A DNA stretch of 64,000 bases from positions 1 to 64,000 of IMG/VR virus record IMGVR_UViG_3300030109_006070; one strand, written 5' to 3'. Made by a program: the position numbers and the translations under genes. This DNA is from a virus. Below are positions 1 to 64,000 of this stretch, one piece after another. Positions within the stretch are counted from its first letter, which is position 1; every line of letters starts with the position of its first letter. The notes beneath the pieces were generated by a model. The model saw only the letters and a program-made list of their open reading frames with translations, ran no database searches and had not been told where the DNA came from.

Positions 1-33
1 GGACGGGCGGGTCATGATGTCTGTTGCTGTCAT
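1..33 (-). CDS. 5' end of a leftward gene running off the left edge
   Basis: An ATG on the minus strand at 33-31 opens a frame of 11 codons (MTATDIMTRPS) that is still open at the window edge. A promoter-like pair lies exactly where it does for the neighbouring small genes, with the -10 box six bases before the ATG. Too little is visible to name a product. I call it only because of the promoter context. Confidence 0.45.
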   Translation of the reverse strand, partial: MTATDIMTRPS

Positions 34-39
34 GTGGGT

Positions 40-67
40 ATAGTATCACAGGCGCGGCTAATCGCAA
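40..67 (-). promoter_or_regulatory. Sigma70-type promoter, leaderless
   Basis: Minus strand: TTGCGA (67-62), 16-bp spacer, TACTAT (45-40), then six bases to the ATG at 33. The start codon falls at the expected transcription start, so the mRNA would have no leader. Confidence 0.5.
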
Positions 68-105
68 GCGTTTTTTTGCGTTATTACGCATTTTTTTTTC
101 GTGCT

Positions 106-181
106 GTAACTGATTGACTATCAATGACTTATGAGGCGGCGGGGGCCGCGTCGTCGTAACTCGTTGAGCGTCAACGACTTA
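106..181. repeat. Pair of palindrome-containing direct repeats
   Basis: Two 26-bp copies, 106-131 and 156-181, sit exactly 50 bp apart. Shared pattern: GTAACT, two variable bases, TTGA, three variable bases, TCAA, one variable base, GACTTA. The TTGA/TCAA arms make each copy a short inverted repeat; in the second copy the arms extend to CGTTGA/TCAACG. A GC-rich hairpin (GCGGC/GCCGC) lies between them near 136-150. They could be operators or replication-protein sites. The function is unknown. Confidence 0.5.
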
Positions 182-203
182 CAACGCAATTTTCTTGTCA
201 AGC

Positions 204-238
204 AAAAACCTCGCCACCGACTCCACTCGGTGACGAGG
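204..238 (-). terminator. Rho-independent terminator, leftward
   Basis: Read on the minus strand, a 12-bp stem with one mismatch (238-227 pairing with 220-209) closes a six-base loop and is followed by TTTTT (208-204). It lies about 27 bp past the stop codon at 265 and would end the leftward transcript of the two genes between 265 and 749. Confidence 0.7.
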
Positions 239-249
239 CTCCATGACAG

Positions 250-265
250 CGACAGGTTACCCTGT
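250..265. other. Small hairpin at a gene 3' end
   Basis: GACAGG and CCTGTC form a perfect six-base-pair stem around a four-base loop, touching the stop codon of the 84-aa gene. It may protect the 3' end or add to the terminator at 204-238. Confidence 0.4.
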
Positions 266-519
266 CAAGATTTTTTGTGTGCTAGTTTTACAATCGTATC
301 CCCTAACATTAACACAACAGCCCACAGTGCTGGCATTCCTAACATTACCAAAAGAAAGTCGGGACCGTCCCACCCTCGCATAACACTATTAAAAAGTGCG
401 GGACCGCTACCGATTAAGACGGCGGTGACTATGACAAAAAGATTTATACTAATGCATACCATCGCAGAGAATAGAAAGCGGTCAATGAAGTGGTTAAGGG
501 TAGAGAAGAATTTTTTCAT
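265..519 (-). CDS. Small membrane protein (84 aa)
   Basis: Unrecognised family. A basic N-terminus (MKKFF) precedes two hydrophobic segments at about residues 17-38 and 55-76, so it is likely a two-pass inner-membrane protein with a lysine-rich tail. No -10 box lies before its ATG. It follows the 63-aa gene by 38 bp and is probably co-transcribed from the promoter at 756-784. The terminator at 204-238 ends the unit. The gap to the upstream gene holds T-rich, GTGTG-containing repeats that resemble the gene's own 3' end, suggesting slippage duplication. An early host-takeover or superinfection role is possible but unproven. Confidence 0.7.
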   Translation of the reverse strand: MKKFFSTLNHFIDRFLFSAMVCISINLFVIVTAVLIGSGPALFNSVMRGWDGPDFLLVMLGMPALWAVVLMLGDTIVKLAHKKS

Positions 520-557
520 GATTTTTTTTGTGTGTGTGTTAGATTTTTTTGTGTGTG

Positions 558-749
558 TTAGTGAGTCGTTTCGATTTCCTTGACTGCCTCATCAAGTTGG
601 TTCTCGATTCTTTTAAAGGTCTGCTTGTTAAAGGCGGATGTCTCTTGCCATGCCGCACCTGCGGCGGCGATGCCTGAAGCTCCTTTCATCACCATTTGGA
701 GTTTGAAGATTTGATCTTTTAGTTGGTCGATTTTTTCTTGTTCTGTCAT
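558..749 (-). CDS. Small helical protein (63 aa)
   Basis: Unrecognised. The N-terminal half (MTEQEKIDQLKDQIFKLQMV) has heptad spacing typical of a short coiled coil. An Ala/Gly stretch (about residues 23-34) and a charged C-terminal helix follow. The start is fixed by a promoter whose -10 box (TATATT) ends six bases before the ATG, giving a leaderless mRNA. It heads a two-gene leftward unit with the 84-aa membrane protein. It may dimerise. No function can be given. Confidence 0.65.
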   Translation of the reverse strand: MTEQEKIDQLKDQIFKLQMVMKGASGIAAAGAAWQETSAFNKQTFKRIENQLDEAVKEIETTH

Positions 750-755
750 GATTAG

Positions 756-784
756 AATATACTTTATAAGTGGAGTTAACGCAA
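756..784 (-). promoter_or_regulatory. Sigma70-type promoter, leaderless
   Basis: Minus strand: TTGCGT (784-779), 17-bp spacer, TATATT (761-756), then six bases to the ATG at 749. Confidence 0.65.
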
Positions 785-788
785 GTAT

Positions 789-974
789 TTATTTACTTTT
801 TTTTGCGGCGGCTAGTCTTGCGGCTTTAGCCTTGGCGACTGGGCGCTTCGCCCATTCAGCGCGAAGCTCTTCGAGCGTTCTCATATCGCACTGGTTATGG
901 TTACCCGCGTTTGCGCGGATCATGGCGCGGCGCTTTTCGCTACGCTGTTCTTGTTGTTTGTAGTAACTTATCAT
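789..974 (-). CDS. Small basic early protein (61 aa)
   Basis: Unrecognised. The protein is strongly basic, with an Arg-rich middle and a Lys/Ala-rich C-terminal helix (residues about 44-61, ending AAAKKSK) that could bind nucleic acid. Its own promoter has a -10 box six bases before the ATG, so it should be a leaderless single-gene unit. Base composition is more GC-rich than in the late genes. The size, single promoter and position suit an early phage gene acting on the host. Confidence 0.65.
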   Translation of the reverse strand: MISYYKQQEQRSEKRRAMIRANAGNHNQCDMRTLEELRAEWAKRPVAKAKAARLAAAKKSK

Positions 975-980
975 GTTTAT

Positions 981-1009
981 ACTATAGCACGGTTTGAGTT
1001 AAAAGTCAA
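981..1009 (-). promoter_or_regulatory. Sigma70-type promoter, leaderless
   Basis: Minus strand: TTGACT (1009-1004), 17-bp spacer, TATAGT (986-981), then ATAAAC and the ATG at 974. The hexamers, spacing and the ATAAAC gap are nearly identical to the promoter at 1263-1291. Confidence 0.8.
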
Positions 1010-1037
1010 GAGTAAAAGTATCTTTTTTTTTATTTTT

Positions 1038-1256
1038 TTAGATGCTCAACTTGTTGAGCATTGGCGACCAGTCGCGGCTTACGATATCTTCCAATCTGAT
1101 ATCATCGATTGCGTCCAGAGCAATTTCTTGCTCGCCGCCGTCTTGATCCATAGCCCACACAAAACCATTTTCTAGGTCTGTGTCAGTTACGATGAACCAT
1201 TGCCCTTGTGACACGATTTCCGCGCCGTTTCCGATTTGTTTTTGAATTTCTGTCAT
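1038..1256 (-). CDS. Small acidic early protein (72 aa)
   Basis: Unrecognised. It is acidic, with a beta-rich look (GQWFIVTDTDLENGFVWAMD) and no membrane segment. The reading frame extends upstream to 1358, but the added residues come from the spacer and promoter of this gene, so I place the start at the ATG (1256-1254) directly behind the promoter. That gives a leaderless mRNA. It is one of a row of single-gene leftward units. No homologue is recalled. Confidence 0.7.
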   Translation of the reverse strand: MTEIQKQIGNGAEIVSQGQWFIVTDTDLENGFVWAMDQDGGEQEIALDAIDDIRLEDIVSRDWSPMLNKLSI

Positions 1257-1262
1257 GTTTAT

Positions 1263-1291
1263 ACTATAGCACAGGTTAAAGTTAAAAGCAA
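1263..1291 (-). promoter_or_regulatory. Sigma70-type promoter, leaderless
   Basis: Minus strand: TTGCTT (1291-1286), 17-bp spacer, TATAGT (1268-1263), then ATAAAC and the ATG at 1256. It is a near-copy of the promoter at 981-1009. Confidence 0.8.
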
Positions 1292-1309
1292 GTTTTTTTT
1301 TGTTTTTTT

Positions 1310-1552
1310 TTATCTGCAATCTTCGACCCACCAAACCCTTGCCTCGGTGTCTACCCACTTCTCAACTCCATTAGTTGAGTTGTAGAAACGTCCTTGTTTG
1401 CCAAGTTTGCCGTTGTTGTTCTTGTCGGCAGCTTCTTGGCGTTGCTTCTTGTTAAGCGCCCACCATGTATCTGATGGGTAGCATGGAGCGATCTCCACGC
1501 AGTCAACTATTTCACCTTTGTCGTTCTCGAATTGTATTATGTTCTCTGTCAT
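1310..1552 (-). CDS. Small early protein (80 aa)
   Basis: Unrecognised. It is a soluble, Trp-rich protein (five Trp, including TWWAL and RVWWVEDC) with a short DKNNNGKLG stretch resembling part of a calcium loop. The frame extends upstream through a TTG, but that part covers the promoter, so the ATG at 1552 is chosen. The mRNA leader would be only about 0-4 nt. It is the first of the leftward small genes and lies next to the structured non-coding region. Confidence 0.7.
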   Translation of the reverse strand: MTENIIQFENDKGEIVDCVEIAPCYPSDTWWALNKKQRQEAADKNNNGKLGKQGRFYNSTNGVEKWVDTEARVWWVEDCR

Positions 1553-1561
1553 GATGTAGTA

Positions 1562-1590
1562 ACTATAGCACACAACCAAACAAAAGTAAA
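1562..1590 (-). promoter_or_regulatory. Sigma70-type promoter, near-leaderless
   Basis: Minus strand: TTTACT (1590-1585), 17-bp spacer, TATAGT (1567-1562), nine bases to the ATG at 1552. The bases TGTGC before the -10 box are shared with its two neighbours. Confidence 0.75.
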
Positions 1591-1645
1591 GTTTTTTTTA
1601 CATTATTTTGCATTAATAAAAATTAATTTAAAAGGGCTTGACACC

Positions 1646-1762
1646 CTCCCCCATTTCTGAAAAAATTAGTTTGCGTTTGCGTGGCAAACTGGCGGGGGGA
1701 GTCCATTATCAATCTATCAACGAGAAACCCCCACCCAATTGTCTGGGCGCGGTAAACGGGGG
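1646..1762. ncRNA. Candidate structured RNA or cis element
   Basis: No gene lies between 1591 and 1812, but this stretch folds well. An outer stem pairs CTCCCCC (1646-1652) with GGGGGAG (1695-1701). Inside it, AGTTTGC (1668-1674) pairs with GCAAACT (1684-1690). A second domain pairs CCCCC (1728-1732) with GGGGG (1758-1762), enclosing CCCA/TGGG. GC content is well above the surroundings. It lies where leftward early and rightward late transcription diverge, so it could be a small RNA, an origin, or a packaging site. The strand is unknown. Confidence 0.45.
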
Positions 1763-1801
1763 CATGAGTTCATTTATTGTTTAAAAAAAATAATCAGACC
1801 C

Positions 1802-1807
1802 TATAAT
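1802..1807 (+). promoter_or_regulatory. -10 box (TATAAT) just before a GTG start
   Basis: A perfect TATAAT ends five bases before the GTG at 1813. The best -35 (TTGTTT, 1777-1782) is weak, with a 19-bp spacer. The position matches the leaderless pattern of the leftward genes. Confidence 0.45.
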
Positions 1808-1812
1808 TCAAA

Positions 1813-1974
1813 GTGACTCTTGACGATGTAACAAAGTATGTGCCATTGGTAGCTGGGGTTATGTATGGTGTCGTGGCCTTTGCTTATTTCATGAAAAAGG
1901 ATTATGGTTGGGGTGTGATCTGGATTTCCTATGCCACGGCAAATTTTGGCCTTATGGTAGTTGGTAATCAGTAA
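1813..1974 (+). CDS. 53-aa two-pass membrane protein
   Basis: A short open frame starts at GTG. The product has two hydrophobic segments at about residues 9-27 (VPLVAGVMYGVVAFAYFM) and 33-51 (GWGVIWISYATANFGLMVVG), joined by a KKDYG turn. A Lys/Asp N-terminus and amphipathic pattern suit a small inner-membrane protein. Similar tiny proteins occur in many phages, and some are holin-like, but nothing here proves that. TATAAT five bases before the GTG supports this start. The tail protein at 1994 follows by 19 bp. Confidence 0.6.
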   Translation: MTLDDVTKYVPLVAGVMYGVVAFAYFMKKDYGWGVIWISYATANFGLMVVGNQ

Positions 1975-1978
1975 AACG

Positions 1979-1986
1979 GTGTAAAT
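1979..1986 (+). promoter_or_regulatory. GTGTAA-type promoter candidate
   Basis: GTGTAAAT ends seven bases before the ATG at 1994. It is one copy of a motif repeated before late genes. Confidence 0.4.
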
Positions 1987-1993
1987 TAAACAA

Positions 1994-2848
1994 ATGAGTT
2001 TATCTTATAGCAATTTTCCTGTTTACATTGGTGAGGTTGGTGTTGGCGTATCTGCTCCTTCGGAAGTGAACGGCTATATACCCGCCACTCAAGCAAGTGT
2101 AAATTACAATACAAATCATAGCCCCAAACGTAAACTAGGAAAAACAATAGCCTCTGATGATCAGTTTGGCTTTAGCTCTGCGTTAACTGCTGATATATCT
2201 ATTGATTGCGTATTTCACACTGGGATGCTCTCTGGTTTGGATTTTTTAACAGATGCTAATCAAGATAATTTTGTTGTCATCCAAGTGGGCAGTGGTCTTT
2301 ACGATAAATGTTATGCTACAGATGTATCTATAAACATAAGTCCATTTGCGCCTGTTACTTTAAATGCTAATTTTGTTTCTTTAGCTCCTGCAATTGATCA
2401 ACCTATCAGCGGAGATCCACATCCATACAAGGGATCAGTTGTTCCTTTAGATAGTGATGCGGTGGCTTATGGGCACACATGCTTTATAGATGATAATGCA
2501 AGCATCTTAAATAATGTGCAATCCCAAATAAGCTTTAAAAGAAGCTATGCCCGAAGCCCAGTTTACAATATAGGGTCAATAAACGCCTCATCTATGCTAC
2601 TTGATGGAGTAGAGGAAGAACTAACTGTAGCTTCTACAGGTTTAAACAGCTTAATAAATTTTAGCGGAGAAGCTTTATCTAATTCTTTGACTGTAAATGT
2701 TTGCGGAATAGGAGGCACCGCTGTTATGCCGCAGATTTTAGATATAATTCAATTTAATGCTGGCTCTAGAGTGTTAACGGAATCTTACTCAAACCAAGGA
2801 GGAGAAACTTTAACGACCAGCGCTACGATTAAACAAATAAAATTATGA
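1994..2848 (+). CDS. Tail-tube-like structural protein (paralogue A)
   Basis: A beta-rich, Ser/Asn-rich 284-aa protein without signal peptide or membrane segment. It shares a two-part pattern with the proteins at 16001, 27836 and 29600: a central strand pair like ATDVSINISPFAPVTLNANF (about residues 108-127), then SFKRSYARSP followed by a second strand block. In the paralogues these match YxxxxxVGSxPxVxxxF and a SLERxxxYGLG/PLSRSPIDRLG segment. I infer a virion component of the tail tube or a decoration subunit. It stands apart from the main tail block, beside PhoH, which is odd for a structural gene. Confidence 0.55.
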   Translation: MSLSYSNFPVYIGEVGVGVSAPSEVNGYIPATQASVNYNTNHSPKRKLGKTIASDDQFGFSSALTADISIDCVFHTGMLSGLDFLTDANQDNFVVIQVGSGLYDKCYATDVSINISPFAPVTLNANFVSLAPAIDQPISGDPHPYKGSVVPLDSDAVAYGHTCFIDDNASILNNVQSQISFKRSYARSPVYNIGSINASSMLLDGVEEELTVASTGLNSLINFSGEALSNSLTVNVCGIGGTAVMPQILDIIQFNAGSRVLTESYSNQGGETLTTSATIKQIKL

Positions 2849-2851
2849 TTT

Positions 2852-2862
2852 AAGTGTAATAA
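2852..2862 (+). promoter_or_regulatory. AAGTGTAATAA promoter candidate
   Basis: A full-length copy of the recurrent motif, ending nine bases before the phoH ATG at 2872. No Shine-Dalgarno sequence lies in the gap. Confidence 0.5.
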
Positions 2863-2871
2863 CTATTACAT

Positions 2872-3588
2872 ATGGCACTTAAAAAATTGTCTAATTTTCG
2901 TCTAGAGCCTCATACATTCCACTCCATTAAGTTCAAGGAGAGGAAATTTAAATTTACCCCAAATCAGCGCAAATTTCTAGCGACTATGCTAGACCCCGAA
3001 GTGAAGATCATGTTTGTGTCTGGCCCCGCAGGTTCTAGTAAAACATACATGTCTTTATATGGGTGTTTGCGTTTAATGGCTGAAGATAAAGAAAAAGACC
3101 TTCTTTACATAAGAAGTATTGTCGAGAGCGCAGATAAGGGACTAGGGAGCCTTCCTGGAGATATGTCTGAAAAGTTTAATCCTTTTACGTTGCCTTTATA
3201 CGACAAATTGGAAGAAATAATACATGAGGGAGATACAGCCTTCTTGAAACAGAAAGAGAGGGTCACAGCTATCCCTATAAACTTTTTAAGAGGAGCCAAC
3301 TGGAACAATAAGTTAATTGTAGCTGATGAAGCTCAAAACTTCACGTTCAAAGAGTTGACTACTTTGATAACTCGTATTGGAGAAGATACTAAGTTGTGTA
3401 TCTGTGGAGACTTTATGCAAAGTGATATTAACGGCAAGACTGGGTTCAAAGATATGTTTGATATCTTCTCTGATGACAAATCAAGGGAGAACGGCATACA
3501 CTCTTTCTCATTTTCCACAAACGACATCGTAAGGAGTAAAATATTAAAGTTTATCATTTCTAAGTTAGAAAAAGGTAAGAAAGTGTAA
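2872..3588 (+). CDS. phoH: PhoH-like P-loop ATPase
   Basis: PhoH-family proteins are cytoplasmic ATPases, some linked to RNA turnover and common in marine phages. The Walker A motif GPAGSSKT is at residues 51-58 and the Walker B-type strand LIVADEAQN at 148-156. The conserved GDFMQSDI segment near 179-186 matches the sensor strand of PhoH/SF1-like ATPases. At 238 aa it is the length of the PhoH core alone, without KH or PIN domains. It has its own GTGTAATA motif and no ribosome-binding site. The family call is secure; the role in infection is not known. Confidence 0.9.
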   Translation: MALKKLSNFRLEPHTFHSIKFKERKFKFTPNQRKFLATMLDPEVKIMFVSGPAGSSKTYMSLYGCLRLMAEDKEKDLLYIRSIVESADKGLGSLPGDMSEKFNPFTLPLYDKLEEIIHEGDTAFLKQKERVTAIPINFLRGANWNNKLIVADEAQNFTFKELTTLITRIGEDTKLCICGDFMQSDINGKTGFKDMFDIFSDDKSRENGIHSFSFSTNDIVRSKILKFIISKLEKGKKV

Positions 3589-3709
3589 TATTATAAGTAT
3601 AAGCAAGAATAAGTGTCACGCGCTAGCGGCGAACTGCTTCAAAACACAAAAAGGACACAAGCCTTGTTTTTTTTAGAAAAAATTAATTTTAATTATATAA
3701 ATATATAGT
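3589..3709 (+). promoter_or_regulatory. Intergenic region with TATAAATA box
   Basis: No gene is seen in this 121-bp gap. TATAAATA (3696-3703), the octamer used by T4 late promoters, ends six bases before the ATG at 3710, although this DNA is AT-rich enough for a chance match. A weak hairpin (AAGG/CCTT) followed by eight T at about 3655-3674 may end transcription from phoH. Confidence 0.35.
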
Positions 3710-4060
3710 ATGGCTCATCTATTTTGTCACAGTTGCGGTGCAAAACTTTCTTACGCTAATGCAAAACCTAATTTTTGCGAAAAGTGCGGCGAACAACTTA
3801 ATTCTTTAGCTTCTACGACTTCCACTAACACTTCAGCAGGTATGCCTGTTCTGGAGAAATCTGTAGTCATCTCCCAAGATGAGACAGATGCACAAACTGT
3901 CCCAAATATTTCTAAGTTGCAAGTAGAAGTTCAAGCGTCTGACAAAAGCCCTTTGACCTTTGGTTCATTGATAGGGGAGTCAACTGAATCTGATTTTAAT
4001 CAGACAAGGAAGGCCAGATCTATTAATGAATTTATTGATGAAAAAAAGAAAGAAGGGTGA
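3710..4060 (+). CDS. Zinc-ribbon protein (116 aa)
   Basis: The N-terminus carries a double-knuckle zinc ribbon, FCHSCGAKL and FCEKCGEQL, with Cys at about residues 6, 9, 23 and 26. The rest is a low-complexity Ser/Thr/Glu-rich linker ending in a Lys-rich tail. Such ribbons bind nucleic acid or protein. The 3' end overlaps the next gene, a sigma-like factor, by 35 bp in another frame, so the two are probably translationally coupled and may act together in late transcription. The exact function is unknown. Confidence 0.6.
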   Translation: MAHLFCHSCGAKLSYANAKPNFCEKCGEQLNSLASTTSTNTSAGMPVLEKSVVISQDETDAQTVPNISKLQVEVQASDKSPLTFGSLIGESTESDFNQTRKARSINEFIDEKKKEG

Positions 4061-4712
4061 ATACATATATGAAGACTTTTCTGAAGTAATTGATGCCGCG
4101 ATAAAAAAACAGCAATATAAGTGGCGACTCAATGCTGTTCGATGGTTTGATTTTAATGATGTCGAGCAAATCATCAAATTGCACATTTCTAAGAAATGGC
4201 ACATGTGGGATCAAGAAAGACCGCTTGAGCCTTGGATTGGTAGGATAATATCCAATCAGATAAGAAACCTTATAAGGAACCATTATGGGAACTATGTGAA
4301 CCCTTGTCCCGATTATCAAACACAAGGTCATGATTCATTTAAGTGTCCTGTCTGTTCAAAGTGGGAAAAATCTAAAAAAGCCGCTTTAGAGTTAAAAATC
4401 CCATTATCTACAGAGGATTTTGTAAAAGAGGTCACTACCAGAGAATATTTAGATTTTGATTTTTCAACATCTTTACAGAAGCTAAATGGACAAATGAAAA
4501 TCCGTTTAAGCGAAGTTCACTATGTTGCATACCGAATGTTATATTTTGATAAAAATACTGAAGAAGATGTGGCTAAATTTATGGGCTACAAGATTTCAGC
4601 TCAAAAAAGGAAACTTGGCTATAGACAAGTGAAAAATTTAAAAAAGAAGTTCCTACAGGTGGCTATGGAAATACTAAGGGAGCAAGATATTATAGGAGAT
4701 GGAACTGACTGA
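4026..4712 (+). CDS. Divergent sigma70-family factor (candidate late sigma)
   Basis: Residues about 35-88 look like sigma region 2: RLNAVRWFDFNDVEQIIKLH, then WDQERPLEPWIGRIISNQIR, which matches the pattern of a helix, a D-x-ERP-x-PW turn and a helix with NxxRNxxR. An insertion after it has CP (94), H102 and CPVC (107-110), a possible zinc site. The C-terminal third (about 165-215: ISAQKRKLGYRQVKNLKKKF) could be a region 4-like helix-turn-helix. Phage factors of this kind, such as T4 gp55, direct host polymerase to late promoters. An alternative start lies at 4038. The family call is by pattern only. Confidence 0.6.
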   Translation: MNLLMKKRKKGEYIYEDFSEVIDAAIKKQQYKWRLNAVRWFDFNDVEQIIKLHISKKWHMWDQERPLEPWIGRIISNQIRNLIRNHYGNYVNPCPDYQTQGHDSFKCPVCSKWEKSKKAALELKIPLSTEDFVKEVTTREYLDFDFSTSLQKLNGQMKIRLSEVHYVAYRMLYFDKNTEEDVAKFMGYKISAQKRKLGYRQVKNLKKKFLQVAMEILREQDIIGDGTD

Positions 4713-5748
4713 AGAGCAAAAAAACTTTTTACGGGACAACGCATCTGAAATTCCCGACTTAATTGATTTGACCAAGCAATGCTTCGGCGACGACTCTTTG
4801 GATGGACGCTCTAAAGAGGGAAGAGCTGTAAGGAAATTTTTAGTAGAAAACTCTATTGAATTCAAAACTACTGGTAGAATCCCAGCGGAAGTCATTGAGT
4901 TTACTTCCGAGCAAAAAGATTTTATAATTCAACAAGCAGAAGAAGGTTTATCTTCTCTGGAGATAGCTAAAATCGTTTTCCCTTCCAGAATCATAAGACC
5001 TTTGAGTGCAGAGCAACGAGCTGTCCTCGCTGAAATTAGAGAGGTAAATCCTGACATTTTGCCGTCTCAAGATTCAGGCGCTCTCAATTCATACATCGCA
5101 CCGAAGTCTGCATCGCGGATCATCAAAAAAATCAATGATTCGACTGGTTTGGGCTTAGATGAATCCAAACTTAACAGACAAAAACAAATTTGCGTAGAAA
5201 AACTAAAAGTTAACCTTTCTAACTCAAGATTTCTAAAAATTATTAACAATTTGTTGAATCAAGAAGATCGAGTTTTATTCGAGCATGAATTTGTTCGGTT
5301 AACTTGGGATAAGCCAGATTTAACTGCTGATGAAATTAATTTGTATTTAAATGTGTGCAAGGAGGTTATTAATCTTGAGGTTATCAGTGCTCACCTTAAC
5401 AAACTTAATAGTATGTTTGATGAGGCTGATGAGCAGCAGGAGATGTCTATCAGACTTGCAGAAATTATCAAAACCAAGAGTTCAGAGTATCATCAATGCG
5501 AAACACGTATTGAAAACCTAACTAAAAAGCTTCAAGGAGATAGAAGCGAAAGGATGAAGAAGCTAAACAAAGAAAACGCTTCATTTCTTTCTATAGTGCA
5601 GTTATTCCAAGAAGAAGAGGAGAGAGAGACGATGATTAGAATTGCAGAGATGCAAAAGCAAGCTGTAAAGCAGGAAGCTGAAAGATTAGAGGGTATGTCA
5701 GAATGGAAAGCAAGAGTATTAGGAATTGGCCAGCAAGATGTCATTTAA
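4699..5748 (+). CDS. Putative terminase small subunit / DNA-binding coiled-coil protein
   Basis: A 349-aa protein without a motif that fixes its family. The N-terminal third has two repeats of a short helical module (TEEQKNFLRDNASEIPDLID at 3 and TSEQKDFIIQQAEEGLSSLE at 69), the second continuing as EIAKIVF like a helix-turn-helix. Residues about 230-330 are charged coiled coil. Its place two genes upstream of the large terminase, with a DNA-binding head and oligomerising helices, suits a small terminase. It overlaps the sigma-like gene by 14 bp and the nuclease gene by 11 bp. It could instead be a transcription co-factor. Confidence 0.4.
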   Translation: MELTEEQKNFLRDNASEIPDLIDLTKQCFGDDSLDGRSKEGRAVRKFLVENSIEFKTTGRIPAEVIEFTSEQKDFIIQQAEEGLSSLEIAKIVFPSRIIRPLSAEQRAVLAEIREVNPDILPSQDSGALNSYIAPKSASRIIKKINDSTGLGLDESKLNRQKQICVEKLKVNLSNSRFLKIINNLLNQEDRVLFEHEFVRLTWDKPDLTADEINLYLNVCKEVINLEVISAHLNKLNSMFDEADEQQEMSIRLAEIIKTKSSEYHQCETRIENLTKKLQGDRSERMKKLNKENASFLSIVQLFQEEEERETMIRIAEMQKQAVKQEAERLEGMSEWKARVLGIGQQDVI

Positions 5749-6748
5749 ATGCAAAATATGCGGGGAGTCATTTGATTCATCGAGGAGCTTACACGCGCAC
5801 ATCAAAAAGCACGATAAGCTCTTGGGAGACTACTATGTAGAAAATTATTTAAGAAAAGATAAATTAACTGGCGAGTTAATACCTTTTAAAAATCAAAAGC
5901 AGTATTTTTCAACAGACTTTATCAACAAGAGGAATATGAAGAAGTGGTGCAACGAAGCACCGACTGAAGAAGTAAAAGACTTCATAGTAAAAACCTTAAA
6001 GCAAAAGCTCGAAGCCAAGGGCATTTCTGAAGGGCCACCTTCCACATACCTACAAACCACAAGCTTACCCGACATAGATCTATGTAAGCAGGTCTTTGGC
6101 AGCTATAGAGACACCTGTAAAGAATTAGACATGAAACCTATGCTGGCTGATTCGTTGCCCAAAGACTTCGACAAAGATTATTCAGATACACCCATCCTAA
6201 TAGACACCAGAGAACAAAAGCCCCTGCATTTCAACAATTCTGAATTGCTTAAACTTGATGTGGGGGATTATGCCGTGGCGGGTAATTTATATGACTATAC
6301 ATTCGTGGATAGGAAATCTTACCAGGATTTTTGCTCAACTGTAACAAATGGATACAACCGTTTTATTAAAGAGTTAGAAAGATGCAGATCTATGGGATGT
6401 TACCTGTATGTAGTCACAGAAACAGCTTTTGATAAGATGTGGGCCATAAATAGGCGGGTATATAAAAAATTTAAATTAGACTATGTTTATCATAGAATGA
6501 GGGAGATACAAGCTGACTATACAGATTGCTGTCAATTTGTATTCAGTGGATCGAGAGAGAAAAGCGAAGAGCTGATTCCTAAAATTCTTGTTTTAGGCAC
6601 GAAGCTCTGGGGAGTAGACCTTCAATATTTTTGGGACAAACAATTAAAAAAAGATGGCTTGGGAAACAGGACAACAGAAACTACACCGAAAGTACAAGGA
6701 TATAAACAAACACATTCTCGAAAAAGAGGGGTTTATAGAAGAAAATGA
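5738..6748 (+). CDS. C2H2 zinc finger plus XPF/ERCC4-type nuclease
   Basis: Numbering from the ATG at 5738; the upstream TTG is less likely. A C2H2 finger occupies residues 5-25 (Cys5, Cys8, His21, His25). An ERCC4 nuclease domain spans about 150-300 and shows the family motifs in order: IDTREQ (155-160), VGDYAV (175-180) and VDRKS (190-194), the equivalent of the ERKxxxD-type active site. ERCC4 nucleases cut branched or flapped DNA. The gene lies directly upstream of, and overlaps by 95 bp, the large terminase, a place where other phages carry HNH nucleases needed for packaging. It may debranch DNA for the motor; this is inference. Confidence 0.75.
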   Translation: MSFKCKICGESFDSSRSLHAHIKKHDKLLGDYYVENYLRKDKLTGELIPFKNQKQYFSTDFINKRNMKKWCNEAPTEEVKDFIVKTLKQKLEAKGISEGPPSTYLQTTSLPDIDLCKQVFGSYRDTCKELDMKPMLADSLPKDFDKDYSDTPILIDTREQKPLHFNNSELLKLDVGDYAVAGNLYDYTFVDRKSYQDFCSTVTNGYNRFIKELERCRSMGCYLYVVTETAFDKMWAINRRVYKKFKLDYVYHRMREIQADYTDCCQFVFSGSREKSEELIPKILVLGTKLWGVDLQYFWDKQLKKDGLGNRTTETTPKVQGYKQTHSRKRGVYRRK

Positions 6749-8519
6749 AGCGAAGATTTTGCTTTATAAATTTCTAAGAGAAAATCCGTCTTTTGCTTGT
6801 GAGTTGTTTACTGGGGTAAAATTATTCCCCTTCCAACATATGGCTATTAAAGCTATGATGGAGTCTGATTACTTTTTGGGGATATGGAGTCGAGGAATGT
6901 CTAAAAGCTTCTCTACGGGCGTTTTCGCGCTATTAGACGCTATTTTAAATCAGGGTGTCCAGATAGGTATTTTGTCTAAGTCTTTCAGGCAATCTAAAAT
7001 GATTTTCAAAAAAATTGAGGATATAGCCAAAAGCCCTAAAGCGACTTTCTTCGCTCAATGCATTACTAGAACATCTAAGATGAATGATGAGTGGGTAATG
7101 GAGATAGGTAGAAGTAGTATAAGGGCGCTTCCTTTGGGTGATGGAGAAAAATTAAGAGGATTTAGATTTCAAAGAATGATCATTGATGAGCTATTGTTGA
7201 TGCCTGAAAAAATTTACAATGAGGTAATCATTCCTTTCTTGTCGGTTGTGGAAAACCCGACAGAGCGTCAAGAAGTTTACGATTTAGAAACCCAAATGAT
7301 TGAGCAGGGTAAAATGAAAGAAGAGGAGAGAAAAAAATGGCCCAATAACAAAATTATTGGTTTGTCTTCAGCTTCTTACAAATTCGAATACTTGTATAAA
7401 ATTTATCAACAATATGAAGGTTTAATTTTGAATGAAAAGAAACAAGATGGGGCGCATAGAACAATTATGCATTTTAGCTATGACTGCGCTCCTGACCAAC
7501 TGTATGATCAAAGCTTGATTAATCAGTCTAGGTCTACAATGAGTGATTCCCAATTTGATAGGGAATTTGGAGCTATATTTACTGATGACAGCTCTGGATA
7601 CTTTAAAGTCAGTAAAATGGCTGCTTGCACCATTCCCGATGGCGAAGGCCAATGTGTAGAGGTAATAGGTAATCCTAAAGACGACTACATATTAGCGTTT
7701 GACCCATCTTGGTCGGAAAGTGAAAGTTCAGACGATTTCGCTATGCTTTTAATTAAATTAAATCGCGACACCAAAAAAGGAACTATTGTCCATAGTTATG
7801 CTCTTTCAGGAGCCAGTTTAAAAACTCATATCAAATACATAGCTTACGTATTAACTCACTTTAACATAGTCGCTGTGGTAGGTGACTACAATGGAGGCGT
7901 ACAATTTGTAAACTCTTGTAATGAAAGTGAAATTTTTAAAACAAAGAATTTAAAACTTGGTGTTATAGAAGCCGACCTAGATAAATCTAAAGATTACGAT
8001 AAAAACTTAAGAAGACTTAAAAATCAATACAACAAGTCTGAAAAGAAATTTGTGTTTCTTAGAAAACCTACTTCAGCATGGATTAGAGTAGCTAATGAAT
8101 CTTTACAGTCAGCCTTTGATCACAAGAGAATATTTTTCGCTGGAGCAGCTATGAACGACGATTATAACAACCAGAGAAAATCTAGAGTGCCTATCGAGCA
8201 ATTAAAGTTTATTAGAAATGACGCTAATGAAAAAGGGGGCAAAGGAGCCAGAATGATAGATTTTGTAGAGCACCAGAAAGATATGATGGATTTAATTAAG
8301 GTCCAATGTGCTCTTATACAAATTACAACTTCTGTTCAAGGCACCCAAAGCTTTGACTTACCTCCAAACTTAAGAAAGCAAAGCGGGGCTGATAAAGCTC
8401 GAAAAGACTCTTATTCAGCTTTAGTTTTGGGGAATTGGATGATGAACATTTTTTATGATATGGAGTCGGATGATATATCAAATACCCAAACGACTTTCAC
8501 TCCAATGTTTATTTCTTAA
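6654..8519 (+). CDS. terL: Terminase large subunit
   Basis: This is the packaging motor: an ATPase that pumps DNA into the prohead, plus a nuclease that cuts concatemers. Walker A-like SRGMSKS lies at residues 79-85 and Walker B MIIDE at 175-179. The RNase H-like nuclease half starts at AFDPSW (Asp350), continues with VGDYNGG (Asp411), and ends with acidic residues near 536-546 (DFVEHQKDMMDLI). The length of 621 aa is normal. The start ATG overlaps the nuclease gene by 95 bp. The portal follows after a 48-bp gap that contains a promoter-like motif. Confidence 0.93.
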   Translation: MAWETGQQKLHRKYKDINKHILEKEGFIEENEAKILLYKFLRENPSFACELFTGVKLFPFQHMAIKAMMESDYFLGIWSRGMSKSFSTGVFALLDAILNQGVQIGILSKSFRQSKMIFKKIEDIAKSPKATFFAQCITRTSKMNDEWVMEIGRSSIRALPLGDGEKLRGFRFQRMIIDELLLMPEKIYNEVIIPFLSVVENPTERQEVYDLETQMIEQGKMKEEERKKWPNNKIIGLSSASYKFEYLYKIYQQYEGLILNEKKQDGAHRTIMHFSYDCAPDQLYDQSLINQSRSTMSDSQFDREFGAIFTDDSSGYFKVSKMAACTIPDGEGQCVEVIGNPKDDYILAFDPSWSESESSDDFAMLLIKLNRDTKKGTIVHSYALSGASLKTHIKYIAYVLTHFNIVAVVGDYNGGVQFVNSCNESEIFKTKNLKLGVIEADLDKSKDYDKNLRRLKNQYNKSEKKFVFLRKPTSAWIRVANESLQSAFDHKRIFFAGAAMNDDYNNQRKSRVPIEQLKFIRNDANEKGGKGARMIDFVEHQKDMMDLIKVQCALIQITTSVQGTQSFDLPPNLRKQSGADKARKDSYSALVLGNWMMNIFYDMESDDISNTQTTFTPMFIS

Positions 8520-8547
8520 CTTTTAAAAGTTGAAAGTTAACTTTGTC

Positions 8548-8560
8548 GTGTAAGATAAAT
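8548..8560 (+). promoter_or_regulatory. GTGTAA-type promoter candidate
   Basis: GTGTAAGATAAAT sits before the portal gene, ending seven bases before the ATG at 8568. An AT-rich palindrome (ACTTTTAAAAGT, 8519-8530) lies just upstream. Confidence 0.4.
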
Positions 8561-8567
8561 TATATTT

Positions 8568-10523
8568 ATGGCTAAAAGAAAATATACGAAGCGTTCTGAA
8601 TATTGGAACAAGTTTACTCATCCTTCACAAGTAGAGGGGCAAGAACCCTCTCCAGAACTTTTAGGAGAACCTTTTTATACTTCTGATGCATCTTATACTG
8701 CGACATCAGAAGCTAGAAGGCAGGATGCATCGACGGGTAAGTTTTCAGGCTCTCGGACCAATAGGGCGGCTTTTGTGACCCAAAAAGAAAGATACTCTAG
8801 TATTCGTAGGGGGCTACTGCCTTATGAGTATGCTGCTGACGGAGTGACTTGTAGAGACGCTATAGAGCTTTGTCAGAAAGCTTATTGTAATGTCGCTGTC
8901 TTTAGAAATGCCATAGATATTATGTCAGAGTTTACAAACACTGATATTTATTTAGAAGGAGGTAGCAGAAAAAGTAGAGAGTTCTTTTATGAATGGTTTA
9001 AAAGAATTAATATTATCGGTCTAAAAGATCAATATTTTAGAGAATACTATAGAAGCGGTAATATTTTCCTATACAGAATAGACGGCAAATTTAAAGCCGA
9101 CGATTACGCTAGGCTTATTAATCAAGTAGGATCAATCGGGGCTAACTCCAACAAAATACCCTTGAAGTATATTCTTCTGAACCCATATGATGTTATAGCT
9201 AGGAGATCCACTACTTTTACTTCTGGGGGAGTATACCAAAAAGTTTTATCTGAATATGAGATAGCCAGACTGGGTAGCCCTCAAACTGACGAAGATCTAG
9301 CTATATTTGAAGCCTTAGATGGAGATATCAAAGATTCTATCCAAAAAGGTTCTTACAGTAATAAAGGGATAAAAATAAATTTAGACCCCAAGAGATTATC
9401 TTACTCTTTCTATAAAAAACAAGATTATGAGCCATTTGCAGTTCCTTTCGGATTTCCAGTCTTAGAAGATATCAACGCTAAGATGGAATTAAAGAAAATG
9501 GACCAAGCGATTACAAGAACTGTAGAAAATGTAATCTTACTTATCACTATGGGTGCTGATCCAGAAAAAGGAGGAGTTAACCCAAACAACATGGCTGCTA
9601 TGCAAAACTTGTTTAAAAACGAGAGCGTAGGCAGAGTTTTAGTTTCTGATTATACAACTAAAGCAGAATTTATTATACCAGAGCTTAATTTGGTTTTGGG
9701 GCCTGAAAAGTATCAGATACTTAACGATGATATTAAGCAAGGTTTACAGAATATTGTAGTTGGCGAAGAGAAATTCAACTCTACCCAAGTCAAAGCTCAA
9801 ATCTTTATTGATAGACTACAAGAATCTAGATACGGGTTTTTAAATGATTTTTTAAATAAAGAAATCAAAAGGATTGCTAAAGATTTAGGTTTCCGCTCTT
9901 GGCCAGAAGCTAAAATGAAAGACATCGACATGAGAGATGAGGTTCAGCTTATGAGGGCATCCACTCGACTTATGGAGCTTGGCATCATTACCCCAGAGCA
10001 AGGAATGGAAATGTTCCACAATGGAAAGTTCCCAGAGCCAGACAAATTAGATTCTGCTCAACAAGACTTTTTAGAGGATCGAGAAAAAGGTTATTACAAT
10101 CCAATTGTAGGAGGTGTCCCAGTTTATTCTCCCGATGGCGCAGCCAAAGGACCAAAAAAAGAAGCTGGCAGACCAGAAGGGACTACAGATATTCCTTTAG
10201 CTAATGCTGCATATTCTAGGTCTAGCATACAAAAAACCATCTATAGTATTGATAGCTTTATTCATGATGCTAAAGATAAAATGGTATCTCATTTAGGCGT
10301 TTCAGAACTTAGCGAAGCTCAAGAAGAGATGGTATCAAATTTGTGCGAATCTATTGTTTGTTCTTATAATAAAGAATATTGGGACGAAACATTAGAATCG
10401 TGTGTAAAAGATTTTAACGAAATTGAAAATTTGCAAACTTTAAAAGAAGTTTTGGATATTTCAGCTCAACATACTTTAGAAACATACCCAGCCGCCATTT
10501 TATATCACAGCCATGAAAAATAG
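8568..10523 (+). CDS. Portal protein
   Basis: The portal is the twelve-subunit ring at the capsid vertex through which DNA enters and leaves. At 651 aa and directly downstream of the large terminase, the gene has the family's expected place and size. Recognisable portions include RNAIDIMSEFTNTDIYLEGG (about 115-135), the YYRSGNIFLYRI strand pair near 160-172, and ILLNPYDVIARRS near 200-212. The C-terminus (about 540-651) adds a helical extension. The stop codon overlaps the next gene by 11 bp. It probably has its own GTGTAA-type promoter. Confidence 0.9.
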   Translation: MAKRKYTKRSEYWNKFTHPSQVEGQEPSPELLGEPFYTSDASYTATSEARRQDASTGKFSGSRTNRAAFVTQKERYSSIRRGLLPYEYAADGVTCRDAIELCQKAYCNVAVFRNAIDIMSEFTNTDIYLEGGSRKSREFFYEWFKRINIIGLKDQYFREYYRSGNIFLYRIDGKFKADDYARLINQVGSIGANSNKIPLKYILLNPYDVIARRSTTFTSGGVYQKVLSEYEIARLGSPQTDEDLAIFEALDGDIKDSIQKGSYSNKGIKINLDPKRLSYSFYKKQDYEPFAVPFGFPVLEDINAKMELKKMDQAITRTVENVILLITMGADPEKGGVNPNNMAAMQNLFKNESVGRVLVSDYTTKAEFIIPELNLVLGPEKYQILNDDIKQGLQNIVVGEEKFNSTQVKAQIFIDRLQESRYGFLNDFLNKEIKRIAKDLGFRSWPEAKMKDIDMRDEVQLMRASTRLMELGIITPEQGMEMFHNGKFPEPDKLDSAQQDFLEDREKGYYNPIVGGVPVYSPDGAAKGPKKEAGRPEGTTDIPLANAAYSRSSIQKTIYSIDSFIHDAKDKMVSHLGVSELSEAQEEMVSNLCESIVCSYNKEYWDETLESCVKDFNEIENLQTLKEVLDISAQHTLETYPAAILYHSHEK

Positions 10524-10992
10524 TAATTTAAATCATAATGAAATTGAAGTTTCCATTTCTGCCGAACAAATCGAGGCAGCTATGACCCCGAAACAAAAAG
10601 AGGCTCTAGACAAGAATAAAGACGGCAAAGTGTCTAAAGAAGACTTCGAAATGCTCCGCAAATCCAAGAGTATGGATAAGAAGCAATATGATAAAATTGA
10701 CAAGAAAGAACTCAAGCAAGACACTAAAAAAGAAAAAGTTGAGCATGAGAAGGACGCTATAAAAGACGACAAAAGCAAGATTAAAAAGCTAGATAAAGGC
10801 GCTCCTTCCGAAAAGAAGTCTATCGAAAAGAAAGATCTTAAGAAAGATATGAAGTTCGACAAAGACTCTAAGAAAAAAATGGAAGCCGACTATGGGGATG
10901 ATAGTAAAAAAATCAAACCTAAAAAAAGCTACGCTCAAATGCTCACTGATATCGCCGCTGAAAGATACGGTAAAAAAAAAGAAGCGAGCTAA
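10513..10992 (+). CDS. Lys/Asp-rich head protein with EF-hand loop; probable frameshift donor
   Basis: A 159-aa, highly charged protein, 30-40% Lys plus Asp/Glu. Residues 33-44 (DKNKDGKVSKED) form a textbook EF-hand calcium loop, with ligands at positions 1, 3, 5 and 12. The rest is low-complexity charged helix. The frame ends GKKKEAS at a run of nine A (10972-10980). A -1 slip there joins 69 more codons with a conserved-looking domain (next entry), giving about 225 aa. Its place between portal and protease suggests a capsid assembly or maturation role. Confidence 0.6.
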   Translation: MKNSNLNHNEIEVSISAEQIEAAMTPKQKEALDKNKDGKVSKEDFEMLRKSKSMDKKQYDKIDKKELKQDTKKEKVEHEKDAIKDDKSKIKKLDKGAPSEKKSIEKKDLKKDMKFDKDSKKKMEADYGDDSKKIKPKKSYAQMLTDIAAERYGKKKEAS

Positions 10993-11189
10993 AAGATAGC
11001 GACTTCCTTGATCCGAAGAGACGGTCTTTTCCTGTTTTATCTGCTCGGGATGTAAAAAATGCAGTAAGTAGCTGGGGTAGATATGAAGGCTCAATGAGTT
11101 TCGAAGAGTTTAAAAGTAAACTAACTCAAAGGGCTAAAAAAATTGGAGCAGAAAGCGCTCTACCTAAAAGCTGGATGGATAAAAAATAA
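10974..11189 (+). CDS. Downstream frame of the -1 frameshift; DUF6582-like domain
   Basis: Frame -1 relative to the preceding gene is open from 10974 to a TAA at 11187-11189 and encodes a well-formed domain starting KDSDFLDPKRRSFPV, continuing DVKNAVSSWGRYEG and ending KSWMDKK. This resembles the short domain (LxDPxRRSYPV, then a helical Ala/Lys segment) found in phage head and protease proteins. There is no ATG, GTG or TTG before the domain; the first in-frame ATG is too late. The stop overlaps the next start as TAATG, as in a coupled gene. Either ribosomes slip at the A9 run or the run is one base off in this assembly. Confidence 0.6.
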   Translation, partial: KKRSELKDSDFLDPKRRSFPVLSARDVKNAVSSWGRYEGSMSFEEFKSKLTQRAKKIGAESALPKSWMDKK

Positions 11190-12679
11190 TGGATTACAAA
11201 TACACTGCTACATTTGAAGCTCCTTTAATTCCTTGCGAAATAAATGAGGCTTCTTTAATTTCTAAGGCTTCTTTACAAAATTTAGAGCCTTTAGTCCCTA
11301 GTGATATAGATTACGACGAAAATGTAGATTTAATGGGTGTGGCTTTTAATGCTGCTGTAATTAACCAATTTAATAAAAATGGTGATGGGATGGATACATC
11401 TACAGCCTTAAAATATACTAATAAGTTTATTCATAAGCCTACAAATATAGAGCATGATAAACAAAAGGTTGTGGGGCATGTTGTTTCTGCTGGATACAGC
11501 AAGTTTGGTTCTAGCGAGTTAATGGGAGAAGAAGAGGTCAAAACTCTTAGAGAACCTTTTAACATTTCTTTGGGAGCTGTCTTATATAAAACAATTAATC
11601 CTAATTTTACTAATTTAGTAAAAAATTCTTTAGATTCAGAAAGTGATCAATATCAGAAGGTTTCCGCTAGTTGGGAAGTGGGATTCAATAGTTATGTTTT
11701 AGCTGTTGGAAGCGATAAGCTAAGTGAAGCTAGAATTATCTCTGACCCCGAAGAAATAGCTAAATTACAGGGTAATTTAAGGAGCTATGGAGGTAATGGG
11801 AAAACCGATAAGGGAGAAAAAATCAACAGGCTTATCATGGGAGATATATACCCATTAGGCATTGCTTACACCCTTAACCCAGCAGCCGATGTAAAAGGTT
11901 TATACTCTAAGCCCCCTGAAAAAACTCAAATTTTTATAAACGATAAGAGGGATAAAATTTCACAAAATAATAATTTAAATGTAAACAACCAAAAGAACAT
12001 CATTGATATGGAACTTGAAAATACTCTAAACGAACTGAAGGATCTTCTAAAGGAGAAGAAATTCTCTAAGGAGGCTGTTGCTTCCTTAACTGATACCTTT
12101 GCCGATGCGATCCGTCAGCGGGACGAACAATACCGTAACGATCTCGAAGCAGAGAAATTGCAGAAAGAAGATAAAATTAAAGAATACGAAGACCTCAAAG
12201 CTTCTGTGAAGGCGCTTGAGGAAAAGCTGGGTGCTGCTAGTGAGCGCATTTCTGGTTATGAAAACGAGGAGAAAGCTCAAAAGGCAATTGCTTCGTTTAA
12301 CTCTCGTATGGATTCAATTGATGAGAAATTCGAACTTGATGATCAAGATCGTGAGTTTCTCGCTTCTGAACTTAAAACTTTAGATGATGACGCTTCTTAC
12401 GAAGCTTTTGCTTCTAAGTTGGATGTTTTGTGGAAACATAAGAACAAAGAAGTTCAAGAAGAATTTAATTCTCAAATTCAAGCTCGTATTGATGAAGAAG
12501 TAGCTAAAAAGCTTTCTAACGCTTCTGTTGAAGAAGTAAAAATTGAAGAAGCTCTTGACGCTGCTGAAACAGTAGATGCAGAAGTCTCTAATGCAAATGA
12601 GGCTATCGCATCTGAAGAACCCTCTTTGCGTGATAAGTTCAAATCAGCTTTTTCACGCGATAACATTGAAATTTCTTAA
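11189..12679 (+). CDS. Prohead protease fused to scaffold protein
   Basis: The N-terminal ~240 residues look like a prohead maturation protease: IHKPTNIEHDKQKVVGHVVS (about 84-103), with a candidate catalytic His in NIEHD and a Ser in KVSASWEVGF near 160. Residues 274-496 are a different kind of protein: acidic, Ala/Glu/Lys-rich coiled coil, ending in SLRDKFKSAFSRDN, as expected of a scaffold. So one gene carries both roles, as in lambda C/Nu3. An in-frame ATG at 12008 (residue 274) could start a separate scaffold. Codon use changes near there to the C-rich style of the capsid genes. Confidence 0.7.
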   Translation: MDYKYTATFEAPLIPCEINEASLISKASLQNLEPLVPSDIDYDENVDLMGVAFNAAVINQFNKNGDGMDTSTALKYTNKFIHKPTNIEHDKQKVVGHVVSAGYSKFGSSELMGEEEVKTLREPFNISLGAVLYKTINPNFTNLVKNSLDSESDQYQKVSASWEVGFNSYVLAVGSDKLSEARIISDPEEIAKLQGNLRSYGGNGKTDKGEKINRLIMGDIYPLGIAYTLNPAADVKGLYSKPPEKTQIFINDKRDKISQNNNLNVNNQKNIIDMELENTLNELKDLLKEKKFSKEAVASLTDTFADAIRQRDEQYRNDLEAEKLQKEDKIKEYEDLKASVKALEEKLGAASERISGYENEEKAQKAIASFNSRMDSIDEKFELDDQDREFLASELKTLDDDASYEAFASKLDVLWKHKNKEVQEEFNSQIQARIDEEVAKKLSNASVEEVKIEEALDAAETVDAEVSNANEAIASEEPSLRDKFKSAFSRDNIEIS

Positions 12680-12696
12680 TTTAACAAACTAAAATT

Positions 12697-13365
12697 ATGG
12701 CATTACGAATTCTACCATTCAGACAATACTCTGATCACGATGTCGTTAACATGTACTCCGTTATTGCGAGTGATGTTCTCGATAGCACCACTGGAACAGG
12801 CGCTGGCGATGCTGGCGTATTTGTGAAGGTGTCAGACGGTAACTTCGACAACGATCCTGTAACTTACCAAACGAACAGCTACTTGGGTAACACCAGCTAT
12901 CCGTTCCTTGGAACTACAGAGATGTATCCCGAAGTTAATCTCAAAATTACAGGCGCTAAAGGCGAAGATCATGCTCTCGGGCTGACTCTTTATCAAACCG
13001 CTAAAAACGACGAGAACGGCGAAAAGCTTCTTTACAACCCACAGAAACAAGAGGAACTCCAAGCAATGCTCCCAGGGCAAGCTGTTCCTGTAGCAACTAA
13101 AGGTATCTTTACTTTATCTTCTGCTGCTTTTGACGGGCCAATTAGTAGCTATGCCCCAGGAAACAGGATTAAACTTTCTGCGGTTACCGCTGGTAAAGTA
13201 ACAGGTTTCGCTACCATAGCTCAAAGCTCTATGACTACTGGAGATTTATTCGCAGAGGATAAAGTCTTTGGTCACGTTCTTGGAACAGGGGTTCGCTCAA
13301 GCGTTGGGCCTACTACTGACCAGTTCGCGGGTAACTACATCGTTGTATCGTTTGATTGTAACTAA
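12697..13365 (+). CDS. Putative head decoration/stabilisation protein
   Basis: A 222-aa beta-rich protein with no recalled family. Its place between scaffold and major capsid, and its codon use (AAC, TAC, GGT, CTT and ATC preferred, as in the capsid gene), indicate a highly made virion protein. N-terminal residues MALRILPFRQYSDHDVVNMY are followed by a Gly/Asp-rich loop and several strands such as YPEVNLKITGAKGEDHALGL. By position and abundance it is most likely the capsid decoration protein, comparable in role to lambda gpD. It is co-transcribed with the capsid gene 23 bp downstream. Confidence 0.6.
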   Translation: MALRILPFRQYSDHDVVNMYSVIASDVLDSTTGTGAGDAGVFVKVSDGNFDNDPVTYQTNSYLGNTSYPFLGTTEMYPEVNLKITGAKGEDHALGLTLYQTAKNDENGEKLLYNPQKQEELQAMLPGQAVPVATKGIFTLSSAAFDGPISSYAPGNRIKLSAVTAGKVTGFATIAQSSMTTGDLFAEDKVFGHVLGTGVRSSVGPTTDQFAGNYIVVSFDCN

Positions 13366-13388
13366 TAACTAGAGAAAGGCTTTATAAC

Positions 13389-14534
13389 ATGAAAATTACT
13401 TTAAAAAGAACTCCAGAACAAGTCGAGCTTGTAAAAGCTATGGCTTCTCGTAACCGCACTGTGGCATACGAGGCTCAAGTAGCACTTGCTGAATTTATCG
13501 GACCAGTTTTGGCCGAGGTTCTCAACAATGCTCCTACTGTAAGCAACCTTTTCAATTCGCTTCAATTTGATGCGGATGATAACCCAAGCATCCCGCTTGA
13601 TCTTTACTACGACATTTCTGACGAAGATTACGTCAGAGTGTGGAGTCAGAGTCATGCAGGTGGTCTTCCAAGTAACCAAGTGCTTCCTACAGCTTCCGAG
13701 CTTAAGTTAGCTACTTACACTCTTGATGCCGCCGTTGATTTTGATCGCCGTTACGCAGCAAAGAGCCGCATGGATGTGGTTGGGAAAACTTTTACTCGCG
13801 TTGCACAAGAGATCCTTCTTAAGCAAGAGCGCACTTCCGCTACTCTTCTTATGACTTCACTTGCTGGCGCTTCGATTAACAGCTCCCCACTATTTGAAGA
13901 CAAGCAGATCTTCAGGACTGTCACCGCAGACACTGTTCTTATTGATGACTTCAATAAGCTCATGACTCTTGCGAAGCGCATCAACACTTCTTGGATTGGT
14001 GGAACTCCCACTACTCGTACTCGCGGTATCACTGATATCGTCTGTTCTCCAGAGGTTGTTGGAAGCATTCGTGCGATGGCTTACAACCCTGTAAACACCA
14101 CTGCTGTCCCTGACACAACTGAATCTACAGTTCTTGCAGCTCCTGAACAGCTCCGTAACGAGCTTTATCAGAACGCAGGTCTTGATAGCTTCATGGGTGT
14201 TAACATCTTGGAATTTAACGAGATGGGTAAAGGACAGAAGTTCAACACTATCTTCGACACTGCTGCTGGAACTGCTAGCTACAAGACATTTGATCTTGCT
14301 AGAGCTAACCAGTTTAATGGCACATCTGACGAAATTATCGTTGGTGTTGATCGTACTCGCGATTCACTCATGCGCGTTGTTGCTACTGATCCAGATAGCA
14401 GCAGTGAGCTTAACCTAATCGCAGATGACCAGTATAGCGTTCGTCAGAACAAGATTGGTTACTACGGTCAGCTTGAGGAAGGACGAGTTGTCCTTGACAA
14501 CCGTGTCCTCATGGGACTTATCAAGGGTCAGTAA
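13389..14534 (+). CDS. Major capsid protein
   Basis: A 381-aa protein in the expected position after protease/scaffold and decoration genes. The N-terminal helix (residues about 6-40) is followed by the N-arm and strand IPLDLYYDISDEDYVRVWSQ, then an alpha/beta core (VGKTFTRVAQEILLKQERT, SPEVVGSIRAMAYNP) compatible with the HK97 fold. The last 40 residues (DQYSVRQNKIGYYGQLEEGRVV) form a strand-rich tail. Codon use is the most biased in the window, as expected of the most abundant protein. A strong terminator follows. The exact family within HK97-like capsids cannot be fixed by eye. Confidence 0.88.
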   Translation: MKITLKRTPEQVELVKAMASRNRTVAYEAQVALAEFIGPVLAEVLNNAPTVSNLFNSLQFDADDNPSIPLDLYYDISDEDYVRVWSQSHAGGLPSNQVLPTASELKLATYTLDAAVDFDRRYAAKSRMDVVGKTFTRVAQEILLKQERTSATLLMTSLAGASINSSPLFEDKQIFRTVTADTVLIDDFNKLMTLAKRINTSWIGGTPTTRTRGITDIVCSPEVVGSIRAMAYNPVNTTAVPDTTESTVLAAPEQLRNELYQNAGLDSFMGVNILEFNEMGKGQKFNTIFDTAAGTASYKTFDLARANQFNGTSDEIIVGVDRTRDSLMRVVATDPDSSSELNLIADDQYSVRQNKIGYYGQLEEGRVVLDNRVLMGLIKGQ

Positions 14535-14554
14535 AAACCCTATCAATTATAAAG

Positions 14555-14586
14555 AAAGCCGTCCCTTCGGGGGCGGCTTTTTTTTT
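14555..14586 (+). terminator. Rho-independent terminator after capsid gene
   Basis: AAAGCCGTCCC, loop TTCG, then GGGGCGGCTTT followed by a run of T. A strong stem with a stable tetraloop ends the capsid transcript about 20 bp past the stop codon. Confidence 0.92.
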
Positions 14587-14600
14587 GTAATTTATTAATT

Positions 14601-14614
14601 AAGTGTATATAATA
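14601..14614 (+). promoter_or_regulatory. AAGTGTATATAATA promoter candidate
   Basis: Directly after the capsid terminator and ending four bases before the ATG at 14619. It combines the AAGTGTA motif with a TATAAT box, so transcription of the connector genes restarts here. Confidence 0.5.
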
Positions 14615-14618
14615 CTGT

Positions 14619-15068
14619 ATGGCTAAAAAGAAAACACCTAAAAACAAAGAGGCCCCATTTAAAGAAGTTACTACAGGTCAGGAAAAACCTGCTAAAAAAG
14701 GCCTTCTCGAAGAGCTAGAGGAACTTAGAGCTAATGGAGAAACAAGCACCGCTCGCTACAAGGAAGTGATGCAGGAGATTGAGGTTATCTTCGGGACGGG
14801 CGAAACTAATTCTTTTGGCACAAATGATATCGAAGTCCTTAAGGATAAATTGGGGAGAATGAGCAAGGCAGACCTGCAAGCTTTTTCTAGAAAAGTAGGA
14901 GTCAACCCTTACTACGGCAAAGACGTAATCACTGCTAATATTATTAAAGAATTTAATAGATATCAAAGCAGAGGTAATATCGCTACAGCTCCTCTACCAG
15001 TTCCCGCTATTCAACTAGATCCAAATAACCCCCAACATAAGGAACTTCTTGATTGGTTAGAGGGTTAA
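14619..15068 (+). CDS. Head-tail region protein (149 aa), function unknown
   Basis: A Lys-rich N-terminus (MAKKKTPKNKE) leads into a helical pair (about 28-55: KKGLLEELEELRANGETSTA) and a compact domain at about 70-115: LKDKLGRMSKADLQAFSRKVGVNPY, which resembles a SAP-like or Rho-N-like helix-extended-loop-helix DNA/RNA-binding motif. Following the capsid gene, it may be a head completion or minor head protein. It has its own promoter motif after the capsid terminator. Confidence 0.5.
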   Translation: MAKKKTPKNKEAPFKEVTTGQEKPAKKGLLEELEELRANGETSTARYKEVMQEIEVIFGTGETNSFGTNDIEVLKDKLGRMSKADLQAFSRKVGVNPYYGKDVITANIIKEFNRYQSRGNIATAPLPVPAIQLDPNNPQHKELLDWLEG

Positions 15069-15080
15069 ATACTAAAAGAT

Positions 15081-15089
15081 AGTGTAATA
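15081..15089 (+). promoter_or_regulatory. AGTGTAATA promoter candidate
   Basis: AGTGTAATA, then six bases to the ATG at 15096, with no Shine-Dalgarno sequence. It is the tightest spacing of the recurrent motif on the plus strand. Confidence 0.5.
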
Positions 15090-15095
15090 CACTAT

Positions 15096-15581
15096 ATGCC
15101 GAACGTATTAGAAGATCTCGCTTCAGGAATTGTAGTCACCGAGTTTGATGGGGACACAGGAATTGCCACTGTATCTAATGTCAGTGGTTGGTTATTTGAA
15201 AACTTAGGGCAAGTAAACACTTACTTGTATACTAACTTCAGTGGAGCAGACGCTACAGGAACTTATGGTTTCATGGATATTGAGGCGCAAAATGTATTAA
15301 AGGAATTATACCTTTCTAATTACTACAATAAGCAAGCGAGAAACGCCCTTAGAGGCATCACAACCTCTACTGCTAGTGGAGACAACGTATTGTCCTTACG
15401 AGACGGAGAAAGCGCTGTTACGTTCGTTAATCGCAATGAAGTCTCTAAAGTTTATAGAGGGTTAGCTAGCGACTGCATGGACAAAGTAACGCAGTTATCC
15501 GCGCAGTATAATATATACCAAGCTCAACCTAGGCAATTAGGAGGTATTGACGCAAGCGGAATAGGTATTGTTTATACCTAG
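15096..15581 (+). CDS. Putative head-tail connector protein (161 aa)
   Basis: No named family recognised. The N-terminal 60 residues are strand-rich (VVTEFDGDTGIATVSNVSGW). From about 65 it becomes helical (MDIEAQNVLKELYLSNYYNKQARNALRG), and ends with a helix (VYRGLASDCMDKVTQLSAQYNIYQ) and a Gly-rich tail. Order relative to the capsid gene, and its size, suit a head-tail connector. The gene runs tail to tail with the leftward island; the two stop codons overlap by 4 bp. Confidence 0.5.
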   Translation: MPNVLEDLASGIVVTEFDGDTGIATVSNVSGWLFENLGQVNTYLYTNFSGADATGTYGFMDIEAQNVLKELYLSNYYNKQARNALRGITTSTASGDNVLSLRDGESAVTFVNRNEVSKVYRGLASDCMDKVTQLSAQYNIYQAQPRQLGGIDASGIGIVYT

Positions 15582-15814
15582 AGTCCGTGAGAAGCTTTAA
15601 GAGCTTTCTTGTCCTCTTTGTATTTAGCACGAAGAGAGTCTGCTTTTTTTGAGTCAGCAGCCACAGCAGATAGATAATCTGCCTTTAAGTCAGCTAGAGC
15701 TTCTCTGTAAGGCTTCTTAGGAGCCTTTGCCACTTCCTTCTTAGGGGTTTCCTTTTTAGGAGCAGCTTTTTGAGCTTTAGGCTTGGGTGTAGTTTTCTTT
15801 TTAGAATCGCTCAT
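15578..15814 (-). CDS. Lys/Ala/Pro-rich small protein (78 aa)
   Basis: A low-complexity, histone-H1-like composition: repeats of KKxTPK, APKKETPKKE and KAPKKPYREALADLKADY, followed by a charged helix. It probably binds DNA or an acidic virion surface. It is the last gene of the leftward structural island and starts 4 bp after the 58-aa gene, so it is made in the same transcript. Eukaryote-like H1 tails in phages are compositional convergence; no function is assigned. Confidence 0.6.
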   Translation of the reverse strand: MSDSKKKTTPKPKAQKAAPKKETPKKEVAKAPKKPYREALADLKADYLSAVAADSKKADSLRAKYKEDKKALKASHGL

Positions 15815-15818
15815 TTAA

Positions 15819-15995
15819 TTATGCGTCTGGATGTGTGTCGAACCAATCTTTACCGTCACCCAAGATTCTATTCTTTCTTCTCATGGGCACATTAGGATCA
15901 TTTAATTTAAAACCTTTTTTAGCAGGAGCTTTTTCCTCCCCTTTTGGGGAGGGTAAACTTTCTTTTTTTAGATCTTTTTTATCTGAATTTTTCAT
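15819..15995 (-). CDS. Small basic protein (58 aa)
   Basis: A short frame that fits neatly between its neighbours: ATG at 15995, five bases after the stop of the tube-like gene, and TAA at 15821-15819, four bases before the next start. The product is Lys-rich at the N-terminus (MKNSDKKDLKKESLPSPKGE) and has a more ordered end, FKLNDPNVPMRRKNRILGDG then DWFDTHPDA. The tight packing supports a real gene. Function unknown; likely a minor virion or assembly protein. Confidence 0.6.
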   Translation of the reverse strand: MKNSDKKDLKKESLPSPKGEEKAPAKKGFKLNDPNVPMRRKNRILGDGKDWFDTHPDA

Positions 15996-16000
15996 AAGTC

Positions 16001-17149
16001 TTACGTAAAGATTGCAGCGTCTCCGCAGCCACTCATGAATACTCCGTTAGAAGTATCATTTGGGCCACCAATTTGGGTAGAGAAGGTAAGGTCTACAGTT
16101 TTATTTGAGCCGATACTAGAAGAGAAGGACTGGCTATCAACTTTAAGACCTAGCAAGTTATACCGAACAACCTCATTAGAGTTTGAATCTTTAATTGTAA
16201 TACTCGCTTCACTTTCACCAAGGTCTAGGATACTTGCTAAGTTTTTAGATTGTGTATCAGATACAACAGCGCTGACATTTAAAGTGCAGCTAACTGGGAA
16301 ATCAACTTCTCTTGCAAATGGGAACCTGCTACCTAGTCTATCGATTGGAGATCTAGAAAGAGGAACTGAAATAGATGCGCTTTGAACGTGCGCTCCGTCA
16401 GCCCCGTCGATCTTAACCAGAGAGTCGGTTTCTAAATTAGCAAGGCTTAAAGTAATGTCTCCTGGGCGCAATGCTGTAAGCGCACCCCCCGCGAAACCTT
16501 CAATTCCACCATTTTCAGTTGGGTTAGGCAGTTGGATGTTTCTAGCTATGATTGTTCCAGCTTCTTGGTCTACTGCTGGAGTACCTGTAGTAGTCGCGCC
16601 AGCAACAGAATTCATATTAGAACCTTCTACAGTGACACTAACAGTAGGAAGTGATCCTACAGCCATATCTACCGTATAATCACTGATGTAGCAGTTACCG
16701 ACACCAATAACTGAATCTGAAGCATTTGGAGCTTCACCCGCACCAGCTTTATTCAAGTCTTCTCCATTAGGAGAAGTAAGAATAAAAAAGTTAACGCCAG
16801 AACCCGCTGTCAAATGGCCTGAAGCAAAGTTGCCTGATGAGAAGATCGAGTTGGTAATCTTTCTATTATTATTAGATCCTGAATTCTGCACAAAGAAACC
16901 CAGCGCTCTTTCGTTAAACCCATCTGTAAGGTAATAGCTAAAGTCAAGGTTTACAGTAGGAGGGTCTAGAACTAACGAGTCAATCCTCGCAAGATCACCA
17001 TACTGGTTTACGTCTTGTCGGTTAATAGTAAAGCTATAATTAGCACTTTGTACTCGACCTAATTGTTCGTGATCGGCTTTTAAATTTAGCGAAGCGTCCT
17101 CACTTACAAATAGTCCTTCTGATTGATAAATTACTCTGTTTCTGGCCAT
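16001..17149 (-). CDS. Tail-tube-like structural protein (paralogue B)
   Basis: A 382-aa beta-rich protein. It shares the layout of the 29600 protein: an N-terminal strand block (SANYSFTINRQDVNQYG), a low-complexity loop with NFFILTSPNGEDLNKAG, then DYTVDMAVGSLPTVSVTVEG near 163-183, a segment ISVPLSRSPIDRLGSRFPFA near 254-274, and a final strand block. The same order occurs in 29600 (FYVLVTKNGEDTFLNK, NYSVGTLPTVSTSY, NVSLERVSSYGLGNDYAYNR). I infer the major tail tube protein or a close copy. The gene opposes the main late block. Confidence 0.6.
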   Translation of the reverse strand: MARNRVIYQSEGLFVSEDASLNLKADHEQLGRVQSANYSFTINRQDVNQYGDLARIDSLVLDPPTVNLDFSYYLTDGFNERALGFFVQNSGSNNNRKITNSIFSSGNFASGHLTAGSGVNFFILTSPNGEDLNKAGAGEAPNASDSVIGVGNCYISDYTVDMAVGSLPTVSVTVEGSNMNSVAGATTTGTPAVDQEAGTIIARNIQLPNPTENGGIEGFAGGALTALRPGDITLSLANLETDSLVKIDGADGAHVQSASISVPLSRSPIDRLGSRFPFAREVDFPVSCTLNVSAVVSDTQSKNLASILDLGESEASITIKDSNSNEVVRYNLLGLKVDSQSFSSSIGSNKTVDLTFSTQIGGPNDTSNGVFMSGCGDAAIFT

Positions 17150-17198
17150 GATTTAAGATTCTTTCTTTTGTTTACAGTTTTATTGTTAAAATATGAAA

Positions 17199-18050
17199 TT
17201 ATTGGAAGCGATATCTATACTGATCTATGTCGAAATCGATGAATCCTACATAAAGTTCGTTAGCTAGGACGTTTCTTGTTCTATCGCTTAACTTAGATGT
17301 CCTTACCTTTTCTACACAGAATTTAGTTACATCTCCATAAGTATCTGCTAATCCTGTGTAATTAAAACTTCCGTCTTTTAAGTCTCCTAGTTCGTCTATT
17401 GGGTATCCAGACATCGGTATAGCTGCTATGACTTCATCGACAGAATCCATAAAAATAGATATAACTCCATCTAACTGGTAAGTGTCTTCTGCTAATATTA
17501 CAGCCTTTGCTTGTGTTTTTGTTCTCTGCATTCCACCTAAAGCGAAAGGATCGTTTTCAGCTTGGGATACAGACAAAAAGATGGCTGGAACTACATCGTC
17601 ATATGGCTGTATGTATGTTAGCGGTCCAGAGGGAATTCTTGAGTTAACAACATATTTGTTTTCTATGATTAAGTCATCCTCTGTGTCATTAGTCAAATAA
17701 ACACTAAAATCTTTTACTGCGAACTCACCAGTGACTGTCATGCTTGTGTTTGTCCCAGAAAATAAAGCTCTTCCGTTTTCAAAATCAAAAACTACCCCAT
17801 TATCTCGCCCAGAAGTGCTAGCGCCCACAACTGAAACACCTGTCGGTATTGTAGCTCCCGCGATTGAAGAATCTGTCACCCACTGTTTATATGGGCTACC
17901 GTAAGCTAAATATCTAGAATCCAAGCGAGGATCTTCGTAGTAATATAGCTGTCCAGTTTTATTGCTGTAAGCTTCTCCTTTTGTTAAAAGGAAATTGTCA
18001 AACCACAAAAAGAAAGATGTGGTTAATTTGTGCTGGAATTGTTCTATCAT
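17199..18050 (-). CDS. Putative tail-completion/virion protein (283 aa)
   Basis: No family recognised. The N-terminus (MIEQFQHKLTTSFFLWFDNFLLTKGEAYSN) is helical, and a mixed alpha/beta protein with many Asp/Tyr and a strand-rich end (LYVGFIDFDIDQYRYRFQ) follows. It overlaps the upstream gene by 4 bp (18050/18047) and is separated from the tube-like gene by 48 bp. The gene order, small head-tail gene, gp10-like, this gene, tube, suggests a tail terminator or connector. Confidence 0.5.
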   Translation of the reverse strand: MIEQFQHKLTTSFFLWFDNFLLTKGEAYSNKTGQLYYYEDPRLDSRYLAYGSPYKQWVTDSSIAGATIPTGVSVVGASTSGRDNGVVFDFENGRALFSGTNTSMTVTGEFAVKDFSVYLTNDTEDDLIIENKYVVNSRIPSGPLTYIQPYDDVVPAIFLSVSQAENDPFALGGMQRTKTQAKAVILAEDTYQLDGVISIFMDSVDEVIAAIPMSGYPIDELGDLKDGSFNYTGLADTYGDVTKFCVEKVRTSKLSDRTRNVLANELYVGFIDFDIDQYRYRFQ

Positions 18051-18631
18051 TTCAAATCTTCGAATCTTTTTCTGTATTTTCTAATAAGTGCGGAAATATA
18101 AGGTCTATTTTGGAATCTCCCACCTCTCACTTTATTTACACGACTTTGGACCGCTGCGCCCGATCTTCCTCCATCTTTCCTTAATAAATAGCCTAATCCT
18201 GACAATCCTCTTTCAATTCCCTCTGCCCAGCTTCTGCCTGTAGCCCACGGCAATGGTGTAATCGCAAAGATATCTTGTGCTGTGGGTAATGAAACTTCGA
18301 ACTCTACGCCTATGCCTCTCTTTCTAATTTCTTGTTTATATGTAAGTTGTATATTTTCTAAAGACTGTAAAATAGGGGATATTGGTTGTTCACCCGAATC
18401 AAACCCTATAAATGCGAAAAGATTACTAACTCCCCCCAATGTCCCGCTTATGTTGCTACCACTGGCTCCTTGCAATATTTCTATTGTAACAGGATCGGAT
18501 AAAAATTCTTTAATTAATTCGTTTTTAATGTTTTTAAATTTGTTTTTTATATCTTTTTCGAAACCTCTCCTTAGTTCTTTGGGGGCTTGTCTTTGCAAGG
18601 CTTGTTGCACATCTAGCGGTAATTTTGCCAT
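18047..18631 (-). CDS. HK97 gp10-like tail-completion protein (candidate)
   Basis: The start is placed at the ATG at 18631 (MAKLPLDVQQALQRQAPKE), one base after the upstream stop codon. The N-terminal half is a long amphipathic helix rich in Lys/Glu. The middle holds FAFIGFDSGEQPISPI, and the C-terminus is basic (KYRKRFEDLK). The length of 194 aa and position before the tube gene suit a neck or tail-completion protein of the HK97 gp10 type, but the sequence match is weak. Confidence 0.45.
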   Translation of the reverse strand: MAKLPLDVQQALQRQAPKELRRGFEKDIKNKFKNIKNELIKEFLSDPVTIEILQGASGSNISGTLGGVSNLFAFIGFDSGEQPISPILQSLENIQLTYKQEIRKRGIGVEFEVSLPTAQDIFAITPLPWATGRSWAEGIERGLSGLGYLLRKDGGRSGAAVQSRVNKVRGGRFQNRPYISALIRKYRKRFEDLK

Positions 18632-18632
18632 T

Positions 18633-19100
18633 TTAATCCACAGGGCTAAGAACAAATGTGTAGAATTGATTTGATGTTAATCCTCTTGGTTGCCCATCGC
18701 TTTCAATAATAAATTTTGTTCCATCAAACTCCACTCTCCTAGCCTCGCTTATATAGTCATACCCAGCTTGCTCTACCACAATTCTTACAGTTCCGTCAGG
18801 AACAACTACTTTGTTTTGTGTGCCAGCTTGATCTGCTGGTCCGTCATCCGTTAAATATGAAGTGTCCATATTATCATAATAGATCCTTGCGCTAAAAGTT
18901 TCAGATTCTGTGGTATATTCTACAGAGCTATTTGACCCCGTATTAGTTCTTCTATAAAGAGAATTCCAAGAATTATTTGATGCGATTAGCGTTTTCTTTG
19001 CGTTTTTATAAACAGTGATAGTCCTAGCAAAAGTAGTATGCAAGGTCGCAGCTAAATTTTGAACTTTTGTTATTTGGTCTTGTGATAAAAATCCTGCCAT
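18633..19100 (-). CDS. Putative head-tail joining protein (155 aa)
   Basis: Unrecognised. A helix at residues 6-40 (LSQDQITKVQNLAATLHTTFARTITVYKNAKK) leads into a beta-rich body with FSARIYYDN, VRIVVEQAGYDYI and a short C-terminal strand pair. The size and strand order resemble small head-closure or joining proteins. It is the first gene of the leftward island. A GTGTAAAA motif lies six bases before its ATG, matching the plus-strand late motif. Confidence 0.5.
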   Translation of the reverse strand: MAGFLSQDQITKVQNLAATLHTTFARTITVYKNAKKTLIASNNSWNSLYRRTNTGSNSSVEYTTESETFSARIYYDNMDTSYLTDDGPADQAGTQNKVVVPDGTVRIVVEQAGYDYISEARRVEFDGTKFIIESDGQPRGLTSNQFYTFVLSPVD

Positions 19101-19106
19101 GTTGAT

Positions 19107-19116
19107 TTTTACACTT
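19107..19116 (-). promoter_or_regulatory. AAGTGTAAAA promoter candidate, leftward
   Basis: On the minus strand AAGTGTAAAA ends six bases before the ATG at 19100. It is the clearest minus-strand copy of the recurrent motif and would drive the leftward island 19100 to 15578. Confidence 0.5.
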
Positions 19117-19144
19117 TTATTTATATAATAAGATAGGATTAAGG

Positions 19145-19432
19145 ATGAACGCTAAAAAAAATTTAGAAGAATTGTCTAATGATGAGATTTCTAGGCTATT
19201 CAAAATGATGTTGTATATGGTTGAAGATATGAAAAAAGATCATGATTTTCATTATGAAAAGCTCTATAGCCACATCCCTGAAGAATATCATCCCATCATT
19301 CAAACCGCCGACCACTTTACCCCTGATAAAGTAAATTGGATTAGAAAAAGAATTTTGGATTGCGGCAATGAGTCAATTAGAAATTTATGTTCTAGGATTG
19401 ATAATTATAAAGTAAGTTTTATATTTAAATAA
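19145..19432 (+). CDS. Small protein before tail chaperones (95 aa)
   Basis: Unrecognised. It is an all-helical, charged protein (ELSNDEISRLFKMMLYMVEDMKKDHDFHYEKL), with a second part, HFTPDKVNWIRKRILDCGNESI, that may form a small helical hairpin. AAGG lies directly before the ATG, one of the few Shine-Dalgarno-like sequences here. It faces the leftward island across a 44-bp divergent gap and heads the tail chaperone, tape-measure unit. Possibly a tail assembly factor. Confidence 0.5.
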   Translation: MNAKKNLEELSNDEISRLFKMMLYMVEDMKKDHDFHYEKLYSHIPEEYHPIIQTADHFTPDKVNWIRKRILDCGNESIRNLCSRIDNYKVSFIFK

Positions 19433-19443
19433 GGAAAAAGGTT

Positions 19444-20199
19444 ATGGCTTTAAAATCACTATATTCATTTACTCTCGATCAAGAAAAAGAAATCGAGAAA
19501 ACTCACACTCGTAAAAACAAGAAAACGGGTGAAGAGACGACTGTAACTAAGAAAGTTAAGGAAAAAGTTCCTGTAGAGGTTTTTATAAAAAGACCCTCTA
19601 GGAGACAGTTGGAGGACGCAGAATTAGAATATTCTGTAGAAATGAGTCGCTGTGTTAAAAGAGGAATTCTTACCAAAGCTATGCTTTATAAAAAATATAG
19701 CGATACAGGCGGTGTTTGGACAGAAGATGAAGCTAAAGATTATGGCAAGCTCTACAAAGAGACTTTCGAAATTCAGAACGAATACGTTCGCTTAGAGACT
19801 GTAGAAAACAAGTCTGAAGAACAAAAAGAAAAGCTAGAAAAACTCAAAGAAGATCTAGCTATGATTAGAAGAAAAGTTGTGGACGCGGAAACTTCGATGG
19901 AGACTCTTTTTAACCACACCGCCGACAATAAAGCTCAAAACAGATTATTACTTTGGTATACTTTAATGCTTACTCATGTTCAAGATGAGTCCCAAGAGGA
20001 GCCAGTTCCTTATTTTGAGGGTTTAGACTTTGAAGAAAAAATGGAAGACTATTATACTAAAGAAGATGAGTCTTCTAGTTTCTATGTAGATTTAATCAAA
20101 AAAGTGACAACAGTCTTAGCTTTTTGGTTCTTTAATCAAGCTTCTTCCCCCGAAGAATTCAATAAACTCATTGAAGATGTCGAAAAAGGTGAAGTTTGA
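19444..20199 (+). CDS. Putative tail assembly chaperone 1
   Basis: A 251-aa, charged, mostly helical protein. The N-terminus has a conserved-looking strand segment (KSLYSFTLDQEKEIEKTHTR) followed by VPVEVFIKRPSRRQLEDAELEYS. A long coiled coil (about 110-165) and a C-terminal helix (YVDLIKKVTTVLAFWFFNQ) follow. Its place two genes before the tape measure, and its overlap with a second helical protein in the -1 frame, match the lambda G/GT arrangement. A Shine-Dalgarno-like AAGG precedes the ATG. Sequence similarity to known chaperones is not evident by eye. Confidence 0.55.
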   Translation: MALKSLYSFTLDQEKEIEKTHTRKNKKTGEETTVTKKVKEKVPVEVFIKRPSRRQLEDAELEYSVEMSRCVKRGILTKAMLYKKYSDTGGVWTEDEAKDYGKLYKETFEIQNEYVRLETVENKSEEQKEKLEKLKEDLAMIRRKVVDAETSMETLFNHTADNKAQNRLLLWYTLMLTHVQDESQEEPVPYFEGLDFEEKMEDYYTKEDESSSFYVDLIKKVTTVLAFWFFNQASSPEEFNKLIEDVEKGEV

Positions 20200-21173
20200 A
20201 GGAAGAGTTCTACATCTCTCTAATTGGTGAGGCTTTCGACGGCTATACAGAAGAGCGTCTAGGGGATAGAACCGTTTACATAAAACATGTAAACATAAGA
20301 GATCAGAGGTATTTACATAAATACTATGAAAAGTATAAAAAGAAAGCTTTAGACAAAGGGGTGGAGACCGAAGAGCAGCGAATAAAATACGTTTTAAAAG
20401 AAGGTCTCTGGGAAGAAAAAGACGATATGCAAATCCAATCTTTGGATTTTGAAATAGATAATCTTAAAAAAACTGTCAACCAATTAATATTGGGTTCTCA
20501 AAGGCAAAAATATAGAGAAGAGATAGACAAAAAGACCGAAGAAGTAATTTCTTTAAAAGGTAAAAGAAAAGAAGTTATAGGCAAAACCGCTGAAGATTAT
20601 GCCACGGCTCGCAGTGGAGATGAAGTGTTAAGATTTTTATTGTTTAAAAACAAAGAATTAACTGAACATTTTTTCACAGAGTCAGAGTTTGATGATTTGG
20701 AAGCTTGGGAGATAGGAGCGTTAACAAAAATGCACTCCGACATACAGTCTAGACTTAGCGATAAAATTATACAAGAAGCGGTGTTAAGGCCCTTTTTTAG
20801 TATGTATTTATCTCTTTGTGAGGATGCCTACGGCTTTTATAGAAAACCTATCACAGAATTGACCATATATCAGTTGAGGGTTGTTTTGTATGGCAGAATG
20901 TTTTTTAACATTTTCCAATTTACCGAAGATATTCCAGACAATATTAGGGATGATCCTGAAAAGCTTTTAGCTTATTCTGAATCTAAGAAAAATAATAGTA
21001 ACAATCCTGTCAGAGATGATGCTGCGGGGTCTGCTGTTTTTGGAGCTACCGATCAAGACGTTAAAGAGTTGGGAGGCACATCGGGTACAGTTTCTTTAAC
21101 AGAAGAGGCTAAAAAGCATGGTGGCACACTAAACATGGAACAAATGATGCGATTAGCTGGGCATGATGTGTAA
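20196..21173 (+). CDS. Putative tail assembly chaperone 2 (TTG start)
   Basis: A 325-aa helical protein in the -1 frame of chaperone 1, overlapping it by TTGA. The only early start is TTG at 20196, with AAGGTGAAG about seven bases upstream as ribosome-binding site; no ATG occurs for over 75 residues. Either TTG is used or ribosomes shift into it as in lambda G/GT, though no classic slippery heptamer precedes the stop. The C-terminus (NMEQMMRLAGHDV) resembles the end of tail chaperones of some long-tailed phages. The tape measure follows. Confidence 0.55.
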   Translation: MKEEFYISLIGEAFDGYTEERLGDRTVYIKHVNIRDQRYLHKYYEKYKKKALDKGVETEEQRIKYVLKEGLWEEKDDMQIQSLDFEIDNLKKTVNQLILGSQRQKYREEIDKKTEEVISLKGKRKEVIGKTAEDYATARSGDEVLRFLLFKNKELTEHFFTESEFDDLEAWEIGALTKMHSDIQSRLSDKIIQEAVLRPFFSMYLSLCEDAYGFYRKPITELTIYQLRVVLYGRMFFNIFQFTEDIPDNIRDDPEKLLAYSESKKNNSNNPVRDDAAGSAVFGATDQDVKELGGTSGTVSLTEEAKKHGGTLNMEQMMRLAGHDV

Positions 21174-21178
21174 ATCTT

Positions 21179-21187
21179 TGTGTAATT
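21179..21187 (+). promoter_or_regulatory. TGTGTAATT promoter candidate plus RBS
   Basis: TGTGTAATT lies about 20 bases before the tape-measure ATG at 21207, with AAAGG between them. This copy has a normal leader and ribosome-binding site. Confidence 0.35.
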
Positions 21188-21206
21188 ACAATAAAGGTTT
21201 ACGGTT

Positions 21207-24200
21207 ATGCCAATTCAAGTACCAGTCACACAAACAGGATTAGAAGCCAGCATTGACGCTGCCGCTAAACGTGCGGGTAAAAATCTTAAGATAAATTTAG
21301 GCTCAAGCGCCAAAAGTATTGAGGGTTTGTCCCAGCCTCTTGGCCGAATCACTGGTAAAGCAGATCAGTTTACTAAATCAATGGAGGCGGCTAACGCCCG
21401 TGTGTTAGCGTTCGGAGCTTCTGTTGGTGTCTTGTCAGCAGTCACAAGAGGATTTCAAGATTTAGTCAGAACTACTATCGATGTAGAGAAACGGTTGACG
21501 AGTATCAACTCAATACTTGGTGCTAGCGCTAAACAATTAGATTCATTCAAAAAAACAATTTTTGATGTAGCTAAAAACACAGAGCAATCTTTTGCCGTGG
21601 TTGCAGACGCTGCATTAGAATTAAGTCGTCAAGGTCTAGAAACCGAACAAGTTGTTAAAAGATTAAATGACTCTTTGATTTTATCTCGTTTGTCTGGATT
21701 GGGAGCCGCTGAAGCTGTTGCTGGTTTAACCGCTGCTATTAACTCTTTCAACAAAGAGGGTGTCACTAGTGCTCAAGTTCTCAACAAATTGTCTGCGGCA
21801 GCGGTTTCGGCTGCGGTTTCAGAAAGAGATCTTATCGAAGGTATCAAGCGTTCTGGTTCGGTTGCTATCCAAGCTGGTGTTTCATTTGATGAATTAGTCG
21901 GTGTTATCACAGCGGTGCAAACAAAGACTGCCCGAGGCGGTGCTGTTATTGGTAACTCCTTCAAGACGATTTTCACTCGTATACAAAGTTTGGACAAACT
22001 GCAAACCATGCAGAATCTTGGCGTTGAAATCACAGATTTGTCAGGGAATGTATTAAGTGGTACAAAGTTAATAGAAAATTTAGCAAAAGCTCTTTCTGAT
22101 GTGCCTGACGCAAGACGGCTACAGATAGCAGAAAACCTAGTTGGTAAATTCCAAGTCGCCCCATTCTTGGCTATTTTAGATGATTATAATTCTAAAACTT
22201 CTAGAGCAATAGAGGTTACTGCGATTTCTCAAAAAGCAACAACAGAAGCTTACGAACGAAACAAAGCTTTAAATGAAACATTAGCCGCAGCGATAAACTC
22301 TACAGTCGTGAGCGTTCAAGAGCTGGCTGAAACATTAGGAAAAATAGGTGTTACTGATAATTTAAAAGGTATTATTTCTTTTTTCAATAATTTAGTTTCT
22401 GGTTTACAAGATATTTTAGATGGAGATGGAATAGGCAGTAAGTTCGCTAAAGGAATTGTCGCTGGTATAGGTAATGTTATTAGCGGTCCTGGGTTAGCTA
22501 TATTTGGAGCAATTATTGCCAAGCTTACTTTTGATTTAGCTAAGTTCGGAGTCGGATCTTTGAATACGTTCTTCGGTCTAAACAGAGCGGCGAAAGAACA
22601 AGCGACCTTACAGGGGCAAATAGCTTCTACTCTTCTCGGCAATTCTGATATCCAAAAAAGAATTTTAGCTATAGAGAATTCACAACTCTCAACAGAACAA
22701 AAAAAAGCAGCTCAAACAAAGTTCTTCACAACCGCTTTAAACGAACAATTGGCGGTAATGACTCGTATGCAGCAGATTTCTGCTAGGGTAACTCCTGGAG
22801 TTTTTGCTGGGACAAGAGGAGGTAGAGGAGGAAGAGCCGCTGGAGGATTTATTCCTAACTATAATTCTGTTCTTGGTTATGGCTCTGAACAGGCAGATAT
22901 AAATCGTGGAGTGGGGGGAGCGCCAAGTTCAGCAAAACCCGTTGCTATACCTAACTTTAATTTTGGTGGTGGCCGAAAAGGGACAATGGTGGCTAATAGT
23001 AGTGAGTTCATGGTTCCTAATTTTGCGGGAACTGGAGGCTCTGCTATATTTAATCAAGATATGATTGCTTCTATGGGTCTTCCATCTGGAGCGAAAAAGG
23101 TTGGCGCGGCTGGAGGATATATTCCTAATTTTGCTAAAAGCAAAATGCCCAACAGAGTAGACGCTTCTTCTTACTTTTATTTAGTTCCAAATATGAACGT
23201 AAGAGGTAAACCTCTAGGCGAGAGAACTGTGGATGGACAAAAAATTGGAGGAGGCATAGCGTATGGTTTAAAAAGAGACCAAGTAGCTAAAGTTTCAGAC
23301 GGAGAAGAAAACCTTTTATCGAAGAATATAAGTTCTTCTATTTTTAAAAATACAACAGCTTTTATACAAAAATTAAAACCTTTAGGTAGAGATGTAAGCC
23401 AAAGTCAAATAGAAGAAGGATTTGATACGACAAGAGGAGCGAAAGGAGCTTTAAGAGGAGCGATAGGAGCGGCCTTTGAAGTCGGCATCACTAAAGCTCT
23501 TGATTACAAAGCGGCTATAAGAGAAAAAGGAGGAGACTTTGATGTAAGAGGTGGTGTTAATTTAGACAGAGTGCGTCAACTATTTGGATTTCCATTTAAT
23601 CAAAATACGGGAGATTTAAAAGTAGGTATAAGTCCAGACAATGTTATAAGTTTTTATAAAAAAGTAATAAAAGAAAGAAGAGCTGGCGTTTTTGGCGTAA
23701 AAGAAAAAAAAGCCAACCAAAGGTTATTAGCCACTCAAGAGGTAAGGAGACAGAGACCAGATCTTTTTAAAGCAGGAACTAATACCCCCTTGTTCCAAAC
23801 AAGAAATCAAGCAGAAGCCTTAATAAAAGAAAGACTTCCCTCAATAGGAAGAAGGTTTAATTTCGCTGGTGGATATATACCAAACTTCGCCGCGCCTTTA
23901 CAAGAGGCGATAGCAAGAGAGTCTGCCGCAGGTCTTCCAGTTAGTCAGATAAGAATTAATCAAGATGCATCTCTAAGAAATAGCGCCAACCCAATGGGTC
24001 TAGCTGTCACTAATACAAGAGACGAGCCTACAGGAGCTATACCTAATTTCGCTAAAACTGCTACCCCCGCGCAAGCGAATGATGCTATGGGTGGATTTGT
24101 AGGAAAGTTGCTAGCTGTCCAAGTCGGATTTGCTGCTCTAAGCGGAGTATTGGGTCAAGTCACAAATCAAAACAAAGCTCTGGCTATAGGTTTAAATACA

Positions 24201-27200
24201 TTAAATGTAGCGGTCAGCGCCGCTTTTGCTGCTCAAGCTTTTGGGGGTTTCGGAAAGAGTATTGGAGGCATTACTTCATTTGCAAGAGGAGGACTAGGGA
24301 GAGGGATAGCGGGACAAGGTTTCAAAGATATGCTCGCTGCACAACAATTAGGAGGGATGAGCGTGAAAGCCAACAGGGGTAATACTTTACGCGCTGGAGG
24401 TAAATTCGTTGGAGGTTCAGCTTTAGCTATCGCTGGTCCTTTGGTGGCGGGGACGGCGGCGGCGGTGGGTCTGGCTACAGCTTTTAATGCTCTACAGGGA
24501 ACGACTAAAATTCTTAATAAGTCTCAAGAGAGAGTAGCATCTTCAGCTTCAAAAGCGGCAGCGGTACTAGGAGGATTACAAGCCGATGAAGATGCGAAGG
24601 ATAGATTTGTAGATAGTAGGTCTGGAGCAGGGGAAGCTATAGCTACAAAATTTTTAGATAAGACTTTAGTCAGTGGGCTTTTTGAAGAAGGCAAACAGTT
24701 CAAAAATCTTTCTACTGCAATTGACACAGCGTTACAAAGAGGCGCTACCGAGTCAGAAATAGATAAGCTTTTGACTGGACTCAAAGAAGAAACAGGAACA
24801 GACTTTTTCAATCTTAAATTAGGAAAAGGAGGGGGTATAGGATTTGGAAATATTACAACTATCGATAGTAATGAGTTATCTGAATTAAGTAAAGTAATTT
24901 CTCGTTTAGGAGAGGCTGATCTCGGTAAGCGATTCAAAGATATAACCGAAGGTTTAACTGAAGAACAAAGACAAGGTTTGATATCTGGAGATGCAGCCAC
25001 GATTGCACAAGTAACCAAGCAAACAGGGGAGGGTGGTAAAACACAATTAAGCCAAGATGCTATAAAGTTGCTAGGGGCAGATTTAAAAGCTGTAGAAGCG
25101 GAAAGAGATAAGACTATTGAAAAAGAAAAGCAGAAAAGAATAGATCAAATAAGATCTGACGTAGCTAAATCACAGCTTTCTTCAGAAATAAATTTAGCTA
25201 AAATAAGAGCAGAGGCTATCTCTAGGGATGAAATAACCCTAAAAAGAAATGAATTTTTAAATAATCTTAGTGAAGTTCAAAAACAACAAATACAACAAAG
25301 AATTTCTCTGAAACAAATAGAGAGCGATATAGACGGAAAAATTGCAGATACACTAGTCAAGCAAATTGAAAATATCGAAAACCTAACTTTGGATTCAGAA
25401 AAGCAAACAGAGCTTAGAGATAAGTTGGCTAAATTGTCTTTAGAAGAGTTAGCTTCTCAAGAAAAAGTTAAAGAAGTTTTAGGTGATATATTTGATTTAT
25501 CTAAAAGAACACCTAAAGAACAAGAGGCTCTTCGTAAAGGTATAGATGGCGGTGTAGCTGCATTAAGAGCCGAAAGAAAATTAAGAAAAGAGAATTTAAA
25601 ACTTTCTACTGATGTAGGAATAGCTGATGCTAAGAGAGCGCAAGATCTTGCTTCCGCGATATCTGCGGCGAGAAGAGAGAATCTAGATAGTTCTAGAACT
25701 AGAGAGTTTGATAGGGTTGGAAGATTAGGTCAAATACAATTAGAAAGAGGAACATTAAATCCAAACTTATCTCCTACCGCTAGAGCAAGAGCGGAAACAG
25801 GATTTGTAGCTAGAGAGGGAGAAATTGCTGTACAAGCGGCAGAAGATAAAGCTGTAGATGAGACAAAAGAAGCAATAATAGAGCTTTCTAATGAGATGAA
25901 AAACAAAAATCTTAAAAAAGAATTCGAAGGTCTCTTAGAAGTGTTAAAATTGTTTGGTCCTGATGTATTAGGACCAGTTAGAGTTAGATTGGCAACAATA
26001 GCAGAAGAAGCTTTTATATCTGGAGAGAAGTCAGACAGAATACCTCTACCAGATTCGGTTTTTATGACTCAACCTCAAAAAGATAAATTAAAAGATGAAG
26101 CCAACGAAGTCAAACAAAGAGAAAGGAGCGTAAAAGGCGCGAAGGATCAAAGAGATATTAATAATGAGTTAGCTGAATCTCAAGAAAGAGTAGCAGATGG
26201 ATTTAAGTCTTACAGTATTCTATTAAGAGATTTTACAATAAGCTTGAGGCAGCAAGCCGAACAATTAAAAGTAGATTTAATTACAGCGCGAGATGGTGCT
26301 GCTATTTTATCTAATATAAACGAACAGTTATTTACTAATCAAGCTAGAGGGGGTGGCGCTCGCGGGACCGCTAATGCTGCTACAGAGGCAGCTCTTACAG
26401 GATTGAGAGATCAAGCGTTTTTAGCTGGATCTAGCAGAGAAGCTAGAGGGTTTACTAGACAAATAGATATAGTTAGAGAGCAGCTCACGCTAAAAGCAAA
26501 ATTTGTTGAATTACAAAAAGATGAAGTAGCGAATGAAAAAGAGTTAGGAATACTTAAACAACAAATTCTAGAATTAGAAAAACAAAGATTAGAGGTCAAC
26601 GATAGTCTCACTGCGAAACTGGAAGATGCTTTCTTGTTTTCAGAAAAAGACATACAAAACAAATTAACCGACAACTTGGTTTCTGGTGCTAGAGAATTTG
26701 CCACCACAATCGGTGACGGTATGGCTGACGCTATAGCAAAAGGTGAAAACTTAGGAGATATTCTTCGTCAAGCAGCCGCAGACTTTTTCCTAGGGCAAGC
26801 TAAAAGTCAGTTTGGGGCAGGTCTTGATCGAATAACATCAACATTATTCCGTAATAGTGGTGGCCCTGTAGTCGGAGGCTCGGGGGCTAGAGATGATGTG
26901 CCAGCTCTTTTGACAGGGGGAGAATATGTCATGAGAAAAAGCGCTGTCCAAAAATTTGGACCTAGATTTATGGAGGCTATAAATTCTGGTCAGATTCCAG
27001 CTTTTAATAGGGGAGGTTTATTTACCCCAGGGACATTCGGGCAGGGAGCAATGCGTGGCAAACGGTCATTATTAGATTTCGCTACTCAATCATTTACTAC
27101 GGGAGCGATGGACACAATTTCAGGGGGAGCAGGATTTGCATCTATTGCTCTAGAACCTCAAAGCGCGGCTCTCACAATGTTTGGAAGGAGAAATAGTCCT

Positions 27201-27836
27201 CAATTCCAAAGAGAGCAAGCTTCCAAAAATAAAGCCTTTGACCTTTACAAGAGACAAATAGATAAAGAGAAACAAGCAAGAGAGAGTGGTTCGGGTCTTA
27301 GTTCAATATTAAAAAATTCTTTATTAGCTTTTGGCGTTGGATCTTTATTTAATATGGGAACAGCAGGATTAGGTGGCAAAGGGAGCGCACCTAGAGGCAT
27401 ACCTGTTAATCCAGACGGGACAGACATGAACTTCTTACAAAGGTTGATGTTGCCATTTAAAAGAGCTACTGGAGGAGCCATTCCTTATGCGGCAGGAATT
27501 GATACTGTGCCCACTATGTTATCAGGGGGAGAGTTTATTATGAATGCAGCCGCCACACAGAGAGTAGGAAGGGGAACCCTTTCTTCTATAAATTCTGGAG
27601 GTGGAGGAGGAGGTAATGGAGAGGTTATAGGAAGACTGGATGAGTTAATTTCTGTTTCAGAAAATAGCGGAGAAACAACTATAAACATTACTGTAAATTC
27701 TGATGGCTCATCAAGTGAAGGTGGAAACGGGAGCGAAGAAGAAACAAATCTAGCCACTAGGATAAGAGATGTAGTTAAGCAGGTTATTGATGATGAGAAG
27801 AGGCTAGGGGGATCTTTAAGACAAGCTAGAGCATAA
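21207..27836 (+). CDS. Tail tape measure protein with embedded nuclease-like domain
   Basis: At 2209 aa it sets tail length, about 330 nm at the usual ratio. The N-terminal ~450 residues carry a tape-measure core (VEKRLTSINSILGASAKQLD, then SFKTIFTRIQSLDK near 250-265) and a hydrophobic segment near 420-440. Residues about 540-950 hold six copies of an AGG(Y/F)IPNFA-type motif. Between copies lies a domain with GAAFE (about 754), GDFDV (775) and GDLKVG (801), the order of PD-(D/E)XK nucleases. Residues 1290-1850 are coiled coil. The C-terminus has two VPALLTGGEYVM/VPTMLSGGEFIM repeats typical of the family. The next gene starts at TAATG. Confidence 0.9.
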   Translation: MPIQVPVTQTGLEASIDAAAKRAGKNLKINLGSSAKSIEGLSQPLGRITGKADQFTKSMEAANARVLAFGASVGVLSAVTRGFQDLVRTTIDVEKRLTSINSILGASAKQLDSFKKTIFDVAKNTEQSFAVVADAALELSRQGLETEQVVKRLNDSLILSRLSGLGAAEAVAGLTAAINSFNKEGVTSAQVLNKLSAAAVSAAVSERDLIEGIKRSGSVAIQAGVSFDELVGVITAVQTKTARGGAVIGNSFKTIFTRIQSLDKLQTMQNLGVEITDLSGNVLSGTKLIENLAKALSDVPDARRLQIAENLVGKFQVAPFLAILDDYNSKTSRAIEVTAISQKATTEAYERNKALNETLAAAINSTVVSVQELAETLGKIGVTDNLKGIISFFNNLVSGLQDILDGDGIGSKFAKGIVAGIGNVISGPGLAIFGAIIAKLTFDLAKFGVGSLNTFFGLNRAAKEQATLQGQIASTLLGNSDIQKRILAIENSQLSTEQKKAAQTKFFTTALNEQLAVMTRMQQISARVTPGVFAGTRGGRGGRAAGGFIPNYNSVLGYGSEQADINRGVGGAPSSAKPVAIPNFNFGGGRKGTMVANSSEFMVPNFAGTGGSAIFNQDMIASMGLPSGAKKVGAAGGYIPNFAKSKMPNRVDASSYFYLVPNMNVRGKPLGERTVDGQKIGGGIAYGLKRDQVAKVSDGEENLLSKNISSSIFKNTTAFIQKLKPLGRDVSQSQIEEGFDTTRGAKGALRGAIGAAFEVGITKALDYKAAIREKGGDFDVRGGVNLDRVRQLFGFPFNQNTGDLKVGISPDNVISFYKKVIKERRAGVFGVKEKKANQRLLATQEVRRQRPDLFKAGTNTPLFQTRNQAEALIKERLPSIGRRFNFAGGYIPNFAAPLQEAIARESAAGLPVSQIRINQDASLRNSANPMGLAVTNTRDEPTGAIPNFAKTATPAQANDAMGGFVGKLLAVQVGFAALSGVLGQVTNQNKALAIGLNTLNVAVSAAFAAQAFGGFGKSIGGITSFARGGLGRGIAGQGFKDMLAAQQLGGMSVKANRGNTLRAGGKFVGGSALAIAGPLVAGTAAAVGLATAFNALQGTTKILNKSQERVASSASKAAAVLGGLQADEDAKDRFVDSRSGAGEAIATKFLDKTLVSGLFEEGKQFKNLSTAIDTALQRGATESEIDKLLTGLKEETGTDFFNLKLGKGGGIGFGNITTIDSNELSELSKVISRLGEADLGKRFKDITEGLTEEQRQGLISGDAATIAQVTKQTGEGGKTQLSQDAIKLLGADLKAVEAERDKTIEKEKQKRIDQIRSDVAKSQLSSEINLAKIRAEAISRDEITLKRNEFLNNLSEVQKQQIQQRISLKQIESDIDGKIADTLVKQIENIENLTLDSEKQTELRDKLAKLSLEELASQEKVKEVLGDIFDLSKRTPKEQEALRKGIDGGVAALRAERKLRKENLKLSTDVGIADAKRAQDLASAISAARRENLDSSRTREFDRVGRLGQIQLERGTLNPNLSPTARARAETGFVAREGEIAVQAAEDKAVDETKEAIIELSNEMKNKNLKKEFEGLLEVLKLFGPDVLGPVRVRLATIAEEAFISGEKSDRIPLPDSVFMTQPQKDKLKDEANEVKQRERSVKGAKDQRDINNELAESQERVADGFKSYSILLRDFTISLRQQAEQLKVDLITARDGAAILSNINEQLFTNQARGGGARGTANAATEAALTGLRDQAFLAGSSREARGFTRQIDIVREQLTLKAKFVELQKDEVANEKELGILKQQILELEKQRLEVNDSLTAKLEDAFLFSEKDIQNKLTDNLVSGAREFATTIGDGMADAIAKGENLGDILRQAAADFFLGQAKSQFGAGLDRITSTLFRNSGGPVVGGSGARDDVPALLTGGEYVMRKSAVQKFGPRFMEAINSGQIPAFNRGGLFTPGTFGQGAMRGKRSLLDFATQSFTTGAMDTISGGAGFASIALEPQSAALTMFGRRNSPQFQREQASKNKAFDLYKRQIDKEKQARESGSGLSSILKNSLLAFGVGSLFNMGTAGLGGKGSAPRGIPVNPDGTDMNFLQRLMLPFKRATGGAIPYAAGIDTVPTMLSGGEFIMNAAATQRVGRGTLSSINSGGGGGGNGEVIGRLDELISVSENSGETTINITVNSDGSSSEGGNGSEEETNLATRIRDVVKQVIDDEKRLGGSLRQARA
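22836..24062 (+). repeat. IPNFA-motif repeats inside the tape measure
   Basis: Six dispersed copies of AxGG(Y/F)IPN(F/Y)A or shorter forms: GGFIPNY near 22845, AIPNFNF near 22943, MVPNFAG near 23010, GGYIPNFAKS near 23110, GGYIPNFAAP near 23868 and GAIPNFAKT near 24033. They flank the nuclease-like domain and a segment ending in NPMGLAVTNTRDEP. Confidence 0.7.
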
Positions 27837-28645
27837 TGTATGACACAACACTAAATTACGAAGCTCACTTTTTTATTTCGGGGCGAGATGGCAGTCCATC
27901 AGCAAGAGAACTTTCTGGCATAGAAAGTCTTGATATAGGCTATTCTAATAGCTCTTCTGTTTTAGCCCCTTTAGGATCAAACCGAGGGCTTACAACGGTT
28001 GCAGGAGCAACCAGTCAAACCGTTTCTTTTTCTAGATCTCTAATATATGACGATCCAATTTTAGATTTTACAGGTGAATCTGAAGTAATGAAGGGTAGTT
28101 TTAATTATGATAACAACGCTTCTTATGGTTTTCACAGTGGCTATTTAAATTCTTATTCAGTTAACTGCGCGGTTGGGTCTGTCCCGAAAGTTAATACTAA
28201 CTTCACCGTTTACGATGAAATGAAAAGTGGAATAAACGCCACAGGAGCCACTCCAACTAATATATTTATACCAAGCCAAGGTTCTATAACAGCTACTTGT
28301 GACAATAGCTCCACTAATAGAGTTGTCGGCTTTGATTATTCACTCACTCTAAATAAAAAGCCATATTATAGTATAGGTGTTGAAACTCCTGTTGAGGTCA
28401 AGCATATTAACCCTATACAATATTCAGCTAGCGTTCAGATAGAAGTCGATGATATTTTTCTGCAAAGTGGTTTTGATTTTTTATCAACTAGGGAAGATAA
28501 ATCTGTTTCTTTTTCTGTAAAAGGCCGAGACGGAACAACTCTTCAAAATTTAACCATACCGAAAGCTTCACTAGTTTCAGAACAATTGACTTCTAGTTCA
28601 GATGGAGCTGTTCGTTTAACCCTTAACTATTTAGGTCACTCATGA
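27836..28645 (+). CDS. Tail-tube-like structural protein (paralogue C)
   Basis: A 269-aa beta-rich protein directly after the tape measure. Key stretch: SYSVNCAVGSVPKVNTNFTVYD (about 107-128), the same VGSxPxVxxxF block seen in the proteins at 16001 and 29600, followed by a second strand block. A distal tail or tube-related subunit is likely. The start ATG overlaps the tape-measure stop, and the end overlaps the next gene by 4 bp, so the three distal tail genes are one translational unit. Confidence 0.6.
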   Translation: MYDTTLNYEAHFFISGRDGSPSARELSGIESLDIGYSNSSSVLAPLGSNRGLTTVAGATSQTVSFSRSLIYDDPILDFTGESEVMKGSFNYDNNASYGFHSGYLNSYSVNCAVGSVPKVNTNFTVYDEMKSGINATGATPTNIFIPSQGSITATCDNSSTNRVVGFDYSLTLNKKPYYSIGVETPVEVKHINPIQYSASVQIEVDDIFLQSGFDFLSTREDKSVSFSVKGRDGTTLQNLTIPKASLVSEQLTSSSDGAVRLTLNYLGHS

Positions 28646-29598
28646 GCGAAAGTTTATTTTACAACAGGGATCAAAATATTTCTGGCATAGCCATACCAGC
28701 AAGTTTTTCAGCTTTAATCCTAACTCCTGTTTATGGTTCTACGGTTGAATTTACAGCCAGAAACCAAAGTTATAATACTGATGATTTTTATTATAATTTA
28801 ATTCCCATGTCGGTGAATAGTTTAACTGCTAAATTTGGTTTAAAGTATGACGTAAACGAATCTAACGCGCAAAAATTAGCTGTATTCTTCGAAGCACAAT
28901 CAGGGAATAATAGTTTTAAGTTCGCACCAGATAGCTCTAATATATATCAAGAAATGTCGGGAATTTGTGATAGCTATGGAATAAGCTTTGTCAACAACCA
29001 GCATTATCAAGTGGCAGCAAGTATAAGCGTAGACCACGCTCCTACACTTTTGAACTGGTCTGGTATGGGGTCTTTTCCTAATTTATCTTTCCAAGGGTGG
29101 AAGCCATCAACAAGCTATAAAAAGTTTGATGTTATTTTTAGTGGTATTAATCAGAACAAGTTAGATAACTTTTACTATTGCAGTGGAGATCATAGCTCTA
29201 CAACTATAAATAGCCCCACAGGGAGTTCTTCTATGTGGAGCCAAAAATTCTTTTTCGAGCCAGATATAGGCAACCAAACAAGCGTTAATATTAAAGCTGA
29301 TAAATTAGAATATAAAAACTCTTTTATACAAAGGCTAAAAACAAATGACAATATTTCTACTTTTGATATTAGTTACACTTTTAGCAATATTTCTGATGCC
29401 CAAACCAAAAGCATGATCCACTTCTTAGAAAGTAAAGGGGGGTATAGAAGATTTGAACATCAAATACCATCTGTTTATAATAGACCTAAAGTTTATTATT
29501 CTGATAGCTGGTCTCACACTTGGAACTATATCAATTCTAATACTTTGACAGTAAACTTTAAACCTGATCCATTAGGAATAATCCCAACAGGAACATAA
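28642..29598 (+). CDS. Minor tail protein, lambda gpM-like domain(s)
   Basis: A 318-aa beta-rich protein. Two related halves can be seen: residues about 45-150 (TAKFGLKYDVNESNAQKLAVFFEAQSG) and 230-318 (FDISYTFSNISDAQTKSMIHFLESKGGYRRF). Each has a strand, then a helix with LxxFLExxxG and a following aromatic strand. This order, ending near YYSDSWSHTWNYINSNTLTVNF, resembles the phage minor tail family of lambda gpM. Such proteins sit at the tail tip and link tape measure to distal parts. The assignment is by pattern. Confidence 0.55.
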   Translation: MSESLFYNRDQNISGIAIPASFSALILTPVYGSTVEFTARNQSYNTDDFYYNLIPMSVNSLTAKFGLKYDVNESNAQKLAVFFEAQSGNNSFKFAPDSSNIYQEMSGICDSYGISFVNNQHYQVAASISVDHAPTLLNWSGMGSFPNLSFQGWKPSTSYKKFDVIFSGINQNKLDNFYYCSGDHSSTTINSPTGSSSMWSQKFFFEPDIGNQTSVNIKADKLEYKNSFIQRLKTNDNISTFDISYTFSNISDAQTKSMIHFLESKGGYRRFEHQIPSVYNRPKVYYSDSWSHTWNYINSNTLTVNFKPDPLGIIPTGT

Positions 29599-29599
29599 T

Positions 29600-30697
29600 A
29601 TGGCTAGAAACATAATAAAAAGTTATAATTCTATAGTCGCAACCCAAGATGCCACTGTAGCTTTTTCGACATCTGACCAAACTCTTAAGCTACACAAAAT
29701 AGCTCAAGGCCTACAGTATTCTATAGGTTACTCTAGGCGAGCATCCAAACAAATTGGCTCTGAAAACTTGTCGTCTAACACTTTTTATCAACAGCCAGAT
29801 GTAGATTTAAATATTACATATATTCCTGAACCTAATTTTTCTAACGAATTACAAGGCAGATTTATTGACGCAAAACCTGACACAAATTTTAAAAATTTCT
29901 TTGCTGCTTCTGATGTAAACGATTCTACAAATTTTTATGTATTAGTAACAAAAAATGGAGAAGACACCTTCTTGAATAAACTGCAATTCCTTACATCTTT
30001 AAATTTAAACGGAGACGATGCTATAGGTTTTGGAAATTGTTTTCCATCTTCTTATGGATTAAATTATTCAGTAGGGACTCTTCCTACCGTATCCACTTCT
30101 TACATTTGCTCTAATGCAATATTCGACCCTCTAACTGGCACATCAATGGAGATGCCAGCTATAAATTTGACAGGAGGAAATAATGATAATGTGGGCAGGT
30201 CACGTTTTACCTTTGGTTTAGATTTATCAAACGCTGGGTTAGAAAAAGCTCCACCAATTGTTAATCCAGACAACACTAATAGTGATGTTACATTACAAAA
30301 TTTACAAGTAGGAGGGCAAGCAATATCAGGAAAACATTTAGTTCAATCTGTTGATATGAACGTAAGCCTCGAAAGGGTTTCGTCTTATGGATTGGGTAAC
30401 GACTACGCTTATAATAGAAAACGTCAATTTCCCGCAAATGGGACTTTTAGTGTTTCCTCTTTAGTTTCAGGTATGGAGAGTGGTGCTATGACAGGAGTTT
30501 TAAACTCTGACCAAAACTATCAATTTGATTTAAAGTTAGAAGCTAGCGGAAAACAAATGATTTATCGCGTCGAAGATGCGAGGCTAGACTCTTACAATTA
30601 TTCTATGAATGTCAACGGCACCATGAGCTACGATGCAAATTTCAGCTTTAAAGTGACACAAAAAAAGGGTTTAAAAGTTAGTGGGAGTGCCTACTAG
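29600..30697 (+). CDS. Tail-tube-like structural protein (paralogue D)
   Basis: A 365-aa beta-rich protein, the closest relative of the 16001 leftward gene: both open with a short basic segment, then YSxxxSRRxxxxxG, a FYVLVTKNGED / FFILTSPNGED loop, NYSVGTLPTVST / TVDMAVGSLPTVSV, and an SLERVSSYGLG / PLSRSPIDRLG block. It is the last rightward structural gene and ends tail to tail with the leftward operon (4-bp overlap). It could be a second tube protein, a tail tip subunit or a decoration. Which copy is the main tube protein cannot be told from the sequence. Confidence 0.6.
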   Translation: MARNIIKSYNSIVATQDATVAFSTSDQTLKLHKIAQGLQYSIGYSRRASKQIGSENLSSNTFYQQPDVDLNITYIPEPNFSNELQGRFIDAKPDTNFKNFFAASDVNDSTNFYVLVTKNGEDTFLNKLQFLTSLNLNGDDAIGFGNCFPSSYGLNYSVGTLPTVSTSYICSNAIFDPLTGTSMEMPAINLTGGNNDNVGRSRFTFGLDLSNAGLEKAPPIVNPDNTNSDVTLQNLQVGGQAISGKHLVQSVDMNVSLERVSSYGLGNDYAYNRKRQFPANGTFSVSSLVSGMESGAMTGVLNSDQNYQFDLKLEASGKQMIYRVEDARLDSYNYSMNVNGTMSYDANFSFKVTQKKGLKVSGSAY

Positions 30698-31080
30698 TCG
30701 TAGTCAATCTTGATATTTTTGCTTTCGTAACCTTTTTCTTTAATCCTGTTGGGGTGTTCCGCGCCTTTACGTTCTTTTTTGTAATTGTCGTAAAACTTTT
30801 CCTTTACTGGATCTAATCCTCCAGATTTTTCTGCTCTCTTTGCACTCAATTCAGCAGATAGATCCATCATGTCGCCAATAGTGCCTTTTTTATTATATGT
30901 GGCATCCATGTATTGTTGGCTATTAAAAGGATCGATAGTATTGTCTATAGATGCGTTGGGAGCAAGGAAAACCCTGCTCCACTTAACGTCATCTTCTGAA
31001 TAAACATGTTCATCATTCATCCCTTGAAATACCTCTCGGTATTCTTCTCTTTCAGGATGTTTGTAAACATAAATGGGCAT
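30694..31080 (-). CDS. FmdB-like N-terminal protein lacking zinc ligands
   Basis: The N-terminus MPIYVYKHPEREEYREVFQG followed by MNDEHVYSE follows the layout of FmdB/zinc-ribbon phage proteins, in which CxxC would sit after MPxYxYxC. Here every Cys is replaced (K, P, E, R). The rest (128 aa) is charged helix rich in Lys/Glu. It overlaps the Hsp20 stop as TAATG and is the last gene of the leftward operon. It may be a degenerate paralogue that keeps the fold but not the metal. Function unknown. Confidence 0.55.
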   Translation of the reverse strand: MPIYVYKHPEREEYREVFQGMNDEHVYSEDDVKWSRVFLAPNASIDNTIDPFNSQQYMDATYNKKGTIGDMMDLSAELSAKRAEKSGGLDPVKEKFYDNYKKERKGAEHPNRIKEKGYESKNIKIDYD

Positions 31081-31412
31081 TATTTAATATCTATTTTTTT
31101 TGTAGCGGAAACTTCTTTTTTGGGGAGAGTGATATTTAAAAGCCCGTTCTTTAAAGAAGCTGTGATGTGATCTTCAGAAACTAAATCATATAAAAATAAT
31201 TTAAATGACTTATTCCTCTGTTCATTTTCAGCTTGAATTGTTAAAGTATTATCGACAACTTGAATATCCACATCTTTTTTAGTAAATCCAGCTAATTCAA
31301 ATTCAGCTTGATAAACATCTCCAGAATCCTTAACTGGATGCCTGTTAAAAGAGATTGATTTATTTTGTTGGTTAGTAATATCTGTTAGTAGGTTGTTAAT
31401 TAATGAGTTCAT
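31080..31412 (-). CDS. Hsp20 small heat-shock protein
   Basis: Alpha-crystallin-domain chaperone that holds unfolding proteins. Taken from the ATG at 31412 it is 110 aa: a short N-terminal arm (about 1-28), then the core from AEFELAGFTKKDVDIQVVDN through LTIQAE, and the conserved ASLKNGLLNITLPKKE (about 87-102), the A-x-x-x-(N/D)GxL signature. No clear IXI tail follows. An ATG at 31430 would add six residues. Small heat-shock proteins are well known in marine myoviruses, where they may help assemble virions. It lies 37 bp after the glycosyltransferase gene. Confidence 0.9.
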   Translation of the reverse strand: MNSLINNLLTDITNQQNKSISFNRHPVKDSGDVYQAEFELAGFTKKDVDIQVVDNTLTIQAENEQRNKSFKLFLYDLVSEDHITASLKNGLLNITLPKKEVSATKKIDIK

Positions 31413-31449
31413 ACTTATATATATTAACATTAATCATGCCATTTCAATT

Positions 31450-32526
31450 TTACTTAAAAACAAGGGATAAAATAGCTTCGGTAGTTTTCTTGTAAGTCAT
31501 AGTGTCCCCCATTTTGACACCCTCTGTGTTAATCTGTCCCGCTTTAGATTCGGCTTTTTCCATAGCGGCGATCACTTGATCTTCGGTCCATGTGTAAAAA
31601 ACACCATTATTAAAATCATTTTGTTTGGTAAAAAATACACCATCCTCGCAAGGCATCGTCCCAGAAGATTCAATTAAGATGGAATTTTCTTCTGTAGCCC
31701 AGTCTCTATGAGAGGTCTCGTTTAAAACTACGCTCCACTTTCCTAAACAAGTAGAATTGAAAGCTGGCAGATTCCAACCTTCGCCTCCTGAAAGACCTGT
31801 TAAATCAATATCTATAGCATTTAAAAATTCGTTAACTTCTGAATTTTTAGCGAGGCGAGGGATTATGTTTAGATTGCTGTAATTGGCTCCTTGGGTTATT
31901 TCGCTCCACACCGCTTGCATTTGTTGTGGGTTAATGAATGGATTACTTACGCAACAAGAAAGTTGATATTTAGGGTTGTTACCGTATTTCTTTAACCAAG
32001 ATTGAATAATCTTTTTTGTATGCTTTCTATTCTCGTATTTACCCATCAGACCGAAGTGAACAACATCTTTAAGATATTCTTTTTCGGTTCTTTTGAAATC
32101 TTCATCAAACCCGAGAGGAACGAAATGTGTATTGTTCAGGCCCTTGTTTTTAAAATTGTTTTGTGCATATTTGGAAGAAAAAATAACACTGTCTTGTAAA
32201 GAAGCGATTTTTTCCTCTAGCTTGGTAGGTTCGCTGCACTCGTAAAATGTAATTAAGTGCTGATCCTTAGTTTTTTTATTTTCTGCCCCATTCAAATGCC
32301 ACAACTTCAAAGTAGGGGTGCCTTTCGAGATTTTGTCCCACCTTTTATTTACACCATCTTCAATATATTTTTTGATATCGTCAGTTAAATCAAAAGCAGA
32401 AAGATCTGGGTCACCTGTGGGGAAGATGCCCAGATCTACGTTTAGCTTTTGAAGCTCTCTGATAATGTTGAAAGAAACATTACCAAAGCTTAAGCTGTTT
32501 AAGGGAGCTTCTAAGATTAATTTCAT
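31450..32526 (-). CDS. GT-B (GT4-like) glycosyltransferase
   Basis: A 358-aa two-Rossmann protein. The C-terminal half has the GT4 donor-site look: VVHFGLMGKYENRKHTKKII (about 154-173) and GLSGGEGWNLPAFNSTCLGK near 245-264, equivalent to the E-G-x-x-L-P-x-x-E motif. The N-terminal half begins MKLILEAPLNSLSFGNVS with the usual Gly after the first strand. It probably adds a sugar to a glycan acceptor using a nucleotide sugar. It lies among DNA-binding and chaperone genes, apart from the main sugar cassette. Substrate unknown. Confidence 0.7.
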   Translation of the reverse strand: MKLILEAPLNSLSFGNVSFNIIRELQKLNVDLGIFPTGDPDLSAFDLTDDIKKYIEDGVNKRWDKISKGTPTLKLWHLNGAENKKTKDQHLITFYECSEPTKLEEKIASLQDSVIFSSKYAQNNFKNKGLNNTHFVPLGFDEDFKRTEKEYLKDVVHFGLMGKYENRKHTKKIIQSWLKKYGNNPKYQLSCCVSNPFINPQQMQAVWSEITQGANYSNLNIIPRLAKNSEVNEFLNAIDIDLTGLSGGEGWNLPAFNSTCLGKWSVVLNETSHRDWATEENSILIESSGTMPCEDGVFFTKQNDFNNGVFYTWTEDQVIAAMEKAESKAGQINTEGVKMGDTMTYKKTTEAILSLVFK

Positions 32527-32889
32527 CTAAAAGGGAACATCATCACCTTGTACATCACTTGAGCTAGAACCCCCGTCTCCTTCAGCCTTCTTAGAACTCA
32601 AGAATTGAAGATCTTTGCCCCTAATAAAATACTTACTAAACTTTTTGCCTTCTTTTTCCCAAGACGACATACAAAGCTCTCCATTAACAATAAACTCCCT
32701 TCCTTTTGAAAGGTATTTTTCAGCAATTTCTGCTGTCTTGTCCCAATATTCGATGTCAACAAAGCATTTTGTTTTTGCGTTGGATGTCGAAACGCCAGCT
32801 CTTAAACTGACAACTTTTTTACCATTATTGGTAGTTCTTACTTCTGGGTCTTTAACCAGATATGCGGCGGCTGTAATAGAATTATACAT
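32527..32889 (-). CDS. ssb: Single-stranded DNA-binding protein
   Basis: A 120-aa OB-fold SSB that coats single-stranded DNA at the fork. The domain runs from MYNSITAAAYLVKDPEVRTT through VVSLRAGVSTSNAKTKCFVDIEYWDKTAEIAEKYLSKGREFIVNGELCMSSWEKEGKK, closely following the bacterial pattern (W-x-K-xAE, KGxxxxVxGxL). A Ser/Gly linker then ends in DDVPF, the acidic tip by which bacterial SSB recruits partner proteins. The stop is 1 bp from the next gene and the start overlaps the sigma-like gene by 8 bp, so it is expressed early from the promoter at 33618-33645. Confidence 0.93.
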   Translation of the reverse strand: MYNSITAAAYLVKDPEVRTTNNGKKVVSLRAGVSTSNAKTKCFVDIEYWDKTAEIAEKYLSKGREFIVNGELCMSSWEKEGKKFSKYFIRGKDLQFLSSKKAEGDGGSSSSDVQGDDVPF

Positions 32890-33493
32890 AATTTGCTTCT
32901 TTTTTTACTTTGTTGATAAACTTGTTGTGGATGTTTATACATCCTTGGATACTTAAATCAAGATTTTTTGCAATAAACCTCCAAGGAGTAAGCTTATTAT
33001 TATCTGATCCATATCGCATGTCAATTATTTTTTTAACTCTTTCATCTTTTTCTGTTTTTAGGCACTCTTTAAACACAACTAAAGCCTCTTCTTTGTTTAT
33101 GTCTTTAATAAAAGATTCACAACTTGGTTCGATGTAAGTGTTGTCATCGTCTATAAAACACTCTTTATTTTTCTTCTTTTTGTTAAGAGCATTTAAACAT
33201 TTCCATTTTGTCTGATTGGCTAAATGAGTAGAAAATTTTGTGTTTCTAGAGGGGTCGTAGTTTAAAGCTGAATCATAAATGGTCATTTCTTTGTCTTCCA
33301 CAATTTGTGTTTTATCCAAAACGCATTGAGGGCTAGACATAAAATGATTTACCATTGTGTGAAATATCCCAGAGTGCCGATCAACTAAAGCTATTAAACT
33401 TTGCTGGTCAGCATTGTCCTCTTGTATTTTAGAAATGAGTGTCAGATCGCTTTCCACTGAACCCATTCTATTATCTGGTTTTCCTTTTTCCAC
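32882..33493 (-). CDS. Second sigma70-like factor
   Basis: A 203-aa protein that reads like a short sigma factor. Residues about 25-105 follow region 2: LIALVDRHSGIFHTMVNHFM, then YDPSRNTKFSTHLANQTKWKCLNALNKKKK, the equivalent of the F-D-x-x-R-x-x-x-FSTYA-x-x-x-I pattern. Residues about 150-200 (VKKIIDMRYG, then LTPWRFIAKNLDLSIQGCINIHNKFI) look like the region 4 helix-turn-helix. The start may be GTG at 33493 or ATG at 33466. Being first in an operon with a host-type promoter, it is probably made early and could switch polymerase to the phage's own promoters. Confidence 0.65.
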   Translation of the reverse strand: MEKGKPDNRMGSVESDLTLISKIQEDNADQQSLIALVDRHSGIFHTMVNHFMSSPQCVLDKTQIVEDKEMTIYDSALNYDPSRNTKFSTHLANQTKWKCLNALNKKKKNKECFIDDDNTYIEPSCESFIKDINKEEALVVFKECLKTEKDERVKKIIDMRYGSDNNKLTPWRFIAKNLDLSIQGCINIHNKFINKVKKEANYV

Positions 33494-33610
33494 AGAATTT
33501 TAAAAAAACTCCTGATTATATTTATAATATATTTATAAAACGTATACGATTAAGTATTACGTTATACTTTAACTATACCGTAATAGGTATAAATTACGTT
33601 TATCCCGTTT

Positions 33611-33630
33611 CACGGTTATTATACGCCGTG
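33611..33630. promoter_or_regulatory. Palindrome over the leftward promoter
   Basis: CACGG and CCGTG arms flank ten bases that contain most of the -10 box of the promoter at 33618-33645. The layout suggests an operator for a repressor. Several related TTACG/CGTAA segments lie further along, at about 33555-33600. Confidence 0.45.
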
Positions 33631-33645
33631 AGATTAATTTGTCAA
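33618..33645 (-). promoter_or_regulatory. Strong sigma70 promoter, leftward operon
   Basis: On the minus strand: TTGACA (33645-33640), 16-bp spacer, TATAAT (33623-33618), both perfect. It drives the operon 33493 to 30694. The leader is long (about 120 nt), unlike the small early genes. Confidence 0.85.
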
Positions 33646-33697
33646 CAAAAAAAAATTTTCCTAAAAATCTCATTTGACATTGCTTCGTCCTCCTGCT

Positions 33698-33708
33698 AAG
33701 TGTAAAAT
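33698..33708 (+). promoter_or_regulatory. AAGTGTAAAAT promoter candidate
   Basis: AAGTGTAAAAT ends nine bases before the RNR beta ATG at 33718. TTGACA is present at 33674-33679, but the 17-bp position gives no good -10 box, so the recurrent motif may act alone or with this -35. Confidence 0.45.
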
Positions 33709-33717
33709 CCTTTAACC

Positions 33718-34689
33718 ATGATTTTTGAAGAGCAAGTATCGAGAAAGCCCGACCATTACCCTTGGGCGCAAGAGTTTATTGAGGCAATGCATAACGGTTT
33801 TTGGACCGATAAAGAATTTAGCTTCAGTAGTGACATTCAGGATTTTAACGTCAATTTGACAGGCAAAGAGAAGGAGATCATAGTGAGAACTCTCTCTGCT
33901 ATTGGACAAATAGAAGTGGCTGTTAAAAAGTTTTGGAGTAAACTCGGAGATAATCTTCCCCACCCTAGCCTTACTGACTTGGGATATGTCATGGCTAACG
34001 TAGAAGTTATTCATAACAACGCTTACGAAAGACTTTTAAAGGTGTTGGGGTTGGAAGATGTTTTTGAGGAGAATCTTAAATTAGATTTCATAGAGGGTAG
34101 AGTGAATTATCTTCGCAAATATAATCATAAATTTTACAAAGACTCAAAGAAACAATATGTTTATTCCATCATTCTTTTCACGCTTTTCGTGGAGAATGTT
34201 TCTCTCTTTTCGCAGTTTTATATTGTTAACTGGTTTAATCGTTATAGGAACGTGCTTAAAGATACAGGCCAGCAAGTCAAATATACTCGCAATGAAGAAA
34301 ACATTCATGCGTTGGCTGGCATCAAGATTATAAACACAATCAGAAGCGAGCACCCCGAGCTTTTTGATGAAGAGCTGGAAGAGAGAATAGCAAGCGAAGC
34401 TAAAGCGGCTTTTGTAGCAGAGAGTCAAATTGTTGATTGGATGGTAAATGGTTTTAATGAAAAAGGATTGAATGCTGACATTCTAAAAGAGTTCATAAAA
34501 AATAGAATTAATGACTCTTTAGAAAAAATTGGCTTTCATTCAGCGTTTGATGTTGACACATCTTTGTTGGAAGATACAATGTGGTTCGAAGAAGAATTAA
34601 TGGGCAATAATGCCACTGATTTCTTTCACTCGCGACCAGTTGAGTATTCTAAAAACTCTCAAACATTTGACGCTGACGATCTTTTTTAA
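33718..34689 (+). CDS. nrdB: Ribonucleotide reductase beta subunit, class I
   Basis: The beta subunit holds the di-iron/tyrosyl radical used to make deoxyribonucleotides. Metal ligands and radical are recognisable: VEVIHNNAY (about 97-105) gives E, H three residues on and Tyr four further; LFVENVSLFSQF near 156-167 supplies a Glu; and NEENIHALAGIK near 197-208 supplies Glu and His. The first acidic ligand is not obvious in its usual context (QIEVAVKKF). At 323 aa it is a short beta. The stop overlaps the alpha start (TAATG-type), so the two are coupled. Supplies dNTPs for phage DNA. Confidence 0.92.
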   Translation: MIFEEQVSRKPDHYPWAQEFIEAMHNGFWTDKEFSFSSDIQDFNVNLTGKEKEIIVRTLSAIGQIEVAVKKFWSKLGDNLPHPSLTDLGYVMANVEVIHNNAYERLLKVLGLEDVFEENLKLDFIEGRVNYLRKYNHKFYKDSKKQYVYSIILFTLFVENVSLFSQFYIVNWFNRYRNVLKDTGQQVKYTRNEENIHALAGIKIINTIRSEHPELFDEELEERIASEAKAAFVAESQIVDWMVNGFNEKGLNADILKEFIKNRINDSLEKIGFHSAFDVDTSLLEDTMWFEEELMGNNATDFFHSRPVEYSKNSQTFDADDLF

Positions 34690-36335
34690 TGAAAAAATAT
34701 AAATGGCTAAACAAGGACGCTCGCGATTTCTTAAAGAGGGGTTATTTGCAAACGGGCGAAACCGCTGAAAAAAGAGGTCATGATATTGCGGTCGCTGCCG
34801 AAAAATCTCTCACCATAAAAGGTTTTGCAGAGAAATTTGAGGATTATTTAGCTCAAGGTTTTTATTCTTTATCTAGTCCTATTTGGGCTAATTTTGGTAG
34901 AGAAAGAGGTTTACCTATCTCATGTAATGGAGTCTTCATTGAAGACCGCATGGACTCTATTTTAGACAAGCAAGCTGAAGTAGGAATGCAAACCAAGCAT
35001 GGTGCAGGAACTTCAGGTTATTTCGGAGAACTTAGATCAAGGGGAGCAGAAATTTCTGCTGGAGGAACCTCTAGTGGTCCAGCTCATTTTATGGAGCTTT
35101 TCGATAAAGTCTCATCTGTTGTTTCTCAAAGCAATGTAAGACGAGGATCTTTCGCAGCTTACCTTCCTATAGATCATCCTGATATTTCTGAATTTCTTAG
35201 AATTAGATCTGAAGGAAATCCTATACAAGAAATGTCATTCGGCGTTTGTATCACTGACGAATGGATGAGGTCAATGATCGAAGGGGATAGAAAAAAACGA
35301 TCTGTTTGGGCATCAGTAATTAAGAAAAGGTTTGAAACAGGATACCCATATATCTTTTTCACAGACACAGCCAACGCCAACGCCCCGAAGCCTTATAAAG
35401 ATAAACGCATGAAAATAACTGCGTCAAATCTTTGTAGCGAAATATTTCTTCATGCTAACGAAGAGGAATCATTTGTTTGTTGTTTGTCTTCTCTTAATTT
35501 GTTGAAATGGGAAGAAATTAAAAAAACAGACGCTATCGAAACTCTGGTTTATTTTCTTGATGCGGTAATGGAAGAATACATCGAGAAGACGGAAGACATT
35601 CCTTTTATGAAGGCTTCTCATAATTTTGCCAAAAAGCAAAGAGCAATTGGAGTGGGTGTGTTGGGTTGGCATTCTTTTTTACAAGAGCAAATGATTTCTT
35701 TCGAGAGTATGGACGCTAAATTTCTGAATACAGAAATCCATAAAACAATTAGAAAAAAATGTGATCAAGCCACCGAATCTCTTGCTGTTTTATTTGGTTC
35801 TCCAGAACATTTAGATGGTTATGACAGGAGGAATATGACTACAATGGCCATAGCTCCTACCACTTCTAGCTCTTTCATTCTCGGACAAGTATCTCCCTCT
35901 ATAGAGCCATTGAATAGTAATTATTTTACTAAAGATCTAGCCAAGGGTAAGTTTACTTACAAAAACCCCTATTTAGAAAAGCTTTTAGAAGAGAAAAAAA
36001 AGAATACTCAAACTACTTGGAAGTCTATTTTGCTTAAAGGAGGTTCTGTCCAGCATTTAGACTTTTTATCTCAAGAAGAAAAAGATGTCTTTAAAACATT
36101 TGGAGAGATACCGCAAAAAGAAATAGTTATTCAAGCGGCTCAACGTCAGAAGTTTATTGATCAAGGGCAAAGTTTAAATGTCATGATTTCTCCGAAATGC
36201 CCTCCAAAGCAAGTTAGTGAGCTTCTTATATTTGGGTGGGAGCAGGGGGTAAAAAGTTTTTATTACCAAAGAAGTGCCAATCCTAGTCAAGAGTTAGCTA
36301 GATCTATACTAAATTGCTCTTCTTGCGAGGGTTAA
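34689..36335 (+). CDS. nrdA: Ribonucleotide reductase alpha subunit, class I, no ATP cone
   Basis: The catalytic subunit. The active-site Cys pair lies at PISCN (Cys79) and CCLSSLN (Cys264/265). The NLCSE motif (247-251) gives the radical Cys249, and the PTTSSS loop near 397-402 binds substrate phosphate. The C-terminus CSSCEG supplies the Cys pair that re-reduces the site. It has 548 aa and begins directly in the catalytic barrel without the N-terminal ATP cone, so it should lack the overall activity switch, as in other phage enzymes. It follows nrdB by a one-base overlap. Confidence 0.93.
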   Translation: MKKYKWLNKDARDFLKRGYLQTGETAEKRGHDIAVAAEKSLTIKGFAEKFEDYLAQGFYSLSSPIWANFGRERGLPISCNGVFIEDRMDSILDKQAEVGMQTKHGAGTSGYFGELRSRGAEISAGGTSSGPAHFMELFDKVSSVVSQSNVRRGSFAAYLPIDHPDISEFLRIRSEGNPIQEMSFGVCITDEWMRSMIEGDRKKRSVWASVIKKRFETGYPYIFFTDTANANAPKPYKDKRMKITASNLCSEIFLHANEEESFVCCLSSLNLLKWEEIKKTDAIETLVYFLDAVMEEYIEKTEDIPFMKASHNFAKKQRAIGVGVLGWHSFLQEQMISFESMDAKFLNTEIHKTIRKKCDQATESLAVLFGSPEHLDGYDRRNMTTMAIAPTTSSSFILGQVSPSIEPLNSNYFTKDLAKGKFTYKNPYLEKLLEEKKKNTQTTWKSILLKGGSVQHLDFLSQEEKDVFKTFGEIPQKEIVIQAAQRQKFIDQGQSLNVMISPKCPPKQVSELLIFGWEQGVKSFYYQRSANPSQELARSILNCSSCEG

Positions 36336-36356
36336 ATATTCATTTTTAATAATTAA

Positions 36357-36368
36357 AAGTGTAATAAT
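36357..36368 (+). promoter_or_regulatory. AAGTGTAATAAT promoter candidate
   Basis: The longest copy of the recurrent motif, ending six bases before the ATG at 36375. Confidence 0.5.
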
Positions 36369-36374
36369 TTCTTG

Positions 36375-37355
36375 ATGGAATACGACTTTTCAGACCAAGC
36401 CAAAGAGTTTTTAGAGAGCCAAAGCGCTAAACGCAAGGGTCCGAAAAGCTCTGCTCAAACTCCAGCTAAACCCTCGGAGCGCAAAAAAGGATCGAAAAAA
36501 AACCCAAAAGGCTCGGCTGGAGGGGATAAAAAATCCCCTTCTATAACTTTTTCTGAAAAAATTGTTACTTCTCTTAAAAATAAAGTTAAAGAGCATAACG
36601 CTAAATACTCTAAAAAAGTCACCCTCGGTCAGCTTAAAAAGGTATATAGGAGGGGTGCAGGAGCATTTTCAAGTAGTCATAGACCTGGTAAAAGCAGAGG
36701 CCAGTGGGCAATGGCTCGCGTAAATACGTTTTTAAAAATGGTTCGGGGCGGGAAAGTAAAGGAATCGTATAGAGCTGCTGACGGAGATATCGCTAGAGGC
36801 AGTGAAGATTATTATAATGAAAAAATTGGAGAGGCTTATGTTGATTATAATGAGGTGGAGTTTGGTCTTGCTAAAATAGATCTTTTAAAAGCTAACATTT
36901 CAGAAGATGAAATGGATCAAGACATTGAAGACATCAGTTACTCCGAAGAAGAAAAAAAGACTCTCAATAAACCCTTTAGATTACCTTCTGGTTCAAAAAA
37001 GAAATTTGGCGTTTATGTTAAAAGCCCCAAGGGTAACACAGTGATGGTCAAGTTCGGAGACCCTAACATGGAAATTAAAAGAGATGATCCAGCTAGGCGT
37101 AGAAATTTTCGAGCTAGACATAAGTGTGATACAAACCCAGGCCCAAAGCACAAAGCCAGATATTGGTCTTGTAGATTTTGGAGCAAAAAGCCTGTTAATA
37201 AAATGACTTCTAGCGAGGCTATAGCTTGGGATGATGAGGAAGTTTTAACAGAATGGGGTTGGGATGATGCTAATTTTGCAGATCATCACGATTTGTTAAA
37301 TTCTTTTCCATTTTTGTCTGAAATTACAGAAGTTGTTGAAGAAGAAGGATTATAA
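36375..37355 (+). CDS. DUF5824-like, KARYWSC-motif phage protein
   Basis: A 326-aa protein of two conserved pieces joined by charged linkers. Residues about 60-125 (HNAKYSKKVTLGQLKKVYRRG, then SRGQWAMARVNTFLKMVRGGK) match the DUF5824-type module of phage head-related proteins. Residues about 210-270 (VKSPKGNTVMVKFGDPNMEI, then RHKCDTNPGPKHKARYWSCR) match a short Cys/basic domain common in large phages, possibly metal-binding. The N-terminus is Lys/Ser-rich. A maturation or virion role is suggested by family context, but this copy sits after RNR. The ATG is preferred to a TTG one codon earlier. Confidence 0.65.
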   Translation: MEYDFSDQAKEFLESQSAKRKGPKSSAQTPAKPSERKKGSKKNPKGSAGGDKKSPSITFSEKIVTSLKNKVKEHNAKYSKKVTLGQLKKVYRRGAGAFSSSHRPGKSRGQWAMARVNTFLKMVRGGKVKESYRAADGDIARGSEDYYNEKIGEAYVDYNEVEFGLAKIDLLKANISEDEMDQDIEDISYSEEEKKTLNKPFRLPSGSKKKFGVYVKSPKGNTVMVKFGDPNMEIKRDDPARRRNFRARHKCDTNPGPKHKARYWSCRFWSKKPVNKMTSSEAIAWDDEEVLTEWGWDDANFADHHDLLNSFPFLSEITEVVEEEGL

Positions 37356-37363
37356 GGTATAAT
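37336..37363 (+). promoter_or_regulatory. Promoter candidate for the sugar cassette
   Basis: TTGAAG (37336-37341), 16-bp spacer, TATAAT (37358-37363), then 11 bases to the ATG at 37375. It would give a leader of about 5 nt and start the 14-kb cassette. Confidence 0.5.
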
Positions 37364-37374
37364 CATGCATTTGC

Positions 37375-38223
37375 ATGAAAGTATTGTTTATATCTGACTT
37401 CACATTAGAACAGAGACAAGGGGGCGCTCAAGTCAGCAACAAAATTCTTATCGACAAAGGTAAAGAATTAGGTCTCGATATAAAAGAACACGATCATAAT
37501 TCTTCGATTACTGATTTTTTTTCACACTATGATCTAGTAATCAACTCTAATCTGGAAGCTATTAGTAAAATATCTCCAGAGAAAATGCCTTTAATATTAA
37601 AACTGCCTAACTCGTTTAGATTAGAGCATGATTCTTGCAGTTATTTACAAGATGACGTAAGGTTAGAATTATTTTCCGCAGCAAATAGAACTTTCTTTTT
37701 AAGCGATTACCATTATAGTTTTTTTAAAGATTTATACGGAGATTATTTTCATAATGTAGAAATAGTTTACGATGCAGTAGACACTTCAAAGTTCAAAAAA
37801 TCTTCTGAAGAAAAAAAACATGATGTTGTTTACTGTGGTTATTTACACCCCTTAAAAGGCTTAAATAATTTACTTAGGTTTGCTAGCCAAAACCCTGACA
37901 GGAATATAGACATATTTGGATGGGGAGAGATTTCTCCTGATAGGGTATTTAAAGATTATCCAAATATAAAATTTAATGGACCAAGGGATTATGCTGATAT
38001 TCCAGCTATTTTACAATCAGCTAAAGCTATTTTCCACCACCCAATCGTTAGGGAACCATTTTGTAGGATGGTAGGGGAAGCTATTTTATGTGGAGTGGAA
38101 GATATTATAGGTGACAAATCAAAAATAGGAGCTTATCTTGAGTTTGAGAAAGTGGGATATGATGCTTTTAAAAATAGCTGTGAAAACGCTCCGTCTTTAT
38201 TTTGGGAAAAGATATTAAAATGA
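37375..38223 (+). CDS. GT4-family glycosyltransferase
   Basis: A 282-aa GT-B enzyme. It opens MKVLFISDFTLEQRQGGAQV with the acceptor-domain Gly-rich turn. The donor domain begins HDVVYCGYLHPLKGLNNLLR (about 148-167), the typical G-x-L-x-x-x-KG segment. HHPIVREPFCRMVGEAILCG (about 220-239) is the E-P-F-x-R-x-x-x-EA site that holds the nucleotide sugar. It is the first gene of the sugar cassette, behind a TATAAT box. Donor and acceptor are unknown. The stop overlaps the next start as ATGA. Confidence 0.8.
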   Translation: MKVLFISDFTLEQRQGGAQVSNKILIDKGKELGLDIKEHDHNSSITDFFSHYDLVINSNLEAISKISPEKMPLILKLPNSFRLEHDSCSYLQDDVRLELFSAANRTFFLSDYHYSFFKDLYGDYFHNVEIVYDAVDTSKFKKSSEEKKHDVVYCGYLHPLKGLNNLLRFASQNPDRNIDIFGWGEISPDRVFKDYPNIKFNGPRDYADIPAILQSAKAIFHHPIVREPFCRMVGEAILCGVEDIIGDKSKIGAYLEFEKVGYDAFKNSCENAPSLFWEKILK

Positions 38224-39065
38224 ACTTTATTTGTGGTACTTATTTTAAACACCAATGTCGTCTACAGTTAAGTAGTTACAACGACCCCAGAACTTCTGAA
38301 TTCTTTCCTAAAGAAGATCAAGATTTAGATAATAATTTTGTTTTTTGCAAACCAGAACATCTTTCTTTGTTAGACACATATGTTAAAATAGGCTCTATTA
38401 AATTAGCTGAAAAATTTAATTTAGTTACGCATAACTCTGACACCAATTTCGGACAACAAGAAATTGATTATGTTTTAAATTTATTTCCCAATATAGATAC
38501 TTGGTATACTCAAAATCTTGTAGCTGCACACCCAAAGGTTAAACCAATACCTATTGGGATAGCCAATCCTAAATGGTCGCACGGGAACCAAGATAGGTTT
38601 GCTAAAATACAATTAAAAAAAGTAAGTAAATTCCAAGAGGTATATGTAAACTTTAACATCTCTACAAATCCAAGAGCTAGACAAGAGTGCTTGGCGAAGA
38701 TTGGGTTTCCTTACAATTTACAATTAGAAAAAAACTACCCAGACGCTTCTTCTATAAAAGCTCACGATAATTTTGTTGAATCAACCCAAGATAGGTATTT
38801 AAGCGACATGGCAGCTTCTTATTTTACCATGTCTCCAGTAGGTAACGGTGTAGATTGTCATAAAACATGGGAGGCCCTCTACATGAAAAGCATACCTATT
38901 GTCACCCGCTGGCACGGTGCAGAAGAATTTAAAAAATTGGGAATTCCCATTGTTATTATTGATGACTGGTCTGAATTTAAAGATGTAGACCTTTCAGCAG
39001 ATAACTATAAAAAAATATGGGGAGATTTCGACCCTAAGTGTCTTAATTTTAATTTATTTAAATAA
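38220..39065 (+). CDS. Exostosin-like glycosyltransferase
   Basis: Start at ATG 38220, overlapping the previous stop; an upstream TTG adds six residues. The 281-aa product has the C-terminal GT-B segment YLSDMAASYFTMSPVGNGVD (about 190-210) then HKTWEALYMKSIPIV, which is the hallmark of exostosin/GT47-like enzymes: a stretch FxxSPxGxGxDxxxxWEAL followed by a strand. The N-terminal half (THNSDTNFGQQEIDYVLNLF) holds a Rossmann-like fold. Likely adds a sugar to the cassette's glycan; specificity unknown. Confidence 0.65.
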   Translation: MNFICGTYFKHQCRLQLSSYNDPRTSEFFPKEDQDLDNNFVFCKPEHLSLLDTYVKIGSIKLAEKFNLVTHNSDTNFGQQEIDYVLNLFPNIDTWYTQNLVAAHPKVKPIPIGIANPKWSHGNQDRFAKIQLKKVSKFQEVYVNFNISTNPRARQECLAKIGFPYNLQLEKNYPDASSIKAHDNFVESTQDRYLSDMAASYFTMSPVGNGVDCHKTWEALYMKSIPIVTRWHGAEEFKKLGIPIVIIDDWSEFKDVDLSADNYKKIWGDFDPKCLNFNLFK

Positions 39066-39799
39066 TGAAAAAAGTAACTTATATTTTAAACACTTGGCAA
39101 CGCCCCCATACTTTGAACGACCAAGTAAAAGCCATATCCAAACAAACAGTAAAATGTAATGAACTTATGATTTGGCAAAATATGCCAGAAAAAAAAGAAA
39201 ACTCTTTTATAATTCAAGGCGAAGAAAATAACTTAAAAGTTTCTCATAACAATTATAATTATGGAGTTTGGGCTAGATTTGCCTTCGCTCTTAATGCTAA
39301 ATCAGACTACATCTGCTTGTTAGATGATGACACAATCCCAGGACACAAATGGTCAGAGAATTGTATTGAGTCTATAGAAAAAGAAGACGGTTTATATGGA
39401 ACAGTAGGAGTAATTTTTAATGATAAAAAATATAAAGATTTTGAAAGGCATGGCTGGCCAAATCCAAACGAAGAAAAAAAACAAGTCGACATTGTGGGAC
39501 ACGCTTGGTTCTTCCACAGAGACTTATTAAGCGCTTTTTGGAGAGAAGTCAGCCCCCCCGTTAACAATATTTGCGGAGAAGATGTTCATTTTTCTTATTC
39601 AATCCAAAAATACTTAGGTCTTAATACATATGTACCACCTCACCCAAAAGACCGTTTATCTCTATGGGGTAGCCAACCTAAATCTGCTATGCAATATGGC
39701 GTGGATAATAACGCTATTTCCGTAAACTCTGACGGGATTGAATTTGGAGAATCTTTGACCCATTATTGCGACAAAGGATTTAAATTACTAAACGTATAA
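39065..39799 (+). CDS. GT-A glycosyltransferase (DDD motif)
   Basis: A 244-aa GT-A enzyme of the GT2/GT64 kind. VTYILNTWQRPHTLNDQVKA (about 4-23) is the nucleotide-binding start. SDYICLLDDDTIPGHKW (about 80-96) is the DxD metal site. GHAWFFHRDLL and NNICGEDVHFSYSIQKYLGL (about 140-185) are the acceptor-side ED/H residues. It has no membrane segment, so it acts in the cytoplasm on a soluble or membrane-surface acceptor. The ATG overlaps the previous stop by one base. Confidence 0.75.
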   Translation: MKKVTYILNTWQRPHTLNDQVKAISKQTVKCNELMIWQNMPEKKENSFIIQGEENNLKVSHNNYNYGVWARFAFALNAKSDYICLLDDDTIPGHKWSENCIESIEKEDGLYGTVGVIFNDKKYKDFERHGWPNPNEEKKQVDIVGHAWFFHRDLLSAFWREVSPPVNNICGEDVHFSYSIQKYLGLNTYVPPHPKDRLSLWGSQPKSAMQYGVDNNAISVNSDGIEFGESLTHYCDKGFKLLNV

Positions 39800-40785
39800 T
39801 GAAAATTTTATTGTGTTTTGGGACTAGACCTGAATGGTTAAAAATAAAGCCACTCACTAAAGTTTTAGATAATTACCAACTTCTTTTTACTGGTCAGCAC
39901 ACAGATCTTTTAAAAGATGTAAAAGCCGACTATATTATCGAACAAAGCGATATCGGCAATAGGCTAGACCAAATCGTAGTGAGTTGTCTTGGTCAATTTC
40001 CTGCTGGGGATTTTGATTCTGTTTTAGTCCAAGGTGATACCGCTTCTGCTTTTGCTTGCGCTTTAGCCGCTTTTCATAGAGGTAAAAAAGTTTATTATCT
40101 AGAGGCTGGCCTTAGAACTTATAATCTTGATCACCCTTATCCAGAAGAAGGGTATAGACAAATGATATCGAGAATATCAGATGTTAATTTGTGTCCGACT
40201 ACCCTATCCAAAGACAATCTGCTGCATGAACTAGTAAAAGGAGAATCTCATGTGGTCGGAAACACAGTGTTGGATAATTTATTACCCTACAAAGAAAAGT
40301 GCGAATATCACAATAAGGTTCTTGTCACTTTGCACAGAAGAGAAAATCATAAACTTATTGATAGCTGGTTTAAACAGGTTAATTTGCTTGCTAAAAACAA
40401 CACGGATTTAGAATTTTTGTTACCACTACACCCTAACCCTAATGTTAAAAAACATAAACATTTATTAACTGACGTTAATGTTTTAGAACCCTTATCTCAC
40501 CCTATGCTTTTAGATATTTTAGCTAAATGTAAATTAGTTATTAGCGATAGCGGTGGGATACAAGAAGAGGGCAGCTTTTTAAACAAAAAGATTATAGTTT
40601 GTAGAGAAACAACAGAAAGGCCTGAAGGCAAAAAATCTGGGCATATCTTTATTTGTAAAAAACCCGAGAGGCTACATGGAATTTTCAATATCCTAAAATA
40701 TAATTACGAAATCGAAGAAGAGTGCCCATACGGAGACGGTTACTCTTCTTTAAAAATACTTAAATTACTCAATGAAGGACTTTAG
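39799..40785 (+). CDS. wecB: UDP-N-acetylglucosamine 2-epimerase, non-hydrolysing
   Basis: Interconverts UDP-GlcNAc and UDP-ManNAc. All family motifs are in order: FGTRPEWLKIKP (7-18), VQGDTASAFA (77-86), EAGLRT (102-107), YPEEGYRQMI (114-123), VTLHRREN (176-183), DSGGIQEE (250-257) and RETTERPEG (near 269-277). The length of 328 aa is slightly short, but the active site is complete. It provides ManNAc-type donor for the cassette's transferases. The gene overlaps the next by 14 bp. Distinction from hydrolysing NeuC-type enzymes rests on the motifs and is likely but not certain. Confidence 0.9.
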   Translation: MKILLCFGTRPEWLKIKPLTKVLDNYQLLFTGQHTDLLKDVKADYIIEQSDIGNRLDQIVVSCLGQFPAGDFDSVLVQGDTASAFACALAAFHRGKKVYYLEAGLRTYNLDHPYPEEGYRQMISRISDVNLCPTTLSKDNLLHELVKGESHVVGNTVLDNLLPYKEKCEYHNKVLVTLHRRENHKLIDSWFKQVNLLAKNNTDLEFLLPLHPNPNVKKHKHLLTDVNVLEPLSHPMLLDILAKCKLVISDSGGIQEEGSFLNKKIIVCRETTERPEGKKSGHIFICKKPERLHGIFNILKYNYEIEEECPYGDGYSSLKILKLLNEGL

Positions 40786-42013
40786 AGAAGACATATCTAA
40801 TATTTATAAAAGGCTTAAAGAAAAAAAACCTTTTGCTTTTTCTAAATATGCAGACGGTGAGTACAAAATTCTAGTTAATGAACCAATAACTAATTGTGAC
40901 AATTGGACCTTTTGCCCCGAAACGCATAAGGCAGAGCAATCTCTTCTTTTAGAGTCTTTTAAATATAAACATCCTGATTATGTGGTCGGAATAAGCTGTC
41001 CATGCTGTCAACCAGTTGAGCATGTTGATTGGATGAAAAAAACTGCTCGGGCTAAAAATTTAACTTGGGCGAATTTATTTGTTAATAGCAACTACGATTT
41101 TTTTACTAGAGAAATTATTCCTCTTTTTTCTTCTTGGGATAAAGAAGTTTTTCTTTTTGCTAACGAAGAAGGCCTCGGCAAAGATTTGCCTTTTAATGTA
41201 AGTAAATATTTTCCCCTCAACATGAAAGCTTGGCAAGAGCCATTTCTTTCTCATTGGATAGAGATAGGAGAGAAAAGAGCGAAAAACACAGAAGGAGCAC
41301 TTTTTTTATTTTCAGGAGGCCCTCTTGGAAACATTTTAAGCTATAAACTGCATCAAGCAAACCCGTTAAACACTTACATAGACATAGGCTCTACGATAAG
41401 CCCTTGGATAGTTGGGAGCAATAGAGATTATCATCATGGAGGCGCATCTAGAAATCAAAAATGCACATGGAGCCAAAAAGCAGATTTAGATTTTTCTGTT
41501 TTTAAGGGTGGGTGGTCCTACATGGCTGAAGAGATGAATAACGCGGTTTCTTTACTCCCTAAACAAAAGTCTTTAGATGTTATGGAGTTTGGGTGCGGCG
41601 ATAGTTCTATTAAGTTATTTAACTTGCTGAATAATAAATGGGATGTTCGATACGAAGCTTTTGAATCTAATTCAAATTACATTATTGATAACTCAAAAAT
41701 TAACTGCACTCATTATAACGAAGCAGAAATTGAGAGTTTAGATATTGGAAATAAAAAATACGACTTTATACTAATTGATGGCCCGAATGGAGTTTTACGC
41801 AAACATTGGTATTCTAAAATTACCAACAATGTCAAAAGAGGCACTATTATTCTAATAGATGATTGGTGTCATTTCGAAGAATTTGAGGAGGCGCTTGTTA
41901 ATGATTTTGGATCTAAAATTAAATATGAAGTTATAGAAACGAGAAAAGAATTTGACATAAATTCAGCGCCGCATTTAGGATACAAAAGTTGGAAAATAGT
42001 AAAAGTTTTATGA
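40772..42013 (+). CDS. GT-D-like glycosyltransferase fused to a methyltransferase
   Basis: A 413-aa protein of two parts. The N-terminal ~240 residues begin with KKPFAFSKYADGEYKIL; the SxxxDGE motif (DGE at 28-30) is that of GT-D (DUF1792) glycosyltransferases. GISCPCCQPVEHVDWM and LFLFSGGPLGNILSYKL follow. Residues about 265-413 look like a class I methyltransferase: LDVMEFGCGDSSIKLFNL (E-x-G-x-G), then YDFILIDGPNG and IILIDDWCHFEEFEE. A transferase that adds and caps a sugar in one chain is plausible. The methyl-donor site is inferred from pattern. Confidence 0.65.
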   Translation: MKDFREDISNIYKRLKEKKPFAFSKYADGEYKILVNEPITNCDNWTFCPETHKAEQSLLLESFKYKHPDYVVGISCPCCQPVEHVDWMKKTARAKNLTWANLFVNSNYDFFTREIIPLFSSWDKEVFLFANEEGLGKDLPFNVSKYFPLNMKAWQEPFLSHWIEIGEKRAKNTEGALFLFSGGPLGNILSYKLHQANPLNTYIDIGSTISPWIVGSNRDYHHGGASRNQKCTWSQKADLDFSVFKGGWSYMAEEMNNAVSLLPKQKSLDVMEFGCGDSSIKLFNLLNNKWDVRYEAFESNSNYIIDNSKINCTHYNEAEIESLDIGNKKYDFILIDGPNGVLRKHWYSKITNNVKRGTIILIDDWCHFEEFEEALVNDFGSKIKYEVIETRKEFDINSAPHLGYKSWKIVKVL

Positions 42014-42696
42014 TTACGAATACGGTTTACTCCCACAGTTCTTATTTTGATGTCTTAGAAATTTTCTTGGATCGGTGGAATTTATTTTATGGTGAAGATA
42101 TAACTGTCTTCGCAGATAAAAAGTATAAAGACTACGACACTATTATCTATGATGATAAGTTAAGCTATACAGAAAGATTGATACAGTGTCTAGAAAACAC
42201 AGACTGCGATATATTGCTCTATCAACACGAAGATATGTTTTTGTATAAGGAGCCTAATTCTAAAAAACTAAAAGATTATGAAAAAATATTAACTGATAGC
42301 AACAATTCTTTTATTAGACTAACTAAAGCTGGAGCTTGTAATTTTTCGAAAAGCCATTTATGCGAAACCTTATTAAATATTTCTAAAGATTCAAAAAATT
42401 TTTTTGCTGTTCAATCGGCACTTTGGAAAAAAGTTGATTTAATTAAATTTTTAAAAGAAGCGGGGTCTTTAAGCATATGGGATCTTGAGTGGACATCTCC
42501 TCAAATAAATACAAAAGCATCTTTGTTTGGTTTGTCTCATTTCGATAATGAGCCTCCAAGGGGAGGGCACTTTGACTCAAACGTATGGCCTTATATTGCC
42601 ACAGCTATAAATAAAGGAAAATGGAATTTTGGAGAATATGAAAAAGAGTTTTCTGAAATAGATAAAGTTTTAATCAACAAAAGGCCAAGATATTAA
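42010..42696 (+). CDS. Putative GT-A-like glycosyltransferase
   Basis: Start at ATG 42010, which overlaps the upstream stop (ATGA). The 228-aa product opens MITNTVYSHSSYFDVLEIFL. CDILLYQHEDMFLYKEP (about 67-83) has the form of a metal-binding DxD-like strand with HED. SIWDLEWTSPQINTKASLF and the His/Arg-rich DNEPPRGGHFDSNVWPY lie where GT-A enzymes hold acceptor residues. Family not recognised with certainty. Coupled in both directions within the cassette. Confidence 0.5.
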   Translation: MITNTVYSHSSYFDVLEIFLDRWNLFYGEDITVFADKKYKDYDTIIYDDKLSYTERLIQCLENTDCDILLYQHEDMFLYKEPNSKKLKDYEKILTDSNNSFIRLTKAGACNFSKSHLCETLLNISKDSKNFFAVQSALWKKVDLIKFLKEAGSLSIWDLEWTSPQINTKASLFGLSHFDNEPPRGGHFDSNVWPYIATAINKGKWNFGEYEKEFSEIDKVLINKRPRY

Positions 42697-42697
42697 G

Positions 42698-43294
42698 ATG
42701 GAAGAGTGGTGTATTGTTGTTCAGGGTCCATCTGATTCTGTGTCAGAAATAAAAAGGTCAACCGAAGGTTATAAAACCATATTTTCTACATGGGTGGGTG
42801 ACGAGCCTAAGTATTCTAAAGACGACGATGTAATTTTTAATGAAAAACCCAAGGAGGTAGGAATCGGGAATTTGTATTATCAGCAGACATCGACAATGAA
42901 CGGTTTGCTAAAAGCGCAAAAGTTAGGTTTTAAAAATGTTTTTAAAACAAGAAGTGATTTTATACCTACGAACATAAATGAACTTATTAAGGGCTTTACC
43001 CATAAATTAAATTTATTCTTTTGGCACAATTATACTGGCGGTTATATTTGTGATTATTTTATGGCTGGAGAAACAGACTTAATGATAAAGTTGTGGAAAA
43101 AAAAGAGTGATGAAGGTTATAACTTCGCAGAACGCATGATAACCGAAAATTTCTTTGAAATGGGATTAAAAGAAGAAGACTTCGAATTTTATTTAAACAA
43201 ACTCAATGAAAAAAATGACATTTTCTGGACAAAATACGATAAATTTCTATCATCCTATAAGTCAGACGAGCTAGCTCTTGATTTTATAAAATGA
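42698..43294 (+). CDS. WavE-like glycosyltransferase
   Basis: A 198-aa protein. The N-terminus WCIVVQGPSDSVSEIKRSTE, then KTIFSTWVGDE, FNEKPKEVGIGNLYYQQTST and KNVFKTRSDFIPTN, match the order of WavE LPS-synthesis proteins (VxQGP, STW-x-DE, NxxxQ, KTRSD). WavE acts in LPS core synthesis in Vibrio. Here it is shorter than usual, with a loose C-terminus. Together with the other transferases it suggests an LPS- or capsule-like glycan product. Confidence 0.65.
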   Translation: MEEWCIVVQGPSDSVSEIKRSTEGYKTIFSTWVGDEPKYSKDDDVIFNEKPKEVGIGNLYYQQTSTMNGLLKAQKLGFKNVFKTRSDFIPTNINELIKGFTHKLNLFFWHNYTGGYICDYFMAGETDLMIKLWKKKSDEGYNFAERMITENFFEMGLKEEDFEFYLNKLNEKNDIFWTKYDKFLSSYKSDELALDFIK

Positions 43295-44019
43295 ACAATA
43301 ATTACAACAAAGACGCATTTTCTTCAAATTCGGAAAGAAGATATAGCAACTGGGAAGGAACAGTGTTAAGCTATACTTTTGATTTTGTTAAAAAAATTGA
43401 GAACAAAATAGATCTAGAAAAAGTCAACCATGTTTTAGATATTGGCTCCAGAGACGCTTGTCAAAGCTTAGAGCTATCTGACTGGTTCCCGAATTCTACG
43501 GTTCATTGTTTTGAACCAGTTCCAGAAACTGCTGCTTGGTGTAAAAACAATATTAAAGATAGAAAAAATATTCTTTTTTATGAAAAAGCAATTGGTTCTA
43601 TTGACGGCAGCGTTAAGTTCCACAAAGTGGTCAATGGAAATATAGGAGCCAGCTCTCTATATCGCACTAATAACGAGCATCACCATGCGCGAACTTGGGC
43701 ACAAGAAGAAATTGAAGTTGAGTGTATTAGGGGAGATTCCTTTATAAAAGAAAACGCAATAAACCAAATTGATTTAATATGGATGGATGTACAAGGAGCG
43801 GAAATAGAAGTCTTAAACAGTTTTGGGAGCGACTTAGAAAACATTAAAGCTATTCATTCTGAAGTCGGATTGGGGAAAATATATGAAAAGTCGACTGTAA
43901 AAAATGAATTAATAAACTTTATGGAAGACAAAGGGTTTGTAGTCGAATGTTGCCTGTCGAATGCTTTAGGGATTGAAGAAGATATTGTCTTTGTAAATAA
44001 AAAATTTATTTTAAAATGA
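43291..44019 (+). CDS. FkbM-family methyltransferase
   Basis: A 242-aa SAM-dependent methyltransferase. Motif I is VLDIGSRDACQSLE (about 49-62) and motif II is VHCFEPVPETAAWCKNNI (about 72-89). DLIWMDVQGAEIEVLNSFG (about 160-178) is the FkbM hallmark, D-x-QG-E. FkbM enzymes O-methylate sugars or glycan ends. The gene overlaps its neighbours by 4 bp on both sides. Probably methylates a sugar hydroxyl in the cassette's product. Confidence 0.85.
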   Translation: MNNNYNKDAFSSNSERRYSNWEGTVLSYTFDFVKKIENKIDLEKVNHVLDIGSRDACQSLELSDWFPNSTVHCFEPVPETAAWCKNNIKDRKNILFYEKAIGSIDGSVKFHKVVNGNIGASSLYRTNNEHHHARTWAQEEIEVECIRGDSFIKENAINQIDLIWMDVQGAEIEVLNSFGSDLENIKAIHSEVGLGKIYEKSTVKNELINFMEDKGFVVECCLSNALGIEEDIVFVNKKFILK

Positions 44020-44774
44020 AAATTGCTTTTTGTATATCAGGGTTATTTAAACCCAGCACCACACATTCCGCAGCGTATGAAAATAAATTTGCATATTTAA
44101 CTGAAAAGATAAAAGAATACAAGGCTGATACCTTTATATATTCTTTCTCTAAAGAAATCGAATCTGAAGTTGTTAACATCTTTGAACCAAAAGATTTTAA
44201 GTTCGAAGTACAGAAAGAATTTGAAGATAAAGTAGCCAATATAAATAGCATATTAGACAAAGGCACCGCGAAAAGAGTCTTTAGTATGTTTTATTCCAGA
44301 AAAAAGGTTTGCGAATTAAGAAAAAAGTTTGAAAAAGAAAATAAAACAAACTACGATGTGGTTGTTTTGTGCAGACCAGATTTAGGTTATGTATCTACCG
44401 AAAATTTTAAAATTCCAAATTTACATGAAATAGACGCTGATTATCTATATTCGATGTATTGGAATCAATTCAACGCAGGAATGCCAGATTGGTTTTTCAT
44501 TTCTAACCCTCAAAATATTGATTTTTTGTCGAGAATTTATGACAAGCTCCCATTATATTTAAAACATAACAGTGACTATAAAAAATCTATCACTAGTGGA
44601 TTTCCATACAGCAATTCAGAAAACAGATTTTCTCAAGAAATATTCAATAAATCTCCTCGGCATTCTGAAAAAATAGACGAAATATACATGTTAAACCAGC
44701 ATGTTTTGTTGAAATATTATTTATTAGAGAATGATAAATTTTCTTTAGACTTTTTAAAATTCTCTGACCATTGA
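44016..44774 (+). CDS. Putative glycosyltransferase (DUF7796-like layout)
   Basis: A 252-aa protein that opens MKIAFCISGLFKPSTTHSAA, with the ISG turn of a nucleotide-binding fold. YKADTFIYSFSKEIESEVVN and YDVVVLCRPDLGYVSTENF (about 108-126) follow, the last being a D-x-x-(L/Y)CRPD-type strand seen in a family of marine-phage and bacterial glycan enzymes. IYMLNQHVLLKYYLLEN lies near the end. No catalytic residues can be assigned with certainty. Confidence 0.45.
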   Translation: MKIAFCISGLFKPSTTHSAAYENKFAYLTEKIKEYKADTFIYSFSKEIESEVVNIFEPKDFKFEVQKEFEDKVANINSILDKGTAKRVFSMFYSRKKVCELRKKFEKENKTNYDVVVLCRPDLGYVSTENFKIPNLHEIDADYLYSMYWNQFNAGMPDWFFISNPQNIDFLSRIYDKLPLYLKHNSDYKKSITSGFPYSNSENRFSQEIFNKSPRHSEKIDEIYMLNQHVLLKYYLLENDKFSLDFLKFSDH

Positions 44775-44775
44775 C

Positions 44776-45489
44776 ATGGATGACAAAATAACATTAAAAA
44801 ACATTGAGCTATCTAAAGTGTCTCAAGATTTATACGATGCCTTCAATAGCTTTATCTTGAGTGATGATACAAGACTATTCAATAAGCTTGTTTCAAGAGC
44901 CTTGTTATATAATGAAGTTAAGGATATCCCAGGAGATATAGTGGAATGCGGTGTTTTTAAAGGGACGGGCATGTATACATTTTTAAAACTAAAAAATATA
45001 TTCAACCCTAATTCATCAAAAAAAGTTTTAGGATTTGATTTCTTTAATACTAAAGAATTAATGGACTCTATTTCTGACGAAACAGACAAAAATACAATGG
45101 ATGTTTTATTCTCTGAAAGAGCCTTCGAACACAAAGTTTCATTTAAAGAAAATCTCGCTAATCAAATACGCAATCATAAATTTACAGACTCTGACTTTAT
45201 GTTAGTAGAAGGAGATATTTCTTCAACTACAAAAGAATTTTCAGAAAAAAATCCTGGGTTTAAGATATCTCTCTTATACATGGATGTTGATTTAGAGACC
45301 CCCACTTATAATGCCTTGAATAACCTTTGGGACAATATGACAAAAGGAGGATTAATTGTTTTTGATGAATACGGCTATCATAAATGGAGTGAGTCAAAAG
45401 GTGTTGATAAGTTTATTAAAGAAAAAAATTTAGACATAAAGTCTTTAAATTGTTTGTGTCCGACAGCTTATATAAAAAAACATGATTGA
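44776..45489 (+). CDS. TylF/MycF-like O-methyltransferase
   Basis: A 237-aa class I methyltransferase of the macrocin O-methyltransferase family. PGDIVECGVFKGTGMYTFLK (about 51-70) is motif I. SLLYMDVDLETPTYNALNNL (about 174-193) and KGGLIVFDEYGYHKWSESKGV (about 198-218) are the metal-binding motifs with acidic residues DxD and DEY. Members methylate sugars of antibiotics and surface glycans, needing Mg. The start follows the previous stop by 1 bp. It is the second sugar methyltransferase of the cassette. Confidence 0.85.
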   Translation: MDDKITLKNIELSKVSQDLYDAFNSFILSDDTRLFNKLVSRALLYNEVKDIPGDIVECGVFKGTGMYTFLKLKNIFNPNSSKKVLGFDFFNTKELMDSISDETDKNTMDVLFSERAFEHKVSFKENLANQIRNHKFTDSDFMLVEGDISSTTKEFSEKNPGFKISLLYMDVDLETPTYNALNNLWDNMTKGGLIVFDEYGYHKWSESKGVDKFIKEKNLDIKSLNCLCPTAYIKKHD

Positions 45490-46840
45490 TTTTGTTATAT
45501 TTGATTTAGATGGAGTGTTGGTAGAGACCAAACACATTCATTTTGATGCTTTAAATAAAGCTCTGGCCGAAATTGATCCAAAATTTTGCATAAGCAAATC
45601 AGACCATTTGAATATCTTCGACGGTTTAAAAACCCGAGATAAGTTAAACATTTTAAGCGACTCTTTTGGCTTGCCACCACACACTCACGATAATATATGG
45701 CAAACCAAACAAAAAATTACTTCTGAAAAATTTTCCACTATCAAACCTGATTTAAAATTAATTGAGGCTTTTAATTGGTTGCGCTCTCGTAATATAAAGA
45801 TGGCGTGTTGCTCGAACGCCATCCGAAAATCTGTTTACGGAATGCTTTGTCGCGCTGGCTTAATTGAATTCTTTGATTATATCTTATCCAATGAAGATGT
45901 AGAAAATTCAAAACCTCACCCTCAAATGTATTGGGAGGCTATGTCGGCTTTTAAGGCCAACCCAGAAAATACATTAATTATTGAAGATTCTCCTAATGGC
46001 CTGTTAGCCGCTCAACGTAGTGGCGCTAATGTCTGGAGAGTAAAAAGCCCACAAGAAATAACAATAAAAACTTTAACATCGCAGTTAAGCGGTAACAAAA
46101 AACTTATGACTACTCGTTGGCAAGATTCAAATTTAAACGTCTTAATCCCTATGGCGGGTGCGGGTAGCAGGTTCCAAGCCGCAGGATATACCTTCCCGAA
46201 GCCATTAATAGAAGTCAGAGGTCAGCCGATGATTCAAACAGTTGTGGAAAACCTTAATTGTGAAAGCCCTCATACTTTTATTGTCCAAAAATCTCATCGT
46301 AACAAATATAATTTAGACACTCTTCTAAATTTAATTTCTCCCGATTGCCATATTATAGAAGCAGACGGGATAACCGAAGGAGCGGCTTGCACTACACTGT
46401 TAAGTAAAGATGTCATCAATAACGATCAACCTCTTTTGATCGCTAATTCAGATCAATACGTAGATTGGGATGCTAGCGAATTTTTGTATAAAATGCAGGA
46501 ACAAGATGCTGACGCTGGAATCCTTACCTTTAAATCAACCCACCCCAAATGGTCTTTTGCTAAAGTTGACGATAACGGTAGCGTCACTGAAGTAGCGGAG
46601 AAAAATCCTATCTCTGATATAGCTACAGTTGGCATCTATTACTGGAAAAAAGGTTCTGATTATGTAAAATATACAGAGCAAATGATAGAAAAAAACATAA
46701 GACATAACAATGAGTTCTATGTATGCCCTGTTTTTAATGAGGCTATTAAAGACGGTAAAGTAGTTAAAACCTTTAATATAGAAAAGATGTGGGGTTTAGG
46801 AACCCCCGAAGATTTAGATTTTTTCTTAAAAAGCAATTAA
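45482..46840 (+). CDS. HAD phosphatase fused to sugar nucleotidyltransferase
   Basis: A 452-aa fusion. HAD motifs: FDLDGVL (7-13), CCSNA (109-113), KPHP (144-147) and IIEDSPNG (166-173). A nucleotidyltransferase domain starts near 218: LIPMAGAGSRFQAAGYTFPK with GAGSR at 226-230 and KPLIEV at 240-245, then LLIANSDQYVDWDASEF with the metal-binding N-S-D, and a late EVAEKNPISDIATVGIYYW. One chain could remove a phosphate from a sugar bisphosphate and activate another sugar with an NTP. Directly upstream of a second, shorter nucleotidyltransferase. Confidence 0.85.
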   Translation: MIDFVIFDLDGVLVETKHIHFDALNKALAEIDPKFCISKSDHLNIFDGLKTRDKLNILSDSFGLPPHTHDNIWQTKQKITSEKFSTIKPDLKLIEAFNWLRSRNIKMACCSNAIRKSVYGMLCRAGLIEFFDYILSNEDVENSKPHPQMYWEAMSAFKANPENTLIIEDSPNGLLAAQRSGANVWRVKSPQEITIKTLTSQLSGNKKLMTTRWQDSNLNVLIPMAGAGSRFQAAGYTFPKPLIEVRGQPMIQTVVENLNCESPHTFIVQKSHRNKYNLDTLLNLISPDCHIIEADGITEGAACTTLLSKDVINNDQPLLIANSDQYVDWDASEFLYKMQEQDADAGILTFKSTHPKWSFAKVDDNGSVTEVAEKNPISDIATVGIYYWKKGSDYVKYTEQMIEKNIRHNNEFYVCPVFNEAIKDGKVVKTFNIEKMWGLGTPEDLDFFLKSN

Positions 46841-46844
46841 ATTT

Positions 46845-47561
46845 ATGACATTCTTAATTCCTTGCGCTGGTTTAGGCGCTAGATTCCATTCTAAAATCCC
46901 CAAGCCTCTTATTGAGGTTCTAGATGGTCGCCCGATGCTTGAGCTTGTATTAGAAAACTTAAGACAGCGAGAGGATGATCGGTTTATCTGCTGTATTCTC
47001 AAAGAACATGATTTAAAATTTAATCTTTCTCAAGAAATTAAAAAGTTTGCTCCTTATGTAGACATTTGCGTTGTAGAAAAACTAAAAGATGGCCCAGCTT
47101 CTACTTGTTATGAGGCGAAAGATCTAGTAGATCAGGACGATGAATTAATCATTATAAACTGCGATCAAATTATCGAAGATTTTAATATCGAGGCGTTTTT
47201 AAGATTTGCTCATTCACACGATTATGACGGCGTTTTAGGAACATTCTTTTCTCGCTCTCCTAAAAACAGTTATGTTAAATTAAACGATGACGGCCTTGTC
47301 GTCGAAGCTCAAGAGAAAAAAGTATTGAGCGAATACGCGACAAATGGGCTACATTATTGGAAGAAAACTTCCTATTTCTTTGATTCTTATCGTGTTATGG
47401 TCGAAAAAAACGCTCGCACTTTAAATGAATTTTATGTAGCTCCTTCATATAATTATTTAATTAATGATGGAAAAAGAATTGGAGCTTATCACTTTAACGA
47501 GCATTATCCAATTGGAATACCAAGTGATTTAAATTATTATAAAAACTTTAAAACAAAATGA
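46845..47561 (+). CDS. Sugar-phosphate nucleotidyltransferase
   Basis: A 238-aa single-domain enzyme that joins NTP and sugar phosphate. FLIPCAGLGARFHSKIPKPLIEV (3-25) shows the G-x-G-x-R-F and KPLIEV motifs. LIIINCDQIIEDFNIEAFL near 102-120 has the metal-binding D-Q. VVEAQEKKVLSEYATNGLHYW near 147-167 parallels VTEVAEKNPISDIATVGIYYW in the upstream fusion, so the two are tandem paralogues. It overlaps the RuBisCO-like gene by 4 bp, placing the two in one translational unit. Confidence 0.85.
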   Translation: MTFLIPCAGLGARFHSKIPKPLIEVLDGRPMLELVLENLRQREDDRFICCILKEHDLKFNLSQEIKKFAPYVDICVVEKLKDGPASTCYEAKDLVDQDDELIIINCDQIIEDFNIEAFLRFAHSHDYDGVLGTFFSRSPKNSYVKLNDDGLVVEAQEKKVLSEYATNGLHYWKKTSYFFDSYRVMVEKNARTLNEFYVAPSYNYLINDGKRIGAYHFNEHYPIGIPSDLNYYKNFKTK

Positions 47562-48760
47562 AAAGCTTATTTAGAGACAAAGTGGACGAAAACAAATATT
47601 ACATCGCCACCTATCACCTTAAGTCCTCTCCTTCTTCGACTTTACGCGAAGCTGCATTTAATTTGGCAGTAGGCCAATCGATTGGAAACCCTGCGAAACG
47701 AGCAGAAATGGAAACGGAAGAAATGTTTGAAAATCATGCTTGTATTGTTTTAGCTGATGAATCCGAACTAGAAAAGAAAGTGGAAGGTGATGTTTCTATT
47801 GCATTCCCTGAAGCAAATATTGATTTTGCCACAGACGGTATTTCTCAATTACTTGTGCAAACAATGGGGGGGCAGATGGATATTGACGTAATCGAAAAAT
47901 GTAGGATGCTTGATATTAAATTTACACCTACTATGCTATCGTGCCTTAAGGGTCCAATTATTGGACTTAAAGAAATTAAAGAGCACTGCAAAATTCCTGA
48001 TGATCAGGTAATTTTAGGAGGAATTACTAAGCCTAAAATTGGTCTTACTCCTGAATTACATTTAGAGCTAGTGAAAAGACTTGTCGATGGAGGTTGTAAC
48101 TTTATTAAAGAAGATGAAATCTTATCGGGAGCTGCTCACTGCCCACTAGAAAAAAGAGTTGAGCTAGTATCTAACTATTTAGCGAATTGCGGATCTCCTG
48201 TATTTTATTGTGTTTCCATCCATTCAGACCCCGCTTATTTGCTTAAGCGTGTCCAACAAGTATATGACTTAGGAGGTAACGGAATTCATGTAAATTTTCA
48301 TTGCGGCCTCGGAGCTTATAAATCGATAAGGGAGACTGAATTACCTCTTTTGATGCATTACCAAAAAAGCGGAGATAGAGTATTAAACCATCATTCTCAT
48401 CGCTACAGCATTGAACCCTCTTTGATGTTTAAGCTTGTTTCGTTATCTGGCTGCGGAACCCTTCACGCAGGTATGATTGGAGGCTATCTTGAAAGCGGAG
48501 ATGAAGAAGTTAAAAATATAATGTCAATTCTTAACTCTCAAAATTCAGTTCCAGCTTTGAGCTGTGGTATGCACCCAGGTTTAGTTAAACATATCCAAAA
48601 AACTGTAGGCCATGCTAACTGGATGGCCAATGTTGGAGGAGCAATAACTTCGCACCCTATGGGGACTGCCGCAGGAGCAAGAGCAATGAAACAAGCAATA
48701 ACAGAAGATTACGGCAAAGAGTTTGGTGTCGCAGCCACGAAATGGGGAATTGAAATGTGA
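47558..48760 (+). CDS. RuBisCO-like protein (form IV)
   Basis: A 400-aa protein with the RuBisCO large-subunit layout. TKPKIGLTPE (157-166) holds Lys158/Lys160, equal to Lys175/Lys177 of spinach RuBisCO. IKEDE (183-187) holds the carbamylation Lys184 and metal ligands Asp186/Glu187 (Lys201, Asp203, Glu204). HAG (303-305) matches His327. Loop 6, MIGGYLES, has Tyr310 where catalytic Lys334 should be. SCGMH (335-339) and VGGAITSHPMG (359-369) match the phosphate loops, with Ala for the third Gly. So it should bind Mg and a phosphorylated sugar and enolise it, but not fix CO2. It overlaps a nucleotidyltransferase gene and precedes a cupin. Substrate unknown. Confidence 0.9.
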   Translation: MKSLFRDKVDENKYYIATYHLKSSPSSTLREAAFNLAVGQSIGNPAKRAEMETEEMFENHACIVLADESELEKKVEGDVSIAFPEANIDFATDGISQLLVQTMGGQMDIDVIEKCRMLDIKFTPTMLSCLKGPIIGLKEIKEHCKIPDDQVILGGITKPKIGLTPELHLELVKRLVDGGCNFIKEDEILSGAAHCPLEKRVELVSNYLANCGSPVFYCVSIHSDPAYLLKRVQQVYDLGGNGIHVNFHCGLGAYKSIRETELPLLMHYQKSGDRVLNHHSHRYSIEPSLMFKLVSLSGCGTLHAGMIGGYLESGDEEVKNIMSILNSQNSVPALSCGMHPGLVKHIQKTVGHANWMANVGGAITSHPMGTAAGARAMKQAITEDYGKEFGVAATKWGIEM

Positions 48761-48773
48761 GGTTAATATAATT

Positions 48774-49097
48774 ATGAAACTTTTAGATATAGAAGAAATG
48801 AAAGGGGGCTGGTTTGTCGGAGACTTTGATCCCAGCGCTTATAAAACAAAAGATTTTGAGGTAGGATATAAATTCCACAAAAAGGGCGAGCCTTGGGATA
48901 AGCACTATCATGAAAAATGCACTGAAATTAATTTTTTGATGAAAGGGGTGATGAAGATGCGCGGTCAAATCTTAAAGAGTGGCCAAATATTCATCATGGA
49001 ACCTTTTGAGGTAGCTGATCCCGAGTTCATCGAAGATTGTCATGTAGTTGTTGTCAAAACTAATAGTGAAAAAGGAGACAAAATTTGTGTCGAATGA
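48774..49097 (+). CDS. Cupin-domain protein
   Basis: From the ATG at 48774 the product is 107 aa. A single cupin fold is suggested by KHYHEKCTEINFLMKGVMKM (about 42-61), with H-x-H-x(3)-T-E metal ligands, and GQIFIMEPFEVADPEFIED (about 70-88), the second cupin strand pair, followed by CHVVVVKT. Such small cupins are often sugar isomerases, lyases or regulators. GAGG lies about 12 bp before the ATG. It lies just after the RuBisCO-like gene, so it could act on the same metabolite. Exact role unknown. Confidence 0.7.
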   Translation: MKLLDIEEMKGGWFVGDFDPSAYKTKDFEVGYKFHKKGEPWDKHYHEKCTEINFLMKGVMKMRGQILKSGQIFIMEPFEVADPEFIEDCHVVVVKTNSEKGDKICVE

Positions 49098-49510
49098 TTG
49101 TAATATCACACAGAGGAAACTTATCTGGCAAAGACCCAGACAACGAAAATAGGCCCGAACAAATTTATAAAGTTTTAAATTTGGGTTACCACTGTGAAGT
49201 AGATATTTGGAAAAAAGACGGAGCTTTCTACTTGGGCCATGATGAACCCATGTATGAAATAGACTCAAATTTATTGAGCAATAAAAATTTGTGGATTCAC
49301 GCTAAAAATCTAGAAGCTTTGCACTCTTTGCCGACAAGCTTAAGATATTTTTGGCATCAAACAGACGACTACACTTTAACATCTGATAATTTTATTTGGA
49401 CTTTCCCCGACAAAGAAATTTGCGAAAGGTCAATCATTGTTGATAATAACAAAAACTGGAAAGATAAAAACTATAAATGTTTAGGTGTTTGCACTGATTG
49501 GGTTTTATGA
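49094..49510 (+). CDS. GDPD/PI-PLC-like phosphodiesterase, short
   Basis: Start at ATG 49094, overlapping the cupin stop (ATGA). MIVISHRGNLSGKDPDNENR (1-20) matches the phosphodiesterase beginning HRGx(10)EN. CEVDIWKKDGAFYLGHDEPM (about 36-55) supplies the E-x-D and the HD catalytic pair. At 138 aa only part of the usual TIM barrel is present, so it may be a compact enzyme or a remnant. It could hydrolyse a phosphodiester such as glycerophosphodiester or a polymer linkage. It overlaps the next gene. Confidence 0.65.
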   Translation: MIVISHRGNLSGKDPDNENRPEQIYKVLNLGYHCEVDIWKKDGAFYLGHDEPMYEIDSNLLSNKNLWIHAKNLEALHSLPTSLRYFWHQTDDYTLTSDNFIWTFPDKEICERSIIVDNNKNWKDKNYKCLGVCTDWVL

Positions 49511-50352
49511 AAAAAATTGTTGTTACGGGAGGAGCGGGATTTGTTGGCTCTCATTTATGTAAAAAATTGGTGGATTTAGGTCATCATGTTACATCAATTG
49601 ATAATTATTCGACAGGATCTTTTAACAATCATGTAACAGGAGCTTTTTATTTTAACCGAGATATTTCTAATATGAAGGAAATTTCGGGACTCTTTGAGAA
49701 TGTAGATGTTGTTTTTCATTTGGCTGCTCTTGCTCGTATACAGCCCTCTTTTCATTTTCCCTCTGAATACTTTCAGTCAAACGTGCAGGGGACTTTTAAT
49801 TTATGTGAAATTTGCAAAAAAAATAATATTTCCATAATTTTTTCAGGTTCTTCCTCCCACCATAGCGGTAAGTTTAAAAATCCTTATACGTTCATGAAAG
49901 ACGTTTCCGAGGAAATGCTGATTTTGTATCATAAAATATATGGCCTAAATCAATCTATCGCTAGATTTTATAATGTTTATGGCCCGAATCACATAGAAGT
50001 CGGTGAATATTCTACAGTTATAGCTAGATGGGATAAAGCTCATAGAGAAAAAAAATCAATTACTATTTATGGGGACGGGAGCAAGGAAAGAGATTTTACT
50101 CATGTCGAAGATATTGTAGAAGGATTAATTAAAATATGGCAAACTCAAAGCTATGGGCACACTTTTGAATTAGGCAGAGGTAGAAAATTTTCTTTAAAGG
50201 AAGTTGCGGAGATGTATAGACCTTCTTTTGGAATTGTATATGAACCAGACAAAAAAGGAGAAGCGCAAAGCGTTCTGTGCGATAGCTCTTTAGCGAAGCA
50301 AATCTTGAACTGGGAACCTAGATTTAATTTAGAAGATTGGATTTTAAAATGA
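49507..50352 (+). CDS. NAD-dependent nucleotide-sugar epimerase/dehydratase
   Basis: An extended short-chain dehydrogenase of 281 aa, ATG at 49507 overlapping the previous stop. KKIVVTGGAGFVGSHLCKKL (about 2-21) binds NAD with GxxGxxG. YFQSNVQGTFNLCE and FSGSSSHHSG precede the catalytic YTFMK (YxxxK). RFYNVYGPNH, then DGSKERDFTHVEDIVEGL, complete the family pattern. It acts on the sugar of a nucleotide sugar as 4-epimerase or 4,6-dehydratase. Which reaction cannot be told from these motifs. Confidence 0.87.
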   Translation: MKKIVVTGGAGFVGSHLCKKLVDLGHHVTSIDNYSTGSFNNHVTGAFYFNRDISNMKEISGLFENVDVVFHLAALARIQPSFHFPSEYFQSNVQGTFNLCEICKKNNISIIFSGSSSHHSGKFKNPYTFMKDVSEEMLILYHKIYGLNQSIARFYNVYGPNHIEVGEYSTVIARWDKAHREKKSITIYGDGSKERDFTHVEDIVEGLIKIWQTQSYGHTFELGRGRKFSLKEVAEMYRPSFGIVYEPDKKGEAQSVLCDSSLAKQILNWEPRFNLEDWILK

Positions 50353-51398
50353 AAAAAATTATTATTACAGGAGTAACGGGTCAAGATGGTAGCCTTATGG
50401 CAGACTATCTTTTAAAAAACACAAAACACACAATTATTGGTGGAGCTAGGAGGCTTAGTGTTAAAAATCACAAAAATATCAAACATCTGGAAGACAATGA
50501 AAGATTTTTTCTTATAGACCTCGATGTAACAGACCCTCAAAATACAGACAGGGTTTTGGCTGAACATAAGCCTGATTATTTTATTAATTTTGCGGCCAAC
50601 TCTTTTGTAGGTAGCAGTTGGGAAATGCCGACTCAACACATGCAAACAAATGCGATGGCTGTATTGCATCAGCTAGAGGCCATTCGTAGACACGCTCCGA
50701 AGTGCCGATATTACAACGCTGGTAGCTCTGAAGAGTTTGGTGATGTTGTAGAGTCTCCACAGACAGAATCTCATCCACTGCGCCCTAGAAGCCCATATGG
50801 AGCCTCTAAATGCGCCGCTAGACATTTAGTTAAAGTCTATAGAGATTCTTACAATATTTACGCTGTACAAGGCTTTTTATTTAATCATGAAGGAGTCAGA
50901 AGGGGGGAAGAGTTCGTTACTCGTAAAATTACTAAAAATGTAGCTAGAATTCTCGTAGAGTATGAAACAGGACAAGTTACAAAACCACTAGAATTGGGTA
51001 ATCTTGACTCCAAAAGAGATTGGAGCGATGCAGAAGATTTCGTAAGAGGTATATGGCTGATGCTCAATCAAAACAGAGAAAACGCAAAAGATTATGTTTT
51101 ATCTTCTAATGAAACGCATACAATTAGAGAATTTGTAGAAGAAGCTTTCAACTTTGCTGGTTTTCATAGGAGCATCTGTCGATGGGACGGTGAAGGTTTA
51201 GAAGAAAAATACTTTCATGGTCGTGACCTTCTTGTAGAAATTAATAAAGACTTTTACAGACCAGCGGAAGTTGATTTATTGTGGGGAGACTCTAAAAAAG
51301 CTCGCGAAGAGCTTGGTTGGGAACCTAAAACCTCTTTTGTCCAATTGATCAAAAAAATGATTGACGTAGATGTGGCGGCGGTTTACCCTTACCCGTGA
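50349..51398 (+). CDS. gmd: GDP-mannose 4,6-dehydratase
   Basis: From the ATG at 50349: TGVTGQDGS (7-15) is the characteristic Gly-rich loop of GMD. SPYGASK (148-154) gives the catalytic Tyr150/Lys154, with SSEEFGD (126-132) as the substrate acid segment. GFLFNHEGVRRGEEFVTRKI near 173-192 is the GMD signature, and NLDSKRDWSDAEDFVRGIW completes it. The enzyme makes GDP-4-keto-6-deoxymannose, the start for fucose, rhamnose or perosamine-type sugars. No second step (reductase/aminotransferase) is obvious nearby except the SDR upstream. It overlaps the next gene by 4 bp. Confidence 0.93.
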   Translation: MKKIIITGVTGQDGSLMADYLLKNTKHTIIGGARRLSVKNHKNIKHLEDNERFFLIDLDVTDPQNTDRVLAEHKPDYFINFAANSFVGSSWEMPTQHMQTNAMAVLHQLEAIRRHAPKCRYYNAGSSEEFGDVVESPQTESHPLRPRSPYGASKCAARHLVKVYRDSYNIYAVQGFLFNHEGVRRGEEFVTRKITKNVARILVEYETGQVTKPLELGNLDSKRDWSDAEDFVRGIWLMLNQNRENAKDYVLSSNETHTIREFVEEAFNFAGFHRSICRWDGEGLEEKYFHGRDLLVEINKDFYRPAEVDLLWGDSKKAREELGWEPKTSFVQLIKKMIDVDVAAVYPYP

Positions 51399-51742
51399 GC
51401 AAGTCCAAAGGCCCTAATAAAAGAGAAATATTATTTCGCTTACTAGAGGTTCCCGACAAAGGCAGAAGGCCTTTTTTCGCTAGAGAGATGAAGATGCTCA
51501 ACGATTTGTGTGAGCGCTATTCTCAAGAATTTATGGCGATTGTATCTTTTAGCAAGAAGTTTGACTCTTTAGCTTACCTTGTCAGCGACAAGCTTAAAAA
51601 GAGGCTCGACGAAAAATATAGAGCTTTCAATTTTAAAGTTGACTTGTCTAAATATAAGACCTATAATATAGGCAAGAAGGTGGGGGCTGATGGAAATGTT
51701 ACCCGCAAAAATAAAACTATAAAAGATTTTTTAAATGAGTGA
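51395..51742 (+). CDS. Small basic protein before recA (115 aa), GTG start
   Basis: Starts at GTG (51395) overlapping the gmd stop. It is basic and helical (KREILFRLLEVPDKGRRPFF, then FAREMKMLNDLCERYSQEFM), with a Lys-rich end (VTRKNKTIKDFLNE). No family is recognised. It overlaps the RecA-like gene by 8 bp, so it is made with it and may load or regulate it on DNA. It begins the replication block. Confidence 0.5.
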   Translation: MSKSKGPNKREILFRLLEVPDKGRRPFFAREMKMLNDLCERYSQEFMAIVSFSKKFDSLAYLVSDKLKKRLDEKYRAFNFKVDLSKYKTYNIGKKVGADGNVTRKNKTIKDFLNE

Positions 51743-52844
51743 AGGACCACAACCAAACGATATTCTAGGTAATTTTTTGAAATCAAATAAAACGGATCAT
51801 TACAATTTTGAGAAAGAGGTTGATTACAAAGTTTCTAGCGGCTCTTTGCAGTTCGACTTAAACATGAACGGAGGTTTTGGGCCTGGGTTACATCGTTTCA
51901 CTGGCCTTACAGAAGGGGGCAAAACTTCTGAAGCTTTAGAGGTTATGAAAAATTTTCTAAACACCGTGGAAAAACCGAGGGGCTTATATATCAAAGCTGA
52001 AGGAAGGCTCTCTCCAGAGGTAAGAAAGAGATCAGGTGTAAAGTTTGTGTGGTCAGCAGACGAATGGGTAGACGGCACTTGTTTTGTTTTAGAGACAAAT
52101 ATTTATGAAACAGCAATGACCTGCATCAAACAACTAATAGATGATGTAAAAAACCCACAAAAATATTGTTTTATATTAGACTCTGTTGATGGTTTAACAG
52201 CCAAAAATGACACCGCTAAAGGTTTTGATGAGTTTGCTAAAATAGCTTCTGGAGCTTCTATCGCGGCTAGATGGTGTGCTCAAACCAGTATCGCTTTGGG
52301 CAAAAGAGGCCATATGGCGATATTTATCAGTCAAGTTAGATCGCAAATGAAAGATAAGTATTCTAAAGAGCCTGATAATGTAGGGCTGGCTACAGGAGGA
52401 TATGCTTTACAGCATTACGCTAATACTTGTATTCAATTTCAACCTAGAATTAAAGCAGATTTGATTCTGCAAAACCCTAGTTTGAAAGCTATCGATGAGA
52501 AAAAAAACCCTATCATTGGACACTTCGCGAAAGTGTTGATAGCTAAATCTCCTAATGAAAAATCAAATGTAAGATTATCTTATCCTGTAAGATATAACAG
52601 ATCGGGAGGCAATTCCATCTGGATTGAAAAAGAAATTGTGGACTTGTTATACGCTTGGGAGTTTGTGGAAAAGAAAGGGTCTTGGATTAAACCTACTGAA
52701 GATTTTCTAGACCTGTTAAAAGAAAACAAATTAGACTTTCCAGAACAAATACAGGGTGATAATAATCTTTTTAAAGTTCTTGATGAAAACCGTGATCTTT
52801 GTGATTTTTTGATGAAGTATTTCAAAGAGCAAATTGCAGCATGA
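51735..52844 (+). CDS. RecA-like recombinase
   Basis: A 369-aa RecA/UvsX-type ATPase. GLHRFTGLTEGGKTSEALEV (51-70) has Walker A GLTEGGKT (57-64). KYCFILDSVDGLTAK (near 138-152) is Walker B. An L2-like loop, SQVRSQMKDKYSKEP, then VGLATGGYALQHYANTCIQF, resembles the UvsX C-terminal core. It promotes strand exchange for replication and repair. The C-terminal tail (about 310-369) is charged. Overlaps the neighbours by 8 and 4 bp. Confidence 0.85.
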   Translation: MSEGPQPNDILGNFLKSNKTDHYNFEKEVDYKVSSGSLQFDLNMNGGFGPGLHRFTGLTEGGKTSEALEVMKNFLNTVEKPRGLYIKAEGRLSPEVRKRSGVKFVWSADEWVDGTCFVLETNIYETAMTCIKQLIDDVKNPQKYCFILDSVDGLTAKNDTAKGFDEFAKIASGASIAARWCAQTSIALGKRGHMAIFISQVRSQMKDKYSKEPDNVGLATGGYALQHYANTCIQFQPRIKADLILQNPSLKAIDEKKNPIIGHFAKVLIAKSPNEKSNVRLSYPVRYNRSGGNSIWIEKEIVDLLYAWEFVEKKGSWIKPTEDFLDLLKENKLDFPEQIQGDNNLFKVLDENRDLCDFLMKYFKEQIAA

Positions 52845-53248
52845 AGTTTATTGATCGATATGGAAAAGAAAGAAATCTCAAAAACGCAAAGAAATATTTA
52901 ATTGATTGGGACAAGCCCAGTAGGAGCAAGTTCCAAACAAACGTAAAAAAATTCCTGCGATTATATTGGGAGAATGATATTGTGTTTGAAGAGTTTAGAG
53001 TTGTCGGCAGCAGATTGACTTTGGATTTCTACAATGCTAATAAAAAAATAGCCGTGGAAGTTCAAGGCGCTCAACATACTAAATTCGTTAAACACTTTCA
53101 TAAAAATCATTTTAAATATGCCGATCAACTCAAAAGAGACGAGCAAAAATTAAATTTCTGCCAAGCAAACAAAATACAACTAGCTGAAGTTTATCCACAA
53201 GACGAAATACAAGCATCTTTATTTAGCGAACAAGATATTTATTTATGA
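52841..53248 (+). CDS. VSR/DUF559-like endonuclease
   Basis: A 135-aa PD-(D/E)XK-type nuclease. SRLTLDFYNANKKIAVEVQGAQH (about 61-83) carries Asp and E-V-Q, the catalytic D...ExQ of VSR/DUF559 enzymes. KRDEQKLNFCQANKIQLAEV (about 98-117) gives the final R-D/K-x-x-L helix and strand. In other phages such enzymes resolve branched DNA or repair mismatches. Placed between recA-like and dnaB genes, a recombination endonuclease role is likely. Confidence 0.75.
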   Translation: MKFIDRYGKERNLKNAKKYLIDWDKPSRSKFQTNVKKFLRLYWENDIVFEEFRVVGSRLTLDFYNANKKIAVEVQGAQHTKFVKHFHKNHFKYADQLKRDEQKLNFCQANKIQLAEVYPQDEIQASLFSEQDIYL

Positions 53249-53487
53249 ATTTACCAGAAGGAAGTGAAGAGGGGGAATTTTGTATCCCTACAGAAATGGT
53301 TGATAAGCTTTATGAATTATCTGGAGGAGCTGATAAATATAAAGGTGTGATTATGGCTGTGTCTTCTGAAAATGGTAAGCCACTTATCTATTGTAAATTT
53401 GACTGCGGTATGACAGAGTTTGCCTTAACAAAAGCTTTAGAAAATCATTTCACCCAACCATCTACCGAGTTACCAGATCCAGAATAA
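53245..53487 (+). CDS. Small replication-block protein (80 aa)
   Basis: Unrecognised. It is acidic, with a short helix (CIPTEMVDKLYELSGGADKY), a strand pair (GVIMAVSSENGKPLIYCKFD) and a C-terminal helix (EFALTKALENHF) followed by an acidic Pro-rich tail. It overlaps the nuclease stop by 4 bp and the helicase start by one base, so it is made in strict stoichiometry with them. It may be a helicase partner. Confidence 0.5.
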   Translation: MNLPEGSEEGEFCIPTEMVDKLYELSGGADKYKGVIMAVSSENGKPLIYCKFDCGMTEFALTKALENHFTQPSTELPDPE

Positions 53488-55004
53488 TGATATATAATTT
53501 TGAATTAGAAAAACAGTTATTAGCTGGACTACTTAAAGAGCCAGAAAGTCTTGCGGAAATTTCTAATTTTATTAGCAATTCTGATTTTTACTCTAAGCAA
53601 AGCTCTCTGCACTCTGCTATTTTTAGAATAATCCAACAAGCCATTGATGCTGGCGACGAAATTGACGAAATCATTATCGCTCAACGAGTGAACGATGTCG
53701 GGCTATCTTTTGAGGACAATCTTAATCCTTCAGATTACATTAAGTCTTTATCTTTAAGAAAAGTTCCCAAAGGTAATATATTAAAAACAGCTAAAGAGCT
53801 TAAGAAATACAGCATAAGGAGAGAAATTTTAGAATCTTCTCAAGAGATAGCGAAGAAGATGAAAAGTATTTCTCCTGAATCTTCATATAGGGATATCATC
53901 GAAGTCGCTGATAATGTTTATAATTCTCGTATTAACCTTTATGAAATAGGAAACGATACTCCAGAGAATATTTATGAAGAAATGGAGGCTCTCGTCGAAG
54001 AGCGCGGCGATAATCCTGTAACAGAATTCGGGATGATGGGGCCGCATCCAAAAGTTAATGATATTTATGGATCTCTTCTTAGGGCTGGAAACATCACGGT
54101 TATTGTAGCTCGTTCGGGAGTGGGCAAAACACAGTTTTGCATGGATTACTCGACTAAGGTCAGCTTGCAGTATGATGTGCCTGTTTTACATTTTGATAAT
54201 GGCGAGATGAGTAAAGAAGAACTTATAATGAGACAGTGCGCGGCTCTATCAGGCGTTCCTATGCACTTGTTGGAAAGCGGTAAATGGAGACAAGCTGGAG
54301 AAAATGTGGTCGATAAAGTAAGATCTGTATGGCCAAAGATAAAAAATCTAAAGTTTTATTATTATAATGTAGGAGGCATGGATGTTGATTCTATGGTAAA
54401 TACTTTGAAAAGATTTTACTATGCGAAAGTAGGCAGGGGGAATCAAATGGTTTTTTCTTTTGATTATATTAAGACTACATCGGAAAACATCTCCAACAAA
54501 TCAGAGTGGCAAGTAGTCGGAGAAATGGTGGATAAATTTAAAAAGTGTGTTCAAAAAGAAATCCTTCATGACGGCAATCCAGTGATACCTATGATCACAT
54601 CTGTTCAATCTAACAGATATGGTATCACAACAAACAGAAACTCTGAAAACATAGTGGACGATGAATCTATTGTTTCATTGTCAGATAGAATCACTCAATT
54701 CTGCTCTCATATGTTTATTTTGCGGAGTAAAACTGCTGATGAAATGGAGACAGAAGGCGGGAGGTTTGGCACTCATAAGCTTATTAATGTGAAAGCTCGT
54801 CACTTAGGTAGCGACATCGCGGGTGCAGTTGAGCCAGTAAGAATAGGAGATTCTTTAAGAAAAAATGCTATTAATTTAGATTTTAATAATTTTAATATTA
54901 CAGAACGCGGAGATCTTAGAGATATTGCTCGCGTTCTAGATGGTCACGAAGAGTTAGATAATGATGGAGTCCAAGAAACAATCCCAGACTTTGATCAATT
55001 CTGA
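53487..55004 (+). CDS. dnaB: DnaB-like replicative helicase
   Basis: A 505-aa hexameric helicase. The N-terminal domain (1-150) is typical: LEKQLLAGLLKEPESLAEIS and QAIDAGDEIDEIIIAQRVND. The RecA-like core has Walker A ARSGVGKT (208-215) and VLHFDNGEMSKEELIMRQCA (about 230-249), the DnaB motif Ia-like segment. MVFSFDYIKTTSENISNKSE holds the acidic Walker B equivalent and KARHLGSDIAG the late motif. It unwinds DNA at the phage fork. The 3' end overlaps the primase gene by 44 bp. Confidence 0.92.
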   Translation: MIYNFELEKQLLAGLLKEPESLAEISNFISNSDFYSKQSSLHSAIFRIIQQAIDAGDEIDEIIIAQRVNDVGLSFEDNLNPSDYIKSLSLRKVPKGNILKTAKELKKYSIRREILESSQEIAKKMKSISPESSYRDIIEVADNVYNSRINLYEIGNDTPENIYEEMEALVEERGDNPVTEFGMMGPHPKVNDIYGSLLRAGNITVIVARSGVGKTQFCMDYSTKVSLQYDVPVLHFDNGEMSKEELIMRQCAALSGVPMHLLESGKWRQAGENVVDKVRSVWPKIKNLKFYYYNVGGMDVDSMVNTLKRFYYAKVGRGNQMVFSFDYIKTTSENISNKSEWQVVGEMVDKFKKCVQKEILHDGNPVIPMITSVQSNRYGITTNRNSENIVDDESIVSLSDRITQFCSHMFILRSKTADEMETEGGRFGTHKLINVKARHLGSDIAGAVEPVRIGDSLRKNAINLDFNNFNITERGDLRDIARVLDGHEELDNDGVQETIPDFDQF

Positions 55005-56031
55005 AGACTTCCAAGGAATCTTGGAGTCGATAGGTTATAGCCTTATAGATTGCGGGGATCATTGGAGAACTCAAGCTTTGTATAGAGACGGAGATAACAA
55101 CACTGCGGTTAAGATATACAAAAACACTGGGGTTTGGATGGATTTTGTGGAAAACAAAGGCTCTAAACCTTTTGAAGCTTTAATACGCCTGACCCTTAAA
55201 GATCAAAAACAAATAGAAGAAATTTTAGCCAATTCTTCCACAAACACAGTAACTACTTATTGCCCTAACGAAAAAATTCAAATGGAGAAAATTTACCCAA
55301 ACTCTTCTTTAGAGAAATTATTCCCTAACTATAACTTTTATAAGAAAAGAAACATTTCGGAAAAAACCCAAAAAACTTTTGAAGTAGGTTTAGCGGGAGT
55401 GGGAAAGATGTATAGAAGAATGGTTTTCCCTGTGTATAATGAACATGACCAAATTATCGGCTTTTCAGGAAGGAAAGTTGATGACAATAATGATTATCCT
55501 AAATGGAAACATATAGGTAAGCGTAACAATTGGGTTTATCCAGCTTTTAATAAAAATACTGGCGTAGATGAAGAAATTAATTTAAAAAAAGAAGTAATTT
55601 TAGTAGAAAGTATAGGTGATGCATTGGCTCTTTACGAACAAAATATCAAGAATGTTCTTGTCATTTTTGGCTTATCTGTCAATAATAACATTATTAATTA
55701 TCTTAGTGGTAGGTCTATCACTCATATATATATTTCAACAAATAATGATGAGAATAGTGGGTACAATAGAGGGTTTATTGCAGCGTTAAAGAGTTTCTTG
55801 AAACTCTCTAATTACTTTGATCTTAATGCTTTAAGTGTAAAATTTCCCCCAAAGGCGTATAATGATTTTGGTGATGCTCATTTAGATGATTGTGACATTA
55901 AGAAATATTGGTGTGAAAAATCAATAGATCAAGATGCACAGCTAAAATTTATTTGCGATTTTGTTAAAAACAACTCTTCAAGTTTCACTAAAAAAGAAAT
56001 AAAGACCGCTTTATTACTTAGTGATGACTGA
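54961..56031 (+). CDS. TOPRIM primase
   Basis: A 356-aa DnaG/T7-type primase lacking an N-terminal Cys-rich zinc finger. KKEVILVESIGDALALYEQN (about 204-223) is the TOPRIM Glu motif, VESxGDALAL. HIYISTNNDENSGYNRGFIA (near 250-269) is the DxD strand, written N-N-D-E-N. KMYRRMVFPVYNEHDQIIGF then FSGRKVDD is the basic primase core. It makes RNA primers for the DNA polymerase. It overlaps the helicase gene, consistent with a primosome unit. An ATG one codon later is also possible. Confidence 0.87.
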   Translation: MMESKKQSQTLINSEDFQGILESIGYSLIDCGDHWRTQALYRDGDNNTAVKIYKNTGVWMDFVENKGSKPFEALIRLTLKDQKQIEEILANSSTNTVTTYCPNEKIQMEKIYPNSSLEKLFPNYNFYKKRNISEKTQKTFEVGLAGVGKMYRRMVFPVYNEHDQIIGFSGRKVDDNNDYPKWKHIGKRNNWVYPAFNKNTGVDEEINLKKEVILVESIGDALALYEQNIKNVLVIFGLSVNNNIINYLSGRSITHIYISTNNDENSGYNRGFIAALKSFLKLSNYFDLNALSVKFPPKAYNDFGDAHLDDCDIKKYWCEKSIDQDAQLKFICDFVKNNSSSFTKKEIKTALLLSDD

Positions 56032-57049
56032 TCCTCAAACACCTTTATCTGCGAGTAGAATTAAGACAGCGCAATCGTGCTCTTGGTTGTATTGGTGCAA
56101 ATATAAGCTCGGTCTCCCCGAAAAAGGAAATGATGGCGCTCGCAGAGGATCAATATGTCACCTCATCTTTGAAGTTCTCGGAGTTAAAAAGAGAAAAAAA
56201 TATTTTAATAAAATTATAAAGACTCAAGATGTCTTTTGTATTCCGTCTATTAAAAGGTTAATTTTAAAACATGCGGTAAGAGAAGGTATTGATGACCATG
56301 ACAACGTAGAGCTAATGAAAGATATGATCTTCAACGGCTTGTCTTATGATTTTTTTGGAGGAGACTCATCCAAGCCTACAAAAGAATACTCTGAAAAAGA
56401 TTTTGAGATAGTCAAAAACGATGGAGATGTAAGATACAAAATAAGAGGTTTCATAGATAAGCTTTTCTTGTATAAAAGCGAAAAATTTGCTCTTATAAGA
56501 GATTTTAAAACAAGCAAAGACGTTTTTAAAGGTAAAGATCAAACGGATAATCTGCAAGATTTGATGTATAGTTTGGCAGTGCAAAAACTTTTCCCAGATT
56601 ACTCTAATAGAATAAGTGAGTTTTTATTTTTAAAGTTCGATTTAGACCTTGATGCTTCTAAATCTGGGATTGTTAGAATGAAACCTTTAGACCCTGACGA
56701 GTTAAAAGGTTTTGAACTACAACTTTCAGAAATACAAAAGTATTTAGATAATTTTTCAGAGAGAGACGCTAAATATAATTTTGCCGCTTACCAAAGCTTC
56801 CCTAAAGATGGATCTTTTAGCGGTAAGCTCCTTTGTGGTTTCGCTACTCAAAAAGGAGAATTAAAAAAAGACGGCTCCCCTAAGTGGCACTGTCCTATGA
56901 AGTTTGATTTCTTTTACTACGAAGTTTATGACGCAGAAGGAAAGACTTTGAAAAGTTATTTTGAAGAGGATTTTTCAGAAAGCTTTGTCCCCGATGGAGG
57001 ATCATATGAGATGAGATATTATCAAGGCTGTCCCGCACATTCTTCTTGA
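56024..57049 (+). CDS. Cas4/RecB-like PD-(D/E)XK exonuclease
   Basis: A 341-aa nuclease. LSASRIKTAQSCSWLYWCKY (about 7-26) is the Cys-containing start typical of RecB/Cas4-type domains. ARRGSICHLIFEVLG has the H-x-x-x-E motif. RYKIRGFIDKLFLYKSEKFALIRDFKTSK (about 137-165) gives the central GxxD and D-x-K motif II/III. QDLMYSLAVQKLF holds the final QxxxY. Cys residues near the ends could hold an iron-sulphur cluster, but the full four-Cys set is not clear. Such phage enzymes process DNA ends in recombination. The gene overlaps the primase by 8 bp. Confidence 0.8.
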   Translation: MTDPQTPLSASRIKTAQSCSWLYWCKYKLGLPEKGNDGARRGSICHLIFEVLGVKKRKKYFNKIIKTQDVFCIPSIKRLILKHAVREGIDDHDNVELMKDMIFNGLSYDFFGGDSSKPTKEYSEKDFEIVKNDGDVRYKIRGFIDKLFLYKSEKFALIRDFKTSKDVFKGKDQTDNLQDLMYSLAVQKLFPDYSNRISEFLFLKFDLDLDASKSGIVRMKPLDPDELKGFELQLSEIQKYLDNFSERDAKYNFAAYQSFPKDGSFSGKLLCGFATQKGELKKDGSPKWHCPMKFDFFYYEVYDAEGKTLKSYFEEDFSESFVPDGGSYEMRYYQGCPAHSS

Positions 57050-57073
57050 CCTTTTTGGTAAGTGCTCTACAGT
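57046..57073 (+). promoter_or_regulatory. Sigma70-type promoter, near-leaderless
   Basis: TTGACC (57046-57051), 16-bp spacer, TACAGT (57068-57073), then seven bases to the ATG at 57081. It would start the polymerase operon with almost no leader. Confidence 0.5.
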
Positions 57074-57080
57074 ATTATTA

Positions 57081-57839
57081 ATGATACCTGTATTCAAATC
57101 CACCTACTCAATAGGGAAGAGTATATTGACTCTTGATGATAGTGAGAAAGAAGGTGGTCCAGATAGTATTTTTGCGATTTGCGAAGAGAACGACATTAAG
57201 TCACTGGTTCTTGTTGAAGATTCAATGACTGGCTTTGTCACAGCTCATAACAAATGCAAAGAGAAGGGGATGGATTTAGTTTTTGGTTTAAGATTGATTT
57301 GTTGCAACGATATCTCTCAAGATGATAATTCAGATCACAAAATTGTTATTTTCGCAAACGATGATGATGGCTGTAGGCTGCTATACAAAATCTACTCTCA
57401 CGCTCACACAGGTAATGGCAAAGTAGATTTTAAGTTTTTGAATTCGGTGTGGGATGACAGCGTAAAATTAATCATACCGTTTTACGATTCTTTTATCTTC
57501 AACAATAATTTTCACTTGAGAAAATGTGTTCCTGACTTCAACAATATAAATCCTACATTTTGGGTCGAAGATAACGGATTACCTTTTGATCAGCTTTTAA
57601 AAGAGAAAGTCCTGAAGTTCGCTCAAGGCAATCTTTTTACAGAAAATAGACCGATAAGAAAAGTTAAAAGCATTTTTTATAAGAATAGGGAGGATGTCGA
57701 GGCTTTACAAACATATAAAATCCTTTGCAATAGAAACTTTGGAAGAGTTGCAACTTTAAGCTGTCCTAATTTAAACCATTTCGGCAGTAATGAATTTTGC
57801 TTTGAATCATATTTAGAAAATGAACGAACCACTGCTTAG
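57081..57839 (+). CDS. Separate PHP-like domain of DNA polymerase III alpha
   Basis: A 252-aa protein that looks like the N-terminal PHP domain of C-family polymerases. SIFAICEENDIKSLVLVEDSM (about 29-49) follows the LxxAKxxGxxALAxTDH layout, and KCKEKGMDLVFGLRLICCND (about 58-77) the GIxPIxGxE strand. The metal-binding His/Asp are largely changed, so it is probably structural rather than a nuclease. It overlaps the exonuclease gene by 20 bp, which overlaps the polymerase. Together the three replace a single bacterial DnaE/PolC. Confidence 0.75.
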   Translation: MIPVFKSTYSIGKSILTLDDSEKEGGPDSIFAICEENDIKSLVLVEDSMTGFVTAHNKCKEKGMDLVFGLRLICCNDISQDDNSDHKIVIFANDDDGCRLLYKIYSHAHTGNGKVDFKFLNSVWDDSVKLIIPFYDSFIFNNNFHLRKCVPDFNNINPTFWVEDNGLPFDQLLKEKVLKFAQGNLFTENRPIRKVKSIFYKNREDVEALQTYKILCNRNFGRVATLSCPNLNHFGSNEFCFESYLENERTTA

Positions 57840-58452
57840 ATTTAACAAAAAACAAAGATATATAGTCTTTGACACAGAAACTGAAGGATTGAATTTAATT
57901 ACCTCTAGGCCTTGGCAGGTCGCTTGGCTAGTGGTTGAGGGCGATAAAATTGTGGCTCGGAATGATATGTTCATTCATTGGCCTAATCTTAATGTTTCAG
58001 AGGGAGCCGCTAAAGTGACAGGGTTTTCCACAAAAGAATACAATAAGAAATGCAAGGCTCCAAATCAAGTATGGGAAGAATTTTCTAAAGATCTTTATGA
58101 TGAAAATAACTTGATCGTCGGACAAAATTTATTAGGTTTTGATGTTTACATGGTAAATATTTGGAGAAAGTTGATGGGTAAAAAGCCTGACTATTCATTT
58201 GTTTCTAGGATTATAGATACAAAATCTTTAGCTACCGCCATTGCAAAAAAAATTCCTGTAGACAAGGATGATTTTATTGGGTGGCAATACAGACTTTTAA
58301 ACCACAAAGAAAGAGGTCTTAAAACCTCACAAGCGACACTTTTGAAGAACTATAATATCGATCACGATCCCAAAAGATTGCATGATGCGCTGTATGACAT
58401 TGAAATGAACTTCAAAGTTTTTCGTAAACAACTTTTTGATTTAGAGATATGA
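57820..58452 (+). CDS. DnaQ-like 3'-5' proofreading exonuclease
   Basis: A 210-aa DEDDh exonuclease. FDTETEG (17-23) is Exo I. LIVGQNLLGFDVYMVN (about 103-118) is Exo II with N/D. HDALYDIEMN (about 188-197) is Exo III with His and Asp. It removes misinserted bases for the polymerase encoded next; the genes overlap by 4 bp. Being separate from the polymerase, it works like bacterial epsilon rather than the built-in exonuclease of PolC. Confidence 0.9.
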   Translation: MNEPLLRFNKKQRYIVFDTETEGLNLITSRPWQVAWLVVEGDKIVARNDMFIHWPNLNVSEGAAKVTGFSTKEYNKKCKAPNQVWEEFSKDLYDENNLIVGQNLLGFDVYMVNIWRKLMGKKPDYSFVSRIIDTKSLATAIAKKIPVDKDDFIGWQYRLLNHKERGLKTSQATLLKNYNIDHDPKRLHDALYDIEMNFKVFRKQLFDLEI

Positions 58453-61004
58453 GCAACTCCAGTTACACAGGTTATAAAACTCCTTTTCCAGTCGGCGTAA
58501 AGCTGCCAGAAATTAAAATAGAAAAAAAATATTACGAAGAAGTCTCTTGTGGAGACCTGGAGGATAACTATCAGTTTCTTAGGAAGCTATGCTTTAAAAG
58601 ATTAAAGGAGAAGGGGATAGATAAGTTAGATAACTCTCAAGTTTACTACGATAGATTAAAAGAGGAGCTTTCTATCTTTCAAGAGTTGGGTTTCGTAGAT
58701 TACATCCTGCTAAACTGGGATATAATGAATTTTTGCCAAGAAAACGATATCCCTACTGGAGCTGGAAGAGGAAGCGCAGCAGGTTCTTTAGTTTTATATG
58801 TTATAAGCGTCACTAATATTGATCCTATTGAATATGATTTGTTTTTTGAGAGGTTCGTTTCTAAAAGTAGGGCTAAAAAAATAGAACACAATGGTGAAAC
58901 TTTTCTAGATGGCAGCTTGCTTGCTGATGTCGATAACGATATCTCTTACGATAGAAGAGCTGAAGTCATCCAATATATTGAAAAGAAGTATAAAGGTAAG
59001 ACTTCTAAAATTTTAACTCTTAATACTCTAAGCGGCAAACTCTGCATGAAAGAATGCGGCAAAATTGTAGAGGAGCTATCAGAAATGGATGTTAATCAAA
59101 TTAGTGACACCATCCCTAAAAACTTTGGCATCGTTTCTAAGCTTAGAGCCGCTTATGAAGAAAGCGAGACATTCAAAGCTTATGCTGACAAGTATCCTAA
59201 AGTATATAAAATAGCGAAAAAATTAGAAGGTTTAAACAAAAACACTGGAGTTCACCCTTCTGGAATATCTATTTCTTTTTATGATCTGGAAGATATCATG
59301 CCATTACAACTGACAAATGATGAAGCTTTAGTTTCTGGTTATGACATGAATGATGTGGCTAGTTTAAGTGTTAAATTCGACATTTTGGGACTTAGAACTC
59401 TTTCGGTTGTCCATGATGTTTGCAAGCAAATAGGTATTCAAGCTTCAAACATAAATCCTCATGATGAGTTAATTTATACAGCCCTTTCTAATTTAAGATC
59501 TCCCCAAGGATTATTCCAAATCGAAGCTGAAACTAATTATAAAGTTTGTAAACTTATATCCCCTCAAAACTTAGAGCAATTATCGGCAGTAGTTGCTATA
59601 GCAAGACCTGGAGCTTTAGATTTCAAAGACAGATATGCAGAGTATGTTAAGACAGGAGATTTCCAGTCTGTTCATGAATATTTTGATGATATCTTGAGCT
59701 ACACAGGAGGTATTCCCCTTTACCAAGAGCAGTTAATGAAAATGGCTGTTAAAGTCGGATTTAGTCTCGATGAAGCGGAGCAGTTACGGCGTATAGTCGG
59801 AAAGAAAAAAGTTGATCAAATGCCAGCTTGGAAAATTAAGATCGAGGAAAAGATTCAAAAAAACAAATTAGATCCAAATATTGGAGATGTTTTATGGAGA
59901 GTCGCCGAAGATTCTGCGAACTATTCTTTTAACAAATCTCACTCCATTAGTTATGCATATTTAGCGGCTATAACCGTTTATTTAAAATTTAGTTATCCTC
60001 AAGAATTCTTTTTAAGTCTTTTAAAATATGCCAAGTATGAACCTAATTCTCATGAAGAGATAGCTAAGATATCTCAAGAGCTTTCGCATTTTGATATAAA
60101 ATTATTGCCTCCTGATTTAAATAAATCAGATATCGATTTTAAAATCGAAGGCAAAAACATTCGATATGGTCTGAACTCAATTAAGGGTGTTTCTACTAAA
60201 GTTTTGCAGTCACTGTTGGATTTCAGGGAAGATTCTTTTTCTAATAAATACGAGGTATTTTTATCTGCCAAGCAAGCTAGTTTAAACATCGGGATGCTTT
60301 CTGCATTAATCCAAGCTGGCTTGTTAGATTCTTTTGTAAAAAGCAATCGTCCTCGCTTAGTTTTAGAAGCCCAGACATTTAATATCCTTACAGACAGAGA
60401 AAAAAGAAATCTTATATCTATGGGGGAGAGATATGATTATGATATCATAACCGCTATCCATGAAGTGAAAAAAGAGGGCATGGTGGGAGATGATAACAGG
60501 AAGATCTTCGCTGATAAACGATTTGAAACATTCCGTAAAAAATTCCAACCATATAAAGATATTTACGAGATGAATAAAGAGCATATTAAATATGCTAATT
60601 GGTTTTTTGAAGAAAAGCTTTTAGGATATAGTTACTCCTACAACATAAGACAGGTTTTTAGCTATGAAGGGGATTTTCATTCCGCAGATACAGTAAAAGA
60701 TCTAAATGAGCGATCTAATATAAAATTTGTGGGAGTTTTAACCGATATTATGCGTAGAACTAGCAGAAATGGCAATAAATATGCCCGTCTTACAATGCAG
60801 GATGAAGGAGGCGTTTTAGAGGGGCTTTTCTTAGACAGCGCTAGAGACGCTCGGTTGACAGATTACTTAAATTCTGGAAAGAAATTGCCCAAAAAGTCCG
60901 ATGTCGTGATAATATATGGGTCAAAAGGAGATGATATTGTGTTTGTAGACAAAATATTTCCTCTTAAAGATAAAATCTACATGAAACTATCTGAACTTAA
61001 ATAG
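58449..61004 (+). CDS. C-family DNA polymerase (DNA pol III alpha catalytic part)
   Basis: An 851-aa polymerase without PHP domain, which is encoded by the separate gene at 57081. The palm begins GRGSAAGSLVLYVISVTNID (106-125), the universal C-family segment. LLADVDNDISYDRR (157-170) carries the catalytic Asp pair. GVHPSGISISFYDLEDIMPL (near 262-281) and DMNDVASLSVKFDILGLRTL follow, with SYNFNKSHSISYA-type residues (NYSFNKSHSISYAYLAAITV) near 497-516. An OB-like end (FVGVLTDIMRRTSRNGNKYA) completes it. It is the phage replicase. A beta-clamp motif was not seen. Confidence 0.93.
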   Translation: MSNSSYTGYKTPFPVGVKLPEIKIEKKYYEEVSCGDLEDNYQFLRKLCFKRLKEKGIDKLDNSQVYYDRLKEELSIFQELGFVDYILLNWDIMNFCQENDIPTGAGRGSAAGSLVLYVISVTNIDPIEYDLFFERFVSKSRAKKIEHNGETFLDGSLLADVDNDISYDRRAEVIQYIEKKYKGKTSKILTLNTLSGKLCMKECGKIVEELSEMDVNQISDTIPKNFGIVSKLRAAYEESETFKAYADKYPKVYKIAKKLEGLNKNTGVHPSGISISFYDLEDIMPLQLTNDEALVSGYDMNDVASLSVKFDILGLRTLSVVHDVCKQIGIQASNINPHDELIYTALSNLRSPQGLFQIEAETNYKVCKLISPQNLEQLSAVVAIARPGALDFKDRYAEYVKTGDFQSVHEYFDDILSYTGGIPLYQEQLMKMAVKVGFSLDEAEQLRRIVGKKKVDQMPAWKIKIEEKIQKNKLDPNIGDVLWRVAEDSANYSFNKSHSISYAYLAAITVYLKFSYPQEFFLSLLKYAKYEPNSHEEIAKISQELSHFDIKLLPPDLNKSDIDFKIEGKNIRYGLNSIKGVSTKVLQSLLDFREDSFSNKYEVFLSAKQASLNIGMLSALIQAGLLDSFVKSNRPRLVLEAQTFNILTDREKRNLISMGERYDYDIITAIHEVKKEGMVGDDNRKIFADKRFETFRKKFQPYKDIYEMNKEHIKYANWFFEEKLLGYSYSYNIRQVFSYEGDFHSADTVKDLNERSNIKFVGVLTDIMRRTSRNGNKYARLTMQDEGGVLEGLFLDSARDARLTDYLNSGKKLPKKSDVVIIYGSKGDDIVFVDKIFPLKDKIYMKLSELK

Positions 61005-61011
61005 TGTAAAG
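61003..61011 (+). promoter_or_regulatory. AGTGTAAAG promoter candidate
   Basis: AGTGTAAAG ends four bases before the ATG at 61016 (seven before the second ATG at 61019). It overlaps the polymerase stop codon region. Confidence 0.4.
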
Positions 61012-61015
61012 AATT

Positions 61016-63466
61016 ATGATGGGTCTAACTGATTTCAATTTAACCCCCAAAGCAAAGAAGGGACTAAAAGATTCTCAAAAATTTGCAGAAGCTAATGGTC
61101 ATACCTTAGTAACCACTGCACATCTAGTGTATGGTTGTCTAATTAACATTTCTGATAGCTGCGCTGTCAGATTAAAAACTTATGGTATTTCTTTCGAGGG
61201 AGATAAGTTTATTAAATTATTTAAAAAATACGCTTCTGAAAACAAAGATTACTTCCAAGCTTCGAAAGGCCAAGGCGGTTGGCATGAAGATGTAAATGAA
61301 ATCATATTTTTTGCTAAAGATTTTTCTGACAATTTTGATAGCTACTTTATAGGTATAGAACACATTCTATATACTATTTTGGATATGGAGGGTCACTTTA
61401 TCGAATACATGAAGGCTAATGGGATCGACACCATACATGCTAAAGATATTATTGAGACTTATATTTTAGAGACCAGTATCCCTCCTACAGATCAATTAAA
61501 AAATATTATTTTAGATCCTGCTAGATTAGATATAGAAGGTAAATTTAAAATAAAAACAAAAAAAGAAGCTGGCGAAGGACCGCTGCCTAATTTGACAAAA
61601 TATTGCGTCAATTTGAACGAAAGATTTGTTTCTCAAAAATCTTCTAAAGTTTCAGGCAGAGATAAGGAAATTCATGAACTAGTAGAAATTTTATCCAAAA
61701 AGAACAAAAGTAATGCGATTTTAGTAGGGGATGCGGGTGTCGGCAAAACAGCAATAGTAGAAGGCCTTGTCCAAAAAATAATCAGTCAGGAATGCCCCCC
61801 TCATATGTCTCTGATGCAAATTTGCGCTGTAGATATAAGCGCTATGATAGCTGGCACAAAATATAGAGGAGAGTTCGAGGAAAGGTTTAAATCTCTTATA
61901 GCTGAAGTGGAGAAAGAACCAAACATTATTCTGTTTTTTGATGAAATCCACACTATAATTGGTGCTGGAAATTCTGAAGGCGCAGTTGACGCTTCTAACA
62001 TGCTCAAACCAGCTTTAGCGAGAGGTGACATAAAATGTATAGGAGCCACAACAGCTCAAGAGTATAAAAAATTCTTTGAGAAAGACACTGCTATGAAGCG
62101 GAGATTCGATAAAATTTTTGTAGAGGAGCCTTCTAAAAGCGCCACTAAAGAAATTGTGATGAATGCTTTGTCTTATTACGAAGATTTCCACCATGTGAAA
62201 TACACAGAAGGAGATATAGATACTATTATTGATTTATGCGAAAAATTCTTAAGCAATAAAAGATTCCCAGATAAAGCTTTTGATATAATTGATCAATTAG
62301 GGGCTAGAACAAAAATTAAATATAATGAGGTTCCTTCTAATGTGGAAGATGTAAGAACTGCTTTTTGTGAGTTTTTAATGGGGACTTCTGAAGATGAAAA
62401 AATAGATGAAGATAAATTTACAATTCTTCTAAAAGATTATCTTGAGGTGATGGCCCGTTATGGAGAAAAAAAAGGAAGAAAGCAAAAGATAAGGCAAAAA
62501 GATATTCTTTCTGTTTTTAAAGATAAAACTGGCTTGTCTCCCAAAACAATAGCAAAAAACACTTCTTCTTTTTCAGGCTTCGCTAAACAAATGAATAGTG
62601 AAGTCTTTGGTCAAGAAGATAATATCGAAGTGATTCATAACACTCTAGCTTGCGTAAAAGCAGGTTTAAATGACCCTTCGAAGCCTTTAAGTAATTTTCT
62701 TTTTATCGGAGACACAAGCGTGGGTAAAACTTTTACAGCTAAAAAGATAGCTAAATATTTTCTAGGTAATGAAAAGTCTTTCTTGCAGCTTAATATGAGT
62801 GAATATCAAGACAAGACGGGCATCTCTAAATTAATGGGGGCTAATGCGGGTTATGTAGGCTATGAAGAGGGAGGTCTTCTTACAGAGTTTGTTAGGAATA
62901 ATCCTAACTGTGTGATTCTATTTGATGAAGTAGAGAAGTGTGAACCTAAAGTCTTAGATATTCTTTTGCATATTTTAGATGAAGGCTACGCTACAGACAA
63001 TTTAAATAGAGAAATCGATTTTACTAAATCAATAATTGTGATGACTTCTAATTTAGGCCATAGAGAAAAGTCTAAAAAAAGCATGGGTTTTATTCCAACC
63101 AAGCAAGACGAAAAAAGCGTTTATCACGAATCAATTAAGAAATATTTTAGACCTGAACTATTAGCTCGCGTTGATGAAGTTTTAGTGTTTAACGAGCTGG
63201 GCGAGAGGGAGTTGAGAAAAATTATTAAAAAAGAGCTAGAACAGATACAAATTAGGCTTAAAGAAAGATCTATAGATATCTCGTTCAAAAAAAACGTAGA
63301 GAAATATATTTTTAATGAAATTAAAAACAAAAAAAATCACGCCAGACAAATAAAGAATTTGGTAAAATCTCTCATTCAAATACCTATTTCAAATTATATT
63401 GTCAAAAACAGAAATATAGAGAAAATTTCTCTAAATGTGGTTGACAAAGCATTAGACTTCGCCTAA
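61016..63466 (+). CDS. ClpA-like double AAA+ unfoldase
   Basis: An 816-aa Clp ATPase. The Clp N-domain (1-150) begins FNLTPKAKKGLKDSQKFAEA. AAA1 has GDAGVGKT (238-245) and ILFFDEIH (305-312). AAA2 has GDTSVGKT (565-572) and VILFDEVEK (633-641). There is no long middle coiled coil as in ClpB. The second AAA carries KKSMGFIPTKQ (687-697) where ClpA has its IGL loop for docking ClpP; the tripeptide MGF fits. So it could feed proteins to host ClpP, or it may remodel phage complexes. No phage ClpP is visible in the window. A terminator follows. Confidence 0.88.
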   Translation: MMGLTDFNLTPKAKKGLKDSQKFAEANGHTLVTTAHLVYGCLINISDSCAVRLKTYGISFEGDKFIKLFKKYASENKDYFQASKGQGGWHEDVNEIIFFAKDFSDNFDSYFIGIEHILYTILDMEGHFIEYMKANGIDTIHAKDIIETYILETSIPPTDQLKNIILDPARLDIEGKFKIKTKKEAGEGPLPNLTKYCVNLNERFVSQKSSKVSGRDKEIHELVEILSKKNKSNAILVGDAGVGKTAIVEGLVQKIISQECPPHMSLMQICAVDISAMIAGTKYRGEFEERFKSLIAEVEKEPNIILFFDEIHTIIGAGNSEGAVDASNMLKPALARGDIKCIGATTAQEYKKFFEKDTAMKRRFDKIFVEEPSKSATKEIVMNALSYYEDFHHVKYTEGDIDTIIDLCEKFLSNKRFPDKAFDIIDQLGARTKIKYNEVPSNVEDVRTAFCEFLMGTSEDEKIDEDKFTILLKDYLEVMARYGEKKGRKQKIRQKDILSVFKDKTGLSPKTIAKNTSSFSGFAKQMNSEVFGQEDNIEVIHNTLACVKAGLNDPSKPLSNFLFIGDTSVGKTFTAKKIAKYFLGNEKSFLQLNMSEYQDKTGISKLMGANAGYVGYEEGGLLTEFVRNNPNCVILFDEVEKCEPKVLDILLHILDEGYATDNLNREIDFTKSIIVMTSNLGHREKSKKSMGFIPTKQDEKSVYHESIKKYFRPELLARVDEVLVFNELGERELRKIIKKELEQIQIRLKERSIDISFKKNVEKYIFNEIKNKKNHARQIKNLVKSLIQIPISNYIVKNRNIEKISLNVVDKALDFA

Positions 63467-63515
63467 TATACTCCTATGGTCGCCTTAAATATTGAGGTGG
63501 TTTTGCTCATGTCGA

Positions 63516-63550
63516 GAAACCCTCCCTTGAAAAAGGGGGGGTTTCTTTTA
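63516..63550 (+). terminator. Rho-independent terminator
   Basis: GAAACCCTCCC pairs with a GGGGGG-GTTTC arm around a short A-rich loop, followed by TTTT. It ends transcription from the replication block. Confidence 0.85.
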
Positions 63551-63559
63551 CTATAGACA

Positions 63560-64000
63560 ATGAAACTTTCTTCGCTTTTTAAAGGAAAAGTCTACGCTTT
63601 CCCTCAAACACAAAATCAAGATCAAGATTTAGCTTTTGCTAAAAAAGTTGTTGGAAAAGTTAATCCTTCCCTAGAAATTGATAGCATTTCTGTGGGCAAA
63701 ATTGAAGATAACTATGATGTTTTTTTGATAAAAGATAAAAACAAAAACAACTACAAACTTAAAATATCTCTAGACGATTCAGATGGGGTTTTAAAAAAAG
63801 AAGCTAACATTATAAAAAACTGCCAATCAAAAACCGTTCCCACCTTTAAGAGTTATGGCCAAATTAAAATTGGAGAAGACATTTCTTATTTGTTTACTTC
63901 TGTCCCTGAATACGAAAGCGTCAGAAACTACGGAAGATCGTGTTTAATGGAAAATTTAAATTTGTTTTTTAGAAACTATGTAGATTTTCAAAAGACAAAA
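63560..64000 (+). CDS. Partial kinase-like (APH-fold) protein
   Basis: ATG at 63560, open to the window end (147 codons). IEDNYDVFLIKDKNKNNYKL then KISLDD, followed by LKKEANIIKNCQSKTVPTFK and SYLFTSVPEYESVRNYGR, resembles the N-lobe of aminoglycoside-phosphotransferase-like kinases: a Lys on strand 3, a Glu in the next helix, and a hinge. The catalytic lobe lies outside, so activity cannot be judged. CTATAGACA precedes the ATG, fitting the leaderless promoter pattern. Confidence 0.5.
   Translation, partial: MKLSSLFKGKVYAFPQTQNQDQDLAFAKKVVGKVNPSLEIDSISVGKIEDNYDVFLIKDKNKNNYKLKISLDDSDGVLKKEANIIKNCQSKTVPTFKSYGQIKIGEDISYLFTSVPEYESVRNYGRSCLMENLNLFFRNYVDFQKTK

Follow-up and report, generated by a model that had tools for sequence, protein, structure and literature searches.

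A RuBisCO-like protein of a mainly phage-carried clade, its nucleotidyltransferase cassette and a proposed role in glycan precursor synthesis

What use a phage has for a protein of the RuBisCO superfamily, encoded amid genes for sugar activation, is the question raised by one open reading frame in a stretch of viral DNA of 64,000 nucleotides (positions 1 to 64,000 of IMG/VR virus record IMGVR_UViG_3300030109_006070, itself 72 kb; this stretch is termed the window). A first-pass annotation had taken its product for a RuBisCO-like protein (RLP) that does not carboxylate and that belongs to a phage pathway for an unusual sugar phosphate, and had proposed HMM searches, a phylogeny and a structure model, all of which were carried out here. 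RuBisCO fold, RLP concept and viral rbcL genes are already known. The literature search, which covered open papers and left aside preprints, gave no paper tying an RLP to a nucleotidyltransferase, and no account of the residue pattern, viral scale or nucleotidyltransferase cassette described below.

The protein and its branch of the superfamily

The strand opposite the reading frame is full of stops, and its start ATG sits within the stop of the preceding nucleotidyltransferase gene, in an ATGA (47558-47561) that is the 4-bp overlap claimed at first pass. Both Pfam domains, RuBisCO_large (2.7e-30) and RuBisCO_large_N (1.4e-5), are recognized above cut-off, and by sequence the PDB offers a type III-like RuBisCO (6.5e-25) and MtnW (1.6e-22). 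An AlphaFold2 model from an alignment of 29 relatives (pLDDT 90.9, pTM 0.90) is closest in Foldseek comparison with the PDB to the type III RuBisCO 3a12 (E 1.5e-30, TM 0.86), with MtnW and other RLPs next. Together with a metal site corresponding to K201/D203/E204, these results bear out the initial assignment: the product is a full-length RuBisCO-superfamily protein, with the fold's two domains and its C-terminal TIM barrel. Three collections of viral reference data hold no relative: INPHARED gave no tblastn match, PHROGs has no family for it, and the BFVD viral structures yielded generic barrels only (TM at most 0.42).

Table 1. Coordinates in the window of the RLP gene, its active-site codons and the neighbouring cassette genes
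Feature	Position	Strand	Basis or correspondence
HAD-IA phosphatase fused to second nucleotidyltransferase, 452 aa	45482..46840	+	Pfam HAD_2 2e-32, NTP_transferase 4.9e-14
Stand-alone sugar-type nucleotidyltransferase, 238 aa	46845..47561	+	Pfam NTP_transferase 2.1e-13; most constant RLP neighbour
RuBisCO-like protein (RLP), 400 aa	47558..48760	+	ATG to TGA; Pfam, PDB, AlphaFold2, tree, residue alignment
Codons K158-P159-K160	48029..48037	+	RuBisCO K175/K177, enolisation lysines; 119/119; coordinates from residue numbers
Codons K184-E185-D186-E187	48107..48118	+	Lys201 (carbamate), 202, Asp203, Glu204 metal site; 119/119
Codons Q269-K270	48362..48367	+	At RuBisCO H294-R295; Q269 invariant
Codon Y310	48485..48487	+	At loop-6 K334; 119/119
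Small cupin, 107 aa, HxHx4E metal motif	48774..49097	+	phrog_24762 1.2e-31; alignment
Short GDPD-like protein, 138 aa	49094..49510	+	Catalytic set H6 R7 E18 E35 D37 H49 intact; PDB GDPD 7e0v 1.6e-4
NAD-dependent sugar epimerase/dehydratase (SDR)	49507..50352	+	Pfam Epimerase 5.4e-44
GDP-mannose 4,6-dehydratase-like SDR	50349..51398	+	Pfam GDP_Man_Dehyd 2.5e-105

That Pfam and general RuBisCO models match might be thought to favor a RuBisCO that fixes carbon, present in the phage as an auxiliary metabolic gene (AMG), the reading given to viral 'rbcL' by several surveys. However, the protein falls below all the curated RuBisCO, MtnW and OiaX cut-offs of NCBIfam, with 153.6 bits against the 497 set for type III RuBisCO (TIGR03326), 92.6 against 513.6 for MtnW (TIGR03332), and 113 bits (1.3e-32) against 700 for OiaX (NF042437). 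In an IQ-TREE phylogeny of 89 proteins, constructed without IV-Photo and IV-GOS references, it forms with 27 phage and 19 cellular relatives a single clade (support 100/99) apart from forms I, II and III (together 100/96), from the MtnW group (100/98) and from the group of OiaX and other RLPs (100/100). The cellular members are intermingled with those from phages, so that exchange between the two has been repeated. By clade placement, model cut-off and residue set alike the protein lies outside forms I-III; as a RuBisCO homologue without carboxylation residues it would count as a form IV RLP, and by model score and clade position it is neither an MtnW (IV-YkrW) nor an OiaX. The clade may be the IV-GOS group, which the literature searched gives by name only (PMC10173188), or may be drawn from GOS homologues of the kind of which PMC1821046 places 65 outside the known forms. 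Those marine metagenomic RLPs without known function probably overlap the clade, and the accessible text of the two papers links them neither to phages nor to a nucleotidyltransferase cassette.

Active-site residues: enolisation and carboxylation

Among 119 distinct clade sequences, K158, K160, K184, E185, D186, E187, Q269, M306 and Y310 are unchanged throughout, as are S335, C336, G337 and G360 in all 118 sequences that cover them. In RuBisCO numbering the clade thus keeps K175, K177, K201, D203, E204, S379, G381 and G403, with G404 in nearly all members. These residues, H327 in the main subclass, and the fold (TM 0.86-0.88) are shared with archaeal type III RuBisCO (3a12, 2d69/2cwx), in comparison with which the RLP is shorter, is about 23% identical, and has E60 replaced by G39, T65 by N44, N123 by G105, H294 by Q269, R295 by K270, loop-6 K334 by Y310 and G380 by C336. 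All the residues named at first pass were correctly placed (the lysine pair, the metal site, Y310, and an alanine, A362, at G405 in the window protein), but the changes at E60, T65, N123, H294, R295 and G380, also clade-wide, had been missed. Four of the positions, E60, N123, H294 and K334, are G, G, Q and Y in 119/119, and position 295 is K in 96 sequences, S in 22 and R in one. With those four replaced throughout, carboxylation is, to judge from the residues, almost surely absent, as had been supposed.

Loss of several RuBisCO catalytic residues would also suit a catalytically dead fold retained as a decoy, a scaffold or an inhibitor of host metabolism. This is highly improbable, given that the metal and enolisation residues are invariant in 119 divergent sequences and that the gene has an operon link to enzymes in phages and cells alike. 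A further argument comes from positions 106 and 303, which are reciprocally swapped: 90 sequences have Q/H, the other 29 have H/Q, and there are zero exceptions; a swap so perfect implies a constrained, working site. RuBisCO N123 extends into the active site of the adjoining subunit, and since its position is adjacent to 106, a contact between subunits is a reasonable guess, by analogy, for the 106/303 pair. The 29 loci of the H106/Q303 subclass (all within L199-L255, e.g. L199 and L226), 22 of which also have S270/A273, possibly act on a different substrate, and their exact swap falls at the position of RuBisCO H327. On residue evidence, the overall pattern is that of a working metal enzyme, with the enolisation machinery retained and that for carboxylation lost.

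Having lost both H294 and N123, the site is unlike that of every characterised RLP in the comparison. One of the known systems close to it is OiaX with its relatives from plasmids and Pseudomonadota genomes, which have the same fold and metal site and act on sugar-derived phosphates. OiaX is itself an RLP, its model finds the window protein despite the shortfall in bits, and OiaX RLPs also decarboxylate, so that isomerisation is not the sole chemistry open to the fold; a decarboxylase or oxygenase with a 3-oxo sugar acid phosphate as its substrate could in this way give an unusual branched or shortened sugar. However, the OiaX group keeps H294 and K334 and has lost K177, the reverse of what is found here; the clades are separate, and OiaX and several other plasmid RLPs have four-carbon acid sugar kinases as neighbors, not nucleotidyltransferases, with no such kinase next to the present gene. 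Activity of the OiaX type is accordingly ranked below isomerase or epimerase chemistry, and is considered unlikely though well worth keeping in mind.

The cassette and its versions without RLP

The claim that a pathway, and not a stray gene, is involved held up well. Distinct viral loci with complete flanks number 87, and 83 of them have a nucleotidyltransferase gene no more than 3 kb from that of the RLP and on its strand; so do 13 of 14 cellular loci, those of Elusimicrobia, Azospirillum and Legionella included. Within the same distance a cupin is found in 71/87 viral and 4/14 cellular loci, and a GDPD-like gene in 65/87 and 9/14. The median gap between RLP and neighbor is -4 bp, and in the window ATGA overlaps recur between cupin and GDPD (49094-49097) and between GDPD and epimerase (49507-49510). 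The usual order is nucleotidyltransferase - cupin - RLP - GDPD-like, the window having instead RLP - cupin - GDPD. Mirror-tree comparison with RLP (Spearman) gives 0.61 for both nucleotidyltransferase and cupin, but 0.03 for GDPD, 0.12 for a glycosyltransferase-like family and 0.08 for SDR; the core is then RLP, nucleotidyltransferase and cupin, with GDPD, whose candidacy as a core partner is thereby weakened, a frequent companion. The short GDPD-like protein, about half a barrel in length, is nevertheless a candidate GDPD, its catalytic residues being invariant in the alignment. Farther out are glycosyltransferases, FkbM methyltransferases, epimerases and DegT aminotransferases.

The model of the nucleotidyltransferase (pLDDT 96) has its best fold match in the NDP-sugar pyrophosphorylase 4evw (TM 0.84), with UDP-glucose, GlmU and RmlA-type enzymes also near, and a sugar 1-phosphate-like substrate is likely on this structural resemblance. 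A related possibility is that the cassette yields a nucleotide-activated phospho-alcohol, such as a CDP-polyol, and no true NDP-sugar, with RLP making a polyol or tetrose phosphate precursor. It draws on the GDPD-like gene usually near RLP and on Legionella, where the RLP-nucleotidyltransferase pair adjoins a divergent LicD-like gene; LicD enzymes are phospho-alcohol transferases. It is at odds with the sugar-1-phosphate character of the nucleotidyltransferase fold and with the lack of co-evolution between GDPD and RLP, and LicD-like genes, confined to Legionella among all the loci, were rejected as general RLP partners. The possibility thus appears improbable, though to no extreme degree. Stealth-type phosphotransferases were sought at the RLP loci and none was found. 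The Legionella arrangement itself is kept in three species (L080, L081, L082), and a role in surface phospho-decoration is possible for it.

An RLP, a HAD phosphatase and a cupin found together could also recall the gene types MtnW, MtnX and MtnD, i.e. a methionine-salvage enolase with its phosphatase and dioxygenase. MtnW (2,3-diketo-5-methylthiopentyl-1-phosphate enolase) does share fold, metal site and want of carboxylation with the RLP, but the latter is outside the MtnW branch and far below its cut-off, has Gly where MtnW (4nas) has Lys at the N123 position, and keeps K177, which MtnW has lost. The cupin, of about 107 aa, has no acireductone dioxygenase match in Pfam, there are no mtn genes near, and a nucleotidyltransferase is the constant partner. 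A salvage enolase is accordingly very unlikely.

Cassettes that share the nucleotidyltransferase, cupin and GDPD families, are sited in glycan clusters, and have RpiB or HAD but no RLP are instructive. The cultured cyanophages SynMITS9220M01 and Bellamy have homologues of the window's cupin after a fusion of the nucleotidyltransferase to RpiB, a sugar-phosphate isomerase domain (PF02502, 4.1e-33), and next to these are genes for a HAD phosphatase and for a kinase with weak resemblance to PfkB; S-CAM9, DSL-LC03 and B23 have a HAD-nucleotidyltransferase with GDPD, and the fusion in the Synechococcus phages DSL-LC03 and B23 is 53-55% identical to the product of the first gene in Table 1. In IMG/VR, cupin cassettes without RLP mostly have a nucleotidyltransferase of about 370 aa with a C-terminal HAD domain, and those with RLP the stand-alone form of about 240 aa. 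A count over 54 distinct cupin loci puts the HAD-fused form at none of the 30 with RLP and at 17 of the 24 without (Fisher p 7e-9), a mutual exclusivity that also speaks for a pathway. With HAD and RpiB as alternatives on the same genes, RLP is seen as one of several interchangeable modules on a nucleotidyltransferase-cupin chassis. The simpler notion that RLP replaces RpiB was rejected, as RpiB is present at three loci only and HAD is the commoner alternative. The 'phosphoheptose isomerase' next to GDPD in S-SM2 (L259:5693-6004 and 7334-7663; 103 and 109 aa) was read as a small HAD-type protein, the label being probably wrong, and was excluded from the evidence.

Carriers, published viral rbcL and a proposed function

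TerL, UvsX, DnaB, RNR and DNA polymerase genes on the contig match phage families, so that the RLP is phage-borne, as the first-pass annotation had it. The phage is of a divergent, uncharted lineage: its UvsX-like protein is no more than 23-26% identical to those of INPHARED phages, and genes at the expected portal, protease/scaffold and capsid positions (8568-10523, 11189-12679, 13389-14534) have no PHROG match. A 2209-aa protein with repeated GG(Y/F)IPN(F/Y) motifs (21207-27836) is probably the tail tape measure.

The first-pass remark that phage RLPs were not known to have been described needs correction. IMG/VR yielded 59 RLP loci on initial scanning and, with an alignment-based scan, 345 confirmed viral stretches with the clade, which is large and mainly viral, and viral 'rbcL' had been reported before. 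The same scan with alignments of forms I, II and III found none, though with short conserved patterns, which divergent RuBisCOs may escape, and without a true-RuBisCO positive control. Of 40 host contigs examined, 16 have T4-type capsid genes and 15 have terminase, the rest being fragments or too divergent. Cellular copies are present in 2 of 297 SAR11 genomes searched, a number on which SAR11 was rejected as the main host reservoir, in 4 of 22 Legionella genomes, and in Nanoarchaeia/Pacearchaeota, Elusimicrobia, Azospirillum and others. SAR11 also has the cassette in a second version (L067-L072), on a separate tree branch, with nucleotidyltransferases on either side of RLP, plus GDPD. At least one 'bacterial' RLP, on a contig of a Sphingobacteriales MAG (L078), has neighbors that match phage-cassette families, and the contig is probably misbinned phage.

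Viral rbcL AMGs have been read as carbon fixation in landfill (PMC12607003), the Great Salt Lake (PMC8506154) and an estuary (PMC13390420), and in the first of these viral rbcL groups with 'RbcL-like' proteins and is present in IMG/VR. From mine soils a viral rbcL is reported to be active when expressed together with rbcS (PMC12615777); activity with rbcS points to a true RuBisCO distinct from the present clade, and true viral RuBisCO may then exist elsewhere. These published genes are, like the present one, of the RuBisCO family and on viral contigs, but the RLP clade is without the carboxylation residues. For the window gene a carbon-fixing role, with the curated score far under its threshold, the four residues replaced throughout, a glycan cassette and no Calvin-cycle genes around it, and no form I-III match in the scan, is the least credible of the readings considered. 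The 'rbcL' calls in IMG/VR (L179-L258) are probably mostly of the non-carboxylating clade.

With a sugar-activating gene almost always adjacent, an unusual sugar building block is probable and CO2 fixation is not. We think it rather probable that the RLP is a non-carboxylating enolising enzyme that feeds an NDP-linked glycan precursor via the nucleotidyltransferase. The Lys-carbamate/Mg2+ site (K184, D186, E187), with K158 and K160, would enolise a phosphorylated sugar or polyol ketone, an unusual sugar phosphate being plausible as substrate, and reprotonation of the enediolate would make the enzyme most likely an isomerase or epimerase. The cupin and/or the HAD phosphatase, where present, may process the product, the adjacent nucleotidyltransferase would activate that or a downstream product to the NDP-linked precursor, and phage glycosyltransferases could attach the activated unit to a glycan on the virion or host surface. 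A counterpoint to the isomerase reading is that what most often takes the place of RLP is a HAD domain and no isomerase.

With slightly less assurance, yet still on the favored side, the broader proposal is of a reaction new to the superfamily: an isomerase or epimerase working by enolisation would be dedicated to an NDP-activated glycan precursor, phages would be the main agents of its spread and diversification, some cells (SAR11, Legionella, DPANN archaea) would share it through exchange, and many environmental viral 'rbcL' genes taken for carbon fixation would encode the same enzyme. The constancy of the nucleotidyltransferase pairing opens the substrate question to direct in vitro reconstitution, and calls of carbon fixation made from viral 'rbcL' should be checked anew against the clade. 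If the proposal is true, the RuBisCO superfamily would gain a reaction and a role in nucleotide-sugar biosynthesis, phages would be major carriers of one of its branches, and the recurrent carbon-fixation reading of viral rbcL would be corrected.
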